Shown here one piece after another: positions 1 to 64,000 of a stretch of 64,000 bases of DNA. Within the stretch, counting starts at the first letter, position 1. Each line of letters opens with the position of its first letter. Position numbers and translations under genes: made by a program. Below the pieces are notes generated by a model. That model had not been told where the DNA came from. It saw only the letters and a program-made list of their open reading frames with translations, and made no database searches. Source of the stretch: Paracoccus aminovorans (GTDB taxonomy: Bacteria; Pseudomonadota; Alphaproteobacteria; Rhodobacterales; Rhodobacteraceae); contig NZ_LN832559.1 in NCBI RefSeq assembly GCF_900005615.1, forward strand, positions 2,681,001 through 2,745,000. The letters run 5' to 3'.

Positions 1-3000
1 TCGGCCAGCAGCGAGGGCGGCAGCGCCTCGCCGCCGACCATGACGCATTTCAGCCCCGCCATCGCCGCCGCCACCTGCGGGTCCGAAACCAGGATCCGCG
101 CCATGCTGGGCGTGCATTGCAGATGCGTCACCTTCCAGCGCCGGATCTGCGCCGCGATCGAGAAATCGCCGTCCGCGGGCGCGGCGCCATGCGGGTTCAC
201 CTCGGCCCGCAGCCGCGCCAGCATCGGGAAGCCGGCCATCACCTGCTCGGGGGCGATGCCATAGTCGATCAGGCAGGCGATCTCGCCCACGCCGATGGTC
301 TTCAGCTGTTCGACCCGCGCGATGGCGTCGTCCATCGAACCGAACAGGCCCGAATCCTCGAAATAGCGCAGGAAGGCGAATTCCAGGATGCCGTCCAGCT
401 CTTCCTCGGAGAGCGAGCCCAGGTCGATGGCCATGGGGTTGGTCATGCCCGCAGGCTTGCGGAAGGCGGGGAAATCCCAGGCATATTGCTTGACCAGCGC
501 CGCCGCGCTGCGCAGGTAGTTCTTCATCGGCTCGCGGGCGATCTCGCGCGCGGTCTCGCGGTCCTCGGCCAGGCAGGTGTGCAGCATCAGCGTGACGGTG
601 AAATGCGCCGGATCATGCCCGACCGAGCGCAGCGCCGCGTGATAATCCTTGATCCGCGCCGCCACCGTTTCGATGCTCTGGCCCAGCAAATGGGTCAGCA
701 CGTTCATGCCCAGCCGTCCGGCCTCGACCCAGGTTTCCGGGTTGCCGGCCACGGTCAGCCACAGCGGCAGTTCCTTCTGCACCGGGCGCGGCTGGGTCAC
801 GACGCCGAAGCTGCCGCCGCCGGCGCGCGGGAAATCCACGCTTTCGCCGCGCCACAGCCGGCGCAGCTGTTCGATGCCTTCGATCATCGCCGCCTTGTTG
901 TTCGGCGGCGCGTTTTCCGGGCGCAGCACGAAATCGTCCGGCTGCCAGCCCGAGGCGATGGCTAGGCCCGCCCGCCCCGAGGTCAGGTTGTCGATCACAG
1001 CCCATTCCTCGGCCACCCGGGCCGGATGGTGCAGCGGCAGCACGCAGCTGCCGGCGCGGACCGAGATGTTTCTGGTCACCGCCGCCACCGCCGCGCCCGA
1101 CACCGCCGGGTTCGGATAGGGGCCGCCGAAGGCGTGGAAATGCCGCTCGGGCGTATAGACGGCGACGAAGCCGTTCTGGTCGGCAAAACGCGCCCCCTCC
1201 AGCAGCAGTTGGTATTTCTTCGGCCCCGGCCCGTCGTCGTTGCCCCAATAGAACAGGCTGAAGTCCATGCCGCCGGCAACCTCGCGCCGCGGCTGCGCCG
1301 GGGCCGAGGACACCGCCAGCCGCGATTCCTCGCCCGCGATCACCAGCTTGAGCCCGCGCGCCAGCGACCAGAAGATCTCCAGCACCGAAATGTCGAAGCT
1401 GAGGCTGGTCACCGCCAGCCAGGCATCGCCCTCGGCATGCGGGATCACCGCATCCATGCCGGCGAAGAAATTGGCGACGTTGCGATGCTCGACCATCACC
1501 CCCTTGGGCAGGCCGGTCGAGCCCGAGGTATAGATCAGATAGGCCAGGTGCTGCGGCCCGACCGTGCCGACCGGCGCCGCCACCATGCCATGCGGCAGGT
1601 CCGAGGGAATGGTCACCACCTGCGCGCCATGCGCCGGCAGCCTGTCGGCCAGACCGTCCTGGACCAGCACCACGCGCGCGCCGGAATCCTGGAGGTAAAG
1701 CTCGACCCGCTCGGCGGGATAATCGGGGTCCAGCGGCACATAGGCGCCCCCCGCCTTCCAGATCGCCAGCGCGCCGATCACCAGTTCGGGCGAGCGTTTC
1801 GCGAACAGGCCCACCGGCTGATCGGGACCGACACCCATCGCCACCAGCTTTTCGGCCAGCGCATTGGCGGCGCGGTCCAGCTGGCCGCGGGTCAGGCCGT
1901 GGTCCTCGAAGGCAAGGGCCGATGCATCCGGGTTCTCGGCGGCCTTTTCCGCGATCAGCTCGTGGATGCAGGCCAGCCGCACCTCGGCCTGCGTGGCGTT
2001 GCGGGCAACCAGCAGATCCTCGCGCTCGGCCGCGTCCATCAGGGGAATGTCGCGCAGCGCGGTCGTGCCGGGCAGCGCGAGGCCCGCGTCCAGCGCCCGG
2101 GCCAACCGCTGCGCCTGCGCCGGCGTGATGCGGGCCGGGTCGTGCTCCAACCAGGCCCCGTCCGAGGCCAGGGCGACGGTCAGCGCCGCGCCGCGAACCG
2201 AGGCGTGCGCATCCAGGCTGATCGCCAGGTCAGGCGTCGCCATGTCGCGCAGTTCGGGCGCGCGGGCCAGCAGATCGGCCATCAAGAAGCCGCGGCCGGC
2301 CTGATCGGCCATCTGTCCCGCCATGGCGGCGCCCAATGCGGCAAGCGTCTGGTCGCCGCGGGTCTGAACCGCCAGCGGCTGCCAATCGGCGACGATCCCC
2401 TGCGCTTCGGGCTGGTCCGCGGGACGCAGCGCCAGGTCGAAGGCGCCCTGCCCGCCCAGCCGCGCCAGCAGCGCCGCCGCCAGCGCGATCCGCTCGGGTG
2501 CCGCGCCGGGCAGCAACTGCACGCGCTGGCGCGCAGCCGAGTCCTCGCCCGGCAGCACCGCCGGGTTCATCTTTGCCAGCCGCTTGCGCCACCAGCCGTC
2601 CTGTTTCGCCGCCCGCGCCGCCAGTTCGGTCAGCCGCGCGCGCTCATCGTCCGGCAGCGTCGGGATCACCGCACCCAGCGGCGGCAATTCGCCGCGAAAG
2701 ACCAGCCGGATCGCGGCATCGCCGGCGGCAATGGTCGCGATCTCGCCGTGATGCGCCAGCACGGTGCCGGGCACGATGCCGGCGCCGACCGGCTCGGTCC
2801 CGGCCGAAGCCGCGACCGCCAGCACCCGGCCATCGTCCAGCCGGATCTTGGCCTCGGTCAGCGGGTTCCAGTAACCGCCGTGGTCGAGCCCGCGCACCAG
2901 GGCGCAGATGCGCCCGGCGGGCTGGGAAAAGTCGATGATGCCGGCGGCCTCGGGGCGCTTGTCCTTGCCGACATAGCTGCGCTGCGACAGGTCCTGCTGC

Positions 3001-3527
3001 ACGCGCTGCGGCCCGGCACCCTCCAGCTGCGCCACCACATCGGCAAAGCTTTCCGCGCCGCGGGCGAAGCAGCGGGCGTTCAGGGTCAGCGCGGTATCGT
3101 CCGGGCGCAGCTCGAACAGCCGCTGGGCCAGGATGTCGCCCTCGTCCACGCCGCCCTCGATCATGTGCCAGGTGATGCCGTGCTGGGGCTCGCCGCCGAC
3201 GATCGCCCAGACCGGGGCGTTCAGCCCCGCCAGCCTGGGCAGCGGGCCGTCGTGGAAGTTGATCGCGCCAAGGTGGCCGCGCGCCAGCATCCCGGGGCGC
3301 AGGATCGACAGGTTGGCGACGCTGAACAGCCAGTCGGCCGCCGGGGCGTCCGCGGGCATCGGCGCGTCCTGATCCTCGACCGTCAGCCCGGCGCCGGTCG
3401 CCCAGTCGCGCAATTCGGGATTGTGCGTCACCACCGCGACGATGCGATGGCCGCGCGCCAGCAGCGTTTCGGCCGCATGGCGCGTCAGAGATTCGTTACC
3501 GACCAGAATCGCGGAAAATTGCGTCAT
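1..3527 (-). CDS. NRPS: formyltransferase + adenylation domain with embedded luciferase-like monooxygenase (3' truncated)
   Basis: The frame is open to the left window edge, so the C-terminus is missing. Residues 1-290 resemble Met-tRNA/ArnA-type formyltransferases, with the Asn-His pair in GAINFHDGPLPR (about residue 88) and the Asp in GGVDEGDIL (about 128). Residues 300-520 look like the remnant of a condensation domain; I see no HHxxxDG motif. The adenylation domain starts near 525 and carries YTSGSTGLPKGV (about 666). It is interrupted after FDISVLEIF, and residues 750-1112 form a flavin-dependent luciferase-like monooxygenase (starts GGMDFSLFYWG) of the MupA/Atu3671 type. The adenylation fold resumes at VTHLQCTPSMARIL. 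The start ATG overlaps the stop of the upstream glycosyltransferase by 4 bp and has AAAAGGG as ribosome site. A peptidyl carrier domain should lie off the edge. A formylated, oxidised aminoacyl unit is inferred; the substrate is unknown. Confidence 0.9.
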   Translation of the reverse strand, partial: MTQFSAILVGNESLTRHAAETLLARGHRIVAVVTHNPELRDWATGAGLTVEDQDAPMPADAPAADWLFSVANLSILRPGMLARGHLGAINFHDGPLPRLAGLNAPVWAIVGGEPQHGITWHMIEGGVDEGDILAQRLFELRPDDTALTLNARCFARGAESFADVVAQLEGAGPQRVQQDLSQRSYVGKDKRPEAAGIIDFSQPAGRICALVRGLDHGGYWNPLTEAKIRLDDGRVLAVAASAGTEPVGAGIVPGTVLAHHGEIATIAAGDAAIRLVFRGELPPLGAVIPTLPDDERARLTELAARAAKQDGWWRKRLAKMNPAVLPGEDSAARQRVQLLPGAAPERIALAAALLARLGGQGAFDLALRPADQPEAQGIVADWQPLAVQTRGDQTLAALGAAMAGQMADQAGRGFLMADLLARAPELRDMATPDLAISLDAHASVRGAALTVALASDGAWLEHDPARITPAQAQRLARALDAGLALPGTTALRDIPLMDAAEREDLLVARNATQAEVRLACIHELIAEKAAENPDASALAFEDHGLTRGQLDRAANALAEKLVAMGVGPDQPVGLFAKRSPELVIGALAIWKAGGAYVPLDPDYPAERVELYLQDSGARVVLVQDGLADRLPAHGAQVVTIPSDLPHGMVAAPVGTVGPQHLAYLIYTSGSTGLPKGVMVEHRNVANFFAGMDAVIPHAEGDAWLAVTSLSFDISVLEIFWSLARGLKLVIAGEESRLAVSSAPAQPRREVAGGMDFSLFYWGNDDGPGPKKYQLLLEGARFADQNGFVAVYTPERHFHAFGGPYPNPAVSGAAVAAVTRNISVRAGSCVLPLHHPARVAEEWAVIDNLTSGRAGLAIASGWQPDDFVLRPENAPPNNKAAMIEGIEQLRRLWRGESVDFPRAGGGSFGVVTQPRPVQKELPLWLTVAGNPETWVEAGRLGMNVLTHLLGQSIETVAARIKDYHAALRSVGHDPAHFTVTLMLHTCLAEDRETAREIAREPMKNYLRSAAALVKQYAWDFPAFRKPAGMTNPMAIDLGSLSEEELDGILEFAFLRYFEDSGLFGSMDDAIARVEQLKTIGVGEIACLIDYGIAPEQVMAGFPMLARLRAEVNPHGAAPADGDFSIAAQIRRWKVTHLQCTPSMARILVSDPQVAAAMAGLKCVMVGGEALPPSLLA

Positions 3528-4498
3528 GGCTTACCCTTTTCAACATGCACGGGCTTTGGCTGCGAACGGAGCGCGTGGCGCGTCAGATGGGACAGGTGCC
3601 CCGGCGCCCCATCGGGCGCGCGCCTCGACAAAAGGCAGCGCAGGCGGAACACCCCCGCGCCCCCCAGATGCGCGACCGTGGCCCAAAGCGCGCCCAGACG
3701 CCCATGATGTTTCTCGAAATAGCGGCGGCGAGAGTCGTACCAGTAATCCGGCACCCGCTTCCATTCCTTCATGCCGGTGCTGACCGAACCGATATGCAGC
3801 ACCAGGCTTTCGACGACGTAATGGGTCTGCCAGCCCGCCAGCGCGGCACGGCGGCACAGGTCGGTTTCCTCATAATAGAGGAAGAAGCCCTCGTCGAAGA
3901 GACCGATTCGATCCAGCACATCCATGCGGATCATCATCGACGCCCCCGCCGACCAGTCCACGCGACCGGATGTCTCGGGCTGCGGCAGCGCCACCATCTT
4001 GCGGCGCAGCAGCCGGGTGATCGGGCCGGTGCGGCTTTCCGATTCGAATTCGCCCGCGGCGCTGGGAAAGCGAAAGGCGGTGCTGTGCGGCTCGTCGTCG
4101 GTGCCGCGCAGCCGCGAGCAGGCGATTCCCGCCTGCGGATGCGCGGCCAGGTAGTCGACCAGCGCCCGGATCGCGCCCGGCTGCGGGATCGCGTCCGAAT
4201 TCAGCAGATAGACCAGATCGGCCCGGCGCCCGTCCGGCAGGCCCTGGCGGATGCCGTGGTTGTTGCCGGCGCCATAGCCGCCGTTCCAGCCCGATTGCAC
4301 CACGGCGACCCGGTCGGCGGGCCAGCCCCGGGCCTGCACCCCGGCCTGCATGGTCTCGAACGAGCCGTCGCCGGAATCGTTGTCGACGATGGTCAAGCCG
4401 CCATCCAGGCCCTGCAATTCGCGCAGCGCCGCCTCGGCCGCCTGCAGGGACATCTCGGGCGTGCGCCAGTTCAGCACCACCACATGAACGCTGGGCAT
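3524..4498 (-). CDS. Family 2 glycosyltransferase (rhamnosyltransferase-like)
   Basis: A 324-residue cytoplasmic GT-A glycosyltransferase. It opens with VVVLNWRTPEMS, the usual first strand of the GT2 fold. LTIVDNDSGDGS follows at about residue 38, then the DxD-like LLNSDA (about 100), GASMMIR and FFLYYEETDLCRRA (about 200), the acceptor-side signature of rhamnosyltransferase-like GT2 enzymes. The family transfers a nucleotide-activated sugar to a lipid or sugar acceptor. The gene sits between a PKS (2-bp gap) and an NRPS (4-bp ATGA overlap), so the three are almost certainly co-translated. That suggests it either glycosylates the assembly-line product or builds the glycan to which it is joined; both are inference. 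The ATG at 4498 was chosen over a longer upstream frame that runs through the PKS gene. Confidence 0.88.
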   Translation of the reverse strand: MPSVHVVVLNWRTPEMSLQAAEAALRELQGLDGGLTIVDNDSGDGSFETMQAGVQARGWPADRVAVVQSGWNGGYGAGNNHGIRQGLPDGRRADLVYLLNSDAIPQPGAIRALVDYLAAHPQAGIACSRLRGTDDEPHSTAFRFPSAAGEFESESRTGPITRLLRRKMVALPQPETSGRVDWSAGASMMIRMDVLDRIGLFDEGFFLYYEETDLCRRAALAGWQTHYVVESLVLHIGSVSTGMKEWKRVPDYWYDSRRRYFEKHHGRLGALWATVAHLGGAGVFRLRCLLSRRAPDGAPGHLSHLTRHALRSQPKPVHVEKGKP

Positions 4499-4500
4499 GG

Positions 4501-7500
4501 TCACTCTGCCGCCTTTGCCTGGGCCGGGGCGTCGCCGTCGGCCTGCCGCAGGATCTCGCGCAGGACCGAGGCCATGCGGCGCACGTTCGGTTCCAGCACC
4601 ATCGAGTCGTGGTCGCCCGGCACCTCGATCACCCGCAGCTGCGGCATCCAGGGCGTCCAGCCGTTGTCTTCGACCACGTAGTCGCGGCCCGAGTTGATCC
4701 AGCGCCCGCCCGTCGCCTTCCAGCGCTTGTCCAGCGGCGGCCGGAACATGGCCACCGGCCCGTCCCAGACCGACAGCCGCATCTTGGGCAGCGAGGCCAG
4801 GAACGCAGCCTCGATGGCGAGGTCGTGGAAGGCGCCGCTGGCTTCGGTCGCGACCTCGGCCTCGACCGCCTTGGCCTTGCTGCGGCGCCGAAACTCGAAG
4901 GCGACGCGGTCGCGCAGCCATTTCCAGACGAAGCCCGGACCGCCCTCGCGCAATTCGCCCAGGCGGATCGCCAGCCGGTCCTTGCGGCTGACCGGCTCGC
5001 GCAGCGGCAGCGGCGTGTCCAGCATGACCAGCATCGCCACCTCTTCGCCCGCCGCGCGCAACTGCCGCGCCATTTCGTAGGCGGTCAGCCCGCCGCCCGA
5101 GAAGCCGCCCAGAAGATAGGGGCCGTGCGGCTGCACCTGGCGGATTTCCTCGATATAGTCGCGGGCGGCCTCGGAGAAGTCCTCATGCGGCTGGTCGTCG
5201 CCCAGCAGCCCGCGCGCCTGCAGGCCGTAGAAACGGCGGTCCGGCCCGACCCGTTGCGCCAGCTGGCGCAGGTTCATGATATTGCCGAACATGCCGGCGA
5301 CGATGAAGAAGGGCGTGCCGGCGCCGCGCCCGCCCATGTCCACGACGAAGCGGAAGCGGGGTTTCTGCGATACCGGCAGCGCGGCGACATTGTCGGGCGA
5401 GACGATCTCGCGCGGGCCGGTGCGCTCCTCGACGAGCGCGGCAAGCTGGGCGATGGTCGGCGCCTCGAACAGGGTCGAGATCGGCAGGTCCACGCCGAAC
5501 GCCTTGCGGACCTGGCCGAACATGCGCACCGCGATCAGCGAATGGCCGCCCAGGTCGAAGAAGCTGTCGGCGGCGCCGACCTGGGCGATGCCCAGCAGGT
5601 CCGACCAGATCGCCGCCAGTTCGGCCTGGGTGCCGGGCGCCGGCTCGACGAAATCGCTGTCGAGGTCGGGACGCTCGAACCCGCCTTCGCTGGGCGCGGC
5701 ATCCTCGACCAGGCCGGCCTCGGCGATCAACGCGTCCAGATCCAGCGACGAGACATAGACCTGCGCCAGCCCGGTCGAGATCGCCCGGCTCAGCATCGCC
5801 GGACCGATGGCCGCGGGGATGCCCTGGCTGATGTTGTGCTGCAGGCGCCGCTCGGCCGGGGACAGGCTGCGCGCGGACTGGCCGCGCACCGGCTGGGCGG
5901 AAATCGCCGCGGCGAGCTTTCTCAGCGCAAAGCCTCGGATCTCGGCCACGACGGCACCGTCGGGCCCGGCCAGGGTGATGTCGAACTGCGCCATGCCCTG
6001 GGCGTCGCTGTTCTCGCCCGCGTTGCGGATGCGGCTGGTCAGCTGCGCCGGCAGGGGCGCGTAAAGCCGGATCGAGCGATAGCCCATGGGCACCCACAGG
6101 TTTTCCGGGGTCCAGCCCTGGATCAGCGGCATGGCCCAGCCGGTGGCAATGTCCAGCAGCGCCGGATGCGCCAGCCACGCGCCCGCCTCGCCGGCGAATT
6201 CCGGCGGCAGCGACAGTTCTGCCACGCCCTCGTCGCCCTGGATGCGGAAACGGCGCAGCACCTTCCAGCGCGGGCCGAAGGCCATCTGCCGTTCCTGGGC
6301 CGAGGCCAGGGCCGCGCCCTGCCCGTCCTGGTCCCAGGGACCCGAGACCGCCAGCGGCGCCGGCGCGGCTTCGTGCAGCCCGGCGACCAGCGCGGTCACG
6401 TTCGGATCGGCTTGCGGATCGTCGAGGATGTCGATGCGCATGGCGTCGCCCTCGGGCGTGACCCGGGTGGTCACCAGCGCCTTGTCGCCGACCAGCACCG
6501 GGCGGCGGAATTCCAGGTCGCGGATCACCAGCGGCAGCGACAGGCCGGATTCCAGCGCGGCCTCGGCCGCCAGCTCGATCCAGCCGGTGCCCGGCATCAG
6601 CGCCTGGCCGGATGCGGTCTTGTGGCCGCCGATGATCCAGTCCTCGATCCGCAGCGTGCTGCGGAATTCGCGCCCGCCCGGGACCGGCAGGCTTTCGTCC
6701 AGCAGCGGCCGGCCCTGCGGCGCGGCCACGACCGCGGCCGTGTCCAGCCCCATCGCCCGCGCGGCCATGCCGGCATCGGCCCAGACGCCCCAGTTCACCG
6801 CGACCACGCGACCCAGCGCCGGCGGCGCCGAACGCGCCACCGCGTTCAGATATTCGTTGGCGGCGACGTAATCCGCCTGCCCCGCCGGCGCGATCGCCGA
6901 CGAGGTCGAGGAGAACAGCACCGTCAGCCGGACGGGATCCTTGGCCAGCGCCTCGATCAGCGCCCGCGTGCCCAAGAGCTTGGGCGCCAGCACGTCCCAG
7001 GCGTCGTCGTCGGTCTTGGCGGCGATCAGGCTGTCGCGGATCACGCCGGCCGCGTGCAGCACCACGTCGAGGCTGCCGAAACGCGCCTTGGTCTCGGCGA
7101 CGGCATCCGCCATGTCCTCGGGCGAGGTCACGTCGGCGCGCAGCGCCAGCACCTCGGCCCCCAGGCCCTGCAACTGCCGGACCGCGGCCACGACCGCGGG
7201 CGAATCGACCCGGCCGCGCGTGGTCAGCGCCAGCTTGGCGCCGCCCCGCTGCGCCAGTTCGCGGGCGATGGCCTGGCCGATGCCGCCGAAGCCGCCGGTG
7301 ATCAGGCAGGTCGCACCCTGCGGAATGGCGGCCATGCCGTCCTCGGCCAGCGCCACCTTCTCAAGGCTTTGCTCGAAGCGGCGGCCGTCGCGCCAGGCGG
7401 CGATGGCCGCGCCCGAGGGCGCCAGCGCCTCTTCGAGCAGATTGGCGGCCAGCGCGTCGAGACCGCCCTTGGCCGGCAGGCGGATGTCCACCAGCCGGGC

Positions 7501-10500
7501 GCGGATATTCGGCATTTCATGCGGCATCACCCGGATCGGCCCGGCTGCCGCGGCCTTTTCCGGCACCGGCGCGGGTTCGTCGGCGACCCGCAGCGCGTCG
7601 TTGCAAACGGCGATCAGTTCCAGCCTGGCCTCGGGCAGTTCGGCGCCGATGGCCTGCGCCAGATGCAGAAGACCGAAAAAGCCGCGTTCCAGCTGGCTGT
7701 TGAGCAGGCTGGAGCCGGGACGGAACTTCGCCCCCTGGGTCACCGACCACAGATGCAGGATGCGGTCCGGCACCAGGTCCTGCGCCGCCAGCGCGGCCAG
7801 CAGCATCTCGTAACCCTCGCGGTCGGATTCGACCGGCAGGGTGAACCGGCCCTGCCCCTTGTCGGCAAACGTGTCGCCGACCTGCACCACGGCGACGCGC
7901 TGGCCGCGGGTCCGCAGGCCCTCGGTCACCTGCTCGGCCAGGCCCAGATCGTCGGCAAAGATCAGCCAGCTCTGCGCCAGGGGCGCCACCGGCCCCTGCG
8001 GCCCGATCTCGATATTCGGCGAGGCCAGCTTCCAGGCCGGGCGCCAGCCCCATTCGGCAAGCTCCTCGATGCGGGCCAGTTCCTCGGCGGTCTCGGCCGC
8101 GACGCTGGCGGAACGCTCGATGAAATAGCGCTTGCGCTGGAAGGCATAGCCGGGCAGCGACAGGCGCCGGCGCCGGGCATCGCCCCAGATCTGGTCCCAG
8201 TCGATCACGCCGCCGCAGGCCCAGAACCGGGCCAGCGCCGCGATGAAATAGCTGTCGTCCGCGGTCGCATGATCGCGGTGGCGCAGGGTCGAGACGACCT
8301 GATGCGCCGCCACCGCCGGATTGGCCTTGGCCATGGCCTGCATGGCCCGGCCCGGCCCGACCTCCAGGAACACCCGGCCCGGCACCTGCGCCAGATGCGC
8401 TATGCCGTCGGCAAAGCGCACGGTGCCGCGCAGATGCGCGACCCAATAGTCCGGGCTGGTCGCCTCGGCATCGGTCAGCGCCTGGCCGGTGCGGTTCGAG
8501 ATGATCGGGACCTGCGGCGGGTTCAACCGGATCGAGGCCAGATAGGCCCGGAACTCGGCCAGGATCCCCTCCAGCATGCGCGAATGCGCGGCGATGGAGA
8601 TGGCGATGCGCTGGCATTCGATCTCGCGCGCCGCCATTTTCGCGGCGAAGGCGTCCAGCTTGGCGTCGGGGCCCGAGACGACCGACATCGACGGGCCGTT
8701 CACCGCCGCCAGGTCCAGGCCCAACTCCTCCAGTTCGGCGGCGAAATCCTGCGGCTCCAGCGGCACCGACAGCATCCCGCCCGCCGGAACGCGGTCGAAC
8801 AGCAGCCCGCGCAGCCGCACCAGGCCGATGCAATCCTCGAAGGACATCACCCCGGCGATGCAGGCGGCGGTGTTTTCGCCCATGGAATGGCCGATCAGGG
8901 CCGAGGGCGAGACGCCCCAGCTGATCCACAGCTGCGCCAGCGCATATTCCGTAATCATCAGCAGCGGCAGTTGCAGCGAGGGTTGCAGCAGCCGCCGGTC
9001 CGCCTCGGCCTCGGCGCCCGGCTCGGGCAGCCACAGCGCGCGCAGGTCGGTGCCATGCGCCTGCGCCATGTGGTCGAGGCCGCGGTCCATCCAGTCGCGG
9101 AACACCGGCTCGGTCTCGTAAAGCCCGCGGGCCATGCCGGCATATTGCGCGCCGCCGCCGGGCAGCATGAACACCGCCTCGGCCGGGTCGCCGACCGGCT
9201 GGTGGTCGAAGACCAGGCGCGGGTCGGGATCGGCCAGCAGCGCCGCCGCCTCGGCCGCATCGCGGGCGACCAGTACCCGGCGGCGGTCGAACTGCCGCCG
9301 GCCCTGCGTCAGGGTGAAGGACAGGTCGGCCATGTCCACGCCGGGGTTGGCGCCCAGCCAGGCCGACAGCGCCGCGCTATTGGCGTCCAGCGCCGCCTTG
9401 CTGCGGCCCGAGACGGCGACGATCTGGAACGGCCAGTCGGATTCGCCCGAAGGCTGCGCCAGCGGCGGTTCCTGCAGGATCACATGCGCATTGGTGCCGC
9501 CGACGCCCAGCGAGTTCACCCCGGCGCGGCGCGGCCCGGCGATGGGCCAGCCGCCCAAGGCATAGTTGACGCGAAACGGCCCGCCCTCGAAGTCGATGGC
9601 CGGGTTCGGCGCTTCATAGCCCAGGCTGGGCGGGATCTGGCCGTGATGCACCGCCAGGGCCGACTTGATCAGCCCCGCGCTGCCCGCCGCCGTATCCAGA
9701 TGGCCGATATTGGTCTTGACCGAGCCGATATGGCAGGGCCCCTGCCGCGTGCCGTCCGAGACCCGCTCATAGGCCTGGTTCAGCGCCGCGACCTCGATCG
9801 GGTCGCCCAGCGCCGTGCCGGTGCCGTGGCATTCGACATAGCCGATGCTGTCGGAACTGACCCCGGCCATCACCAGCGCCTCGGAAATCGCCTGGGCCTG
9901 GCCCTCGACGCTGGGGGCGAGATAGCCCGCCTTGGCGGCGCCGTCGTTGTTGATGGCCGAGCCCTTGATGATCGCCCAGACATGGTCGCCATCGGCAATC
10001 GCGTCCGCCGCCCGCCGCAGCGCCAGCACCGCCGCGCCGCTGCCGAAGACGGTGCCCTGCGCGCGGTGGTCGAAGGCGTGGCAATGGCCGTCCGGCGACA
10101 GGATCTCGTTTTCCTTGTAGAGATAGCCGACGCCATGCGGCAGCTCGATGGTGACGCCGCCGGCCAGCGCCATGTCGCATTCGCCCGAATTCAGCGACTG
10201 GCAGGCCATGTGGACCGCGACCAGCGAGGTCGAGCAGGCCGTCTGCACGTTGACCGACGGCCCCTTCAGGTCGAAGACATGGCTGACGCGGGTCGACAGG
10301 AAATCCTTGTCGTTGCCGGTATGGCGCAACAGGAAATGCCCCACGCCATCGACCAGATCGCGGTTCGAGCACACGTTCCAGTAGTAATAGCTGCCCGCGC
10401 CGCAGCCGGCCCAGACGCCGATATTGCCGGCGAAACGCTCGGGCACATGGGCGGCATCCTCCAGCGCGTGCCAGCAGGTCTCAAGGAACTTGCGGTGCTG

Positions 10501-10785
10501 CGGGTCCATGATCGCTGCTTCCTTGGGTGAGAGCCCAAAGAATTCGGCGTCGAATTCGTCGAACTGGCCCAGGATCGCGGCCGAGGGCACGTAGTTCGGA
10601 TCGGCCATCCGCGCCCGCGACTCGCCCCGCGCCAGCAGGTCCGCCTGGGGGATGCGCTGGATGGATTCCACGCCCTTGCACAGGTTGTCCCAGTATTCCG
10701 CGACGCCTGCCGCCCCAGGAAGCTGCGCGGCCATGCCGACGATGGCGATGTCACTGTCCTCAACGACGATCTTGTCGAAGGCCAT
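4501..10785 (-). CDS. Type I polyketide synthase, KS-AT-KR-DH-ACP-TE
   Basis: A 2094-residue single-module PKS. The ketosynthase (1-445) has its Cys in TACSTS (about 180) and histidines in HGTGT and NIGH. The acyltransferase (535-830) has GHSMGE (Ser about 632); the specificity position reads IAAH, neither the malonyl HAFH nor the methylmalonyl YASH motif. The ketoreductase (1155-1340) has GGFGGIG and the Ser/Tyr region ending DYVAANEYLNA. The dehydratase (about 1375-1640) has GGHKTASGQALMPGTG and HPALLDIATG. The carrier domain has DLGGHSL (Ser about 1744) and the thioesterase GGFSGGG (about 1892). The KR-before-DH order is unusual for modular PKSs but known in PUFA synthases. A terminal TE implies that this module releases the product. 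The start follows AAGGGG. It lies 102 bp downstream of the polymerase-like gene and 2 bp before the glycosyltransferase. Confidence 0.95.
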   Translation of the reverse strand: MAFDKIVVEDSDIAIVGMAAQLPGAAGVAEYWDNLCKGVESIQRIPQADLLARGESRARMADPNYVPSAAILGQFDEFDAEFFGLSPKEAAIMDPQHRKFLETCWHALEDAAHVPERFAGNIGVWAGCGAGSYYYWNVCSNRDLVDGVGHFLLRHTGNDKDFLSTRVSHVFDLKGPSVNVQTACSTSLVAVHMACQSLNSGECDMALAGGVTIELPHGVGYLYKENEILSPDGHCHAFDHRAQGTVFGSGAAVLALRRAADAIADGDHVWAIIKGSAINNDGAAKAGYLAPSVEGQAQAISEALVMAGVSSDSIGYVECHGTGTALGDPIEVAALNQAYERVSDGTRQGPCHIGSVKTNIGHLDTAAGSAGLIKSALAVHHGQIPPSLGYEAPNPAIDFEGGPFRVNYALGGWPIAGPRRAGVNSLGVGGTNAHVILQEPPLAQPSGESDWPFQIVAVSGRSKAALDANSAALSAWLGANPGVDMADLSFTLTQGRRQFDRRRVLVARDAAEAAALLADPDPRLVFDHQPVGDPAEAVFMLPGGGAQYAGMARGLYETEPVFRDWMDRGLDHMAQAHGTDLRALWLPEPGAEAEADRRLLQPSLQLPLLMITEYALAQLWISWGVSPSALIGHSMGENTAACIAGVMSFEDCIGLVRLRGLLFDRVPAGGMLSVPLEPQDFAAELEELGLDLAAVNGPSMSVVSGPDAKLDAFAAKMAAREIECQRIAISIAAHSRMLEGILAEFRAYLASIRLNPPQVPIISNRTGQALTDAEATSPDYWVAHLRGTVRFADGIAHLAQVPGRVFLEVGPGRAMQAMAKANPAVAAHQVVSTLRHRDHATADDSYFIAALARFWACGGVIDWDQIWGDARRRRLSLPGYAFQRKRYFIERSASVAAETAEELARIEELAEWGWRPAWKLASPNIEIGPQGPVAPLAQSWLIFADDLGLAEQVTEGLRTRGQRVAVVQVGDTFADKGQGRFTLPVESDREGYEMLLAALAAQDLVPDRILHLWSVTQGAKFRPGSSLLNSQLERGFFGLLHLAQAIGAELPEARLELIAVCNDALRVADEPAPVPEKAAAAGPIRVMPHEMPNIRARLVDIRLPAKGGLDALAANLLEEALAPSGAAIAAWRDGRRFEQSLEKVALAEDGMAAIPQGATCLITGGFGGIGQAIARELAQRGGAKLALTTRGRVDSPAVVAAVRQLQGLGAEVLALRADVTSPEDMADAVAETKARFGSLDVVLHAAGVIRDSLIAAKTDDDAWDVLAPKLLGTRALIEALAKDPVRLTVLFSSTSSAIAPAGQADYVAANEYLNAVARSAPPALGRVVAVNWGVWADAGMAARAMGLDTAAVVAAPQGRPLLDESLPVPGGREFRSTLRIEDWIIGGHKTASGQALMPGTGWIELAAEAALESGLSLPLVIRDLEFRRPVLVGDKALVTTRVTPEGDAMRIDILDDPQADPNVTALVAGLHEAAPAPLAVSGPWDQDGQGAALASAQERQMAFGPRWKVLRRFRIQGDEGVAELSLPPEFAGEAGAWLAHPALLDIATGWAMPLIQGWTPENLWVPMGYRSIRLYAPLPAQLTSRIRNAGENSDAQGMAQFDITLAGPDGAVVAEIRGFALRKLAAAISAQPVRGQSARSLSPAERRLQHNISQGIPAAIGPAMLSRAISTGLAQVYVSSLDLDALIAEAGLVEDAAPSEGGFERPDLDSDFVEPAPGTQAELAAIWSDLLGIAQVGAADSFFDLGGHSLIAVRMFGQVRKAFGVDLPISTLFEAPTIAQLAALVEERTGPREIVSPDNVAALPVSQKPRFRFVVDMGGRGAGTPFFIVAGMFGNIMNLRQLAQRVGPDRRFYGLQARGLLGDDQPHEDFSEAARDYIEEIRQVQPHGPYLLGGFSGGGLTAYEMARQLRAAGEEVAMLVMLDTPLPLREPVSRKDRLAIRLGELREGGPGFVWKWLRDRVAFEFRRRSKAKAVEAEVATEASGAFHDLAIEAAFLASLPKMRLSVWDGPVAMFRPPLDKRWKATGGRWINSGRDYVVEDNGWTPWMPQLRVIEVPGDHDSMVLEPNVRRMASVLREILRQADGDAPAQAKAAE

Positions 10786-10887
10786 GGGCGATGCCCCTTT
10801 TCAACTCGTGGAACCCCCTTGCGGAGGCAAATATCTTAACAACTGGCAGGCGTGTTCGGCATAGCCAATTCGGGGCCGCGCACCAAC

Positions 10888-12312
10888 CTATAAAACCGTC
10901 GGAATGCCTGCCTTTTTAGGCAGAATCCGCCGTTCGGCCGGCAGATCGGCAGCCTCTGCGGCACCCTGCCGCAGCCTGTGCGCATTGCCCAGAAGCGCCC
11001 CCGCCGTCAGCCAGGTCAGCGGCGTGATGGTGGCATTGGGAATCAGGTCCAGCAGGTTCATTGCCAGCATCAGCGACAGGGTGCCCAGGAACACCAGTTC
11101 CTTCTCGCGGCCGGGTTGCCGGCCGCGGGGGATGGCGCGCAGCAGCGCATAGATCGGCGTCAGCAGCAGCAGGAACTGCGCCAGATAGCCGAAGATGCCG
11201 CGCGCCCCCAGCCAGATCACCCAGACGCCGTCGGGGACCGAGGCCAGCCGGCCGCTATAGGGGTCGTAGAACAGCGACCGCCCCCAATCGCCCCAGCCGA
11301 AGAACGGCCGCTCCATGGCGCGCCGCAGCAGCACCTCCTCGTTCATCAGGCGAAAGGCGAGCGAACCGCCGCGGTCGGGCGAGATCGACATGGCCAGGTC
11401 GACGATGCCCTGCAGCGGCATCCACGGGGTGGTGCGCAAGATCGGATAGGAAAAGGCCAGCGTGCCCACGATCACCGCCACCAGCACCATCCCCCGCGGC
11501 CGCGCCAGCAGGACCAGCGGCGCCGCCATGATCGCCTGCAGCAGCGCCCCGGCGGATTTGCACAGAAACAGGATGCAGCCCAGATAGACCGCGATCAGCA
11601 GGTTGCGCCGCGTGAAGTCGTTGCGGGCCACGGCGATGGCCGACAGAAACGCCGTCATCGTCATCAGCGCCACCCACAGCGGGTGCTCCAGGAACACGAT
11701 GGGCCTGAAGCCGCCATAGCGCATGGTCTGGATGAAATCGTGCTGGAAATAGCCATAGACCCAGACGTTCATCTGCGGGCTCATCCGCAGCTCGATCAGC
11801 ATCGGGACGGTATAGCACAGCACGCCAAGCACCAGGGCGCGGATCCAGAGTTCGGCCCCGCGCGCGTTCCACAACAGCTTGTAGCCCATCAGGAAAGGCA
11901 GCAGCAGCAGGAATTGCTGGATCAGGTTGGATATGCCGTGGGTGATCGCCATGGGTGGGCGGTAGTTGACGCCGTCGACCAGCCCGTCGGGATTGGTCAG
12001 CGCCGTCAGCATCGGCGAAACGAGGTTCATCCCCAGCAGCAGCACAACCCAGCGGCCGAAGGGCGGCGAGGCCGGCTCTTGCGGGGCGCGGTCCTTGGTC
12101 ACGAACCAGACCATGACCCCGGCCGCGATGGCCGGGATGATGTGCTTGTTCAGGCTGGGAAAGGCCGGCAGGTCGATCTCGACCAGCTGCGGCAGAATCA
12201 GGTAGCCGGCGAAGATCGACCAGATCATCGCCGTCGCGCGGTCCTTGCGCGAAAACAGGATGCCGACCACCACCGGCCAGATCAGCAGCATCGTCAGGGC
12301 CAATAAGGGCAT
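10888..12312 (-). CDS. O-antigen ligase/polymerase-like polytopic membrane protein
   Basis: About 474 residues with roughly ten hydrophobic segments, beginning directly with one (MPLLALTMLLIWPVVVG) and carrying a larger hydrophilic stretch after the middle (about 330-400, including FGWGDWGRSLFYDPYSG). This is the layout of Wzy polymerases and WaaL-type O-antigen ligases, which work at the periplasmic face on undecaprenyl-linked glycans. I chose the ATG at 12312 because GGAGG precedes it by six bases. An in-frame ATG at 12372 (MSFPGQSML) is possible but has a poorer ribosome site. The gene lies upstream of the PKS on the same strand, which suggests that a glycan polymerisation or transfer step accompanies the polyketide. 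The exact family is inferred from topology, not from a diagnostic motif. Confidence 0.7.
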   Translation of the reverse strand: MPLLALTMLLIWPVVVGILFSRKDRATAMIWSIFAGYLILPQLVEIDLPAFPSLNKHIIPAIAAGVMVWFVTKDRAPQEPASPPFGRWVVLLLGMNLVSPMLTALTNPDGLVDGVNYRPPMAITHGISNLIQQFLLLLPFLMGYKLLWNARGAELWIRALVLGVLCYTVPMLIELRMSPQMNVWVYGYFQHDFIQTMRYGGFRPIVFLEHPLWVALMTMTAFLSAIAVARNDFTRRNLLIAVYLGCILFLCKSAGALLQAIMAAPLVLLARPRGMVLVAVIVGTLAFSYPILRTTPWMPLQGIVDLAMSISPDRGGSLAFRLMNEEVLLRRAMERPFFGWGDWGRSLFYDPYSGRLASVPDGVWVIWLGARGIFGYLAQFLLLLTPIYALLRAIPRGRQPGREKELVFLGTLSLMLAMNLLDLIPNATITPLTWLTAGALLGNAHRLRQGAAEAADLPAERRILPKKAGIPTVL

Positions 12313-12433
12313 GGCCTGCCTCCACCAGTCGCGCGGCGGGCGCCGCAACATGCTTTGGCCGGGGAAGGACATTGCAATCCCCGCGCCCGCGCCACATCCT
12401 GCCGCAAACTCCGGCCGGAACCCGAGGCGCATC
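12313..12433. promoter_or_regulatory. Divergent promoter region of the polymerase-like gene and wecG-like gene
   Basis: These 121 bp separate two divergently transcribed polysaccharide-type genes, so promoters for both must lie here or inside the 5' ends. I could not identify convincing -35/-10 pairs. The region contains the alternative upstream start (12372) of the leftward gene. Confidence 0.35.
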
Positions 12434-13198
12434 ATGCATTTCAGTTTTCCCGACGGCAATGCCGTGCGGATCAATTGTAAGGATTCAGCCGCGCTTCTGG
12501 CGGCGGTGCGGCAGCGGCTGCGCGACGGACAGGGCTTCGCCATCGCCACGATCAACGTCGATCACTTGCAACGGCTGGGCGAAGACGCCCGGTTCCGCAC
12601 CGCCTATGCCGCGCATGACCTGGTCTGCGCCGACGGCAATCCCATCGTCTGGCTGTCGCGGATCGCGGGGCGGCCGGTGGCGCTGGCCCCCGGCTCGGAC
12701 CTGGTGCTGCCGCTGGCGGCCGAGGCGGCGCAGGCCGGCCTGCCGCTGGCCCTGATCGGCAGCAGCGACGAATCGCTGGCGCTGGCGGCCGCCAGCATGA
12801 CCCGCGCCGTGCCCGGACTGCGGGTGGCCCTGACCCATGCCCCCGGCTTTCCCTTCGACCCGATGGGCGACGAGGCGGACCGGATCATCGCGCGCATCCG
12901 CGAATCGGGCGCGCGGCTGTGCTTCCTGGCCCTGGGCGCCCCCCGGCAAGAGCTTTTCGCCATCCGCGCCCGCGACGCGCTGGGCGATGTCGGCTTCGCC
13001 TCGATCGGCGCCGGGCTCGACTTCCTGTCCGGCCACCAGCGCCGGGCGCCGGCATTGATGCGCAAGGCCAAGATGGAATGGGCCTGGCGGATGCTGTCGA
13101 ATCCGCGCCGGCTGTTCCTGCGCTATGCCAAGGGCTTCACCATCCTGCCCGGCCATGTCCGCCGGGCCGCGGCCATCCGGCGCGCGGGGAAGGGCTGA
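12434..13198 (+). CDS. WecG/TagA/CpsF family glycosyltransferase
   Basis: A 254-residue protein of the GT26 family, which adds ManNAc(A), glucose or related sugars to lipid-linked primers. Recognisable blocks are FAIATINVDHLQ near residue 38, ADGNPIVWLSRI, LIGSSDESLALAA, the central LCFLALGAPRQELF, and GFASIGAGLDFLSG with RRAPALMRKAKMEWAWRM towards the C-terminus. There is no signal peptide; family members act at the cytoplasmic membrane surface. It is divergent from the polymerase-like gene and converges on the RTX gene that ends at 13237. Together with the GT2 and the polymerase-like protein it indicates synthesis of a polyprenyl-linked glycan here. Confidence 0.88.
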   Translation: MHFSFPDGNAVRINCKDSAALLAAVRQRLRDGQGFAIATINVDHLQRLGEDARFRTAYAAHDLVCADGNPIVWLSRIAGRPVALAPGSDLVLPLAAEAAQAGLPLALIGSSDESLALAAASMTRAVPGLRVALTHAPGFPFDPMGDEADRIIARIRESGARLCFLALGAPRQELFAIRARDALGDVGFASIGAGLDFLSGHQRRAPALMRKAKMEWAWRMLSNPRRLFLRYAKGFTILPGHVRRAAAIRRAGKG

Positions 13199-13236
13199 CG
13201 CAGCCGGCCAAGGCGCCGACTGCGGCCTGCGCTAGT

Positions 13237-14877
13237 TCAGTCGAAGATCTGGGCCAGCACATGCGGCAGCTCGGCGTGGTCGCCGCCGGGGTGGGCCGCC
13301 ATCTCGCGATAGGTCCCGACCAGATCCGAGATCATGGCCGAAATGCCGCCGTGGTGCTGGTCTGGATGCGGGACCGGCTCGGCCGCCGGGAAGCGCCAGC
13401 TGAAATGATCCGCCGCGAGGGTGCGGGCGCCGCCGTCGTCCGCCTCGGCCGCCGTCGCACTCGCCGCCGCCGGGTCCGCCTGCGCGGTCATCACCTTGGC
13501 GCGGGCGACCTCGGCCGCCTGCGCCGAACTGGCGGGAATTCCCAGCTTGATCAGCATGGCGCGGGTCAGGCTTGCGGCCGAGACCCCTTCCAGAAGGATG
13601 GATTCGCCCTTGGGAAAGCTCAGCAGGGCGCCGTTGCCGCGCGCGGTCACCGTCACGTCGTTCACGTCGACCAGATGGCCGCCGCGGTCGTGCAGCGTGG
13701 CAACGGACAGACGGTCGCTGGCGATGCCGCCGCCATCGTGGATCTGGAAGCCCCGGATCGTATCCGCGCCGGCGCCGTCGCGGATGATCAGCACATCGCG
13801 CTGCGAATCCGGGATGACGCGGCCGGAATGCACGTCGTCGACCATCGAGATCAGGTCGTTGCCACGGCCGCCGTCGATGGTGTCGGCGCCCTGCCCACCT
13901 TCGAGCGTGTCGCGGCCCGCGCTGCCGGTCAGCCGGTCGTCGCCCCAGCGGGTGTTGAAGAAGATGCCCTTGCCGTCCGCGCCGATGGTGGCATTGGCGG
14001 CGCTGACCGTATCCCGGCCCTCATGGGTCCAGAACTGCTCGAACTCGCTGAAGACCAGGGTGCCGTTCGCCTGCGGAAAGCTGGCCCGGCCGGAACTGTT
14101 GGTGGTAAAGACCACATGGGCGCCGGCGCTGTTCTCGCCGCTGCCCGTGGCCCAGACGTTCAGCAGATCGTGACCGGCGCCGCCGACCAGCGTGTCGCGG
14201 CCGATGTTGTAGATCGGGCCCATGCTGCCGTTGTTGCCCCAGCGCACGTTGTCGTCGCCGGCGCCGGCATGGCCGTAGTCGTTGCCCTGCGACGGCATCA
14301 GCAAGTCGGTGCCGCCGCCGCCGAACACCCGGTCGTTGCCGGGCCCCGGGTCGATCACGTCGCTGCCGTTGGTGCCGCGGATGGTGTCGTTGCCAGCCCC
14401 CGAGTTCACCGTCAGCCCGTGGACGGGCGTAAAGCTGGAGCCGGCGCCGCGCGCGGCGTTCAGCAGGCCGCGGCTGCCGTCGATGGAATCGTTGCCGGCG
14501 CCGGTCTGCAACCGCTCGAAGCCGCTGAAGTTCAGCCGGTTGCCGAAGGCGTCCAGCACAAAACCGTTCTCGCTGCTGGTGAAGGTGACGCGAAAGCCGC
14601 GCGCCCCGTACAGGTGCAGCCTGTCGCCGCCGGCGAGCGAGCCGTAGATGTCGGCCTCATAGTTCTCGCCGGCGCTGCCGCCGATATAGGTGTCGACATT
14701 GCCGCGGGAATTCGGGTCCTGGTTCCAGATCAGAACGTCGGCGCCCGGCCCGCCATGCGCATAATCGCTGCCTCGGCCGGGATTGATGGTGTCGCGGCCT
14801 TCCAGGCCCCGGATCGTGTCGCGCCCCACCGTTCCGTTCAAACGGTCGCTGCCGGTCGTTCCGTTGATCACGGCCAT
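13237..14877 (-). CDS. RTX calcium-binding secreted protein, Hint-less paralogue
   Basis: A 546-residue acidic protein with no N-terminal signal peptide and many GGxGxDxL-type nonapeptides (GGPGADVLIW, TGAGNDSIDG, GGQGADTIDGGRGND). Such repeats bind calcium outside the cell and usually mark type I secretion substrates. Blocks occur near 1-60, 130-210, 225-260 and 320-355, separated by beta-rich spacers. It is collinear with the neighbouring gene at 15054-17024 up to the sequence KLGIP (about residue 445), where that protein starts its Hint domain. Here a 100-residue Ala-rich tail follows, ending ELPHVLAQIFD. The start has GGGGAA upstream. The function is unknown; an extracellular matrix or surface role is possible. 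No secretion ATPase lies in the window. Confidence 0.9.
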   Translation of the reverse strand: MAVINGTTGSDRLNGTVGRDTIRGLEGRDTINPGRGSDYAHGGPGADVLIWNQDPNSRGNVDTYIGGSAGENYEADIYGSLAGGDRLHLYGARGFRVTFTSSENGFVLDAFGNRLNFSGFERLQTGAGNDSIDGSRGLLNAARGAGSSFTPVHGLTVNSGAGNDTIRGTNGSDVIDPGPGNDRVFGGGGTDLLMPSQGNDYGHAGAGDDNVRWGNNGSMGPIYNIGRDTLVGGAGHDLLNVWATGSGENSAGAHVVFTTNSSGRASFPQANGTLVFSEFEQFWTHEGRDTVSAANATIGADGKGIFFNTRWGDDRLTGSAGRDTLEGGQGADTIDGGRGNDLISMVDDVHSGRVIPDSQRDVLIIRDGAGADTIRGFQIHDGGGIASDRLSVATLHDRGGHLVDVNDVTVTARGNGALLSFPKGESILLEGVSAASLTRAMLIKLGIPASSAQAAEVARAKVMTAQADPAAASATAAEADDGGARTLAADHFSWRFPAAEPVPHPDQHHGGISAMISDLVGTYREMAAHPGGDHAELPHVLAQIFD

Positions 14878-15009
14878 CGAAGTTCCCCAATCTGCTGTGT
14901 CGTTGGGGATAGGCCAGAGGCGCGAATGAACACTCCGCCCGAATCACCTATCCGGGGCGGATTAGATTGAAATGACCAAAATGCCGTTACCTGTCCTTTC
15001 GGGCAGGCA

Positions 15010-15030
15010 GCGGGCCGTGTTCCGGCCCGC
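15010..15030. terminator. Hairpin between the two RTX genes
   Basis: GCGGGCCG and CGGCCCGC form an 8-bp perfect stem with a 5-base loop, 24 bp past the stop of the Hint-containing RTX gene. There is no clear U-tract on the leftward strand, so this may be a weak terminator or an mRNA-stabilising 3' stem that lowers expression of the downstream paralogue. Nothing else is recognisable in the 176-bp gap. Confidence 0.5.
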
Positions 15031-15053
15031 ATTTCACCTTTTGGTTGTCTCTC

Positions 15054-17024
15054 CTAGCCGATCAGCGCCTTTCCATTGCGCAGGTGGCGCTCGGCCATCT
15101 GCCTGGCCTTGCCGCCCGGAATCAGCGGACGGACGGCCTCGGCCGGACCGTCGCGCAGTTCGGGAAACAGGGTCAGGATTTCCTCCCGCGCTGCCTCGCC
15201 CAGCGATTTCAGCGCCTCGGGTCCGGTATAGAGCGACTCGGTCTCGGCGCCGTTCGACAGCACGATCTCATGCCGGTCGAAGAGGATGTGGAAATATTCC
15301 ACCGCCTCGACCGCGACCTGCTCGATGCCCTCGATCGCCAGCAATTGCTTGGCGGCGACCAGCACCTCGGGGGCGCCGAACATGCGCTGCGCGATGGCCG
15401 AGCGCACCAGAACCCGGTGCTGGGGCGAGACCATCAGATCGGCGCGCGGCAGGCCGTGGCCCAGCGCCCCGGCGCGGATGCGGATCGGATGCAGCTTCGG
15501 CGCCAGCGCCAGATCGACGGCGTCCAGCGCCCGGCCGCCGATCCAGCGGATCGGCTGCAACCCATGGTCGCGCGTCATCACCAGATCACCAACCGCAAGC
15601 TGTTCAACCGGGATTTCACCGCGATCCGTGCCGATCAGGGTGCCCCGGCAGAAGCAGGGAATGCCCATCGAGTGCAGACGTTCGCGGGTCAGATAGGCGG
15701 GGTCGACGCCCGGCAGCCAAAGCTCTTCGCCATTGGGGAACCGGATCACCGCGAAGTGATTGCCCCATTGGTCGACGTCGCCCCGGACGGCGATGTCGTC
15801 CAGATGCAGATCGCCGCCGCCGACACCGTGCAGATTGGTCACGTCCAGCCGGTCGGCGGGTGCCGGATCGCCATAACCATCGACCGAATCGCCAAAGGAA
15901 AACGCGACCACCGTGTCGCGGCCGAAACCGTCCTCCAGCACCAGGGTGTCGACATCGGAATCCAGCGCCGCTCCCTGGAGGTTGTAGAACTCGCCCGTCA
16001 TCGAGATGATGTCGTTGCCTTTTCCGCCGTTGATCGTATCGGCGCCCCAGCCGCCTTCCAGCGTGTCGTCGCCGCGGCTGCCCAGGATCAGGTCATCGCC
16101 CCAGAAGGTGTTGGTCCGGAAACCGTCCACGCCCGCCGCCGAGCCATCCACAGTGTCGCGGCCGGAATGGGTGATGACGTTGTTGATCTCGTAAAAGTCC
16201 AGATGGCCGGTGGCGTTGCCGGTCGCATCGACCGTGCCGCTGGTCGCACTGTCCAGGACGATTTTAACGCCGTTCCCCGCGCTGTCGTATTGCCAGGCGT
16301 TCAGCGTGTTTTCCGAACCGGGGTCGATGTGGCCAAGGGCATGGCCGCCCTGCCCGCCATATTCGCCGTAATAGACATCGTTGCCGATCGGACCGTCGTA
16401 GCTGTGGTCGCCCCAGCGCAAGCCGTCCTTGCCGCCGTTGCCATAGACCGTGTCGTTCCCGGGACCGGACTCGACGACGTCATAGCCGTCGCCGCCCTGG
16501 ACCAGGTCATCGCCGTCGCCGGTGTTGATGTAGTTGTCGCCGCTGCCGGCAATGACCGTATCGTTGCCGCCACCCGTATAGACCCGGATGCCCTGCTCAT
16601 TGACCGGCGCGGCGCCGGTGGCATCGATGTAGTCGTTGCCCGCTCCGGTGGACACGCGCTCGATCCCGTCGAAGGACAGGGTGTTGCCATGGCCATCCTG
16701 GGCCGAGCCCGAATTCGGGTCCGTGAAGGTCACCGTGAACCCGTCCGAGCCCGAGGAAACCATGCTCAGCGTGTCGCCGCCGGCAGAGGAATAGACGCTG
16801 GGATCGTAGCCGTCGGCGCCATCGCCGCCATGATAGACGTCATGCGCGCCGGAGCTGTCGGGATCGGCCTCCCAGATCAGCAGATCCGCGCCGCTGCCGC
16901 CATCGACTAGGTCGCTGCCGCGGCCTCCGTCCAGCGTGTCGTTGCCGGCACCGCCCGTGATGGTATCGTTGCTATCCGACCCGACAATGCTGTCGTTACC
17001 GGGCGTCCCGGGAAACGTGGTCAT
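15054..17024 (-). CDS. RTX repeat protein with C-terminal Hint (hedgehog/intein) domain
   Basis: A 656-residue protein. Residues 1-60 and several later blocks are RTX nonapeptides (GGAGNDTLDGGRGSD, GGDGYDVVESGPGND). From about residue 455 a Hint domain starts with CFCRGTLIGTDRGEIPVE, continues with LAVGDLVMTRDHGLQPIRW and has MVSPQHRVLV, the conserved His region. A tail of about 60 residues ends ERHLRNGKALIG. Hint domains catalyse N-to-S acyl shifts and autocleavage; in alphaproteobacteria they are common at the C-termini of RTX-type secreted proteins, where processing or attachment is suspected. The Cys nucleophile is present. Upstream (17025-17167) is an AT-richer promoter-like stretch. It is paralogous to the next gene downstream, apparently a tandem duplication. 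Confidence 0.9.
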   Translation of the reverse strand: MTTFPGTPGNDSIVGSDSNDTITGGAGNDTLDGGRGSDLVDGGSGADLLIWEADPDSSGAHDVYHGGDGADGYDPSVYSSAGGDTLSMVSSGSDGFTVTFTDPNSGSAQDGHGNTLSFDGIERVSTGAGNDYIDATGAAPVNEQGIRVYTGGGNDTVIAGSGDNYINTGDGDDLVQGGDGYDVVESGPGNDTVYGNGGKDGLRWGDHSYDGPIGNDVYYGEYGGQGGHALGHIDPGSENTLNAWQYDSAGNGVKIVLDSATSGTVDATGNATGHLDFYEINNVITHSGRDTVDGSAAGVDGFRTNTFWGDDLILGSRGDDTLEGGWGADTINGGKGNDIISMTGEFYNLQGAALDSDVDTLVLEDGFGRDTVVAFSFGDSVDGYGDPAPADRLDVTNLHGVGGGDLHLDDIAVRGDVDQWGNHFAVIRFPNGEELWLPGVDPAYLTRERLHSMGIPCFCRGTLIGTDRGEIPVEQLAVGDLVMTRDHGLQPIRWIGGRALDAVDLALAPKLHPIRIRAGALGHGLPRADLMVSPQHRVLVRSAIAQRMFGAPEVLVAAKQLLAIEGIEQVAVEAVEYFHILFDRHEIVLSNGAETESLYTGPEALKSLGEAAREEILTLFPELRDGPAEAVRPLIPGGKARQMAERHLRNGKALIG

Positions 17025-17167
17025 AATAAAACTCTCCAGAACTCATAATGCGCAGGGGGGCGGTTTTCCGCGGGGGAACAGCGCCGAATCGGCGAATTCA
17101 TGCCGATTTAAACCATTCCAGCGGGAACAGTTCAGCTATCCTTTTCGATAGGTGCGAAGCGGGCACC

Positions 17168-18202
17168 TCAGGCGCCCAGCACCAGCCATCCGCTGGCGGG
17201 GGCGGCCAGGCGCAGCTGCGCGCCGGGGCGCGGCAGTTCGGTGCCGGGGGCGTTGAAGCGGTCCAGCACCACCTCGCGGCCGCCGGCAAGCAGGCGAAGC
17301 CGCTGGACCGAGCCCAGGAATTCGGCCCCGGTGACCTCGGCCGGGATACCCTCTTCGGCGATCCGCAGGCTTTCGGGCCGCGCCGCCAGGGTGATGCGGC
17401 CGGCCGGCAGCGGCCGGTCCAGCGCGATCTCGGCCCCCTCGACGCGGACCAGCCCGCGGGCGGGGTCCAGCACCTCGGCCTCGAACCGGTTCAGCGTGCC
17501 GACGAAGCCGGCGACGAAATCGGTGGCGGGCTGGTTGTAGATCTGTGCCGGGGTGCCGGTCTGGTCGGCGACGCCCTTGTGCATGACCACGATGCGGTCC
17601 GAGATCGACAGCGCCTCCTCCTGGTCGTGGGTCACGAAGATCGTGGTGATGCCCAGCTGCTGCTGGATTTCGCGGATCTGGTTGCGCAGGCTGACCCGGA
17701 TCTTGGCGTCCAGCGCCGACAACGGCTCGTCCAGCAACAGGACGCGGGGCCGCGGCGCCAGCGCCCGGGCCAACGCCACCCGCTGCTGCTGGCCGCCGGA
17801 CAGCTGCCACGGATAGCGCCCGCCCAGATCGGACAGGCCGATCAGCTCCAGCATCTCGGTCACGCGGGGGCCGCGCTCGGCCCGGGCGACGCCCGCGACC
17901 TTCAGCCCGAAGCCGACGTTCTGCGCCACGGTCAGGTTCGGGAACAGCGCATAGGCCTGGAACACCATGCCGATGCGGCGCTGGTTCGGCCGCGACCGGG
18001 TCACGTCCTGGCCGTCGATGACGATGCGGCCGGCGCTGGGGGTCTCGAACCCCGCCACCATGCGCAGCACCGTGGTCTTGCCGCAGCCCGAGGGGCCCAG
18101 GAACGACACGAACTCGCCCTTGTCCACGGCGAGGTCGAAGTCGTGGACCACCCTGGTCGGGCCGAAGGATTTCTGCAGGTGATCGAGGGTCAGGAAGGTC
18201 AT
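17168..18202 (-). CDS. ABC transporter ATP-binding protein (PotA/FbpC type)
   Basis: A 344-residue cytoplasmic ATPase. Walker A is GPSGCGKTT (about residue 37), the Q-loop follows MVFQAYALFPN, the signature is [15 protein letters not shown], Walker B is VLLLDEPLSALD and the switch His is in FVTHDQEEAL. The C-terminal 100 residues form a TOBE-like regulatory domain (FEAEVLDPARG, ITLAARPESLRIA). This is the class that energises import of spermidine/putrescine, ferric iron or phosphonates. Its ATG overlaps the stop of the preceding permease by 4 bp, and it is the last gene of the importer operon. Confidence 0.93.
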   Translation of the reverse strand: MTFLTLDHLQKSFGPTRVVHDFDLAVDKGEFVSFLGPSGCGKTTVLRMVAGFETPSAGRIVIDGQDVTRSRPNQRRIGMVFQAYALFPNLTVAQNVGFGLKVAGVARAERGPRVTEMLELIGLSDLGGRYPWQLSGGQQQRVALARALAPRPRVLLLDEPLSALDAKIRVSLRNQIREIQQQLGITTIFVTHDQEEALSISDRIVVMHKGVADQTGTPAQIYNQPATDFVAGFVGTLNRFEAEVLDPARGLVRVEGAEIALDRPLPAGRITLAARPESLRIAEEGIPAEVTGAEFLGSVQRLRLLAGGREVVLDRFNAPGTELPRPGAQLRLAAPASGWLVLGA

Positions 18203-18981
18203 GTCGGTTGGATCCGTGTGCCGAACAGGCGGGAGATCAGCTGCATCAGCCCCATGCAGCCCCAGGTGACGGCGAAGGCGATCACCGCCAGCGCCGCCGG
18301 CTCATAGGCGCGGTTCGCGCCCAGCAGCTGCATATAGGGGCCGAAGGCCGGGCGGTTCAGCAGCGCCGCCATGGTGAATTCGCCGATGACGATGGCGAAG
18401 GACAGGAAGGCGCCCGACATCACCGCGCCCAGCACATTGGGCAGGATCAGCCGGCCGATGATCCGGGTCCAGCCGGCGCCCAGCGATTGCGCGGCCTCGG
18501 TCAGCGAGCGCACGTCCATGGTCGAAAGCCCGGTGTCGACGGCGCGATACATATAGGGCAGCGCCAGCGTGGCATAGCCGCAGAGCAGCAGCAGGTTGGT
18601 CCCCGAGGCGGTGCCGGTCAGCGGCAGGATCGAGCTGGTGTTGTAAAGCCGGATATAGCCGAAGACGACGACGATGGCCGGGATGACCAGCGGCAGCAGG
18701 GTGATGAACTCGATCACCGGGCGCAGCCGCGGCAGGCGCAGCCGCACCCAATAGGCGGTCGGCACCACGATCAGCACCCCCAGCACGATGGTCAGCAGCG
18801 CCATGATCACGGAATAGCCGAAGGTGGCGCGAAAGGCCGGGTCGGCCAGGACCGAGCGATAGGCGTCCAGCGAATATTCCCCGCGCCGCATCCGCAGCGA
18901 GAATTCGATGGTGCCGATCAGCGGCAGCAGGAAATACAGCGCGCCGACGATCAGCGCCGCCCAGGACCACAGCCGCTTCAT
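18199..18981 (-). CDS. ABC transporter permease (PotC-like)
   Basis: A 260-residue inner-membrane protein with about six transmembrane helices, the first at WSWAALIVGALYFLLPLIG. The EAA coupling loop is visible as TEAAQSLGAGWTRIIGRLIL, which docks onto the ATPase. The start at 18981 was chosen because it gives the 4-bp ATGA overlap with the upstream permease and a normal permease N-terminus. A longer frame upstream runs through the other permease gene and is not real. It pairs with the permease at 18978-19826 to form the heterodimeric channel. Confidence 0.9.
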   Translation of the reverse strand: MKRLWSWAALIVGALYFLLPLIGTIEFSLRMRRGEYSLDAYRSVLADPAFRATFGYSVIMALLTIVLGVLIVVPTAYWVRLRLPRLRPVIEFITLLPLVIPAIVVVFGYIRLYNTSSILPLTGTASGTNLLLLCGYATLALPYMYRAVDTGLSTMDVRSLTEAAQSLGAGWTRIIGRLILPNVLGAVMSGAFLSFAIVIGEFTMAALLNRPAFGPYMQLLGANRAYEPAALAVIAFAVTWGCMGLMQLISRLFGTRIQPT

Positions 18982-19826
18982 CGCATCCACCTTTCGGCGC
19001 GGGCGCGCATGACGACATAGGCCAGGTTGGCCAGGCCGGTGACCACGATCATGCCGAAGGCCATGGCATAGCCCAGATGCGGGTCCTGCAGCACGTCGCC
19101 CCGGATCTGCGCGAACAGCATGATCGGCACGATGGACAGCGACGACCCGGTCAGCGCATATGCCGTCGCCACCGCGCCGAAGCTGTTGGCGAACAGCAGC
19201 GCGAAGGTGCCCAGAAGCGAGGGGAACAGGATCGGCAGCGCCACCATGCGCCAGTATTGGAAGGTGCTGGCACCCAGCACCTCGGCCGCCTCGCGCCATT
19301 CGCGCTTCAACCCCTCCAGCGCCGGGGTGATGATCAGCATCATCAGCGGGATCTGGAAGAACAGATAGGTCAGCGTCAGGCCCCAGAAGCTGAGCAGGTT
19401 GAAGCCCATGGCATAGATGTTGATGCCGAACCATTGCCGCAGCAGCATGGTGACCAGCCCGACCCGCCCCAGCGTCGAGATGAAGGCGAAGGCCAGCGGC
19501 ACCCCGGCGAAGTTCGAGGCGACGCCGGAAAAGGTCATCAGCGGCGCCTTGATCCAGCCCGGCACGCCGCCCATGACCACCGCCGCCGCCATGGCGAAAC
19601 CGATCAGGCAGCCCAGCACCGCCGAGGCCAGCGACACCTTGATCGAGATCGCGAAGCTGTCGACGATGCGCGGCGAGGCGAGCCCGGCGAGGTTCGACAG
19701 CGTGAAGCCGCCTTCGGGGTTCTGGAAGGCGCCGATGACGATGTTCATCGTCGGCAAGATCAGGAACAGCGCCGCGAAGGCGAAAAAGGGCACCACGCCC
19801 AGCCAGTTCCAGTTCAGTCGCGTCAT
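18978..19826 (-). CDS. ABC transporter permease (PotB-like)
   Basis: A 282-residue membrane protein, first helix in VVPFFAFAALFLILPTMNIVIGAF, with about six helices and the EAA loop EAAEVLGASTFQYWRM. It is typical of the first permease of a PotB/PotC or FbpB-type importer. It lies 182 bp downstream of the binding-protein gene. The gap contains two strong hairpins, which would let the binding protein be made in excess over the membrane parts. Confidence 0.9.
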   Translation of the reverse strand: MTRLNWNWLGVVPFFAFAALFLILPTMNIVIGAFQNPEGGFTLSNLAGLASPRIVDSFAISIKVSLASAVLGCLIGFAMAAAVVMGGVPGWIKAPLMTFSGVASNFAGVPLAFAFISTLGRVGLVTMLLRQWFGINIYAMGFNLLSFWGLTLTYLFFQIPLMMLIITPALEGLKREWREAAEVLGASTFQYWRMVALPILFPSLLGTFALLFANSFGAVATAYALTGSSLSIVPIMLFAQIRGDVLQDPHLGYAMAFGMIVVTGLANLAYVVMRARAERWMR

Positions 19827-19891
19827 GCGTGGTTCCTGCCGGCGCCCTTTGCGCCCGTGACGGTCTTTCCGGCGCGGCCGGTTGCCTTGTC

Positions 19892-19924
19892 GCCCCGCCC
19901 GCCTTAGCGCAATGCGGGCGGGGC
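19892..19924. promoter_or_regulatory. GC-only hairpin between binding-protein and permease genes
   Basis: A perfect 11-bp inverted repeat, GCCCCGCCCGC and GCGGGCGGGGC, with an 11-base loop. It lacks a U-tract on either strand. In the operon transcript it would protect the binding-protein mRNA from 3' decay or attenuate readthrough into the permeases. The role is inferred from position. Confidence 0.6.
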
Positions 19925-19963
19925 CTTGCCCTTCGGGCCGCCCTTCTGGACGACGCCGCGCCT

Positions 19964-19995
19964 AAAAGCAGTGCACGACCGGCGTACACGCTTTT
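19964..19995 (-). terminator. Terminator-like inverted repeat just after the binding-protein gene
   Basis: On the leftward strand AAAAGC-GTGTACG pairs with CGTGCAC-(T)-GCTTTT: a 13-bp stem with one G:U pair and one bulge, a 5-base loop and a terminal run of four T. It starts 14 bp after the stop at 20009. With the 19892 hairpin it forms a double attenuating structure. Confidence 0.5.
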
Positions 19996-20008
19996 CGTTT
20001 ATCGTCGG

Positions 20009-21115
20009 TTACTCCTTGACCGCGGCGCCTACGACCTTGTCCCAGTCTTCGGTCACGGCCTTCTTGTTGGCCTCCTGCTGCTCCAGCGTCGGGAAGATCG
20101 CCTTTTCATAGGCGGCGGCCGGCGGCAGCGCGTCCAGCAGCTCTTGCGGCACCTTGCCGTTCGCGACCAGGTCGTTGAAGCGGATCGGGTGGCAATAACC
20201 TTTCAGCCAGCCCAGCTGCCCCTCGTCGGAATACAGGTATTCCATCCACAGCTTGGCCGCGTTCGGATGCGGCGCATAGGCCGAGATCGCCTGGACATAG
20301 ACGCCCGCGACCACGCCGTCCTCGGGGATCACCACCTCGACCGGCGGGTTGCCGTTCAGCCCGTCGCGCCAGCTGAGCAGGTTGTAGTCCCAGGCGGTGA
20401 CGATCGGCGTCGCGCCCTGGGCGATGGTCGCCGACTTGCCGATGACCGGGACGAAGTTGCCGGCCTTGTTCACCTCGGCCATCAGTTCCATGCCCTTCTG
20501 GCCGGAGGCCTCGCCGGCCTCGCCGCCGTTGGCGATGCCCGCCGCCATGACCGAGATGATCGCCTGGGCCGAGGCGCGCGGATCGCCGGCCAGCGCGAAG
20601 GCGTTGGCGTATTCCGGCTTGGTCAGGTCCTTCCAGGTTTTCGGCACCTCGTCGATCAGGTCCGAGTTCACGCCGAAGGCCATGACGCCGTAATAGTCGC
20701 CGTACCAATAGCCCTCGGCGTCCTTGGCATCGTCCGGGATCGAGTCCCAGGTCGCGACCTTGTAGGGCTGGATCAGACCGTCTGCCTTGGCCTGCGGGCC
20801 GAAGGACAGGCCGACGTCGATCACGTCCGGCGCCTGCGGGCCCTTGTTGTCCTTGTTCGAGCGGATCGCCTCGATCTCGTCGGCCGAGCCCGCGTCGGGG
20901 TTCAGCTCATTGACCTTGATCCCGGGATACTTGGCCTTGAAGCCCTCGATCACGCCGCCATAGTTGCACCAGTCATGCGGCAGGGCGATGGTGGTCAGCA
21001 TGCCCTCGGCCTTGGCCGCCTCTTCCAGCGCCGCCAGGTCCTGCGCCAGCGCGGCGCCGGAACTCGCCAGCAGGGTCAGGGCGGCAAGTCCCGCCGCGGT
21101 CGATTGGATGGTCAT
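20009..21115 (-). CDS. ABC transporter periplasmic substrate-binding protein
   Basis: 368 residues with a Sec signal peptide (MTIQSTAAGLAALTLLAS, cleavage likely after GAALA). The mature part resembles the extracellular solute-binding class of AfuA/FbpA/PotD proteins: LPHDWCNYGGVIEGFKAKYP at the N-terminus, VIDVGLSFGPQAKADGL, and YLYSDEGQLGWLKGY near the C-terminus. That class binds ferric iron, polyamines or 2-aminoethylphosphonate. I see no set of Tyr residues that would settle on iron, so the ligand remains open. It is the first gene of the importer operon, with an exported hydratase-like gene 136 bp upstream on the same strand. Confidence 0.88.
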   Translation of the reverse strand: MTIQSTAAGLAALTLLASSGAALAQDLAALEEAAKAEGMLTTIALPHDWCNYGGVIEGFKAKYPGIKVNELNPDAGSADEIEAIRSNKDNKGPQAPDVIDVGLSFGPQAKADGLIQPYKVATWDSIPDDAKDAEGYWYGDYYGVMAFGVNSDLIDEVPKTWKDLTKPEYANAFALAGDPRASAQAIISVMAAGIANGGEAGEASGQKGMELMAEVNKAGNFVPVIGKSATIAQGATPIVTAWDYNLLSWRDGLNGNPPVEVVIPEDGVVAGVYVQAISAYAPHPNAAKLWMEYLYSDEGQLGWLKGYCHPIRFNDLVANGKVPQELLDALPPAAAYEKAIFPTLEQQEANKKAVTEDWDKVVGAAVKE

Positions 21116-21251
21116 TGGTCAACTCCGTTACAGAACGCCCGCCGTGGCGGCCGGCTTGCCACCTAGCGGCCCCGGGTGACAGTGTTGCGACACCAGCCCC
21201 CGCAAGGCAAAGGAATTTTCCGCAAGCGCGGCCGCGCCGGCCGCGACGTCA

Positions 21252-22091
21252 TCATGGCGCCAGCGTGAATCCCACCTTCATCGCCTTGCCGCCGACGCGG
21301 TAATCCGCCTCGACCCGGTGGCCGACATAGGCCGGATGCAGCTTGCCGAGCGACCCCAGCGAGATGACCGAGCCCGGCTTCAGCTCATAGCTGCGCTGCC
21401 GGACCAGCCACAGCACCACGTCCAGCGGATGGCCCAGCAGCATCTCGCCCGAGCCGGTGCCGACGGCCTTGCCGTCCAGCTTCAGGGTCACCGTCAGCCC
21501 GGCAAGATCGGCGACCGGATCGGCCAGTTCCGACATTGGGATGCCGCGTCCCAGCACGCCGCGCCAGGGGGTCACGCCATAGGCCGCCAGCAAAGGGCCG
21601 GTGGGCGTCACGCCCTGCTTCAGCGCGATGTCGGGCACCTCGATGAAGGGCCGCACGTCCTTCAGCGCCGCCGCCACCTCTTCGCGGGTGGTCGCCCGCA
21701 TGATCGCGGCGCTGCCCACGGTGACGACCAGGTCGGCCTCGAAATAGGGGGTGCGGCTGCCCTTGAGGCTGAGCCGCGCCCCGTCCGGCACCAGCATCGG
21801 CGCGAACAGCGCCCCGGCCAGCGGGGCCGAGACGCCGAAGCGTTCCTGCGCCGCCGCCGAGGTGAAGCCGACCTTGACCCCCACCGGCGGCCCCATCTGG
21901 GCCTCCAGGATACCGCGGAAGGCGGCATAGGCGCAGGCGCCGTCCTCGACCGTGCGCACCAGCGGGTCGGGCAGGCGCTGGCCGGCCATCCAGCCCCGCG
22001 CCGCGTTCTGCATCAGCGAGACATCCGGGCAGGCCGCGGACGCAGCCTGCGCCAGCGACACGAACAACATGCCCAGAATCACGGATCTCAT
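21252..22091 (-). CDS. Exported 2-keto-4-pentenoate hydratase-like (MhpD/FAH superfamily) protein
   Basis: 279 residues. [21 protein letters not shown] is a convincing Sec signal peptide, which is odd because MhpD-type hydratases and decarboxylases are cytoplasmic. The body follows the hydratase pattern: [17 protein letters not shown], the cap region AGALFAPML, the acidic metal-site strand [11 protein letters not shown], then FIEVPDIAL and a C-terminal [16 protein letters not shown]. Enough acidic residues remain for a metal site, but I cannot confirm activity. It may be a catalyst or a ligand-binding protein for the adjacent importer. It is divergent from mutS, with 156 bp between the starts. 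Confidence 0.75.
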
Positions 22092-22247
22092 GCGATGGCC
22101 TCGCGGTTGTATTTCGGCAGACGATGCCGCAACGGCGCGCCGCTGTCACCGGGATTTTTCACGCCCTGCCGGTATCTTGGCCCAATCCTGTTTGCATCGG
22201 CCCGCGCATCCCCTAGAACGGCGGCACCGCAGGCGAAAAGGCAGCGC

Positions 22248-24878
22248 ATGAGCGAACAACCGACCCCGATGATGGCCCAGTATCTGGCGATCCGCGAGGC
22301 CAATCCCGGCGCGCTGCTGTTCTATCGCATGGGCGATTTCTACGAGATGTTCTTTCAGGACGCGCTGGCCGCCTCGGCCGCGCTGGACATCGCGCTGACG
22401 AAACGCGGCACGCATCTGGGCGAGCCGATCCCGATGTGCGGCGTGCCGGTCCATGCCGCCGAAAGCTATCTGCTGGCGCTGATCCGCAAGGGCTTCCGCG
22501 TCGCCATCGCCGAGCAGATGGAGGACCCGGCCGAGGCCAGGAAGCGCGGCAGCAAATCGGTGGTCGCCCGCGACGTGGTGCGGCTGGTCACCCCCGGCAC
22601 GCTGACCGAGGAATCGCTCCTGGAGGCGCGGCGGCACAATTTCCTGGCCTGCTTCGCCGCGGTGCGCGACGAATCCGCGCTGGCCTGGGTGGACATCTCG
22701 ACCGGCGAGTTCCGGGTCATGCCCTGCCCCGAGGTGAAGCTGGCGCCCGAACTCGCCCGCCACGCGCCGCGCGAATTGCTGGCCGCCGAGGGCGCGCGCC
22801 TGGACGAAACCGCGCGCGAGGCGGGCTGCGCGCTGACCGAACTGCCGGCGGGCAGCTTCGACAGCGCCGCCGGCACGCGCCGGCTTTGCGCGCTGTTCCA
22901 GGTCGAGACGCTGGACGGCTTCGGCCAGTTTTCCCGGGCGGAATTGTCCGCCATGGGCGCCATCGCCGATTATCTGGAGCTGACCCAGAAGGGCCGGATG
23001 CCGCTGATCCGCCCGCCGGTGCGCGAGGCGCCGGGCGGCGCCATGCAGATCGACGCGGCGACGCGACGCAACCTGGAGCTGACGCAATCCCTTTCCGGCG
23101 GCCGCGAAGGCTCGCTGCTTGCGGCCATCGACCGCACGGTGACGGCGGGCGGCGCCCGGCTGCTGGAACGCCGCATCAGCGCGCCGTCGCGCGACCTGGA
23201 CCAGATCCATGCCCGGCAGGCCGCCGTGGCGCATCTGCTGGACGACCCGCGCCTGACCGCCGACCTGCGCGAGGCACTGAGCCGCGCCCCCGACATGGAC
23301 CGCGCGCTGTCGCGGCTGGCGCTGGACCGGGGCGGGCCGCGCGACCTGGCCGCGATCCGCGCCGGGCTGACCCAGGGCGCGCGCATCGCCGCGATGCTCG
23401 GCGACGACGAGTTGCGGGTGCTGGCCGAGGCCGCGCGCGACCTGACCGGCCACGACGCCTTGATCGACCTTCTGGACGAGGCGCTTGTGGCCGAGCCGCC
23501 GCTGCTGACCCGCGACGGCGGCTTTACCGCGCCGGGCTTTGACCCCGACCTGGACGAGACCCGCGCGCTCCGCGACGAAGGCCGCGGCGTCATCGCCCGG
23601 ATGCAGGCCGATTACATCGCGGAAACCGGCGTCACCAGCCTGAAGATCAAGCACAACAACGTGCTGGGCTATTTCATCGAGACCACCTCGACCCATGCCG
23701 AGAGGATGCTGGCACCGCCGCTGAACGAGCGTTTCATCCACCGCCAGACCACCGCGAACCAGATCCGCTTCACCACCGTCGCGCTGTCGGAACTGGAAAC
23801 CCGCATCCTGAACGCCCGCGACCGCGCGCTGGAGATCGAGCGCGGCGTCTTTGCCCGCCTGACCCGCGCCGTCCTGGACCGCGCCGGCGCCATCGGCCAG
23901 GCCGCCCGCGCCCTGGCCGAAATCGACCTGACCGCCGCTTTCGCCGATCTGGCCGCGGGCGAGGGCTGGTCCCGCCCCGAGGTCGACGCCAGCCGCGCCT
24001 TCGTGATCGAAGGCGGGCGCCACCCGGTCGTCGAGCGCGCGCTAAAGCGCAAGGGCGAGGCTTTCGTCGCCAACGACTGCGCCCTGACCACGGGCGAAAC
24101 GCCGGCGATCTGGCTGCTGACCGGGCCGAACATGGCCGGGAAATCGACCTTCCTGCGCCAGAACGCGCTGATCGCGATCCTGGCGCAGGCCGGCGGCTTC
24201 GTTCCCGCCAGCCGCGCCCATGTCGGGTTGGTCAGCCAGCTTTTCAGCCGCGTCGGCGCCGCCGACGACCTGGCGCGCGGGCGCTCGACCTTCATGGTCG
24301 AGATGGTCGAGACGGCGGCGATCCTGAACCAGGCCGACGACCACGCGCTGGTGATCCTCGATGAGATCGGTCGCGGCACCGCGACCTGGGACGGGCTGTC
24401 GATCGCCTGGGCGGTGATGGAGCACCTGCACGGCAAGAACCGCTGCCGGGCGCTTTTCGCCACGCATTACCACGAGATGACCAGCCTTTCCGCCCGGCTG
24501 CCGGGGGTCGAGAACGCCACCGTCGCCGTGCGCGAATGGGAAGGCGAGGTGATCTTCCTGCACGAGGTCAGGAAGGGCGCCGCGGATCGCAGCTATGGCG
24601 TGCAGGTCGCCCGGCTGGCCGGCCTGCCCGACGCGGTGGTGGAACGCGCCCGCGACATCCTGCACCAGCTGGAAAGCGGCGAGCGGCAGGGGACGGGCAA
24701 GCCCGCAGCCCTGCTCGACGACCTGCCGCTGTTCCGCGCCGCGCCGCCGCCTGCGCCGCCAGCGCGCGCCTCGGCGGTCGAGGCGCGGCTGCGCGAGGTG
24801 AACCCCGACGCGATCAGCGCCCGCGAGGCGCTGGACCTGGTCTATGAATTGCGCGCCATGCTGGCCTCGGGCTCCTGA
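22248..24878 (+). CDS. mutS: DNA mismatch repair protein MutS
   Basis: 876 residues, a normal MutS length. The N-terminal mismatch-recognition Phe-x-Glu lies in MGDFYEMFF (about residue 27). Later motifs are the clamp region [19 protein letters not shown], Walker [16 protein letters not shown] (about 626), Walker [17 protein letters not shown] and the HTH-like [19 protein letters not shown]. It scans DNA as a dimer, binds mispairs and recruits MutL. The start [13 protein letters not shown] was chosen as the family-typical N-terminus; the open frame continues upstream but opposes the signal-peptide gene. The last 37 bp overlap the convergent GT61 gene. Confidence 0.98.
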
Positions 24879-26230
24879 ACCAGGCCCGTCTCGGACAGGA
24901 ACTCGTCGACCAGGTCCAGGATGCGCCGGGCCGCACGCTTGCCGACATGCACCCCCAGCAGCCCCTGCGACACAGGCGGAATGCGCGACAGCTGGGACAG
25001 GCCCGCAACATCGGCGAACACCGTGTCGTAGCGGCAGCGCGAGACATGCGCCTGGGGCAGGAAGTCGCCCCAGCGATGCTGCTGCGTCTGCCGGGTGCCG
25101 ATCTCGATCACCAGCGCGCCGGTCTTGGCATAGACCATATTGGCAAGGCCCGCGCCATGCGGCGCGATCAGGACGTCCGCGGCCTGCATCTGCGCGATCT
25201 GTTCGATGGGCGTCAGGTGCTCGAAGGCGACCTGGACAAAACCGCGCCCGGCCAAGGCCTGCAGCAGCGGCTCGGCGCCGGTGATGCCGCGGGCGCGGGC
25301 GGCGCCGCTTTCGTCCCGGCCCATCCAGACCAGCCGGGGCATGCGCCGGACCATCCCGGGCGGCACCTGCCGCAGCGCATGGTCGCGCAACGCGCGCAGG
25401 CTGCTGTCGTAAGAGGCCATCGCGACGTTCTTGCGATACAGCGGCTCGGACCGGATATGGTCCTGCCAGCGCGGATCGACGCCTTCCTGCTCGACGGCCT
25501 GGCGGATGCGCGGGTCCGCGACCTGATAGAGGTAATGGCGGTGGCTGTAATGCGCCCGCACCCGGTCATAGCCGGTCGAGGTGGCGACGATCTCGATCCG
25601 GGGGGCCAGCGTCGGAAACACCGCCTGGATGAAACCCATGACGAAGCCGCGCGCATTGTCCTGCGGCAGATGCAGGCGGATGGGCTGGTCGCTTTCGTCC
25701 CCGACGAAGGGGGCGAGGCAGCCCAGCGTCTCGGCGGTGAAATGATAGTAGTTGAACCCGTTCTTCAGCTCGATCGCCACCGGCAGGCCGCGGGCGCGGT
25801 TCTCCCAGACCGGCAGCGGCAATTCCGCGCCGTTGCGCGCCCGCCGAAAGGCCCAGTGCAGCCGGCTCTGCCGCCAGTCGGCGCGATTCTGCTGGTCGAA
25901 GCGGGTCCGCTGCCGGCCCCCGGCGGCGCCGTTCAGCCACAACCTGCCGTCGATGGCGGCCGCCCCCTTGGAGAACACCGCATTCTCCAGCACCACCGGG
26001 GCGCAGTTGATCTCCATCACCGTGGTCAGCAGCCGCTCCTGCTGGCGGTCGAGGGCATTCTGCTGGTTCGCCCGCAGGGCGTCGTCGTCGCTTTCGGCGA
26101 AAAGCCGGATCTCGGCGCCCGCGACGGGGCGCATGATCCAGTCCGGCGCCGGGCCAAGGTAAGAAATGCCGGGATGCAGCCCCGGCATGTGGAACAAGGT
26201 CATTGGCGGCCGCGTAAACTCGATCTGCAT
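24842..26230 (-). CDS. Glycosyltransferase family 61 (DUF563) protein
   Basis: About 462 residues. The C-terminal half has the GT61 core: [60 protein letters not shown] and [18 protein letters not shown]61 enzymes transfer sugars such as xylose or GlcNAc; bacterial members often sit in capsule or exopolysaccharide loci. The N-terminal 170 residues include a tract like [20 protein letters not shown], common in these proteins. The start at 26230 has GGAGAG six bases upstream; an ATG four codons earlier (26242) is possible. Its 3' end overlaps mutS by 37 bp in convergent orientation, so each gene constrains the other there. Confidence 0.85.
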
Positions 26231-26330
26231 CACACTCTCCATCCCGGCCGTCGGGCGGCCCGCACGCCGCCGACAGGGTCCTGAGAAATGGTTAATGCAA
26301 ATTAGTCAAAAGATGAACGAAGGATTAACG

Positions 26331-27056
26331 CTACAGCGAGACCTTGCCGAAACTGTCGCGCAGCGCCGTCGACCAGGCCGCCGACATCGCCATGAAGGCC
26401 GGATCCCCTTCGGGGATGCGGCGCTTGTAGCCGACCTTGCATTCGTCGCGCGCGATCACGGCCAGGTCCAGCGGCATCCCCACCGACAGGTTCGAGCGCA
26501 GGGTCGAATCCATCGACAGCAGCACCGCCTTTTGCGCGTCGGCCAGACTGGTCCGGGGCGTCACCACGCGGTCCAGGATCGGCTTGCCGTATTTGTGCTC
26601 GCCGATCTGCAGGAAGGGCGTGTCCTCGGTCGCCTCGATGAAATTGCCCTGCGGATAGATCAGGAACAGCCGCATCTCGCCGCCCCGGCGCTGGCCGGCC
26701 AGGATCATGCTGGCGGTGGCCTGCTGCTGCAGCTCGCGGGTGCGGTCCGAAATCTCGCGCAGGGTGCGGTTCAGCGTGTTGCCGACGATGGTCGCCACCT
26801 GCAGCATGCTGTGCGCCTGCATGATCGAACCCGACCCGTCGGCCTCGGGCAGCTCGATGGCCTCGGTCAGGCGGGCGATGGTGGTCTGGGTCACCGACAG
26901 GCTGCCCGCCGCCATGATGACCATCGCCCTTTCGCCCGGCTCCTCGAAAAAGAACATCTTGCGATAGGTCGAGACATTGTCCAGCCCGGCATTGGTCCGG
27001 GTATCGGACAGAAGCACCATCCCGGCATTCAACTTCAAACCGACGCAATAGGTCAT
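26331..27056 (-). CDS. Proteasome-type protease (Anbu / COG3484)
   Basis: 241 residues starting MTYCVGLKLNAGMVLLSDTRTNAG. After Met removal Thr becomes the N-terminal nucleophile, as in HslV and 20S beta subunits. KMFFFEEPGERAMVIMAAGSL and MRLFLIYPQGNFIEATEDTPFLQIGEHKYGKP match the Anbu group, which I split here as separate motifs: LIYPQGNFIEA and LQIGEHKYGKPILDR. Anbu forms ring or helical assemblies; its substrate is not firmly known. It is the last gene of a conserved set with transglutaminase, alpha-E and ATP-grasp genes, 73 bp after the transglutaminase. The start at 27056 is fixed by the conserved TYCVG N-terminus. Confidence 0.9.
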   Translation of the reverse strand: MTYCVGLKLNAGMVLLSDTRTNAGLDNVSTYRKMFFFEEPGERAMVIMAAGSLSVTQTTIARLTEAIELPEADGSGSIMQAHSMLQVATIVGNTLNRTLREISDRTRELQQQATASMILAGQRRGGEMRLFLIYPQGNFIEATEDTPFLQIGEHKYGKPILDRVVTPRTSLADAQKAVLLSMDSTLRSNLSVGMPLDLAVIARDECKVGYKRRIPEGDPAFMAMSAAWSTALRDSFGKVSL

Positions 27057-27129
27057 CGCCCGACCGCTGGCTGTGGAAAACTGCGCCGCACATACGCCGG
27101 CGCGGCGGGTTTCGCAACGGCAAGGGCGG

Positions 27130-27942
27130 TCATTGCTCCTGGCCCATCTCCTCGACCTGCACCCGCACCGCCAGGCTTTCCCGGCCCGGGCCGAAGGCGG
27201 TGCCGCGCACCGGCGCCGCATCGTCGGCATCGTGGCCCGAGCCGAGCCGCACATAGCGGTCGTCCGGGCAGCAGCCGTTGGCGGCGTCGAAGCCCACCCA
27301 GCCCAGGGCGCCGACATGGATCTCGGCCCAGGCATGGGCGGCGTCATGCGGCTGGCCGTCGATATTGGAATGCAGATAGCCCGAGACATAGCGCGCCGGC
27401 AGGTCCCGTTCGCGGGCGCAGGCGATCAGCGCATGGGCATGGTCCTGGCAGACCCCCTGCCCCAGGGCCAGGGCCTGCGCGGCCGAGGTCTGGGCCCCGG
27501 TCACGCCCGGCTCATAGGCGATGGCGCGGGCCACGGCGGCCGACAGCCGATGCGCCAGATCCAGCGCATCCTCGCCACCCTCGGCATGGGCCAGGTCGCG
27601 CAGGGCGGCGTCGCCGGCGGTCAGCGCGGTCGGCCGCAGATAGACCAGCGGGCTGATCGTCTCGCGGTGACCGCGCAGCACGCCGGCGGTGTCGCGGGTC
27701 TCGACCTCGCCGGCGACGGCGACGGTGACCTCGTCGGCCGGGCCGCGCACCGTCCAGGCTTCGATCCAGTCGCCGGCGCCGTCGCGAAAGCCCGCGCCGC
27801 GCTGGCCGCCGGCGACCGCGATCCGCCAGTCCGTCACCCGTTGCCCGGCGTGGATCGAAGGCGTCAGCCGCAGGCTCTGCACCAACCCCCGCACCGGATG
27901 GTCGTAGCGATAGCCCGTCTCATGGGTGATCTTCAGCCGCAT
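27130..27942 (-). CDS. Transglutaminase-like protein
   Basis: 270 residues. The first 100 form the bacterial transglutaminase N-terminal beta domain (MRLKITHETGYRYDHPVRG, LRLTPSIHAGQRV). The papain-like core has the catalytic Cys in LGQGVCQDHAHALI (about residue 163), the His in DAAHAWAEIHVG and the Asp in WVGFDAANGC, so the triad is complete. There is no signal peptide, so it is cytoplasmic. The family may hydrolyse or transfer amide bonds; a role in removing or attaching peptide adducts has been proposed from genomic context. It starts 9 bp after the alpha-E gene stop, which indicates coupled expression. Confidence 0.92.
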   Translation of the reverse strand: MRLKITHETGYRYDHPVRGLVQSLRLTPSIHAGQRVTDWRIAVAGGQRGAGFRDGAGDWIEAWTVRGPADEVTVAVAGEVETRDTAGVLRGHRETISPLVYLRPTALTAGDAALRDLAHAEGGEDALDLAHRLSAAVARAIAYEPGVTGAQTSAAQALALGQGVCQDHAHALIACARERDLPARYVSGYLHSNIDGQPHDAAHAWAEIHVGALGWVGFDAANGCCPDDRYVRLGSGHDADDAAPVRGTAFGPGRESLAVRVQVEEMGQEQ

Positions 27943-27951
27943 GCCGCCCCC

Positions 27952-28911
27952 CTACATCCGTCCGCTCAGATAATCCTCGTGCACGGCGTTCGAGATGCCG
28001 GCCACCTCGTTGATCAACCAGGACAGGAACTCGTGCAGCCCTTCGTCGAAGATCGCCTCGATGTCGCGGGCCATCAGCGCGTCGAGCGTCGCCCGCGCCT
28101 GGACCGAGGCGGTGGCCGGCGCCTGCTCGCCATAGCGCCGCGCCAGACCGTCCAGGTGCCAAACCGCCTCGTAGAGCGAGGTCAGCAGCGAGCGCGGGCT
28201 TTCCCCGTTCAGGATCAGGAAATGCGCCACCTTGCTGGCGGTCACCTCGCCGCCATAGGCCCAGTGAAAGGCCCGATGCGCGGAAAGCGCCCGCAGGATC
28301 ACCTGCCACTGGTAATTGTCGAGACCGGAGCCGACGAACTCCACCCGCGGCAGCAGCACGAAATACTTCACGTCCAGAAGCCGGGCCGTGGCGTCCGCGC
28401 GCTCCAGCGCATAGCCCAGGTTCACGAAATGCCAGCCGTCGTTGCGCAGCTGCGTCGCGTTGATGGCGCCGCGGACGGTGGCGCCGTGGCGGGTGGTGAA
28501 ATCGGTCAGCATCGGCGTGTCCAGCCGCTGGCGCGGCTGCCTCTCCAGCGCCCGCAGCTCTTGGTAGGCGGTGTTCAGCGCGTCCCAGACCTGGCTGGTC
28601 AGCGCCGTGCGGACGATGCGCCCGCCCTCGCGCGCCTGCCCCAGGCACGAGACGACCGAGGACGGGTTGCCCTGGTCGAAGAACAGCCAATCCACCAGGT
28701 TTTCCTGGTTGATGGCGTCGCCGTGGCGCCCGGCGAAGGCCTCGCGCGCGCCCGAGGCCCGCAAAAGCGATTCCCATTCGTTGCGATAGCCCTCGGCCGT
28801 GTTCGGCAGCAGGGTGATGCGCTCGCCCACGTCCAGAAGCCGGGCGGCGGTTTCGGCGCGTTCCAGGTGGCGACCCATCCAGAACAGGTTGGCGGCGGTG
28901 CGGCTGAGCAT
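27952..28911 (-). CDS. Alpha-E domain protein (DUF403)
   Basis: 319 residues, nearly all helical, starting MLSRTAANLFWMGRHLERAE, a strongly conserved opening of this family. Other recognisable pieces are NPSSVVSCLGQAREGGRIVR, WHFVNLGYALERADATARLL and FLILNGESPRSLLTSLYEAV. The family has no known catalytic residues and is always found with the circularly permuted ATP-grasp enzyme, of which it is the presumed partner subunit. It lies 14 bp downstream of that gene. The start at 28911 gives the family-typical N-terminus; the longer open frame belongs to the gene upstream. Confidence 0.92.
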   Translation of the reverse strand: MLSRTAANLFWMGRHLERAETAARLLDVGERITLLPNTAEGYRNEWESLLRASGAREAFAGRHGDAINQENLVDWLFFDQGNPSSVVSCLGQAREGGRIVRTALTSQVWDALNTAYQELRALERQPRQRLDTPMLTDFTTRHGATVRGAINATQLRNDGWHFVNLGYALERADATARLLDVKYFVLLPRVEFVGSGLDNYQWQVILRALSAHRAFHWAYGGEVTASKVAHFLILNGESPRSLLTSLYEAVWHLDGLARRYGEQAPATASVQARATLDALMARDIEAIFDEGLHEFLSWLINEVAGISNAVHEDYLSGRM

Positions 28912-28925
28912 GGCTGGCCCCTTTC

Positions 28926-30338
28926 CTATTCCGACAGGACCCAGGTGTCCTTGACCCCGCCGCCCTGCGACGAGTTCACCACCAGCGAGCCCTCGCGCAG
29001 CGCCACCCGGGTCAGACCGCCCTGCACCAGCTCGATCCGGTCGCCGCACAGGCAGAAGGGCCGCAGGTCGACATGGCGCGGCGCGATGCCCTCTTCGACG
29101 AAGGTCGGGCTGGTCGACAGCGCCAGCGTCGGCTGGGCGATGTAGTTGCCGGGATTGGCGCGGATGCGCTCGGCGAAGGCGTCGATCTCGGCCCGGGTGG
29201 CGCGGGGGCCGATCAGCATGCCGTAGCCGCCCGAGCCATGCACCTCCTTGACCACCAGGTCCTTGAGATTGGCCAGGACATAGCGGCAGTCCTCTTCCTG
29301 CCACAGGGTCCAGGTCCGGACGTTGGGCAGCAGCGGCTCTTCGCCCAGATAGAAGCGGATCATCTCGGGGACGAAGGCATAGACCGCCTTGTCGTCCGCC
29401 ACCCCCGCGCCCGGGGCCGAGGCGATGGCGACCCCGCCCGAGCGATAGACATCCATCAGCCCCGGCACGCCCAGCACGGAATCGCGGCGAAAGCACAGCG
29501 GGTCCAGGAAGGGATCGTCGATCCGGCGATAGATCACGTCCACCCGCCTGGGCCCCTGGGTCGTGCGCATGTAGACGAAGCCCCCGTCCACGAACAGGTC
29601 GCTGCCCTCGACCAGTTCGACGCCCATCAGGTTGGCCAGAAAGCTGTGTTCGTAATAGGCGCTGTTGTAGGGGCCGGGGGTCAGGATGACGATGGTGGGC
29701 GCGCCCTCGCATTTCGCCGGCGCCACGCTGGCCAGGGTCCGGCGCAGCAGTTCGGAATACTGGTCCACCGGCTCTATGCGGTTGTGGCGGAACAGGCCCG
29801 GGAACATGCGCATCATGATCTCGCGGTTCTCCAGCATGTAGCTGACGCCCGAGGGGGTGCGGCAGTTGTCTTCGAGCACGAAGAACTCGTCGCGGCCGGT
29901 GCGCACGATGTCGATGCCGACGATATGCGAGAACACCCCCCGCGGCGGCACGAAGCCGACCACGGCCTTTTCATAGGCGGCGTTCTGATAGACCAGCCGG
30001 GCCGGGATGCGGCCGGCGCGAATGATCTCTCCGCGGCCGTAGACATCGCGCAGGAAGGCGTTCAGCGCCCGGGCGCGCTGCTTGATGCCGCGTTCCAGCT
30101 TGCGCCATTCGGCTTGCAGGAACACCCGCGGCATCATGTCGAAGGGGATCAGCCGGTCCGGGTCGCCGCCCTCGCCATAGACGGCGAAGGTGATGCCGAT
30201 GCGGCGGAACAGCGCCTCGGCCTCGGCCTGCTTCATCTGGCGCATCTCGGCCGGCATGGTCTCGATCCAGTCGGCCAGCATGGCATAGGGCGCCCTGACC
30301 CCGGTTTCGCCCGCCATTTCATCGTAAAACATCGTCAT
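28926..30338 (-). CDS. Circularly permuted ATP-grasp enzyme (DUF404/DUF407)
   Basis: 470 residues. Landmarks are MFYDEMAGETGVRAPYAML at the N-terminus, VGIDIVRTGRDEFFVLEDN and RTPSGVSYMLENREIMMRMF (about 145-185), VILTPGPYNSAYYEHSFLA, and a C-terminal nucleotide-binding half with KDLVVKEVHGSGGYGMLIGP. ATP-grasp enzymes join a carboxylate to an amine or thiol through an acyl phosphate; this group is predicted to be a peptide or amide ligase. The start at 30338 has AGAGG six bases upstream. It leads the four-gene cassette ATP-grasp, alpha-E, transglutaminase, Anbu. The reaction has not been assigned to my knowledge. Confidence 0.92.
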   Translation of the reverse strand: MTMFYDEMAGETGVRAPYAMLADWIETMPAEMRQMKQAEAEALFRRIGITFAVYGEGGDPDRLIPFDMMPRVFLQAEWRKLERGIKQRARALNAFLRDVYGRGEIIRAGRIPARLVYQNAAYEKAVVGFVPPRGVFSHIVGIDIVRTGRDEFFVLEDNCRTPSGVSYMLENREIMMRMFPGLFRHNRIEPVDQYSELLRRTLASVAPAKCEGAPTIVILTPGPYNSAYYEHSFLANLMGVELVEGSDLFVDGGFVYMRTTQGPRRVDVIYRRIDDPFLDPLCFRRDSVLGVPGLMDVYRSGGVAIASAPGAGVADDKAVYAFVPEMIRFYLGEEPLLPNVRTWTLWQEEDCRYVLANLKDLVVKEVHGSGGYGMLIGPRATRAEIDAFAERIRANPGNYIAQPTLALSTSPTFVEEGIAPRHVDLRPFCLCGDRIELVQGGLTRVALREGSLVVNSSQGGGVKDTWVLSE

Positions 30339-30566
30339 CTGCCACCTCTGCCGCTGCCTACGATCTTCGCAACCGGGCGCGCGCTGTCCACGGCCCGCCC
30401 GGCTCCGGCGCATCGGTTTTTCTGCTTTGCCCGGCGAGTCGTGGTTTCTGCCGAAAATCAAGGCAGATATGCGGCCCGAAGTTCCGCCCGCGCCAGAAAA
30501 CAGCGCTGCGACAGGCCAAGGGCGCCGCACGGTCCGCGGCGCCCCGGCCGTGCCGTCGGCGGCGGG

Positions 30567-32984
30567 CTAGATGACGATCAGGTCGTCGCGCAGCGCATTG
30601 ATGTCGCCAAAGCCGTTCAGCGTCAGCGTATTGCCCTGGCCGAAGTCGAAGACGGTATTGCCGCCGACCACCCGTGCAAAGGCCAGCACCTGCGCCACGT
30701 TGCGCGCGCCGCCGCCCCAGAGCGCATCGTCGATGCGCAGGGTGTCCACGTCGTCCTGGAAATCCAGGATCACGTCGCGTCCCGCCTGGAAGGCGAAGTG
30801 ATCGGCGCCCAGGCTGCCGATCATCGTGTCGTCGCCCAGCCCGCCGATCACCAGATCGTCGCCCGGCCCGCCGTGCAGCAGGTCGTTGCCCATCCCGCCG
30901 TGCAGCAGATCGTTTCCGGCGCCGCCCCACAGCACGTCATTGCCCATTCCGCCCAGCAGCGTGTCGTTGCCGCCCGCCCCGAACAGCGTGTCGTCGCCCA
31001 GAAGCCCGCTCAGCTGGTTGGCGAGGGCATTGCCGGTCATGCGGTTACCCAACGCGTTTCCGGTGCCGTTCTGGGCCGCGTTCCCGATCAGCTCCAAGTT
31101 TTCCAGATTCGCGCCCAGCGTCAGCGAGACCATCGCCCGCACGGTATCGATGCCCTGGCCGGCCTGTTCGCGGATCACGTCGTTGCCGTCGGTGACATAG
31201 ATGTCGGCGCCGAGCCCGCCGATCATCAGATCGCGCCCGGCACCGCCGTTCAGCAGGTCATTGCCCAGCCCGCCGTTCAGCGTGTCGTTGCCGCCTCCGC
31301 CCAGCAGCGTGTCATCGCCCGCCAGCCCGTAGAGCTGGTTGGCATGGGCATTGCCGATCAGCCGGTTCGCCAGCCCGTTGCCGGTGCCGTTCTGCGGCGC
31401 ATTCCCGATCAGCACCAGGTTTTCCAGATTCGCGCCCAGCGTCAGCGAGACAGTCGAGCGCACGGTGTCGATGCCGGCATTCTCGGCCTCGACCACGCGG
31501 TCCTGAAGCGTATCGACGAAATACAGGTCGTTGCCGACGCCACCCTGCATCAGGTCGGCGCCGCGGCCGCCCACCAGCGTGTCGTTACCGCCGTTGCCAC
31601 GCAGCGTGTCGTTGCCGGCACCGCCATACAGCTGATTGTGGGCGAAATTCCCGATGACCAGGTCGTGACCGCTGCCGGCCCGCATGTTCTCGATCACCGT
31701 GCCCTGCGCGATCGAGATATTGCCGATCAGGCCATAGGCATCGGACACCGTGCCCGGCTGCAGCGAGATGCGCTGGTTCCGGCTGTCCCGCGACAGGTCC
31801 AGCAGGTCGATGCCGCCCTGGTCGAAGATGGTGAAGGCGATGTCGTCGCGGGTGTTCGCATTGCGCAGCAGGTTGGCGATGGCGGCATAGGCGGGGCCGG
31901 CATTGGTCTGCTCGCCATAGCTGTTGTTGCCGGTGCGGATGGCGGTCGGGCCATAGAGGCTCTGAATCGCGAGGATGTCGGCGATCATCGCCGAGGCGAT
32001 GAAGGCATAGCTGGCATCCACCGTCGTGTTGTCGTCCTGCGAGAAATAGGACATGACCGAGGCCTGCCAGCTGTCGTTCAGATAGTGGTTGTCCAGGCCA
32101 TAGGTGGCATTGCCGTTGTAGTTGCCGGCATGGCCCAGACCCAGGGCATGGCCGATCTCGTGGATATAGGTCTGGAAGCTGTAGCTGTTGAAGCCGGTCC
32201 CATAGGCCCGCAGCCAGCCGGTCCCGACATTGACCTCGGAGCTGAGGATGGTGCCGCCCCTGGTGATCGAGCTGGACCAGGCGTTGTTGGGGTCGCTGTC
32301 GTCGAAGTGGATGTGGATGGGCGCGTTCGGGCCGGCGTGGCGGTTGAAGCGGATGCCGGTCACCGCCTCCCAGGCGGACAGCGCCATGTCGGCCAGGGCG
32401 CGGCCGGCGGCGGTCAGGCCGGACAGGTCCACGTTCAGCACGTCGCCCTGGCCCACGTCGAAGGATCGGCGCGCACTGCCGTTGCTTTGCCAGAAGCCGT
32501 CGGTCAGCTGGCGGGCGATCTCGGGCATGGTGAAGTTGCGCAGCGAGGGGGCGGCCGAGATCGACAGGCTGTAATTGCCCGAATAGTAATCGGCGAAGCT
32601 GCCGGCCTCGAGGTAATACGCCCCGGCCTGAGTCACCTTCAGGATCAGCCGCGCATTGTGGCCGCCGCCGCTGTCGTCGTCATAGGCGATGGTCACGCCC
32701 GCGCCGTTCATCACCCGCAGATAGGGGTCGTAGACCCCGGCGCCGCCGCGGGAATCCAGGGTGACGATATAGTTGCCGGGCTGCAGCTGCACCCGGACCC
32801 AATCCGCATCGCCGGCGCCCAGGAAACCGTTGAACGTATCGCCGACATTGATGCGGTAGCCGGTCGCGGTCGTTTCCGGGGCATCCGTCCCCTCGACCCG
32901 GATCGCGCGCGACACCGCGGCATCGGGGCCGGCCGCCCGGCTCCAGTCCGGGGCGAAAAGGTCGGAGTTCAGGGGATGGGTCAT
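30567..32984 (-). CDS. Serralysin-like M10 metalloprotease with RTX repeats
   Basis: 805 residues, no signal peptide. Residues 40-145 resemble a pre-peptidase (PPC-like) beta domain. Residues 150-350 are the zinc protease: HEIGHALGLGH (about 274, HExxHxxGxxH) and Met-turn SVMSYF (about 308). An M10 C-terminal region follows, then two RTX blocks (GGAGNDTLRGNGGND, GGGGNDTLNGGLGND and many more) separated by two copies of a linker that reads SLTLGANLENL. It would be exported by a type I system and activated by calcium outside the cell. I prefer the ATG at 32984, preceded by AAGGA seven bases upstream, over a TTG at 33005. It lies 21 bp behind the small exported-protein gene. Confidence 0.93.
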   Translation of the reverse strand: MTHPLNSDLFAPDWSRAAGPDAAVSRAIRVEGTDAPETTATGYRINVGDTFNGFLGAGDADWVRVQLQPGNYIVTLDSRGGAGVYDPYLRVMNGAGVTIAYDDDSGGGHNARLILKVTQAGAYYLEAGSFADYYSGNYSLSISAAPSLRNFTMPEIARQLTDGFWQSNGSARRSFDVGQGDVLNVDLSGLTAAGRALADMALSAWEAVTGIRFNRHAGPNAPIHIHFDDSDPNNAWSSSITRGGTILSSEVNVGTGWLRAYGTGFNSYSFQTYIHEIGHALGLGHAGNYNGNATYGLDNHYLNDSWQASVMSYFSQDDNTTVDASYAFIASAMIADILAIQSLYGPTAIRTGNNSYGEQTNAGPAYAAIANLLRNANTRDDIAFTIFDQGGIDLLDLSRDSRNQRISLQPGTVSDAYGLIGNISIAQGTVIENMRAGSGHDLVIGNFAHNQLYGGAGNDTLRGNGGNDTLVGGRGADLMQGGVGNDLYFVDTLQDRVVEAENAGIDTVRSTVSLTLGANLENLVLIGNAPQNGTGNGLANRLIGNAHANQLYGLAGDDTLLGGGGNDTLNGGLGNDLLNGGAGRDLMIGGLGADIYVTDGNDVIREQAGQGIDTVRAMVSLTLGANLENLELIGNAAQNGTGNALGNRMTGNALANQLSGLLGDDTLFGAGGNDTLLGGMGNDVLWGGAGNDLLHGGMGNDLLHGGPGDDLVIGGLGDDTMIGSLGADHFAFQAGRDVILDFQDDVDTLRIDDALWGGGARNVAQVLAFARVVGGNTVFDFGQGNTLTLNGFGDINALRDDLIVI

Positions 32985-33005
32985 ATCAAAATCCTTGATG
33001 GTCAA

Positions 33006-33383
33006 TCATTTGGGATGCGAAAGCGTCTGGTCCAGCAACAGCCGCGCCAGCTGCTGGATCTGCCGGTCCGAGATCGCGGCGCGGTCCGTCACCGTCAATT
33101 CCAGCTCCGGCCCCTCGCGGCGGGCGCCGCCCTCATCGACCGTCAGCCGCGCGCGCAGCAGGTCCGGGCGCGGGCTGCGCGCGTGCAGCGTCAGGCGCAG
33201 CGCGGTCTGATCCCCGGCGCTCTCGCGGTTCAGGCTGCGCAATTCCTGCCCGACCGCAGCGCACAGGCGCCCCGTCAGCGCATCCTCTGAACCGGGGCAG
33301 GTCAGGTCGGCCGGACCGGCCTGGGCCGCTCCGCTCATGGTGCAGGCCGCGAGCAGGATCGCGGGCAGAAGGGCGGGGCGCAT
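33006..33383 (-). CDS. Small exported protein of unknown function upstream of the metalloprotease
   Basis: 125 residues with a signal peptide (MRPALLPAILLAACTMSGAAQAG; cleavage near AQA, or a lipobox-like LLAAC). The mature part has two cysteines (LTCPGSEDALTGRLCAAV), a beta-rich middle (ALRLTLHARSPRPDLLRARL) and a helical end. I do not recognise a family. Serralysins are often accompanied by a periplasmic inhibitor of about this size (Inh/AprI), but I see no match to that lipocalin-like barrel. It is the first gene of a two-gene unit, with its stop 21 bp before the protease start codon. Confidence 0.7.
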   Translation of the reverse strand: MRPALLPAILLAACTMSGAAQAGPADLTCPGSEDALTGRLCAAVGQELRSLNRESAGDQTALRLTLHARSPRPDLLRARLTVDEGGARREGPELELTVTDRAAISDRQIQQLARLLLDQTLSHPK

Positions 33384-33549
33384 GGAGGCATCTCTTGTCC
33401 GGGGTCGTCGTCCGTCAGACGAAAATAACCCGCGGGCCGGGGACGCTTCAACGGCGCCGGGGCTGCCCTTTGGGACAGGTCGGCGACGCCCGCGCCGGGA
33501 AGATGCGAAGCATTTTCTCTTTCTGGGGCCGGCCGCGAACCGCCGGCGC

Positions 33550-33563
33550 TTACCGGACGGTAA
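33550..33563. promoter_or_regulatory. Perfect palindrome in the STAS gene promoter region
   Basis: TTACCG-GA-CGGTAA is a perfect 6-bp inverted repeat, 50 bp upstream of the STAS start and inside the 230-bp divergent region (33384-33613). Its size and position suit a dimeric repressor or activator site. The regulator is unknown. Confidence 0.35.
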
Positions 33564-33613
33564 CCTTTTGGCGCTAGACCGGGCCAAAGGGAACCACAAG
33601 GCCGGAGCCGAAG

Positions 33614-33958
33614 ATGCAACTGACATTGCTGCCCCAGCAGGACGGGCTGACGATCCGCGTCGACGAAAGGCGCCTGGATGCGGCCATCGCCACCGCCTTC
33701 AAGGACCGGGTGCGCAGCATGATCGGCGAAGGCGGGCCGCCGGTGACGCTGGACCTGGGCGGGGTGGATTTCATGGACAGCTCGGGTCTGGGCGCGGTGA
33801 TCGCGATCTTCAAGGCCATGCCGCCCGACCGCGCGCTGGTGCTGACGCGGCTGACCCCGAATGTCGAGCGGGTGTTCCGGCTGACGCGGATGGACACGGT
33901 GCTGAACATCCGCCACGATCCGACGGACGCACCCCGACAGGAAAGCCCGCACGGATGA
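33614..33958 (+). CDS. STAS-domain anti-sigma factor antagonist
   Basis: 114 residues covering a whole STAS fold: LPQQDGLTIRVDERRLDAA, VTLDLGGVDF, the phosphorylation loop MDSSGLGAVIAIF (Ser about 57-58) and LTRLTPNVERVFRL. Such proteins (SpoIIAA/RsbV) are phosphorylated by a cognate kinase and, when dephosphorylated, bind it to free a target. The stop overlaps the start of the kinase gene by ATGA. A GGAGCCGAAG ribosome site precedes the start. Confidence 0.9.
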   Translation: MQLTLLPQQDGLTIRVDERRLDAAIATAFKDRVRSMIGEGGPPVTLDLGGVDFMDSSGLGAVIAIFKAMPPDRALVLTRLTPNVERVFRLTRMDTVLNIRHDPTDAPRQESPHG

Positions 33959-34515
33959 GCGCCCTATCCCCTCAGGCAGACAAGCGGCTGCGCCAGCTTC
34001 CGCCGGGGAAACGGCCGATGTTCCACCGCATCTTCCGCGCCGACCCGGAAACCGTGCGCGCCGCGCTGGTCTTCCTGCGGCAAAGATTCGACGGCAGCGC
34101 CGAGGACGAGGTGATCGCCAAGCTGGAACTGGCCTTGGCCGAGGTGCTGAACAATATCTGCGAACACGGCACCATGACCGAGGCGATGCGGCTGGACGGC
34201 CAGCCGCACGCGCCGCTGATCCACCTTTGCGTCGCCCGCCATGTCGGCGGCATCGCCTGCGCGGTGACCGACGACGGCCGGCCGCTGCCGCTGTCCTGCC
34301 TGGATCCGCGCGACCTGCCCTTCGTCCCGGGCGACGGCACCGGCATCCTGCGGCTGCCCGAAGGCGGTTTCGGCTGGTTCCTGATCCAGGAACTGACGGC
34401 CTCGCTGAGCTATTTCCGCGAGGGGCGCCGCAACTTCCTGGCCTTCATCGTGCCGGTGACCGAACCGCTGATGCAATGCCCGCCCGCCGCCCCTCCCGCA
34501 GGCGCGGCGTCGTGA
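33955..34515 (+). CDS. RsbW/SpoIIAB-like histidine-kinase-type ATPase (anti-sigma kinase)
   Basis: 186 residues. The GHKL ATPase N-box is LALAEVLNNICEHG, followed by CAVTDDGRPLPL (G1-like box), and EGGFGWFLIQEL (G2-like). It should phosphorylate the STAS partner encoded immediately upstream (4-bp overlap) and hold or release a target. No sigma factor or PP2C phosphatase lies nearby, so the output is not evident; in alphaproteobacteria similar pairs control secretion or biofilm functions. The Pro/Ala-rich C-terminus (PPAAPPAGAAS) is probably disordered. Confidence 0.87.
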   Translation: MSALSPQADKRLRQLPPGKRPMFHRIFRADPETVRAALVFLRQRFDGSAEDEVIAKLELALAEVLNNICEHGTMTEAMRLDGQPHAPLIHLCVARHVGGIACAVTDDGRPLPLSCLDPRDLPFVPGDGTGILRLPEGGFGWFLIQELTASLSYFREGRRNFLAFIVPVTEPLMQCPPAAPPAGAAS

Positions 34516-34552
34516 CCGTCGCCGGATAAGCGGCCGGCAGCCCCTGCCACCG

Positions 34553-34885
34553 CTAGTTCAGACCGAATTGCAGCGGATAGCGGCCATCCTGGAATTCGCC
34601 GAACATCTCGGTGACCTCGGGATGCTCCAGCGGCTCGCCCGACGGGTCGGGCATCAGGTTCTGCTCGGACACATAGGCGACATAGAAGGTGGCCTCGGTC
34701 TCGGCATAAAGATGATAGAATGGCTGATTGCGCGAGGGACGCGATTCCTCGGGAATGGATTCATACCATTCCTCGGTGTTCGAGAATTCCGGATCCACGT
34801 CGAAGATCACCCCGCGGAACGGATGTTCGCGATGGCGGACCACCTGGCCCAGGCTGTATTTGGCCGACTTGGACGGAATCTGCAT
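34553..34885 (-). CDS. hspQ: Heat shock protein HspQ
   Basis: 110 residues of the HspQ/YccV family: KYSLGQVVRHREHPFRGVIF, DVDPEFSNTEEWYESIP, QPFYHLYAETEATFYVAYVS. In E. coli the protein binds hemimethylated DNA and acts as a specificity factor for Lon. The start at 34885 follows AAGGA. It converges on the kinase gene with 37 bp between stops. Confidence 0.93.
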   Translation of the reverse strand: MQIPSKSAKYSLGQVVRHREHPFRGVIFDVDPEFSNTEEWYESIPEESRPSRNQPFYHLYAETEATFYVAYVSEQNLMPDPSGEPLEHPEVTEMFGEFQDGRYPLQFGLN

Positions 34886-35159
34886 CACATCCTTCCCATT
34901 TGGCGCGGCTCTTACAGCCAGCCGGCGTCGGAGTCCACCTGCCGGACAAAGATTGCGCCGCCCGCTCCGGCTTTTGCCGCCGGACGCTTGGCCGCCGCGG
35001 CGGCGGCCCGGTCCGGGCATCCGGGACGTGCGGATCTCGATCAAGCCGGCTCTCACCAGAGCGCACACCCGCCGTTCGGGCCACGAACGCGATGCGGGTC
35101 CGTCCTCCTCCTACCCCGGCGGCTGGTAGCCTTTTTGGCTCAAAGGACATCCTCCACCC
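34886..35159. other. Gap between hspQ and creA with small hairpins
   Basis: A 274-bp non-coding stretch. It must carry the leftward hspQ promoter, though no clear RpoH-type sequence was found. On the plus strand GCTCT-cacc-AGAGC (35050-35063), CGTTCG-ggcca-CGAACG (35073-35089) and GGCT-ggt-AGCC followed by five T (35121-35136) occur in series. This could be a small RNA or chance. No tRNA fold is present. Confidence 0.25.
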
Positions 35160-35621
35160 TCAGCGCGCGGGCAAGGCTTCCCCCGGCTCCAGCGCCACGG
35201 TCGAGATCGACATCTTCGCCGAGCCCTCCTTCACCTGATCGGCATGGGCCAGATAGATCAGCACCTGGTTCTGCTCGTCATAGATCCGCTTCACCCGCAG
35301 CGACTTGAAGATAAGCGAGCGCGAGGCGCTGAACACGTCCTCGCCCTTGGGCCCGCGACGGATGTCGCCGATCCTGATCGGCCCCGTGCGCGAGCATTCG
35401 ATGGCCGAGTTCGACGGATCCTCGAACCAGTTGCCCTGGCTCAGTCGGTCGATCATCGAGCGGTCGAAATAGGCCAGATGACAGGTCACGCCCTGCACCT
35501 GCGGATCGGCGATGGCCTCGATGACGATGTCGTTGCCGACCCAGTCCACGCCGACCTTGCCGACCACATCGGCGGCCGCCGGCGCCGCAGCCAGGCCCAA
35601 GGCGGCAATCCATTTCAGCAT
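35160..35621 (-). CDS. creA: CreA family protein
   Basis: 153 residues with a signal peptide (MLKWIAALGLAAAPAAADV). The mature protein is typical CreA: VGKVGVDWVGNDIVIEAIAD, VTCHLAYFDRSMIDRL, EDPSNSAIECSRTGPI and SLRVKRIYDEQNQVLIYLAH. CreA is a periplasmic protein of unknown function, widespread in proteobacteria. The start has GAGGAGG upstream. It lies 71 bp downstream of the Na/Pi symporter gene. Confidence 0.92.
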   Translation of the reverse strand: MLKWIAALGLAAAPAAADVVGKVGVDWVGNDIVIEAIADPQVQGVTCHLAYFDRSMIDRLSQGNWFEDPSNSAIECSRTGPIRIGDIRRGPKGEDVFSASRSLIFKSLRVKRIYDEQNQVLIYLAHADQVKEGSAKMSISTVALEPGEALPAR

Positions 35622-35692
35622 CTTGACCTCCTCAGCGCCCCGGCCGCCCCGCGGGAACGTGCCATCCGCCTTTCCCTGCTGTTGCACCCGAA

Positions 35693-37321
35693 CTAACCCC
35701 GCTTGAGACGGCTTTCGATCAGCAGGTCCGCCTCGTCCAGGATCGGATGCGCGACCGAAACGATATGCGCGTTCACCCGCTTCAGGTCCCGCAGGATGTC
35801 CAGATGCAGGGACGAGGTCTGCTGGCTGTCCTCGCGTCCTTCGCGCAGCCGCATCAGGTGGCGCTGCGCCGACAGCCGTTCCAGCCGGCGGATCTCGACC
35901 TTTTCCTCCATCAGCTGCCGGGCCAGGTCGCGGTCGCGGGTCATGAACACGGTCTGCGCGACGCGCAGGTTCTCGATGGTCATCAGGAACAGCCCGTCCA
36001 ATTCGCGGTAGCCCTCGTCGGAAAAGCGCAGCGACAGGCCGGCCTTCTTGCGGATCTCGGGCGCCAGACCCTTGTCGATGATGTCGCCGACATGTTCGAG
36101 GTTGATGACGTAATCGAGAATGGTGATCGCCTGGCGCCGCTCTTCCTCGCCGGCCTCGCGGCCCAGGCGGGACAGGAAGCCCTTGACCTCCTGCTGCATG
36201 CGGTCCACCCGCTCCTCGAGCACGCGGACCTCGGCCAGCGGCGCGTCGTCGCCGCGCACGAAGGCGGTGCGGGCCTGGTGCAGCATCCGCTCGACCACGT
36301 CGCCGATGGCAAGCGCCGCGCGGCTGGCCCGGCCCAACGCGACGGCCGGCGTATCCAGTGCCGAACCATCCAGCAGTTGCGCCTCGATCGGCGGCGCCGG
36401 CTCGACGGCGGGCATCAGCATCGCGGCCAGCCGGGTCACCAGGGTCGCAAAGGGCCAGATCGCGGCGGCCAGCACCAGGTTGAAGGCCAGATGCGCCTCG
36501 ACCGCCAGCCCGGTCTGGGGCAGCGGCATGGCGGTCAGCAGCCCAGCCGCCTGGCCGGCCAGAGGCAGCGCCACCAGGCAACCGATGGCGCGCACGATCA
36601 GGTTGCCCAACGCCACGCGCCGCGCCGGAACGCCCTGCCCCGCGGTCGCCAGCACCGGCGGGATCGCCCCGCCGAGATTGGCGCCCAGCACCAGCACCAC
36701 GGTCAGCGCGGGCGCCATGCCCAGCGACAGCACCAGCATCACCACCGCCAGCGACGAGGAACAGACCACCGCCAGCCCGGCGGCGAAGACCAGCGCCACC
36801 GGCCAGGCATTGCCCAGCATGGCCAGGAAGGCGGCCATGGCAGCCGAATCGCGCAGCGGCTCGGTCGCCTGCGACAGCAGCGACAGCGACAGCAGCATCA
36901 GTGCGATGCCGATCAGCGCCAGCCCCGCCCCCGACCATGTGCGCTGGTCGCGCCGCCGCAGCACATAGCCGACCAGCAGCAGCGCCGGCACCAGCGCCTG
37001 GATCCCGGTGGCGACGATCCAGGCGGTCAGCGCCGTTCCCAGGTTGGCGCCCAGCAGCACGATCTGCGCCATCCGCGGCCGGATCATGCCGCGATCCACG
37101 AAAGAGGCCGTCATCAGCGCCGTCGCGGTCGAGCTTTGCAGCCCCAGCGTCGCGATCAGCCCCGAGGCGAAGGCGCGCAGCCCGGTCTGGGTCCCCCGGC
37201 CCAGCGCCACCTTCAGCTTCATGCCGAAGGCGCGCAGCATGCCGTCGCGCACCAGCCCAAGGCCGAAGAGCAGCAGCGCCACGGCACCGGCAAGCTGAAG
37301 GACGACGGAAAGGGACTCCAC
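35693..37321 (-). CDS. Na+/phosphate symporter family protein with PhoU-like C-terminal domain
   Basis: 542 residues. The N-terminal 330 residues hold two repeated membrane units with the QSSTATALM and CSSSLAVVMLVL motifs typical of Na/Pi-II cotransporters, and paired GANLGTALTAW and GANLGGAIPPVL. Residues 350-540 form a PhoU-like helical bundle (ERVDRMQQEVKGFL, LEHVGDIIDKGL, ILRDLKRVNAHIVSVAHPIL). The protein probably couples phosphate import to sodium, with the PhoU part regulating flux. Confidence 0.92.
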   Translation of the reverse strand: MESLSVVLQLAGAVALLLFGLGLVRDGMLRAFGMKLKVALGRGTQTGLRAFASGLIATLGLQSSTATALMTASFVDRGMIRPRMAQIVLLGANLGTALTAWIVATGIQALVPALLLVGYVLRRRDQRTWSGAGLALIGIALMLLSLSLLSQATEPLRDSAAMAAFLAMLGNAWPVALVFAAGLAVVCSSSLAVVMLVLSLGMAPALTVVLVLGANLGGAIPPVLATAGQGVPARRVALGNLIVRAIGCLVALPLAGQAAGLLTAMPLPQTGLAVEAHLAFNLVLAAAIWPFATLVTRLAAMLMPAVEPAPPIEAQLLDGSALDTPAVALGRASRAALAIGDVVERMLHQARTAFVRGDDAPLAEVRVLEERVDRMQQEVKGFLSRLGREAGEEERRQAITILDYVINLEHVGDIIDKGLAPEIRKKAGLSLRFSDEGYRELDGLFLMTIENLRVAQTVFMTRDRDLARQLMEEKVEIRRLERLSAQRHLMRLREGREDSQQTSSLHLDILRDLKRVNAHIVSVAHPILDEADLLIESRLKRG

Positions 37322-37429
37322 GGCGACTCACCTCCTGCTCCGCACGGAGGCGGCGCATGAATGTCATGTTACCGTCATATTTGGCCCCGTCCGGCCGCGC
37401 GTCAATGAATGCCCTTGATTTTAGTCATT

Positions 37430-38191
37430 TCACGCCTGCGCGATGGCGGCCCGGCCACAGCCTTGCGGCGGGACGATGGGCTCGCGCCCGTCCTCGGCCA
37501 GCAGATGCAGCCCGGTCTCGTCGAAGACGACCACGCTCAGCGGCCCGCCATAGGCCGCCCCGGTGTCGACCGCCAGCCGGTTGCCGAAATGCGTGACCCG
37601 GTCGACCACGGTATGGCCATGCACCACCAGCACGCCATGGTCGCCGGCGTGGTCCAGGAAGCCCTTGCGGATCCAGACCAGATCCTGCGCCGTCTGCCGG
37701 GCCAGGTCGATGCCGGGGCGAATGCCGGCGTGGACGAACAGCGCCTGCGGGATCAGGTGCCACAGCGGCAGCGCCTCCAGCCAGTCAAGCTGCGCCTGGG
37801 GCACGGCGCGCAGCACGGCGGCATGGGTGCGGGCGTGATCGCCGACCTCGACCCCATAAGAAGCCAGCGTCTCGGCCGCGCCCAGCGTCGTGTGGTCCAA
37901 CCAATGCCGCCCCGAGGTCAGACCCGGATCGATCCAGCCCGGCTGCGCGGCGAAACGCGGCAGAAAGCGGTCGTGGTTGCCCTTCAGCACGATCCAGGGC
38001 CGGCCCTCGGCCTGGCCGCGCATCAGGTAATCGACCACACCACGCGAATCCGGTCCGCGGTCCAGCAGGTCGCCGACATGGACCACCTGCGAAGCGCCGC
38101 CCCGCGCCGCGTCATCGCGGGCGATCCGCTCATGGGCGCGCAGCAGCAGTTCAAGCCGGCCATGAATGTCGCCGATGGCATAGGTGCGCAT
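37430..38191 (-). CDS. Metallophosphoesterase (PP1-like / diadenosine tetraphosphatase type)
   Basis: 253 residues with the complete dinuclear metal motifs: YAIGDIHGRLELL, VVHVGDLLDRGPDSRGV, VLKGNHDRFL, FVHAGIRPG and VVHGHTVVD. These enzymes hydrolyse phosphoserine/threonine or Ap4A; sequence alone does not choose between them. It lies 54 bp downstream of serA on the same strand, separated by a palindromic GC-rich terminator-like stretch. Confidence 0.9.
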   Translation of the reverse strand: MRTYAIGDIHGRLELLLRAHERIARDDAARGGASQVVHVGDLLDRGPDSRGVVDYLMRGQAEGRPWIVLKGNHDRFLPRFAAQPGWIDPGLTSGRHWLDHTTLGAAETLASYGVEVGDHARTHAAVLRAVPQAQLDWLEALPLWHLIPQALFVHAGIRPGIDLARQTAQDLVWIRKGFLDHAGDHGVLVVHGHTVVDRVTHFGNRLAVDTGAAYGGPLSVVVFDETGLHLLAEDGREPIVPPQGCGRAAIAQA

Positions 38192-38210
38192 GCAGCCTCC
38201 GAAATGCGAT

Positions 38211-38237
38211 CCCCCGGGGAAGATGCCCCCCGGGGGG
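38211..38237 (-). terminator. GC palindromes after serA
   Basis: CCCCCGGGG and CCCCCCGGGGGG lie six bases apart in the 54-bp gap after the serA stop. Each is nearly self-complementary and the pair can form a long stem. It is a plausible serA terminator, though the U-tract is missing. Confidence 0.4.
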
Positions 38238-38245
38238 TTGTCGGT

Positions 38246-39835
38246 TCAGACCTCGAATTGCAGCGGCCGCACCTGCAGGAACTTGCCGGTGGCCCGCAGC
38301 GCCTCGACCGTCGCGGGGCGCATCGCCTCGTCCAAGTAAAGGATCGCGATCGCATCGTCGCCGGCATGGGTCCGGCCCAGGGTGAAATTGGCGATGTTCA
38401 CGCCCAGGTCGCCCAGGGTCATGCCCAGCGCGCCGATCACCCCCGGCACGTCCTTGTTGCGGGTATAAAGCATATGCGCGCCGATCTCGGCATCGACATT
38501 GATGCCGCGGATCTGGATGAAGCGCGGCTTGCCGTCGCTGAACACCGTGCCGGCGATCGAGCGCTCGCGCTTCTCGGTCACCATGGTTACCTTGATATAG
38601 CCGTCGAAGACGCCCGACTTGGCCTGCGTCGTGGTCTGCAGCTGCACGCCGCGCTCGGCCGCCATCACCGGGGCCGAGACCATGTTCACATCCGGGTTCG
38701 TCGCCTTCATCACCCCGGCGATCACCGCGGCATTCAGCGCCTTAAGGTTCATCTCGGCCACGGTGCCGTCATAAAGCACGTTGATCGCCTTGATCGGCTC
38801 GTCGGTCATCTGGCCGATGAAGGCACCCAGATGGCCCGCCAGCTTCAGCCACGGCCCCATGGTCGCGGCCTCCTCGGCGGTGACCGAGGGCATGTTCAGC
38901 GCGTTCTGCACCGCGCCCGTCAGCAGATAATCCGACATCTGCTCGGCGACCTGCAGGGCCACGTTCTCCTGCGCCTCGGTGGTCGAGGCGCCCAGATGCG
39001 GCGTCACCACCACGTTCGGCAGGCCGAACAGCGGGCTTTCGGTCGCCGGCTCGACGGCGAAGACGTCCAGCGCCGCCCCGGCGACATGACCCGACTTCAG
39101 CAGTTCGGCCAGCGCCTCCTCGTCGATCAGCCCGCCCCGCGCGGCATTGACGATGCGCACGCCCTTCTTGGTCTTGGCCAGGTTGTCGCGCGACAGAATG
39201 TTCCTGGTCTTTTCGGTCAGCGGCACATGCAGGGTGATGAAATCGGCCCTGGCCAGCAACTCGTCCAGCTCGACCTTCTTCACGCCCAGCTCCTTGGCCC
39301 GCTCCTCGGACAGGAAGGGGTCATAGGCCAGGACTTTCATCTTCAGCCCCAGCGCCCGGTCGATGACGATCGAGCCGATATTCCCCGCCCCGATGATCCC
39401 CAACACCTTGTTGAAGACCTCGACCCCCATGAAGCGGTTCTTCTCCCACTTGCCCTCATGGGTCGAAACGCTGGCCTCGGGCAGCTGCCGCGCCACCGCG
39501 AACATCAGCGCGATGGCATGCTCGGCGGTGGTCACCGAGTTCCCGAACGGCGTGTTCATCACGATCACGCCCTTCTTCGACGCGGCCGGAATGTCGACAT
39601 TGTCGACCCCGATCCCGGCGCGGCCGATCACCTTCAGGTTGGGGGCATGCTCCAGCAGCTTCGCCGTCACCTTGGTGGCCGAACGGATCGCCAGCCCGTC
39701 ATACTGCCCGATGATCTCGGCCAGCTTCTCCTTGTCCTTGCCGACATCCGGCAGGTAATCCACATCCACGCCGCGATCGCGAAAGATCTGCACGGCGGTC
39801 TCCGAAAGCTTGTCCGAAACAAGAACCTTGGGCAT
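38246..39835 (-). CDS. serA: D-3-phosphoglycerate dehydrogenase
   Basis: 529 residues, the long form with an intervening domain and a C-terminal ACT domain. The NAD site is GIIGAGNIGSIVIDRALG, and catalytic surroundings are VNAARGGLIDE, ALDVFAVEP and VVTPHLGAST. The ACT part is NKDVPGVIGALGMTLGDLG, where serine feedback usually acts. It oxidises 3-phosphoglycerate, the first step of serine synthesis. serA follows serC by 117 bp on the same strand. Confidence 0.97.
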   Translation of the reverse strand: MPKVLVSDKLSETAVQIFRDRGVDVDYLPDVGKDKEKLAEIIGQYDGLAIRSATKVTAKLLEHAPNLKVIGRAGIGVDNVDIPAASKKGVIVMNTPFGNSVTTAEHAIALMFAVARQLPEASVSTHEGKWEKNRFMGVEVFNKVLGIIGAGNIGSIVIDRALGLKMKVLAYDPFLSEERAKELGVKKVELDELLARADFITLHVPLTEKTRNILSRDNLAKTKKGVRIVNAARGGLIDEEALAELLKSGHVAGAALDVFAVEPATESPLFGLPNVVVTPHLGASTTEAQENVALQVAEQMSDYLLTGAVQNALNMPSVTAEEAATMGPWLKLAGHLGAFIGQMTDEPIKAINVLYDGTVAEMNLKALNAAVIAGVMKATNPDVNMVSAPVMAAERGVQLQTTTQAKSGVFDGYIKVTMVTEKRERSIAGTVFSDGKPRFIQIRGINVDAEIGAHMLYTRNKDVPGVIGALGMTLGDLGVNIANFTLGRTHAGDDAIAILYLDEAMRPATVEALRATGKFLQVRPLQFEV

Positions 39836-39895
39836 CTTCTCTATCCTCTTGGAGATGCGGAAAGCAGGTGCGGGACCGACCTCCCGCCTTCCATG

Positions 39896-39943
39896 CTTCT
39901 TTTGTGTCTCAATATCCCGGGGGTCCGGGGGCAGCGCCCCCGG
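39896..39943. repeat. Dispersed intergenic repeat with GC hairpin, copy 1
   Basis: CTTCTTTTGTGTCTCAATAT followed by CCGGGGGC-agc-GCCCCCGG (8-bp stem, 39925-39943) lies just after the serC stop. A degenerate copy occurs at 44501-44546 in the same place relative to another stop codon. I recall similar pyrimidine tract plus GC hairpin elements in many Rhodobacterales intergenic regions. In this orientation it is a likely 3' stem of serC mRNA. Confidence 0.45.
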
Positions 39944-39952
39944 TCCGGCGGT

Positions 39953-41107
39953 TCAGGCGTCCACCGCCTGCGCGGCGATCTCGGCCTGGAAGGCATGCTC
40001 GATCCAGGGCATCAGCGCCGCCACGTCCGAGGCCTCGACCGTCGCCCCGCACCAGATCCGCAGACCCGGAGGCGCATCGCGATAGGCCCCGGCGTCCAGC
40101 GCCACGCCTTCCTTCTCCAGCCGCCTGGCCACGGCCTTGGCGAAGGCGGCGCCGTCCGCGATGCGCGGATCGGTGAATTTCAGGCACACGCTGGTGGTCG
40201 AGGCGGTGGCCGGGTCCTCGGCCAGATCGGCGATCCAGTCGCGGCCCTTGATGAAATCGCGCACCGCCCCCGCATTGGCCTCGCAGCGCGCGATCAGCCC
40301 CGGCAGGCCGCCGATGGATTGCGCCCATTTCAGCGCCACCAGGTAATCCTCGACACAGAGCATAGACGGCGTGTTGATGGTCTCGCCCTTGAAGATGCCC
40401 TCGATCAGCTTGCCGCCCTTGGTCATGCGAAAGATCTTCGGCAGCGGCCAGGCCGGAGTGTAGTTCTCCAGCCGCTCGACGGCGCGCGGCGACAGGATCA
40501 GGATGCCATGCGCACCCTCGCCGCCCAGAACCTTCTGCCAGCTGAAGGTCACCACGTCGAGCTTGTCGAAGGGCAGCTCCATCGCGAAGGCGGCCGAGGT
40601 CGCATCGCAAATGGTCAGCCCGGCCCGATCCGCGGGAATGGCGTCGCCGTCCGGCACCCGCACGCCCGAGGTGGTGCCGTTCCAGGTGAAGACCACGTCA
40701 TTGGCGAAATCGACCTGGGCGAAGTCCACGATCCGGCCATAGGGCGCCTTGCGCACCACCGCATCCAGCTTCAGCTGTTTCACCACATCGGTGACCCAGC
40801 CCTCGCCGAAGCTTTCCCAGGCCAGCATCTCGACCTTGCGCGCGCCCAAGAGCGACCACAGCGCCATCTCGACCGCGCCGGTGTCCGAGGCCGGCACGAT
40901 GCCGATGCGGTAATCGGCCGGAACGCCCAGCACCGCCCGGGTCAGGTCAATGGCCTCGGCCAGCTTGGCCTTGCCCACGGCGGCACGATGCGAGCGGCCC
41001 AGCGGCGCGTCGGCAAGCATGTCCAGCGAAAATTGGGGAATCTTGGCGCAGGGGCCCGAGGAAAAGCGCGGATTGACCGGCCGCGCGGCCGGAGCAGTGA
41101 TGCCCAT
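39953..41107 (-). CDS. serC: Phosphoserine aminotransferase
   Basis: 384 residues of the alphaproteobacterial SerC type: [55 protein letters not shown] and the PLP-lysine region [17 protein letters not shown]. It converts 3-phosphohydroxypyruvate and glutamate to phosphoserine. A serC-type RNA leader precedes it and serA follows. The divergent serB completes the pathway. Confidence 0.96.
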
Positions 41108-41170
41108 GATATTAGCCTTCCAGCTATAAGCGCCGCGTTGGGGCGGCGTGTCCCACAGACGGGACTACAA
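41108..41170 (-). ncRNA. serC RNA leader motif
   Basis: Directly upstream of the serC start, the leftward strand reads two tandem hairpins: GTCCC-gtctgt-GGGAC (41150-41165) and CGCCGC-cccaac-GCGGCG (41131-41148). Then comes GCTTATAGCTGGAAGGC, holding the ribosome site. Position, the GTCCCGTCTGTGGGAC sequence and the second GC stem match the serC motif described upstream of alphaproteobacterial serC operons. A ligand is not known. The identification is from memory of the motif. Confidence 0.75.
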
Positions 41171-41300
41171 CCGCGCCCGGATTCCCGCAAGCGAAAATTG
41201 CAAGCCACGCTTGCGACAGATCGATGGGACGAATCCGACCGATTGATCCCCCGCGGCGCTTTGGCTAGTGCTGCCGGAAACAACCTCCGAAGGGGTCCTC

Positions 41301-42176
41301 ATGTTCACCGTCTCCGTCCTTGCCGCCCCTAGCCGCGCCGACCTGACCCCGGCGCTGATCGACGACCTGCGCGCGGGCTGGAACGGCGGGCACGCTATCT
41401 GGCTGAACCCGCGAATCGCCGCCGAATTCCCGGTCGAGGCACCTCCGGCCGGTTTCTGGGACAGCTGGCAGGCGCTTCAGGCCCAGGGCTTCGACCTGGC
41501 GATCCAGCCGACCCGCGGCCGGCGCAAGGCCGTGCTGCTGGCCGACATGGATTCGACCATGATCCAGCAGGAATGCATCGACGAGCTGGCGGATTTCGCC
41601 GGCGTCGGCCCCCGCGTTGCCGCCATCACCGCAAGGGCGATGAACGGAGAGCTGAACTTCCACGAATCGCTTCTGGCCCGCGTCGGCCTGCTGGCCGGCC
41701 TGCCCGAGACCGCGATCGGCGAGGTCCTGGACCACCGCATCACCCTTGCCCCCGGCGGGCGGCAGCTGGTCGCCACCATGCGGGCGCAAGGCGCCTGGAC
41801 GGCACTGGTCTCGGGCGGGTTCACGGTGTTTTCGGGTCCGGTCGCGACCGCGCTCGGCTTCGACGAGCATCGCGCCAACACGCTTCTGGCCGACAACGGC
41901 ATGCTGACCGGCCATGTCGCGCTGCCGGTGCTGGGCCGCGAAGCCAAGGTCGAGGCGCTGCAGCAGATCGCCGCCGCCCGCGCCTTGACCCCGGCCGAGG
42001 TGCTGGCGGTGGGCGATGGCGCCAACGACCTCGGCATGCTGCAACTGGCGGGGATGGGGGTGGCGCTGCATGCCAAGCCGGCGGTCGCGGCCCAGGTGGA
42101 TCTGCGCATCAATCACGGCGACCTGACCGCGCTGCTCTACCTGCAAGGCTATGGCGCCGAAGAGTTCGTCGACTGA
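41301..42176 (+). CDS. serB: Phosphoserine phosphatase
   Basis: 291 residues. The HAD motifs are complete: LLADMDSTMIQQECIDELAD (nucleophile Asp in DMDST), VSGGFTVFSG and VLAVGDGANDLGMLQLAGMG. It releases serine from phosphoserine. The ATG at 41301, preceded by AAGGGG, is preferred to one 11 codons upstream. It is divergent from serC with a 193-bp shared promoter and leader region. Confidence 0.96.
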   Translation: MFTVSVLAAPSRADLTPALIDDLRAGWNGGHAIWLNPRIAAEFPVEAPPAGFWDSWQALQAQGFDLAIQPTRGRRKAVLLADMDSTMIQQECIDELADFAGVGPRVAAITARAMNGELNFHESLLARVGLLAGLPETAIGEVLDHRITLAPGGRQLVATMRAQGAWTALVSGGFTVFSGPVATALGFDEHRANTLLADNGMLTGHVALPVLGREAKVEALQQIAAARALTPAEVLAVGDGANDLGMLQLAGMGVALHAKPAVAAQVDLRINHGDLTALLYLQGYGAEEFVD

Positions 42177-42273
42177 ACGCACCCGGCGCATCCGTGCATC
42201 ACCCGTGCCGAAAAGCGGCGGCGGCCGCAGGCGCGAACTTGCGATCATGTCCTTTCGGTGACAGAAGCAGACG

Positions 42274-42966
42274 ATGAATTCGCGCCTCAAAGCCCTGTCC
42301 GTGCATCTGCTGACCGCCACCGGCGCGGTGCTGTCGATGCTTGCCCTTCTGGCGGCCGCCAATGCGGAATGGTCCCGGATGTTCCTCTGGCTGGTCGTCG
42401 CGCTGATCGTCGACGGCATCGACGGTCCGCTGGCGCGCCGCTATCACGTCAAGAAGAACTGGCCGACCTATGACGGGGTCCTGATGGACCTGATCATCGA
42501 CTACCTGACCTATGTCTTCATCCCGGCCTATGCGCTGTTCATGTCGGGCCTGCTGCCCGGCTGGACCGGCTGGATCGCGATCATCGCCATCACCTATGGC
42601 AGCGTGATCTATTTCGTCGACACCCGCATGAAGACCAAGGACAATTCCTTTGCCGGCTTCCCGGCGTGCTGGAACATGGTGGTGCTGGTGCTCTTCGCGC
42701 TCAAGCCGAACTTCTGGGTGATCCTGGTGATCGTGGTGGCGCTGGCCGTGACCATGTTCACCAACGTCAAGTTCATCCATCCGGTGCGGACCCAGCGCTG
42801 GCGCGCGATCTCGCTGCCGGTCTGCGCGGCCTGGGTCGGCTTTGCGGTCTGGGCGGCGCTGGACGACTTCCACCCCGAAAGCGTCGCGCGCTGGGGGCTG
42901 CTGCTGACCTCGCTCTGGCTGCTCTTCGCCGGCATGGCCCAGCAGCTGACCGAGAAGCGGGCTTGA
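42274..42966 (+). CDS. pcs: Phosphatidylcholine synthase
   Basis: 230 residues and about six to eight membrane helices. The CDP-alcohol phosphotransferase motif is complete (DGIDGPLARR, then YDGVLMDLIIDY with the last Asp pair). The surroundings YVFIPAYALF, NSFAGFPACWNMVVLVLFAL and FIHPVRTQRWR are typical of Pcs, which condenses CDP-diacylglycerol with choline. It indicates a PC-containing membrane. Confidence 0.94.
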   Translation: MNSRLKALSVHLLTATGAVLSMLALLAAANAEWSRMFLWLVVALIVDGIDGPLARRYHVKKNWPTYDGVLMDLIIDYLTYVFIPAYALFMSGLLPGWTGWIAIIAITYGSVIYFVDTRMKTKDNSFAGFPACWNMVVLVLFALKPNFWVILVIVVALAVTMFTNVKFIHPVRTQRWRAISLPVCAAWVGFAVWAALDDFHPESVARWGLLLTSLWLLFAGMAQQLTEKRA

Positions 42967-43021
42967 TCGCGCCGGGCTTTGCCCGGAATGTGACCCCCGC
43001 AGACCGGGCGGAGGGACGGGA

Positions 43022-44491
43022 ATGTTCGCAAGACTGATGCAGGCGGCCGCGCTGACAGCTGCTATGGCCTTACCGGCCCAGGCCGCGCAGGACGCGATCA
43101 CGCTGGCCATGGTGCTGGAACCGCCGAACCTCGACCCGACCGGAAACGCCGCCGCCGCCATCGACGAGGTGGTCTACGCGAACCTCTTCGAGGGCCTGAC
43201 CCGCATCGGCCCCGACGGCAGCGTCAAGCCCGGCCTCGCCGAAAGCTGGGAGACGGCGGACGGCCAGACCTACACCTTCCACCTGCGCCCGGGCGTGCAG
43301 TTCCACGACGGCAGCGCCTTCGACGCGCAGGACGTTATCTTCTCGCTCGACCGCGCGCGGGCGCCCGACAGCACCAACGCCCAGAAAGCCCTGTTCGAGG
43401 GCATCGAGATGGTCGAGGCGCTGGACCCCCATACCGTCCGCATCACCCTGAAGGCCCCGGACGGCGCCCTGCCCTTCAAGCTGGCCTGGGGCGACGCGGT
43501 CATGGTGGACAAGGCGAACGTCAAGGACATCGCCACCCATCCCATCGGCACCGGACCTTTCCAATTAGGCGAATGGAAGCAGGGCGACCACATCACCCTG
43601 ACCGCCTTCGACGGCTATTGGGGCACGAAGCCGGCGCTGAAGACCGCGACCTTCCGCTTCATCGGCGACCCGACGGCGGCCTTTGCGGCGATGATGGCGG
43701 GCGACGTGGACGCATTCCCGATCTATCCCGCGCCGGAAACGCTGGCGCAGCTACAGGCCGATCCACGCTTCAAGGTGCTGGTCGGCACCACCGAGGGCGA
43801 GACCATCCTCGCCATGAACCACAAGACCGCGGCGCTCGCCGACAAGCGCGTGCGCAAGGCCATCGCCCATGCCATCAACCGCCAGGAACTGATCGACGGC
43901 GCCATGTTCGGCTATGGCACCCCCATCGGCACGCATTTCGCGCCGCACAACCCCGATTACCTCGACCTGAAAGCGCAATCGCCATACGACCCCGAGTTGT
44001 CGAAGAAACTCCTGGCCGAGGCCGGCGTGGAAAACCTGACCCTGCGCCTCGCGCTGCCGCCCACGCCCTATGCCCGACGCGGCGGCGAGATCCTGGCGGC
44101 CGAGCTGCGCGCCGTCGACATCCAGACCACGACCACCAACATGGAATGGGCGCAATGGCTGGAACAGGTGTTCAAGAATGCCGACTACGACCTGACGGTC
44201 ATCAGCCATGTCGAGCCGATGGACATCGGCATCTACGGCCGCGCAGGCTATTACTTCAACTACGCCAATCCCGGTTTCAACGCGGTGATGACGAAACTCG
44301 ACGCCGCCACCGACCCGGCGGAACGCACCACCCTGCTGAACCAGGCGCAGAGGATCATCGCCGAGGACTACGCCAACGCCTACCTGTTCCAACTGGCGAA
44401 GACCGGCGTCGCCAAGGCCGAGATCGAGGGACTGTGGGAAAACGCCCCGATGCCCGCCAACGACCTCACGGCGGTGCATTGGCGGGATTAG
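43022..44491 (+). CDS. Dipeptide/oligopeptide-type ABC transporter substrate-binding protein
   Basis: 489 residues with signal peptide MFARLMQAAALTAAMALPAQ. It belongs to the SBP_bac_5 family: LAMVLEPPNLDPTGNAAA, VVYANLFEGLTRIGPDGSVK, ESWETADGQTYTFHLRPG, FHDGSAFDAQDVIFSLDRA and GTGPFQLGEWKQGDHITL. It should deliver peptides or similar solutes to a DppBC-type permease; none adjoins it, but DppB, DppC and a fused ATPase lie at 50767-54130 without a binding protein of their own. A strong GGAGGGACGGGA ribosome site precedes the start. Confidence 0.93.
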   Translation: MFARLMQAAALTAAMALPAQAAQDAITLAMVLEPPNLDPTGNAAAAIDEVVYANLFEGLTRIGPDGSVKPGLAESWETADGQTYTFHLRPGVQFHDGSAFDAQDVIFSLDRARAPDSTNAQKALFEGIEMVEALDPHTVRITLKAPDGALPFKLAWGDAVMVDKANVKDIATHPIGTGPFQLGEWKQGDHITLTAFDGYWGTKPALKTATFRFIGDPTAAFAAMMAGDVDAFPIYPAPETLAQLQADPRFKVLVGTTEGETILAMNHKTAALADKRVRKAIAHAINRQELIDGAMFGYGTPIGTHFAPHNPDYLDLKAQSPYDPELSKKLLAEAGVENLTLRLALPPTPYARRGGEILAAELRAVDIQTTTTNMEWAQWLEQVFKNADYDLTVISHVEPMDIGIYGRAGYYFNYANPGFNAVMTKLDAATDPAERTTLLNQAQRIIAEDYANAYLFQLAKTGVAKAEIEGLWENAPMPANDLTAVHWRD

Positions 44492-44500
44492 CACCCCGCG

Positions 44501-44546
44501 CTTCTTTGCTCTCCAAATACCCGACGGCAACGGCGCCACCGGCGCC
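44501..44546. repeat. Dispersed intergenic repeat with GC hairpin, copy 2
   Basis: CTTCTTTGCTCTCCAAATAC followed after a short spacer by GGCGCC-acc-GGCGCC (44532-44546). It fills the 61-bp gap between convergent genes and has the same pyrimidine tract, AT core and GC stem order as the copy at 39896. It is the likely 3' stem of the lytic transglycosylase mRNA. Confidence 0.4.
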
Positions 44547-44552
44547 CGCGCT

Positions 44553-45476
44553 TCAGTTCTTCAGCACCAGGCAGCGCCCGCCGACGCCGCGCAACCGGTT
44601 GCAGAAGGCATAGGCCTCGGTCTTCGACGAATAGCCGATCTGCGCCGTATAGACCTTCCGCGGCCCGCCCGAGATCTTGCGGCGCACATAGCTGACCCGC
44701 TTGCCGCCCAGGATCGGCCGCAGCTGCCGGTTCAGCCGCGAGACCTGGGCGCTGACGCCGGACTGGCTGGGATGGGTGGCGACGATCACGCCCCAGGGCC
44801 AGGGATGCTCGGGCGTGTTGAACTCGCGCAGCTTGCGCTTGCCGGCCAGGTCGATGCAGGCCTCGCGAAAGCTGCGCTGCTTGTCCAGCCGGATGTCCAG
44901 CACCTTGGGCGGGCTTTCGCGCCAGCTGGCGGCCGTCAGGCCGGTGATGGCCTGGACATAGTCCTGCGTCTCCCAGGGCAGGCTGCCGCCCTGGGCGATG
45001 AAGCGGGCGGCACGGTTCTCGCCGCCGTTATAGGCGACGGCGGCCATGCCGACGCTGCCGAAACCGTCGGTCAGCTTGCGCAGGTAACGGGCGCTGGCCT
45101 CGATGGCCTTGGCCGGGTTGAAGGGATCGTCCAGCCCGACCATCTCGGCCGTGCCGGGCATGAACTGGGCGATGCCCATGGCGCCCACCGGGCTGATGGC
45201 GCCGGGCTCGAACAGGCTTTCCTTCCACAAGAGCCGGGCAAAGAAATGCGGGTCGAGCCCGTGCCGCCCCGCCGCCCGCTCGATGACCGAGCAGACATCC
45301 GGCACATAGCGCGCGACCGAGATGCAATAGGCTCCGTCGTCGGTGCAGCGCAGCTGGCTCGAATCGCGCGGCGCCGGCAGGCCGTGAATCGCATCCACCG
45401 CCTCATAGGCCGGCAGGGGTCCGGCGGGAAAAGCGGCGAAGACGGCGGCGGCAAGGACCGGAAGCAGACGGCGCAT
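44553..45476 (-). CDS. Lytic murein transglycosylase (SLT type) with SPOR-like C-terminus
   Basis: 307 residues, signal peptide MRRLLPVLAAAVFAAFPAG. The goose-lysozyme-like domain has the catalytic Glu in LLWKESLFEPGAIS, then PVGAMGIAQFMPGTAEMVGL and AVAYNGGENRAARFI. The last 70 residues (VYTAQIGYSSKTEAYAFCNRL) resemble a SPOR repeat that binds denuded glycan strands at the septum. It cleaves peptidoglycan glycan chains with 1,6-anhydro product formation. Confidence 0.92.
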   Translation of the reverse strand: MRRLLPVLAAAVFAAFPAGPLPAYEAVDAIHGLPAPRDSSQLRCTDDGAYCISVARYVPDVCSVIERAAGRHGLDPHFFARLLWKESLFEPGAISPVGAMGIAQFMPGTAEMVGLDDPFNPAKAIEASARYLRKLTDGFGSVGMAAVAYNGGENRAARFIAQGGSLPWETQDYVQAITGLTAASWRESPPKVLDIRLDKQRSFREACIDLAGKRKLREFNTPEHPWPWGVIVATHPSQSGVSAQVSRLNRQLRPILGGKRVSYVRRKISGGPRKVYTAQIGYSSKTEAYAFCNRLRGVGGRCLVLKN

Positions 45477-45548
45477 CTGGGACTCGAAGGAAAGGGCTGG
45501 CGTTCGGATAGCAGGCAGGGCGCGGTTTGGGAACCGCGCCCTGCAACC

Positions 45549-46034
45549 TCACTTGGCGTCCCGGACCTGCGCGCCCTTGCCCTTGGCGCCGCCCTTGCCG
45601 GCGGCGGGCTTGCCCGCAGCCTTCGCGGCGGCGCGGGCGGCTTGGTTCGCCGCCTTGCGCTCGGCCTTTTCCAGCTCCTTCACGCGCTGCTTCTCGGCCT
45701 TTTCGGCCTCCTTGACGCGCTTGCGCTCGGCCTTGTCGGCCCCGGCGCCCGCAGCGGCGCGCGGCCGCGCCGGCGCCGCGGCGGGGGCCGCGGCCGGTGC
45801 CGTTCCCTCGGCCTCGGCCTTGCGGCGGCGTTTCTCGGCGGCGGCGCGCTGCAGGGCCTTGGCCAGCGTCTTGCGCATGCGCTCGTCGGCGGCGCCTTCC
45901 TTCATCGCGCGCAGGTCGCGCTGCAACGCCTTCAGTGCCGGCAATTCCAGCAGGCGCAACGCGGCGGCCTGGGTCTGCGCGACGATGGCGTCCAGATCCG
46001 GCGACGCGGCCTTGCTGTGATCGGGATCGGTCAT
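45549..46034 (-). CDS. Ala/Lys-rich hypothetical protein with histone H1-like tail
   Basis: 161 residues. The N-terminal 70 residues are helical and mixed-charge (DLDAIVAQTQAAALRLLELP, LRAMKEGAADERMRKTLAKA). The rest is low-complexity Ala/Lys/Glu/Arg, including a coiled-coil-like ERKRVKEAEKAEKQRVKELE and an end of AKAAGKPAAGKGGAKGKGAQ. I do not recognise a family. Nucleic-acid binding is possible from composition alone. The start at 46034 follows AGGAGA. It lies between two cell-wall enzyme genes on the same strand. Confidence 0.65.
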   Translation of the reverse strand: MTDPDHSKAASPDLDAIVAQTQAAALRLLELPALKALQRDLRAMKEGAADERMRKTLAKALQRAAAEKRRRKAEAEGTAPAAAPAAAPARPRAAAGAGADKAERKRVKEAEKAEKQRVKELEKAERKAANQAARAAAKAAGKPAAGKGGAKGKGAQVRDAK

Positions 46035-46156
46035 GGTATTCTCCTGATAGGCGCCTTTGCGCGCGGAAAATGCCACGCCGTGGCGGCGCTTGCCAGCGCA
46101 AACGCCCCGGCCTTTGCGGACCGGGGCGCATGGCGGTTCAGGATCGCGGCAGGGGC

Positions 46157-46906
46157 CTATTGCGCGGCCGAAGCCTCGGCGGTCTGCATCTCACCGCCCG
46201 CAGGCGCGAGATAGCCGTTCGGCTGTTCGACCAGCGGCCCTTCCAGCGCCAGGCTTTCGGCGCGAGTGCGCACCTTGACCTGGGTGCCGCTGGGGATCTC
46301 GTTGAACAGATCCATGATGTCCTGGTTGAACAGGCGGATGCAGCCGGCCGAGGTGGCCTTGCCGATCGAGGACGGGTCCATGGTGCCGTGGATGCGATAC
46401 ATGGTGTCGCGGCCGCCCTTGTAGAGATACAGCGCGCGCGAGCCCAGCGGGTTGTCCACCCCGCCGCGCAGCCCGCCCTTCAGCGGGCCGTAGAGCTCGG
46501 GCTGGGTGCGGACCATGTTCGCGGTGGGCGTCCAGCTGGGCCAGGCGTGCTTGCGGCCGACTGTGGCATTGCCCTGGAAGTTCTTGCCGGCCTGGCCCAC
46601 GGCCACGCCGTAGCGCATCGCCTGGCCATCGCCCTGGACATGGTAGAGGAAGCGGGCATAGGGATCGACGACGATGGTGCCGGCGGCCTCGGGGCCGTTG
46701 TAGGGCACCAGCTGGCGGCGGTTGCGGTCGGTCAGATAGGCGGGGCGGACGGCGTGGATCTCGATCGGCTCGCCGTTGGGGCCGGAATCGGTGCGGGCGC
46801 CATAGACGCCCTGGTCGGCCGCAGGCGGCGCGGACGGGGTCTGGGGCGTGGGCGCGCAGGCGGCAAGGCCCAGGCCCAGTGCCAGCATCAGCGGTGCGAG
46901 GCGCAT
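46157..46906 (-). CDS. L,D-transpeptidase lipoprotein (YkuD/ErfK family)
   Basis: 249 residues with a lipoprotein signal (MRLAPLMLALGLGLAAC, lipobox LAAC). The YkuD domain has the catalytic His and Cys in MYRIHGTMDPSSIGKATSAG and CIRLFNQDIMDLFNEIP (Cys about residue 189). Upstream lies the substrate-side GVAVGQAGKNFQGNATVGRK. It forms 3-3 cross-links in peptidoglycan or attaches outer-membrane proteins to it. The MRLAPLM start was chosen because it begins the signal peptide. Confidence 0.93.
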   Translation of the reverse strand: MRLAPLMLALGLGLAACAPTPQTPSAPPAADQGVYGARTDSGPNGEPIEIHAVRPAYLTDRNRRQLVPYNGPEAAGTIVVDPYARFLYHVQGDGQAMRYGVAVGQAGKNFQGNATVGRKHAWPSWTPTANMVRTQPELYGPLKGGLRGGVDNPLGSRALYLYKGGRDTMYRIHGTMDPSSIGKATSAGCIRLFNQDIMDLFNEIPSGTQVKVRTRAESLALEGPLVEQPNGYLAPAGGEMQTAEASAAQ

Positions 46907-47224
46907 CGGTGTATTTCCCTTCGTAACGTGCCGCATCCCCGGGGGGCGCGGCCGTGGCAGCGGTGACATTTCGTCGCGATCAAGCCTGGGCCGAGCAGAG
47001 GCCGGGGCGCGATTCGTATCGTCATATCAGCCTTCCCGGGCGCTGCGGCGTCAAGTGGCGCTCCCCGAAACGCGTGCAATCGTTACCGAACTGTTGCCGA
47101 TTCGCTCTCGCCGCCGGGCTGGGCGCAGGGTCGCGGAACCCCCGGCGCGCCATCGGCGTTTTTCCGCCAGACGGTCTTGCGCCGCAACGGACGGCAAGCC
47201 GGAAACCTGCAAAGGAAGCCCGCC
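46907..47224. other. Divergent intergenic region, L,D-transpeptidase / glsB
   Basis: 318 bp without a gene. It contains the EcfG-like promoter at 47135-47160 for glsB and the ribosome site AAGGAAG before 47225. The leftward promoter of the L,D-transpeptidase must also be here, but I see no clear consensus for it. Confidence 0.5.
47135..47160 (+). promoter_or_regulatory. EcfG-type general stress promoter of glsB
   Basis: GGAAC (47135-47139), 17 bases, then CGTT (47157-47160), an exact fit to the alphaproteobacterial EcfG consensus GGAAC-N16-18-CGTT. It lies 64 bp upstream of glsB, whose family is stress-associated. Functional use is inferred; no EcfG/NepR/PhyR genes are in the window. Confidence 0.6.
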
Positions 47225-47485
47225 ATGACTTTGACTGCCCTGCTCGTCACCCTCATCATCGGCGCGATCGCCGGCTGGTTGGCCGGGCTGATCGTGAAAG
47301 GCCACGGCCAGGGCCTGCTGATGAACATCGTCGTCGGCATCGTCGGCGCGGTGATCGCCGGCTGGCTGTTCCCGATGCTGGGCATCGGGATGAGCGTATC
47401 GGCCCCCATCGTCGGCACGATCATCTTCGCCACCATCGGCGCGGTGATCCTGCTGGTCATCCTGCGATTGATCAAACAGGCCTGA
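47225..47485 (+). CDS. GlsB/YeaQ/YmgE family stress-response membrane protein
   Basis: 86 residues with three hydrophobic helices and glycine-rich turns: LIIGAIAGWLAGLIVKGHGQ, GLLMNIVVGIVGAVIAGWLF and a last helix from APIVGTIIFATIGAVILLVI. It is a transglycosylase-associated protein family of unknown mechanism, induced by stress in many bacteria. The start at 47225 gives the family-typical length. A strong terminator follows directly. Confidence 0.92.
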   Translation: MTLTALLVTLIIGAIAGWLAGLIVKGHGQGLLMNIVVGIVGAVIAGWLFPMLGIGMSVSAPIVGTIIFATIGAVILLVILRLIKQA

Positions 47486-47491
47486 TGACCC

Positions 47492-47520
47492 AAAAGGGGC
47501 CCGGCGACGGGCCCCTTTTT
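47492..47520. terminator. Bidirectional rho-independent terminator between glsB and dadA
   Basis: AAAAGGGGCCC and GGGCCCCTTTT form an 11-bp stem with a 6-base loop (GGCGAC) and T-runs on both strands. It lies 6 bp after glsB and 12 bp after the convergent dadA stop, so it serves both. Confidence 0.92.
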
Positions 47521-47532
47521 CATGCGGCGAGG

Positions 47533-48834
47533 TCAGGCGTTCGCCGGCTGCAGCACGCCCGTCGCGGCGGGTTTGCGGCCTTTCAGATAGCGGGCATAGC
47601 CCAAATCCTCGGACTGGATGTCCGGACGGCGGCCGGAGATCACGTCGGCCAGCACCCGGCTCGAACCCGCGGACATGGTCCAGCCCAGCGTGCCGTGGCC
47701 GGTGTTCAGGAACAGGTTCGGGATCGGCGTCGCGCCGACGATGGGCGTGCCGTCGGGCGTCATCGGCCGCAGCCCAGTCCAGAACTGCGCCTTGTCGGGA
47801 TCGCCCGCGCCGACGAACATCTCGGACACCGATTTCGCCAGCGTGGCGCGGCGGCGCGGGTTCAGGCTCAGGTCGTAGCCGGCGATCTCGGCCAGGCCGC
47901 CGACGCGGATGCGGTCGCCCAGACGGGTGATCGCGACCTTGTAGGTCTCGTCCATCACGGTCGAGACCGGGGCGCGGCTCTCGTCCTGGATGTCGATGGT
48001 CAGCGAATAGCCCTTGAGCGGATAGATCGGCAGCTTGATCCCCAGGTGCCGCACCAGCAGCGGCGAATGCGGGCCCAGCGCCAGCACATAGCGGTCGGCC
48101 ACCATGCGGCCCTGGTCGGTGCGCACGGCGCTAATGCGGCCGGCCTCGGCCTCCAGCGCCTCGATGCCGACGCCCCAGCGGAAGGTCACGCCGGCCGCCG
48201 CGGCCATCTCGGCCAGGCGGTTGGTGAACTTGAAGCAGTCGCCGGTCTCGTCGCCCGGCAGGCGCAGCCCGCCGACGATGCGGTCGGCGGCGCCGGCCAG
48301 ACCCGGCTCGGCCGCGATGCAGCCGGCGCGGTCCAGCACCTCGAAGGGCACGCCGTCGGCCTTGAGCACCTCGATGTCCTTGCCGGCGCCGTCCAGCTGC
48401 TCTTGCTTGCGGAACACCTGCAGCGTGCCCTGGGTGCGCTCGTCGTAGTGGATGCCGGTCTCGGCCCGCAGCGCGCCCAGGCAGTCGCGGCTGTATTCGG
48501 CGACGCGGACCATGCGGCTTTTGTTGACGGCATAGGCGGCCGAGGTGCAGTTGCCCAGCATCCGCGCCATCCACGAGAGGCGCTGCCAGTCCAGCCGCGG
48601 CTGGATCACCAGCGGCGCGTGGCGCTGGAACATCCATTTCAGCGCCTTCAGCGGAATGCCGGGCGCCGCCCACGGCGAGGAATAGCCGGGCGAGATCTCG
48701 CCCGCGTTGGCAAAGCTCGTCTCCAGCGCCGGGCCGGTCTGGCGGTCGATGACCGTGACCTCATGCCCCGCCTTGGCCAGATACCAGGCCGAGGTGACAC
48801 CCAGAACGCCGGCCCCCAGAACGATGACTTTCAT
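47533..48834 (-). CDS. dadA: D-amino acid dehydrogenase small subunit
   Basis: 433 residues of the DadA/DAO family. The FAD site is [20 protein letters not shown], then [59 protein letters not shown] and [20 protein letters not shown]. It oxidises D-alanine and other D-amino acids to keto acids at the membrane. The start at 48834 is the family N-terminus. No racemase (dadX) adjoins it. Confidence 0.96.
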
Positions 48835-48931
48835 GTTCGCGCACCCTGTCGAAGAAGATTTCCGCAAAGATAGCAGCAGCGCCAGAAATGAAATCCCGAA
48901 GTTGCCGCGAAATGGCGCGGTTTCCGCAATG

Positions 48932-48961
48932 ATATAAGCAAATTTGCCAATTTTCACGCAA
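48932..48961 (-). promoter_or_regulatory. Candidate dadA promoter with overlapping palindrome
   Basis: On the leftward strand TTGCGT (48956-48961), an 18-bp spacer and TTATAT (48932-48937) form a plausible promoter about 100 bp upstream of dadA. GCAAATTTGC (48938-48947) is a perfect palindrome abutting the -10. dadA genes are commonly controlled by an Lrp-type regulator, which makes this a candidate operator. Confidence 0.4.
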
Positions 48962-49082
48962 TTTCTTCGACATATTATGGAAACGGCACAAGATACGGCG
49001 GTCCTTCACAGAATCGGCGGCGGCGATTGCGGCCCGGGCGAGGGCTGCCTAAGGTTGGCGCCAAGCGAACAGGTTACCCCCG

Positions 49083-50717
49083 ATGCCAGCGACTGCCCGC
49101 AAGAACCCCTTTGCCCCGTTCCGGCACCATGACTTCCGCCTGCTGTGGTCGGCGACGCTGATCTCGAACTTCGGCGCGCTGGTGCAGGCGGTGGGTGCCG
49201 CCTGGATGATGACGCAGCTGACCAACTCGGCCACGCTGATCGCGCTGGTGCAGGCCTCGAACACGCTGCCGATCATGCTGTTCGCGCTGCTGTCGGGCGC
49301 GCTGGCCGACATCCTGGAACGGCGCACGCTGCTTCTGGGGGCGCAGGTGTTCATGGCGGTGGTGTCGGTCCTGCTGGCGGTGCTGACCTGGCAGGGTTGG
49401 ATGACGCCGCTGCTGCTCTTGTCGCTGACCTTCCTGATCGGGGTCGGCCAGGCGATCTACAACCCGCCCTGGCAGGCCAGCATGCAGGACCTGGTCCCGC
49501 GCGAGGACCTGCCGGCGGCGGTGTCGCTGAACTCGGTCGGCTTCAACCTGATGCGCAGCGTCGGACCGGCGGTGGGCGGCATCATCACCGCGGCCTTCGG
49601 CGCCGCAGCCGCCTTCGCGGTGAACGCGGTCAGCTATATCCCGCTGCTGGGCGCCCTGGCGCGCTGGCATCCGGTTACGCCGCCGCGCACCACCACGCCC
49701 GAGCCCTTCGTCGCCGCCGTCGGCGCCGGGCTGCGCTATGTCGCGCTGTCGCCGAACCTGGTCCGGGTGATGTCGCGGGGCGCGCTTTTCGGCTTTTCCG
49801 CCATCGTCATCATGGCGCTGCTGCCGCTGGTGGCCAAGCAGAACCCCTCGGGTGGCTCGCTGCTGTTCGGGCTCTTGCTCGGCTGCTTCGGGCTGGGGGC
49901 AATCGGCGGCGCGCTGATCAACCCGATGGTGCGCGAGCGGCTGAACAACGAAAACGTCGTGCGCCTGGCCTTCGCGGCCTTTGCCGGCGCGGCGCTGCTG
50001 CTGGGGCTGACCGAACAGACCTGGGTCCACGCGCTGGCCATGCTGCCCGCCGGCGCCAGCTGGGTGCTGGCGCTGTCGCTCTTCAACGTCACCGTGCAGC
50101 TGTCGACGCCGCGCTGGGTGGTGGCGCGCGGGCTGGCGCTCTACCAGACGGCGGTCTTCGGCGGCATGGCGGCGGGCAGCTGGATCTGGGGCTCGGTCGC
50201 GAACAATTACAGCGTGAACACCGCGCTGGTCGCCGCCTCGGTGCCGCTGATGCTGGGCGCCATCGCCGGCTACTGGCTGCGCATCCCGGAATTCGGCACG
50301 CTGGATCTGGACCCGGTGAACCGCTTTCGCGAGCCCGAGCTGGCGCTGGACCTGCGCGGCCGTTCCGGCCCGATCATGGTGATGATCGACTATGAGATCG
50401 ACCAGGTCGACGTGCCCGAGTTCCTGCGCCTGATGGCCCTGCGCCGCAATATCCGCCGCCGCGACGGTGCGCGCGGCTGGGCGCTGCTGCGCGATCTGGA
50501 ACACCCCGAGCGCTGGACCGAAAGCTATCACATCGCCACCTGGGACGAATATGTGCGCCACAACCTGCGCCGCACCAAGGCCGATTTCGAGACCTACCAG
50601 GACCTGAACCGCCTGCATCGCGGCGCCGAGCCGCCGCAGGTGCACCGCATGATCGAGCGCCACAGCGTCAGCCTGGACGACGACGTGCCGCTGATCGGCA
50701 AGATCGAGGTTCCTTGA
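49083..50717 (+). CDS. MFS exporter (EntS/MFS_3-like) with C-terminal soluble domain
   Basis: 544 residues. The first 400 hold about twelve helices, with FRLLWSATLISNFGALVQAV, the A-motif-like SGALADILERRTLLLGAQVF and LMRSVGPAVGGIITAAFGAA. The last 130 residues (IMVMIDYEIDQVDVPEFLRL, WTESYHIATWDEYVRHNLRR) form an alpha/beta ABM-like domain common in this subfamily. Relatives include the enterobactin exporter, so small-molecule export is likely but the substrate is unknown. It lies 49 bp upstream of the dipeptide-type permease genes and may be co-transcribed. Confidence 0.88.
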   Translation: MPATARKNPFAPFRHHDFRLLWSATLISNFGALVQAVGAAWMMTQLTNSATLIALVQASNTLPIMLFALLSGALADILERRTLLLGAQVFMAVVSVLLAVLTWQGWMTPLLLLSLTFLIGVGQAIYNPPWQASMQDLVPREDLPAAVSLNSVGFNLMRSVGPAVGGIITAAFGAAAAFAVNAVSYIPLLGALARWHPVTPPRTTTPEPFVAAVGAGLRYVALSPNLVRVMSRGALFGFSAIVIMALLPLVAKQNPSGGSLLFGLLLGCFGLGAIGGALINPMVRERLNNENVVRLAFAAFAGAALLLGLTEQTWVHALAMLPAGASWVLALSLFNVTVQLSTPRWVVARGLALYQTAVFGGMAAGSWIWGSVANNYSVNTALVAASVPLMLGAIAGYWLRIPEFGTLDLDPVNRFREPELALDLRGRSGPIMVMIDYEIDQVDVPEFLRLMALRRNIRRRDGARGWALLRDLEHPERWTESYHIATWDEYVRHNLRRTKADFETYQDLNRLHRGAEPPQVHRMIERHSVSLDDDVPLIGKIEVP

Positions 50718-50766
50718 ACCTTATAGCCACCTTTACCGCCGCCGGTCCCCGGATTAGCGTTTTGCC

Positions 50767-51705
50767 ATGCTGCGCTATGTGACCAGACGCCTGATCTCGC
50801 TCGGCCTGAGCCTGCTCGTGGCCTCGGCGCTGATCTTTGCGGTGGTGGAACTGGTGCCGGGCGACCCGGCCAGCTTCATGCTGGGCACCGGCGCGCAGCC
50901 CGAAACCGTTGCCGCGCTGCGTGAACAGCTGGGACTGGACCTGCCCTTGCCGCTGCGCTACCTGCACTGGCTCGGCGGCGTCGCGACCGGAGACCTTGGC
51001 CACAGCTTCACCTACAAGACACCGGTGGCGGGGATGATCCTCGACCGGCTGCAGGTCTCGCTGCCCCTGGCGCTGCTGGCGCTGGTGCTGGCGGCGGCGG
51101 TGGCGCTGCCCATCGGCATGTTCGCCGCCGCGCGCCGGGGCCGGCCGGCCGAGACGGCGGTGATGGGCGCGACCCAGATCGGCATCGCCCTGCCGAATTT
51201 CTGGTTCGCCATGCTCTTGGTGCTGGTCTTTGCGGTGAACCTGCGCCTGCTGCCCGCCGGCGGCTTTCCGGGCTGGAGCCACCCCGGCGCGGCGCTGAAA
51301 GCGCTGATCCTGCCCGCCGTCGCGCTGGCGCTGCCGCAGGCCGCGATCCTGGCGCGGGTGCTGCGCTCGGCCCTGGTCGAGACCCTGGGCCAGGACTATA
51401 TCCGCACCGCCCGCGCCAAGGGGCTGACCGCCGGGCAGGCGCTGACCCGCCACGCGCTGCGCAATGCGCTGATCCCGGTGCTGACCGTTCTCGGCATGCA
51501 ATTCTCGTTCCTGCTGGCCGGGGCCATCATCATCGAGAACGTGTTCTACCTGCCGGGCCTGGGCCGGCTGATCTTTCAGGCCATCACCCAGCGCGACCTG
51601 ATCGTGGTGCAGGGCGCGGTGCTGGTGCTGGTCGCTGCCGTGATCCTGGTCACCTTCCTCGTGGACCTCAGCTATGCGCTGGTCGACCCGAGGCTGCGCC
51701 GATGA
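50767..51705 (+). CDS. Dipeptide-type ABC transporter permease (DppB-like)
   Basis: 312 residues, six helices, opening MLRYVTRRLISLGLSLLVAS as in DppB/OppB. VELVPGDPASFMLG and the coupling loop TARAKGLTAGQALTRHALRN are canonical. It forms the translocation pathway with the next gene, with which it shares a 4-bp overlap. Confidence 0.94.
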   Translation: MLRYVTRRLISLGLSLLVASALIFAVVELVPGDPASFMLGTGAQPETVAALREQLGLDLPLPLRYLHWLGGVATGDLGHSFTYKTPVAGMILDRLQVSLPLALLALVLAAAVALPIGMFAAARRGRPAETAVMGATQIGIALPNFWFAMLLVLVFAVNLRLLPAGGFPGWSHPGAALKALILPAVALALPQAAILARVLRSALVETLGQDYIRTARAKGLTAGQALTRHALRNALIPVLTVLGMQFSFLLAGAIIIENVFYLPGLGRLIFQAITQRDLIVVQGAVLVLVAAVILVTFLVDLSYALVDPRLRR

Positions 51706-52510
51706 GATGGTCGCTGGCCTTCGGCGGCGTCCTCGCCGGGCTGGCGCTGGTCGCGGCGCTGCTGTCCTTCGTCTGGACGCCGGGCGACGTGACCCAGATC
51801 GCCATCGCGCAGAAGCTGCAGCCGCCCTCGGCCGCGCATTGGCTGGGCACCGACCATTTCGGCCGCGACATGCTGGCGATGATCATGGTCGGCGCGCGGA
51901 CCTCGATCGCGGTGGCGCTGGTCGCCGTCGGCATCGGCATGGGCTTCGGCGTGCCCTTGGGCCTGCTCGCGGCCGCGCGCGCGGGCAGCTGGCTGGACGA
52001 GGCGGTGATGCGCGGCAACGACCTGGTCTTCGCCTTTCCCAGCCTGGTCATCGCCATCCTGATCACCGCGGCGCTGGGACCTTCGGCGGTGAACGCGATC
52101 ATCGCCATCGGCATCTTCAATATCCCGGTCTTTGCCCGAGTGACGCGCGGCGCCGCGCTGCCGACCTGGACGCTGGACTATATCCGCGCGGCCGAAGTCG
52201 CCGGCAAGGACGCGGCCCGGATCAGCATCCAGCACGTCCTGCCGAACATCGCCAACCTGCTGATCGTGCAGGCCACCATCCAGTTCAGCCTGGGCATCCT
52301 GGCCGAGGCCGGGCTCAGCTATGTCGGCCTTGGCGCGCAGCCGCCGACGCCCAGCTGGGGCCGAATGCTGGCCGAGGCGCAGACCATGATCTCGCTGGCG
52401 CCGCATGTCGCCGTCGTCCCGGGCCTGGCCATCGTGCTGACGGTGCTGGGGCTGAACCTGCTGGGCGATGGCTTGCGCGACGCGCTGGACCCCAGGCTGC
52501 GCAGGTCGCC

Positions 52511-52514
<4 letters not shown>
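51702..52514 (+). CDS. Dipeptide-type ABC transporter permease (DppC-like)
   Basis: 270 residues. AAHWLGTDHFGRDMLAMIMV is the hallmark DppC periplasmic motif; the EAA loop is AAEVAGKDAARISIQHVLPN. The start overlaps the DppB-like stop and its own stop overlaps the ATPase start (ATGA both times), which indicates tight translational coupling. Confidence 0.94.
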
Positions 52515-54130
<1,616 letters not shown>

Positions 54131-54517
54131 CTGCCGCGGGCCGGACGAAAGCGAGGCCCAGAATGAAACCCGACACCGACGGCGCGCCGACAGCCCGCGC
54201 CGGGACCGATCGCCGCGAGACCGCGTCGACCCCCGTCTTTCCCGGCGGGCTGCCCGCCATGCCCGAATCACCCATCCCGCAGCTTGCGCCGCGCCACCGG
54301 TCGCCCAATCCGCGACAGCCCCGCGCCCCGGCCGCGCGGCCGGAAGGATGCGCCGCGACCGCCGCGCGCCGGGCACTATGACAATTCCATGAAAATCCTG
54401 TGATTTTCTCGGCGCCCTGGCCGAAATGACAACAGGCCTTGCTATGCGCAAGGCCTGTTGCTCCTCCCCTGTGATGGCGGCCAGCCTCCCCGCGTGGCCA
54501 CCCAGGTATTCCTTTGG
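54131..54517. other. Gap between ATPase gene and mcl1
   Basis: 387 bp between convergent genes. It contains a 72-codon open frame (54163-54381) of low-complexity Pro/Arg/Ala composition that I do not regard as a gene, and a strong inverted repeat at 54430-54460. Nothing else is recognisable. Confidence 0.5.
54430..54460. terminator. 13-bp perfect inverted repeat, convergent terminator
   Basis: CAACAGGCCTTGC and GCAAGGCCTGTTG flank a 5-base loop. It lies 58 bp after the mcl1 stop on the leftward strand and on the path of rightward readthrough from the transporter operon. The following bases are only moderately T-rich on either strand, but the stem is very stable. Confidence 0.7.
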
Positions 54518-55474
54518 TCAGGCGCCGATCAATTCTGCCTGCCTCACGATCACTTGTGCCTGACGGATGGACGCGATGTCAACAAGCCTGCCCTTGTAGA
54601 CCGTGGCGCCGGCCCCGGTCTTGGTGGCCTGTTCCATCGCGGCCAGGATCTCGCGCGCCTCGGTGACCGCGGCTTCGCTGGGCGAGAACACCTCGTTCGC
54701 CAGCGCCACCTGCTTGGGATGGATGGCCCATTTCCCGACCATGCCCAGCGTGGCCGAGCGGCGCGCCTGCGCCCGAAAACCCTCTTCGTCGCCGAAATCG
54801 CCGAAGGGGCCGTCGACCGGCAGCACGCCATGGGTGCGGCAGGCGGCGACGATGGCGGCCTGCGCCCAGTGCCAGGGATCGGCCCAATAGCGCGCGCCCT
54901 CATGCGCCATGTAATAGTTTTCCTGGGTGCCGCCGATGCCGGTCGTGGCCATGCCCATGCTGGCGGCGAAATCCGCGGCGCCCAGGCTCATCGCCTGCAG
55001 CCGGGGCGAGGACGCCGCGATCTCCTCGACATGGGCGATGCCGGCGGCGGATTCGATGATCACCTCCAGGCTGATGCGTTTCGCGCGGCCCTTGGCGGCC
55101 TCGACGGCGGTGACCAGCGCGTCCACGGCATAGACGTCGGCGGCATTGCCGACCTTGGGGATCATGATCTGGTCCAGCCGGTCGCTGGCCTGTTCCAGCA
55201 GGTCGACCACGTCGCGATACCAAAACGGCGTGTCCAGCCCGTTGATGCGCACCGACAGCGTCTTGTTGCCCCAGTCGATGTCGCCGATGGCCTGGATGAT
55301 GTTCCGGCGCGCCTGCGCCTTGTCGTCCGGCGCCACCGAATCCTCGAGGTCCAGGTTGATCACGTCGGCGGCCGAGCCGGCCATCTTCTGAAACAGCGCC
55401 TCGCGGGAACCGGGGCCGAACAGCTGGCAGCGGTTCAGGCGGGCGGGGGCGGCGGGTTGGATGCGCAGGGACAT
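54518..55474 (-). CDS. mcl1: L-malyl-CoA/beta-methylmalyl-CoA lyase
   Basis: 318 residues, the HpcH/HpaI (CitE-like) superfamily and very close to Rhodobacter Mcl1: NRCQLFGPGSREALFQKMAG, VINLDLEDSVAPDDKAQARR, SVRINGLDTPFWYRDVVDLL, EVIIESAAGIAHVEEIAASS, GAADFAASMGMATTGIGGTQ and LGMVGKWAIHPKQVALANEV. It cleaves malyl-CoA to glyoxylate and acetyl-CoA and acts on methylmalyl-CoA in the ethylmalonyl-CoA pathway. The start at 55474 gives the family N-terminus. Confidence 0.94.
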   Translation of the reverse strand: MSLRIQPAAPARLNRCQLFGPGSREALFQKMAGSAADVINLDLEDSVAPDDKAQARRNIIQAIGDIDWGNKTLSVRINGLDTPFWYRDVVDLLEQASDRLDQIMIPKVGNAADVYAVDALVTAVEAAKGRAKRISLEVIIESAAGIAHVEEIAASSPRLQAMSLGAADFAASMGMATTGIGGTQENYYMAHEGARYWADPWHWAQAAIVAACRTHGVLPVDGPFGDFGDEEGFRAQARRSATLGMVGKWAIHPKQVALANEVFSPSEAAVTEAREILAAMEQATKTGAGATVYKGRLVDIASIRQAQVIVRQAELIGA

Positions 55475-55640
55475 GGCTGGCCTTTCGGATAAGGATATTT
55501 CAAGGCGGACAGGAAAACCGATAGATAATTGCTGCGCCTGCATCAAGCCCATTTCGCAACCGCGAAAGGACGGCCATCTTGACGCCCCGCCGCTTTGGGC
55601 GCAGGACCACGCCAGCAGCCGTTGCGAATTGGAGGGAATG

Positions 55641-56501
55641 ATGACCCGCACCGTCTACCTGAATGGCGAATACCTGCCGGAAACCGAAGCCAGGGTGTCG
55701 ATCTTCGACCGCGGCTTCGTCATGGCCGATGGCGTCTACGAGGTGACGAGCGTGCTGCAAGGCAAGCTGCTGGACTTTGCCGGGCACCTGGCGCGGCTGG
55801 GCCGCTCGCTGGGGGAATTGCAGATGGGCAACCCGCTGTCCGCCGAGGAATGGCTGACGATCCACCGCAAGCTGGTCGAGTTGAACGGCATCCACGAGGG
55901 CATGATCTATCTGCAGGTCACCCGCGGCAACCCGGGCGACCGCGACTTCGCCTATCCGCCCGAGGATACGCCGCAGACGGTGGTGCTGTTCACGCAGTCG
56001 AAGCCGGGCCTGGCCGACAACCCGCAGGCGCGGGCCGGGATGCGCGTGGTCTCGGTCGAGGACCTGCGCTGGGGGCGGCGCGACATCAAGACGGTGCAGC
56101 TGCTCTATCCCTCGATGGCCAAGATGGAGGCCAAGCGCCGCGGCGTAGACGACGCCTGGCTGGTCGAGGACGGCTTCGTCACCGAGGGCACCTCGAACAA
56201 CACCTATATCGTCAAGGACGGCCGGATCATCACCCGCCAGCTGTCGCAGGACATCCTGCACGGCATCACCCGCGCCTCGCTCTTGCGCTATGCCGCCGAG
56301 GCGCAGATGCAGATCGAGGAACGCCCCTTCACCATCGCCGAGGCGCAGGCGGCGGACGAGGCCTTCTTCACCTCGGCCTCGGCCTTCGTCATGCCGGTGG
56401 TCGAGGTCGATGGCGTCGCGCTGGGATCGGGCCGGCCCGGGCCGGTTGCGACGCGGCTGCGCGAGCTTTACCTGGAGGAATCGCTGAAAACGGCGATCTG
56501 A
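55641..56501 (+). CDS. dat: D-amino-acid aminotransferase (class IV PLP enzyme)
   Basis: 286 residues. YLNGEYLPETEARVSIFDRG and FVMADGVYEVTSVLQGKLLD open the fold; the PLP Lys is in RRDIKTVQLLYPSMAKMEAK and the phosphate-binding part in FVTEGTSNNTYIVKDG. It moves amino groups between D-alanine/D-glutamate and keto acids; a branched-chain or aminodeoxychorismate lyase role is less likely given the D-Ala-type DIKTVQLL motif. The ATG at 55641 is preceded by GGAGGG; an ATG just before it (55638) is too close to that site. Confidence 0.9.
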   Translation: MTRTVYLNGEYLPETEARVSIFDRGFVMADGVYEVTSVLQGKLLDFAGHLARLGRSLGELQMGNPLSAEEWLTIHRKLVELNGIHEGMIYLQVTRGNPGDRDFAYPPEDTPQTVVLFTQSKPGLADNPQARAGMRVVSVEDLRWGRRDIKTVQLLYPSMAKMEAKRRGVDDAWLVEDGFVTEGTSNNTYIVKDGRIITRQLSQDILHGITRASLLRYAAEAQMQIEERPFTIAEAQAADEAFFTSASAFVMPVVEVDGVALGSGRPGPVATRLRELYLEESLKTAI

Positions 56502-56510
56502 GGCGACCGT

Positions 56511-56545
56511 CGTGCCGGGGCCATGCGCCCCTTCGGTCCGGCACG
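56511..56545 (+). terminator. Hairpin after dat
   Basis: CGTGCCGG and CCGGCACG pair 10 bp after the dat stop, with an inner GGGGC/GCCCC possibility. There is no T-run after it, so it is a stem-type 3' end rather than a canonical terminator. Confidence 0.5.
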
Positions 56546-56603
56546 GCAGGAACAGGTTTGCCGGATCCTCCGGACGATCGAACGCTTCATAAAACGGAAA
56601 AAG

Positions 56604-56636
56604 CAGGGGCGCGGACCGGGAAAGCCCGCGCCCCTG
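56604..56636 (-). terminator. Rho-independent terminator of the RTX gene
   Basis: CAGGGGCGCGG and CCGCGCCCCTG form an 11-bp perfect stem five bases past the RTX stop. On the leftward strand it is followed by CTTTTTCCGTTTT. This is a clean intrinsic terminator. Confidence 0.88.
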
Positions 56637-56640
56637 GCGT

Positions 56641-57480
56641 TCAGGTGGCCGAGGCGCTGACCACGTCGATCGCGCCGACCGCATCGACCAGCGTGTCGCG
56701 CAGCACGGCGACGGCCTTGCCGTCCAGAAGCAGCTGCACGTCGTCGCCATCCTGCTCAAGCGTATAGTCGCCCTCGCCGGCATAGTCCTCGGCCAGGGTG
56801 ATGACGATGGTGTCGTCGGAACTGTAGGTGATGTCCGCCGCGCCGCCCGCCGCGGAGCTGAGCATATAGGTGTCGTCGCCGTCGCCGCCATCGACGATGT
56901 CGTATCCGCCGGCATGGATGGTGTCGTTGCCGTCGCCGCCCAGCAGCGTGTCGGGGGCATCGGGGTCGGAATCGTCGGGCGAGAGGATCAGGTCGTCGCC
57001 TTCCTCGCCGTCGATATAGACGGTGCCGCCGTTGTCGAAGATCGTGTCGTCGCCGCGGCCGCCGGTGATCGAGTGATGGCCCAGGTTGGTGGTGATGCTG
57101 TCGTTGCCCTCGCCGCCGTCGATGGTGTCGTCGCCCTCGTTCACGCCGGAGTTCTCGGCGCCGTAGACGTCGTCGCCATAGCCCAGATAGATCTCATCGT
57201 CGCCGGCATCGGCGCTGACAGTGTCGTTGCCGTAGCCGGTCCAGACCAGGTCGTCGCCGGCGCCGGCATCGACGGAATCGTCGCCGTCATAGGACTGGAT
57301 CGCATCGTCGCCGGCGGTGCCGGTGATGGTGTCGGCGTCGTTCGTGCCCTCGATCAGATCGCGGCCGCCATAGGGATCGCCCGCATCGTCGGGGGCGTGG
57401 TCGTCGTCGTTGCTCGACACCAGCGAGCCGATACCGACAAGGCCCAAGAGGCCCAGCATCAGGAAAATGGTCTGGTTCAT
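56641..57480 (-). CDS. Small RTX calcium-binding protein with N-terminal hydrophobic segment
   Basis: 279 residues, very acidic. The N-terminus MNQTIFLMLGLLGLVGIGSL is a membrane anchor or uncleaved signal, which differs from the other RTX proteins here. Residues 35-210 are GGxGxD-type and relaxed repeats (GTAGDDAIQSYDGDDSVDAG, TGYGNDTVSADAGDDEIYLG, GGEGNDSITTNLGHHS). The last 60 residues are beta-rich (DYTLEQDGDDVQLLLDGKAV). Similar short proteins are common in Rhodobacterales; their function is unknown. The start at 57480 has GGAGA upstream. Confidence 0.85.
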   Translation of the reverse strand: MNQTIFLMLGLLGLVGIGSLVSSNDDDHAPDDAGDPYGGRDLIEGTNDADTITGTAGDDAIQSYDGDDSVDAGAGDDLVWTGYGNDTVSADAGDDEIYLGYGDDVYGAENSGVNEGDDTIDGGEGNDSITTNLGHHSITGGRGDDTIFDNGGTVYIDGEEGDDLILSPDDSDPDAPDTLLGGDGNDTIHAGGYDIVDGGDGDDTYMLSSAAGGAADITYSSDDTIVITLAEDYAGEGDYTLEQDGDDVQLLLDGKAVAVLRDTLVDAVGAIDVVSASAT

Positions 57481-57863
57481 CACGAAGTCTCCGAAGCGCT
57501 TGCCGGCACGATAGACCGGCCGCCCCCACCCTGCAACCGGCGGCGCGAAGGTCTTTCCGTTTCGGAAATACCCCGCAAGGAGAGCCGGCCGCGCCAGCCG
57601 CGCTCCTGAGGACTCCCAAGGACGAAGAAGGGCACAGCAGAGACCCGCGATGACCTGCGGGTCTCTTGACACGCCAGCAGCGGCACGGACGCGCAGGCTC
57701 CCTTGGCAGGCTGCTGAAAAAGCATTCCGCGAATTGTCGGGACGGAAATCGTCCGGGATCTGGCAACGATCGGCCGGAACCGGGAAGTTCCCCGCCATTT
57801 CAAGGCGAATTTCCCGCTTTCCGGTCCAGCGCGCCTCGTGGTGGAGCCTTTCTCGGCAGCCTG
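57481..57863. other. 383-bp gap between the RTX gene and aapP
   Basis: The gap holds, from right to left, an inverted-repeat element that starts at the aapP stop (57703-57867), a 9-bp hairpin (57640-57665), and about 160 bp upstream of the RTX start in which its promoter must lie. No open frame here is convincing. Confidence 0.6.
57640..57665 (-). terminator. Probable displaced terminator of the aap operon
   Basis: GAGACCCGC and GCGGGTCTC form a 9-bp perfect stem with an 8-base loop. On the leftward strand it is followed by TGCTGTGCCCTTCTTCGTCC, moderately T-rich. It lies beyond the 165-bp inverted-repeat element, which would have moved it away from the aapP stop. The role is inferred. Confidence 0.5.
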
Positions 57864-57867
57864 TCAA
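57703..57867. mobile_element. MITE-like element with 20-bp terminal inverted repeats
   Basis: The ends are TTGGCAGGCTGCTGAAAAAG (57703-57722) and, inverted, TTGACAGGCTGCCGAGAAAG (57848-57867), matching at 17 of 20 positions. Inside, a second inverted repeat pairs 57772-57790 with 57807-57827 (CCGGAA/TTCCGG and CGGGAA/TTCCCG). The 165-bp length, nested symmetry and lack of a gene fit a miniature inverted-repeat element or IS remnant. The TGA stop of aapP lies inside the right-hand repeat. I see no clear target duplication. Confidence 0.5.
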
Positions 57868-58628
57868 TGCCCCAGGATCTGCGACAGGAACAGTCTGGTC
57901 CGCTCGCTCTGCGGGTTGTTGAAGAACTCGTGCGGGGTGTTCTGCTCGACGATCTGGCCCTGGTCCATGAAGATCACCCGATGCGCCACCGCCTGAGCGA
58001 AGCCCATTTCATGGGTGACGCAAAGCATGGTCATGCCCTCCTCGGCCAGCTCGATCATGGTGTCGAGCACTTCCTTTATCATCTCGGGGTCCAAGGCCGA
58101 GGTCGGCTCGTCGAAGAGCATGATCCGGGGGCGCATGCACAGCGCCCGGGCGATGGCCACCCGCTGCTGCTGGCCGCCCGACAGCTGGCCGGGATATTTG
58201 TTCGCCTGTTCGGGGATCTTGACCTTGGTCAGGAAATGCATGGCCGTCTCCTCGGCCTCGCGCCGGGGGACCTTGCGCACCCAGATCGGCGCCAGGGTGC
58301 AGTTTTCCAGGATGGTCAGATGCGGGAACAGGTTGAAGTGCTGGAACACCATCCCGACTTCGGAGCGCACCTTGTCGATGTTCTTCAGGTCGTGGGTCAG
58401 CTCGGTGCCATCGACGATGATCTTGCCGGACTGGTGTTCCTCCAGCCGATTGATGCAGCGGATCAGCGTCGATTTGCCGGAACCCGAGGGGCCGGCGATG
58501 ACGATGCGCTCGCCCCGGCCGACGGACAGGTCGATGTCGCGCAGGACGTGGAAGGTGCCGTACCACTTGTTCAGCTTGACGATGTCGATGGCGGGGGTGT
58601 CGGTCTGGCTCTGCGCTTGCGTCTGCAT
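57864..58628 (-). CDS. aapP: General L-amino acid ABC transporter ATP-binding protein
   Basis: 254 residues. Walker A is [20 protein letters not shown], signature [16 protein letters not shown], Walker [16 protein letters not shown] and the switch His is in CVTHEMGFA. It ends normally in [12 protein letters not shown], with the stop codon inside the terminal repeat of an adjoining element. It is the ATPase of the Aap broad-range amino acid importer and the last gene of aapJQMP. Confidence 0.95.
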
Positions 58629-58637
58629 GGGTTGGCC

Positions 58638-60092
58638 TCAGCGGTTGTCGCGCTTCAGGCGGCGTTCCAGATACATCGAGTAACGCGACATGCCGAAGCA
58701 GAGGATGAAGAAGATCGCGCCGACGAAGATATAGGGCTCCCAATAGGCGCCCTTCCATTCGAAATTGGCGCGGATGGTGTCGGTCATGCCCTTGAGCGGG
58801 TCGAACAACCCGACGAAGACCACCAGCGTGGTGTCCTTGAACAGGCCGATGAAGGTCGAGACGATGCCGGGGATCGAGATCTTCAGCGCCTGCGGCAGCA
58901 CAATCAGCCGCTGCGCCTTCCAATAGTCCAGCCCCAGCGCGTCGGCTGCCTCGTACTGGCCCCTGGGCAGGGCGGCCAGTCCGCCGCGGATCACCTCGGC
59001 CATATAGGCCGAGGCGAACAGCGTCACCATGATGATGACCCGCAGGATGATGTCGAAATTCGTCCCCGGCGGCAGGAAATAGTTCAACAGCAGCGAGGCC
59101 ACGAACAACAGCGTGATCAGCGGCACGCCGCGGATGAACTCGATGAACATCACCGCCAGGATCTTGATCACCGGCAGGTCCGAGCGCCGCGCCAGCGCCA
59201 GCAGCACGCCCGCCGGCAGCGACAGCGCGATGCCGGCGACGCCGATGGTGATCGACAGCACGAAGCCGCCGAACAGGTCCGAGGGCACCGGCCGCAGCCG
59301 CAGCGGCAGCACCCCGGCCAGCGCCGCGGCCAGCGGTCCCGACAGCAGCAGCCACCAGGCCGCCGCGGCGACCACCCCCAGGGCAAAGCCCAGCAGGCCC
59401 AGCCGCGCGGCCGACAGCCTCCAGACCAGGAAGCCGGCGCCGAACCCCGCCAGCGCCATGATCTCGGACCACAGCGAGCCGCCCCAGAGCAGCCAGACCC
59501 CGAGGAAGGGATAGAAAAGGCTTGCCAGCAGCGACCAGCGCGGCCGCATCTCGATCAGCGCGGCCCAGGCCAGCATCAGCGCCGCCATCGCCGACAGCAC
59601 CCCGGAACCGGCGCCCAGCACTTGGGCGACGGCGAAGGTCAGCACCGTGGCCAGGGCCAGCACCACCCGCCGCGCCCGGGTGCCGTCCGAGAACAGCACC
59701 GGCGCCAGCGCCAGGAACAGCAGGCCGAAGGCCAGCACCGGCCGCCAATACAGCACCGGCGGGTAGAAGCCGAACAGGAACTGGTTCCAGCGATGCTTGA
59801 CGACGGCGAAACAGGCTCCGTGGGCGCCCTGGCCCCAGGTCTCGGCGACGATCCTGCGGCAGTCGGCCATGCTGTCGGCATTCCAGACCGAATGCGCCAG
59901 CCAGGGCCCGAAGGTGCCGATCAGCAGCCACAGGACGCCCAGCCCCAGCAGGGTCAGCAGGATGTTCAGCGGCCCCGAGAACAGGTTCTCGCGCAGCCAT
60001 TTGATCGCGCCGCGCTGGGTGACGGGCGGCGGCGCGGGCGGCAGCATGGTCTCGCGGACATAGACGGCGGCTTGGGTGCGGGTCTCGCTCAT
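58638..60092 (-). CDS. aapM: General L-amino acid ABC transporter permease AapM
   Basis: 484 residues, longer than many AapM proteins. The hydrophobic middle region (about 130-250) adds several helices before the conserved permease core, which begins FGGFVLSITIGVAGIALSLP. The coupling region is AADALGLDYWKAQRLIVLPQ, ending FKDTTLVVFVGLFD. It pairs with AapQ. The start lies three bases after the aapQ stop. Confidence 0.93.
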   Translation of the reverse strand: MSETRTQAAVYVRETMLPPAPPPVTQRGAIKWLRENLFSGPLNILLTLLGLGVLWLLIGTFGPWLAHSVWNADSMADCRRIVAETWGQGAHGACFAVVKHRWNQFLFGFYPPVLYWRPVLAFGLLFLALAPVLFSDGTRARRVVLALATVLTFAVAQVLGAGSGVLSAMAALMLAWAALIEMRPRWSLLASLFYPFLGVWLLWGGSLWSEIMALAGFGAGFLVWRLSAARLGLLGFALGVVAAAAWWLLLSGPLAAALAGVLPLRLRPVPSDLFGGFVLSITIGVAGIALSLPAGVLLALARRSDLPVIKILAVMFIEFIRGVPLITLLFVASLLLNYFLPPGTNFDIILRVIIMVTLFASAYMAEVIRGGLAALPRGQYEAADALGLDYWKAQRLIVLPQALKISIPGIVSTFIGLFKDTTLVVFVGLFDPLKGMTDTIRANFEWKGAYWEPYIFVGAIFFILCFGMSRYSMYLERRLKRDNR

Positions 60093-60095
60093 CGC

Positions 60096-61349
60096 TCAGC
60101 GCTCCCTCAGTCGGACACGGGCGTTGAACAGGTTCATCCCGCCCGAGATCAGCAGGCTCAAGAGCAGGTAGATGCCCATCATCAGCACCATGCATTCCAT
60201 CTCGCGCCCGGTCTGGTTCAGGGTGGTGCCGCCCAGGGTGCCGCGCAGGTCCATATAGCCGACCGCGATGGCCAGCGAGCTGTTCTTGGTCAGGTTCAGA
60301 TATTGCGAGATCAGCGGCGGAATGATCACCCGCAGCGCCTGCGGCAGGATCACCAGCGACATGGTGCGGCGCGGGCGCAGGCCCAGGGCATAGGCGGCCT
60401 CGGTCTGGCCCTTGCTGACGGCCAGGATGCCGCCGCGCACGATCTCGGCGATGAAGGCGCCGGTATAGAGCGTCAGCGCCAGCCACAGCACCACCAGGCT
60501 GTTGTCGAGGTTGATGCCGTCGGCAAAGTTGAAGCCGCGCAGGACCGGCGGGATCAGATGCAGGCCGAAATACCAGGTCAGCGCCAGCGGCGGCAGCAGG
60601 AACATGGCCGCGGTGATCCACCAGGTCGCGGGCCGGCGGCCGGTCTTGTCCTGGATGCGGCGCGCCCGCCGCTTCAGCAGCCGATGGCCGACAAGGGCGG
60701 CGGCCAGCACCGCGACATAGGCGACGAAGGCCCAGCTGACCGCCTCGCGCCCCAGCGCGATGGTGCCGGGCGGATTGGTCATTCCGATCGAGGGGATGGC
60801 CGTGTAGCGGTTCGTCGGCGCCACCATGTCGAACAGGATCATGCCCGCCGCCGGGTTCTCGCCGCGATAGGCGTTGGGGGGCGGCATGATCTCGGTAAAG
60901 ATCGCCAGGCTGACCAGGATCCACAGCAGCACCGGGATATTGCGGAAGACCTCGACATAGACCGTCATCAGCCGCGCGATCAGCCAGTTCGAGGACAGCC
61001 GCAACACGCCCGCGACCACCCCCACCACCGTCGCCGCCGCGCACCCCAGCACCGAGACCAGCAGCGTGTTCAGCAGCCCGACGACGGTGGCGCGCAGATG
61101 GGTGTCGTCGGAATTGTAGGGGATCAGCTGCTGCGGAATGTCGTAGCCTGCGCGGCGGAACAGGAAGTCGAAGCTCAGCGTCTTGCCCAGGTCGGACAGG
61201 TTGCGCAGCGTATTGTCGATCAGCCAGGCGGCCAGCAGCATCACCAGGATGAAGACCACGGCTTGCAGGGTCAGCGAGCGATAGCGCCGGTCGTAGACAA
61301 GCATCGACCATCGGAATGGCGGATGATCCGCCCCCGGATAGGTGACCAT
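60096..61349 (-). CDS. aapQ: General L-amino acid ABC transporter permease AapQ
   Basis: 417 residues. FDFLFRRAGYDIPQQLIPYN near residue 40 is an AapQ/BztB hallmark. The permease core has IAEIVRGGILAVSKGQTEAA and LGLRPRRTMSLVILPQALRV, then LTKNSSLAIAVGYMDL. It lies 112 bp downstream of aapJ, separated by a strong hairpin. Confidence 0.94.
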   Translation of the reverse strand: MVTYPGADHPPFRWSMLVYDRRYRSLTLQAVVFILVMLLAAWLIDNTLRNLSDLGKTLSFDFLFRRAGYDIPQQLIPYNSDDTHLRATVVGLLNTLLVSVLGCAAATVVGVVAGVLRLSSNWLIARLMTVYVEVFRNIPVLLWILVSLAIFTEIMPPPNAYRGENPAAGMILFDMVAPTNRYTAIPSIGMTNPPGTIALGREAVSWAFVAYVAVLAAALVGHRLLKRRARRIQDKTGRRPATWWITAAMFLLPPLALTWYFGLHLIPPVLRGFNFADGINLDNSLVVLWLALTLYTGAFIAEIVRGGILAVSKGQTEAAYALGLRPRRTMSLVILPQALRVIIPPLISQYLNLTKNSSLAIAVGYMDLRGTLGGTTLNQTGREMECMVLMMGIYLLLSLLISGGMNLFNARVRLRER

Positions 61350-61416
61350 GGTTCAACCCCCTGTGCCGGCCTGTATGCGGGCCTTTGGCCTCTTGGCGCC
61401 GGCTTGGATCATGCGC

Positions 61417-61447
61417 GGCGGCGCGGGGGTCGGACCCTCGCGCCGCC
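61417..61447. promoter_or_regulatory. Strong hairpin between aapJ and aapQ
   Basis: GGCGGCGCG-G-GGGTC pairs with GACCC-T-CGCGCCGCC, a 15-bp stem with one G:T pair at DNA level and a minimal loop. It starts 15 bp past the aapJ stop. As in the importer at 17168-21115, it would stabilise the binding-protein message and reduce readthrough into the permease genes. Confidence 0.65.
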
Positions 61448-61461
61448 CGTGTCAGCCGCGA

Positions 61462-62487
61462 TCAGCGGAAGGGCATGGCATACATCAGCCCGCCCTGGGT
61501 CCATTGCGCGTTCAGCCCGCGCGCCAGGCCGATGGGCGTCTGCTCGCCGATGGTGGCGGCGAAGATCTCGCCGTAGTTGCCGCCGGCCTTGATGGCGCGC
61601 TTGGCCCATTCGGCGTCCAGCCCCATCATCTTGCCCAGATCGTCGGTGGTGCCCAGCAGGCGCTGCACCTCGGGGTTGGTCGAGGATTTCGCCAGTTCCT
61701 CGATATTGGCCGAGGTGACGCCGTATTCCTCGGCCGCGATCAGCGCGAACAGCGTCCAGCGCGCGATGTCGCCCCAGTTGTTGTCGCCGTGGCGCACCGC
61801 CGGGCCAAGCGGTTCCTTCGAGATGATCTCGGGCAGGATGATGTGGTTTTCCGGATCGGCGAAGCTGGCGCGCGTCGCCGCCAAGCCCGAGACGTCGGTC
61901 GTGTAGGTGTCGCAGGCGCCGGCCATGTATTGCTGTTCGCCCTCGGAATTGCTGTCGATGTTCACCGGCTGGTAGGTCATGCCGTTGGACTTGAAGTAAT
62001 CGGCCAGGTTCAGCTCGGTCGTGGTGCCGGTCTGGATGCAGACGGTGGCGCCGTCCAGTTCCTTGGCCGAGCTGACGCCCAGGTCCTTGCGCACCATGAA
62101 ACCCTGGCCGTCGTAGTAGTTCACGCCGATGAAATCCAGCTTCAGGTCGGTGTCGCGCTGGAAGGTCCAGGTCGAGTTGCGGGCCAGGATGTCCACCTCG
62201 CCCGAGGACAGGGCGGTGAACCGGGTCTGGCCGGTGGCCGGCACGTATTTCACCTTGGCCGGGTCGCCCAGAACGGCGGCGGCCAGCGCCTTGCAGAAGG
62301 ACACGTCGAAGCCGGACCAGTTGCCGCTGGCATCGGGCGCGGCAAAGCCGATCAGGCCGGGGTTCACCCCGCAGTTCAGCACGCCGCGCGCCTTGACCTC
62401 CTTCAGCGTGTCGCCTTCGGCGGCTACGGCACCCGACGCCGCGACGGCAAGCGCGGTCACGGTGCCGAAGAATGCAGTGCTCTTCAT
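61462..62487 (-). CDS. aapJ: General L-amino acid ABC transporter binding protein
   Basis: 341 residues with signal peptide MKSTAFFGTVTALAVAASGA. The SBP_bac_3 fold shows TLKEVKARGVLNCGVNPGLI, GNWSGFDVSFCKALAAAVLG, EVDILARNSTWTFQRDTDLK and LDFIGVNYYDGQGFMVRKDL, all typical of AapJ/BztA. It captures many L-amino acids in the periplasm for AapQMP. The start at 62487 has GAGGA upstream. Confidence 0.95.
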   Translation of the reverse strand: MKSTAFFGTVTALAVAASGAVAAEGDTLKEVKARGVLNCGVNPGLIGFAAPDASGNWSGFDVSFCKALAAAVLGDPAKVKYVPATGQTRFTALSSGEVDILARNSTWTFQRDTDLKLDFIGVNYYDGQGFMVRKDLGVSSAKELDGATVCIQTGTTTELNLADYFKSNGMTYQPVNIDSNSEGEQQYMAGACDTYTTDVSGLAATRASFADPENHIILPEIISKEPLGPAVRHGDNNWGDIARWTLFALIAAEEYGVTSANIEELAKSSTNPEVQRLLGTTDDLGKMMGLDAEWAKRAIKAGGNYGEIFAATIGEQTPIGLARGLNAQWTQGGLMYAMPFR

Positions 62488-62588
62488 GATTTCCTCACTG
62501 TTGTTCCCGGGTCGCGCCACGGGACCAGCCGCAGACTGCCTTTGGCGAGCCCGTGTTTCGAGGAGCTGGAGAACTCCCCCCATACAAG

Positions 62589-62617
62589 CATTGTGCCGAT
62601 GAAGGGCGATGCGTCAA
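62589..62617 (-). promoter_or_regulatory. Candidate sigma-70 promoter of aapJQMP
   Basis: On the leftward strand TTGACG (62612-62617), exactly 17 bases, then ACAATG (62589-62594), about 100 bp upstream of the aapJ start. The -35 is near consensus, the -10 is weaker. Confidence 0.5.
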
Positions 62618-62638
62618 GAAAGAAGAAAAACGATCCCG

Positions 62639-63349
62639 TCAGCGCCGGCTGAGATGCCAGAAACGCTCAGAATCGCGCATTGCGGCCAGGCGGGCGGCGG
62701 CGGCCGCGTCGGCTTCCTCGTCGCGGCCCCAGCGTCCGGCCTGAAATTCCTCGTCAATTCGCGCCAGGGCATGGGCGGTCGCGGCGTCGATGCGGCCCCG
62801 GACCACCGCCAGCCCCAGGATCAGCGAGCCGGGCAGCGTCACCAGATCGTGCAGCGCGGTCAGGCCGAAGGCATCCAGCGCCGCCACCTCGGCCTGAAGC
62901 TTCAGCAGCGTTGCCGGATCCTGCGGCACCGGGATGACGCCGTGGGTGATGCGCAGCGGCGCGCGCAGCTCGGTCGCGGACCAGTCGATCAGCGGGTCCC
63001 AGCCCTCGGCCTGGGCGCGGACCAGCGCCTCGGGCTCCTGGGCGCGATAGGACAGCAGGTCGGTGCCGCCGTATTCGGCCAGCATCGCCGCCACCTCGTC
63101 GAATTGCGGGGTCACCTTCTCGATGGCGGAATTGGCGGCGCGGGTCAGCGGCATGCGGTTGGGGTCGATCACATCGGCCTGGGCGTCCCATTCCGCGGCG
63201 ACGGCCTCGGCCAGCGCCTGGGTCGGCAGGATCAGCGGATGCTTGCCCGGGGTGCGCAGCGGCCGGTCGTCCAGCACCACCTCCCAGCCGTCTCCGGCCG
63301 GGCGGACCTTGGCCGAGGTCCAGAACCGCCGCGCTTTCCATTCACTCAT
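62639..63349 (-). CDS. ATP12 family F1-ATPase assembly chaperone
   Basis: 236 residues. RRFWTSAKVRPAGDGWEVVL, DDRPLRTPGKHPLILPTQAL and AVAAEWDAQADVIDPNRMPL, with the later ALHDLVTLPGSLILGLAVVR, are typical ATP12 segments. In mitochondria ATP12 binds the F1 alpha subunit during assembly; the alphaproteobacterial protein is thought to do the same. The start overlaps the HAD gene stop by 8 bp, so the two are co-translated. Confidence 0.93.
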   Translation of the reverse strand: MSEWKARRFWTSAKVRPAGDGWEVVLDDRPLRTPGKHPLILPTQALAEAVAAEWDAQADVIDPNRMPLTRAANSAIEKVTPQFDEVAAMLAEYGGTDLLSYRAQEPEALVRAQAEGWDPLIDWSATELRAPLRITHGVIPVPQDPATLLKLQAEVAALDAFGLTALHDLVTLPGSLILGLAVVRGRIDAATAHALARIDEEFQAGRWGRDEEADAAAAARLAAMRDSERFWHLSRR

Positions 63350-64000
63350 CGGCCCACTCCAGCAGCGCGCCGGTCAGCGCGGGATAATCGGGGGCGACCA
63401 GCCTTGCCCCGGTGGCAAGCAGCGCGGCGCCCGGATGATAGCCCCAGCCGACGCCGAAGCCGGCCAGCCCCGCCGTGCGCGCCATCTCCATGTCGAAGAC
63501 GGTGTCGCCCACCATCGCGGCGCGTGGGGCGGCGATGCCGGTCTCGGCCAGGGCGCTTTCCAGCATCGCCGGATGCGGTTTCGAGGGATGGCCGTCCGCC
63601 GATTGCCGGGTGACGAAACGCTGCGTCAGGCCATGCGCCGCCAGGATCGCGGCCAGTCCGCGCGCCGGCTTGCCGGTGGCGATGCCCAGAACCACGCCCT
63701 CGCGTCCCGCCAGCGCGTCCAGGCATTCCAGCACGCCCGGATAGAGCGGCGGGACGGCCCCGGCCGCGCGCGAAGCAATAAAGGCCGTGCGATAGCCGCC
63801 GACCACCCGCTCGACCAGGTCCGCGCCCGCGCCGGGCAGCAGCCGGGCGACGGCGACCGGCAGCGACAGGCCGACGATGGACAGGATCTCGGCCGGCGCC
63901 ATCTCGGGCAGGCCGGCATCCGCCAGGCCGCTGTTCATGGACTGCACGATCTCGTGCTGGCTGTCGACCAGCGTGCCGTCGATGTCGAAGACGACCAGCT
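63342..64000 (-). CDS. HAD-family phosphatase (phosphoglycolate phosphatase-like), 5' end beyond window
   Basis: The frame is open at the right edge and begins inside motif I (LVVFDIDGTLVDSQHEI), so the true start lies a few codons outside. Further motifs are VLGIATGKPARGL (motif II Thr) and SKPHPAMLESAL with MVGDTVFDMEMARTAG (motifs III and IV). An internal ATG at 63947 would lack motif I and is not the start. It is a small-molecule phosphatase of the Gph type; the substrate is not certain. Confidence 0.88.
   Translation of the reverse strand, partial: LVVFDIDGTLVDSQHEIVQSMNSGLADAGLPEMAPAEILSIVGLSLPVAVARLLPGAGADLVERVVGGYRTAFIASRAAGAVPPLYPGVLECLDALAGREGVVLGIATGKPARGLAAILAAHGLTQRFVTRQSADGHPSKPHPAMLESALAETGIAAPRAAMVGDTVFDMEMARTAGLAGFGVGWGYHPGAALLATGARLVAPDYPALTGALLEWADE

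Follow-up and report, generated by a model that had tools for sequence, protein, structure and literature searches.

Gene organization of the locus

The window, which is the whole 64-kb stretch of DNA analyzed here (G000:C1:2681001-2745000), carries near its left end a type I PKS, a GT2-family glycosyltransferase (GT2b) and the greater part of an NRPS loading module, all on one strand and followed in the left flank by a PPTase gene (PF17837) (Table 1). Only 2 bp separate the PKS stop codon from an ATG of GT2b (TGA-CC before the ATG at 4498), whereas the GTG start would overlap the PKS stop. The GT2b stop and the NRPS start overlap by 4 bp (ATGA), and the 3' end of the NRPS overlaps the PPTase gene, again by 4 bp. 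Because these junctions measure 2 bp, 4 bp and 4 bp, PKS-GT2b-NRPS-PPTase is a tightly packed four-gene unit. A sigma-70 scan of the interval between the Wzy-like gene and the PKS found no promoter; the three terminator-like sites within the Wzy-like gene (1.2 expected) carry little weight in Paracoccus. The initial annotation had described a TE-ended PKS, a glycosyltransferase and an NRPS joined by a 2-bp gap and a 4-bp overlap, and the sequence confirms this arrangement and the TE. Its NRPS stands as to position and overlap, but the gene is cut by the window edge and encodes a loading module, not an ordinary NRPS module. The full NRPS ends at coordinate -1131 in the left flank of the same contig, where the PCP and the last part of the A domain are encoded.

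Table 1. Features of the locus in window coordinates (genome position = 2681000 + window coordinate; values of 0 or below lie left of base 1).
Feature	Coordinates	Strand	Basis and remarks
Wzx flippase	-9275..-7917	-	PF13440, 165.7 bits (cut-off 23)
Wzz-like	-7917..-6430	-	PF02706, 25.4 bits (cut-off 25.5), short match
CbiA/ParA-like ATPase (BY-kinase-like)	-6380..-5643	-	CbiA, 21.9 bits (cut-off 25.4), short match
GT2	-5354..-4527	+	left flank
Priming transferase	-3892..-3317	+	PF02397, 191.2 bits (cut-off 27)
GT4	-2937..-1732	+	left flank
NRPS loading module, N-terminal 1175 of 1552 residues	1..3527	-	Pfam/NCBIfam, structure/fold and residue checks
GT2b, GT2-family glycosyltransferase	3524..4504	-	GTG start, alternative ATG at 4498; profile match and tree
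TTGAAAAGGG before NRPS start	3534..3543	-	inside GT2b 3' end; 6 bases ahead of ATG
Type I PKS	4501..10785	-	KS-AT-KR-DH-ACP-TE, 2094 aa, catalytic residues present
TTGAAAAGGG before PKS start	10795..10804	-	9 bases ahead of ATG
Wzy/O-antigen-ligase-like polytopic membrane protein	10888..12312	-	PF04932, 27.0 bits (cut-off 31.7)
WecG/TagA/CpsF (GT26)	12434..13198	+	PF03808; divergent

The genes on either side of this unit are those of a polysaccharide locus. The polymerase- or ligase-like membrane protein that had been placed upstream of the PKS on the same strand remains a candidate for that role, with eight hydrophobic segments in a hydropathy scan and relatives that recur in other loci, although its Pfam match is weak. 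The divergent WecG/TagA/CpsF gene was also found as described, and it is the sole PF03808 match in the genome. Extending the sequence to the left, as had been proposed, revealed the PPTase together with flippase, Wzz-like, priming transferase and glycosyltransferase genes; no sugar-nucleotide gene was recognized in the window's own locus or in the left flank. The Wzx gene gives the single strong PF13440 match in the genome, a second match being weak and partial. The only OPX gene of the genome (PF02563) lies at C1:1531368, 1.1 Mb away, and none is inside the locus. Since the exopolysaccharide (EPS) genes end at a malic enzyme gene on the left, with NAD-metabolism genes further out, and at two RTX proteins, an ABC transporter and MutS on the right of WecG, the locus is bounded and, by its gene content, is an EPS locus, probably of the Wzx/Wzy type.

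A search of GT2b against solved structures found no relative at E 0.001, and hence no donor or acceptor is predicted for it. Neither GT2b nor the neighboring RTX protein matched defense-system models. An isochorismatase-family neighbor adjoins an NAPRTase gene and is read as a nicotinamidase.

Domain composition of the NRPS and the PKS

The NRPS consists of a formyltransferase (residues 1-~290), a condensation C-lobe (~290-500), an A domain with an LLM insert and a PCP. The LLM monooxygenase (TIGR04020, 464.6 bits) occupies residues 756-1107 and is flanked by FDIS near 711 and YGPTE near 1189, which we take to be motifs A4 and A5; the monooxygenase is thus predicted to be inserted between these two motifs. 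The A-domain code is DILQMGMIWK, and DILQxGM(I/V)W is common to all 109 aligned rows, a DILQ-type code that presumably denotes glycine. The catalytic Asn, His and Asp of the formyltransferase are kept in 106, 106 and 107 of the 109 rows, respectively, and LgrA chains rank first among the solved relatives listed.

The C-lobe was recognized by profile (McyB, E 5.9e-9, last third only) and by fold comparison. Only the half-C fold is present, and HHxxxD occurs in just 2 of 109 rows. A Pfam condensation search gave one weak match among 30 family members (E 0.043) and none for the window NRPS. When a 520-residue model was compared with solved structures, no C-domain chain was among the 50 matches listed, because formyltransferases fill that list. 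As judged from motif, profile and model, the NRPS appears to be without a complete condensation domain, and no functional C domain is predicted.

Catalytic residues are kept along the KS-AT-KR-DH-ACP-TE protein, and its AT motif is IAAHS. The usual DH motif is HxxxGxxxxP; here, one extra residue separates His from Gly. The DH His and Asp are each found in 102 of 103 aligned rows, and the pattern with the usual spacing matched only 2 of the 103 because the extra residue is a trait of the family.

The sequence preceding the PKS and NRPS starts

As the initial annotation noted, the same sequence, TTGAAAAGGG, precedes both the PKS and the NRPS start. The window holds exactly these two copies in 64 kb, against 0.02 expected. 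Among the starts of 20 loci, the exact sequence was found 10 times before the NRPS and once before the PKS, the latter being the window's own copy. A wider count around the open-frame start in 91 loci, which starts far inside the open frame would escape, placed it before the NRPS in 12 and before the PKS in 1. From its Shine-Dalgarno position, TTGAAAAGGG appears to be ribosome-binding-site-like. It was rejected as a shared regulatory element: both copies lie at ribosome-binding distance, the copy before the NRPS is GT2b-coding, and the PKS copy appears in only 1 of 20 and 1 of 91 loci. The proposed link between PKS and NRPS through this sequence was not upheld, as it is not conserved before the PKS in relatives.

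Conservation of the gene order

An alignment of 16 homologues, used to search species genomes, yielded at least 594 matching stretches, and a relative is encoded in at least 530 of these stretches, which are not to be read as genomes. Gene order was counted in the best 80 loci among them; they were picked by two NRPS motifs and by rank, and the counts have no bearing on loci without those motifs. Roles were counted as six-frame HMM matches, and the PKS threshold was set low, at 60 bits, since several contigs carry a truncated PKS. The 80 loci come from Paracoccus, Gemmobacter, Tabrizicola, Cypionkella, Roseovarius, Shimia, Leisingera, Ruegeria, Salipiger and others, with three from Hydrogenophaga. 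In every one of the 80, PKS, GT2b and NRPS occur in this sequence on a single strand, and the PPTase adjoins the NRPS in 65 of the 78 that reach far enough. Locus L041 of Paracoccus denitrificans DSM 413 shows this order too. The 62 loci with full flanks encode a PPTase in 58 cases, WecG in 46, Wzz in 42, Wzx in 39, Wzy in 38, the ATPase in 36 and a priming transferase in 24. Two or more of six EPS roles are present in 59 of these 62; the remaining three have a WecG relative (L052), a nucleotide-sugar 4,6-dehydratase (L102) and a mannose-1-phosphate guanylyltransferase-type gene (L106).

An evenly drawn sample of 397 genomes of the phylum is freer of this locus-selection bias. A strong match was obtained in 21 of the 397, namely, the genome under study, 12 other family members and 8 genomes outside the family. 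All 12 sampled family members carry PKS, GT2b and NRPS in the same order, together with EPS genes.

The loci outside the family are more varied. G340 and G299 match from the A domain onward and have no formyltransferase, G340 with a related PKS alongside. In G276 and G405, PKS and NRPS are divergent inside an EPS locus, and a GT2b relative lies ~17 kb away. The pair is also divergent in G202, where a priming transferase, a WecG relative and a Poly_export protein are present. The NRPS precedes the PKS in G436, near Wzz, Wzx and a BBP2 porin, and in G087, where a sugar dehydrogenase and a DegT aminotransferase follow at some distance. The line of G312 starts in the same way, but its PKS is fused to C-A-PCP-TE; TRAP/MFS transporter genes surround it, and no EPS gene was recognized in this neighborhood. 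By its architecture and setting, G312 shows that such a line may serve another product. The collinear order of NRPS and then PKS in G312, G087 and G436 supports the loading module acting first and the PKS second. The search for homologous clusters that lack the glycosyltransferase, which would speak against a joint product, gave a mixed answer: there were none in the 92 loci, but outside the family, no GT2b was found near the line in G202, G087, G312 or G436, and related EPS loci without the NRPS/PKS exist (G010 and G011).

Distribution of the assembly line within Paracoccus

The genus set comprised 37 genomes, some of them incomplete, and the NRPS was found in 15 (in pieces in G001 and G030). 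A GT2b orthologue (at least 52% identity) was present in 15 of 15 NRPS-positive genomes and in 0 of 22 NRPS-minus genomes, other matches reaching at most 39%. Wzx and Wzy matches were found in 15 of 15 NRPS-positive and 6 of 22 NRPS-minus genomes. The Fisher P values, in which relatedness is ignored, are 1e-10 for GT2b and 6e-6 for Wzx/Wzy. In some NRPS-positive genomes, the match lies on another contig (Wzx in G001, G022 and G027; Wzy in G001, G009, G025 and G027), and the Wzx of G022 is weak (33%).

Five of the six NRPS-minus genomes that bear Wzx and Wzy were examined. G010 and G011 have EPS loci without the line, and G013, G018 and G021 have shorter stretches without it. In the tree, the GT2b-like proteins of G010 and G011 fall outside the NRPS-positive clade (100/100), on a long branch that carries a long-branch warning. 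The Wzy proteins of the five NRPS-minus loci, and their Wzx proteins in the part of the tree covered, clustered without being cleanly apart (2 and 3 changes, respectively). GT2b tracks the NRPS, EPS loci exist without the line, and neither GT2b-like protein of G010 or G011 belongs to the NRPS-positive clade. The NRPS-PKS line therefore has the appearance of an optional module accompanied by a glycosyltransferase of its own, and this would suit a decoration better than a universal anchor.

Proposed product and its alternatives

The locus is probably of the Wzx/Wzy EPS type, and the two-protein NRPS-PKS line within it would be dedicated to supplying its repeat unit with a small acyl group. This is the likeliest reading of the gene order, domains, catalytic residues and conservation, from which we infer the product and its transfer as follows. 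The PPTase would prime the carriers of both the NRPS and the PKS. The A domain would load glycine, the F domain would formylate it, and the LLM domain would hydroxylate its alpha carbon. The KS would accept this starter and add one malonyl unit, the predicted extender, and the KR and DH would reduce and dehydrate the chain to about 4-formamido(-4-hydroxy)but-2-enoyl-ACP; should the carbinolamide break, a glyoxylyl-derived acid would form instead. Handing the acid to a sugar of the lipid-linked repeat unit may then fall to the TE or to a transferase. This transfer is the weakest step of the mechanism, and assigning it to the TE is a guess. GT2b would add a sugar in the lipid-linked repeat unit, after which Wzx would flip the unit, Wzy would polymerize it and export would follow.

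This acyl decoration is favored by the EPS gene set around the line, by the constant order in the 80 and the 12 loci and by the EPS roles in 59 of 62. The PKS/NRPS pair is retained by other families in EPS loci that are laid out differently (G276, G405, G202 and G436), and the genome's one WecG and one strong PF13440 match are both at this locus. Counted against it are the presence of Wzx in just 39 and of Wzy in 38 of the 62 full-flank loci, the line of G312 among TRAP/MFS genes, the GT2b that is distant (G276 and G405) or not found nearby, the missing sugar-nucleotide gene and the Wzy and Wzz Pfam scores below cut-offs.

It is unlikely that the polymer is a true glycan-ketide hybrid with a formyl-glycine-ketide unit in every repeat, perhaps in the backbone. 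GT2b would then glycosylate the hydroxyl of this unit, the TE would acylate the next sugar, and Wzx/Wzy would handle the mixed unit.

A free secreted small molecule, such as a signal, toxin or surfactant, is an unlikely product. The operon would then merely reside in EPS loci, perhaps through shared surface life or cotransfer. The TE-ended line has an ordinary architecture, the G312 relative with C-A-PCP-TE sits in a setting without recognized EPS genes, and EPS loci without the line exist (G010 and G011). A survey of Paracoccus likewise files PKS-NRPS hybrids as secondary-metabolite clusters (PMC8273931). Against this, the same glycosyltransferase lies mid-operon in all 80 and all 12 loci, with EPS genes around it in differing orders, and no dedicated exporter, regulator or resistance gene was recognized among the neighbors scanned.

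Quite improbable is an RkpA-like role, in which the product of the line would be a lipid-like anchor, cap or primer of the polysaccharide and not a decoration of the repeat unit. A PKS and a PPTase do lie within a capsule/EPS-type locus, and the TE could conceivably transfer to a terminal sugar. However, a single module that starts from polar glycine should yield a short acid and not a lipid, unless it works iteratively; an ordinary priming transferase (PF02397) is present, and related EPS loci manage without the line.

A siderophore or metallophore cluster beside glycan genes, as might be read from the naming of TIGR04020 LLM domains after MupA/Atu3671 and the siderophore role of the Atu3671 cluster, is very improbable, since no TonB receptor or siderophore uptake gene was found among the 30 larger neighbor proteins scanned, the conserved partners are glycan genes, and another NRPS of the genome, at C1:402391, could fill that role. 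The 80 of 80 and 12 of 12 counts, the glycan genes left of position 1 and the lack of a TonB receptor among these 30 proteins give good support to the initial idea that the assembly line and the lipid-linked glycan genes belong to a single locus that is not a siderophore cluster.

Relation to known systems

Carrier-protein chemistry inside polysaccharide loci is already known. RkpA-type PKSs of rhizobial K-antigen loci are proposed lipid-like anchor or primer synthases of rhizobial capsules, and Vibrio cholerae O1 has a tetronate-ACP transfer. Compared by description, the likeness to both is that carrier-protein-bound acyl units are made in polysaccharide loci; neither system is known to use glycine, formyl or monooxygenase chemistry. 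With Wzx/Wzy EPS loci, the present locus shares a priming transferase, glycosyltransferases, WecG, Wzx and, as candidates, a Wzy-like and a Wzz-like protein and a kinase-like ATPase, but it differs in its built-in NRPS-PKS operon with its own PPTase and in that the genome's only OPX lies elsewhere.

The individual chemical steps also have precedents. For conglobatin and phthoxazolin, loading modules that pass formyl-glycine to a PKS have been proposed; CongA and PtxE have a glycine-specific A domain feeding a PKS, as is predicted for the NRPS studied here (PMC4504003, PMC5764310). CongA, OzmO of oxazolomycin, PtxE and LgrA of linear gramicidin further resemble it in having F, A and PCP in one protein. 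In contrast to these four, the present NRPS has an A domain interrupted by the LLM domain and a condensation C-lobe that separates F from A; a single KS-AT-KR-DH-ACP-TE protein is its partner, and it is encoded within an EPS locus. For myxothiazol and melithiazol, the a4-a5 oxygenase is said to hydroxylate the glycine alpha carbon, whereupon the carbinolamide breaks, while solanimycin B retains alpha-hydroxyglycine and has its oxygenase at a8-a9 (PMC10204066). The likeness to myxothiazol and melithiazol is one of position: an oxygenase is inserted into a glycine-code A domain between its A4 and A5 motifs. Those two cleave the carbinolamide to release a C-terminal amide, whereas here the module is the first and carries a formyltransferase. 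The 4-formamido(-4-hydroxy)but-2-enoyl or glyoxylyl-derived product is suggested because of these conglobatin/phthoxazolin, myxothiazol/melithiazol and solanimycin B precedents.

Among the titles and opening abstract lines listed for the open-access literature, none described an NRPS-PKS line integrated into Wzx/Wzy loci, which is weak evidence of novelty. The Paracoccus survey gives PKS-NRPS-HSR hybrids in 60% of the strains compared, without implying identity with the present locus, and looking for the word polysaccharide in its main text gave no match (PMC8273931). A Tritonibacter article mentions a T1PKS/NRPS hybrid (PMC11225332); an article on palmerolide bears little on the locus (PMC8739492). 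Surveys count such clusters as PKS-NRPS secondary metabolism, and a locus of this kind can readily be misread as one for an antibiotic or a siderophore.

If the conserved line serves EPS in many Rhodobacterales species, it would be a new route to tailor a polysaccharide, and a common class of orphan PKS-NRPS clusters in Rhodobacterales would be reassigned to polysaccharide genes. Assembly lines are usually read as producers of free antibiotics or siderophores, and surface polysaccharides govern adhesion, biofilms and encounters with phages and hosts. The Paracoccus species with a related EPS locus but without the line are natural controls.

Accessory proteins and a variant line in related loci

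Two protein families, both recognised by motifs read from the sequence, recur in the 77 related loci. SGNH-hydrolase-like proteins of ~230 to 325 amino acids are present in 29 loci and are possibly polysaccharide esterases or acyltransferases, and glycosidase-like proteins with an NEVWN-type motif are found in 26. A Pfam scan of one NEVWN-type protein returned no match. In locus L062, the NEVWN-type protein and an SGNH-like part form one fused protein.

In G312, a genome outside the family (loci L139/L140), the line begins like the others, with F-A(LLM)-PCP, its PKS is fused to C-A-PCP-TE, and TRAP/MFS transporters and a histidine kinase lie nearby; no EPS genes were recognised around it. The P. 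aminovorans genome (G000) itself encodes a second NRPS, a possible siderophore synthetase.

Genes bordering the EPS locus

Proteins with RTX calcium-binding repeats and proteins with a Hint domain border the EPS locus on both sides. To its right, a GT61-family glycosyltransferase gene falls outside the locus proper, and genes for Anbu-type proteasome-like, transglutaminase-like and Alpha-E proteins lie consecutively. Operons of this kind recur and are poorly understood.

Features of the window, the P. aminovorans genome (G000) and related loci (L numbers)
Feature	Location	Strand	Remark
SGNH-hydrolase-like	L069:17419-18396		motifs read
SGNH-hydrolase-like	L102:17478-18416		DUF4886 match
SGNH-hydrolase-like	L032, L034, L036, among others		motifs read
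NEVWN-type glycosidase-like	L071:372-2135		motif read
NEVWN-type glycosidase-like	L062, L066, L060		motif read
Second NRPS	G000:C1:402391-403530		42% identity over A-PCP part
RTX/Hint-type flanking	window 13237-14877	-	
RTX/Hint-type flanking	window 15054-17024	-	
RTX/Hint-type flanking	L010:3170-4324	+	
RTX/Hint-type flanking	L009:13064-14194	+	
GT61-family glycosyltransferase	window 24842-26230	-	adjoins mutS
Proteasome-like, transglutaminase-like, Alpha-E	window 26331-28911	-	consecutive genes
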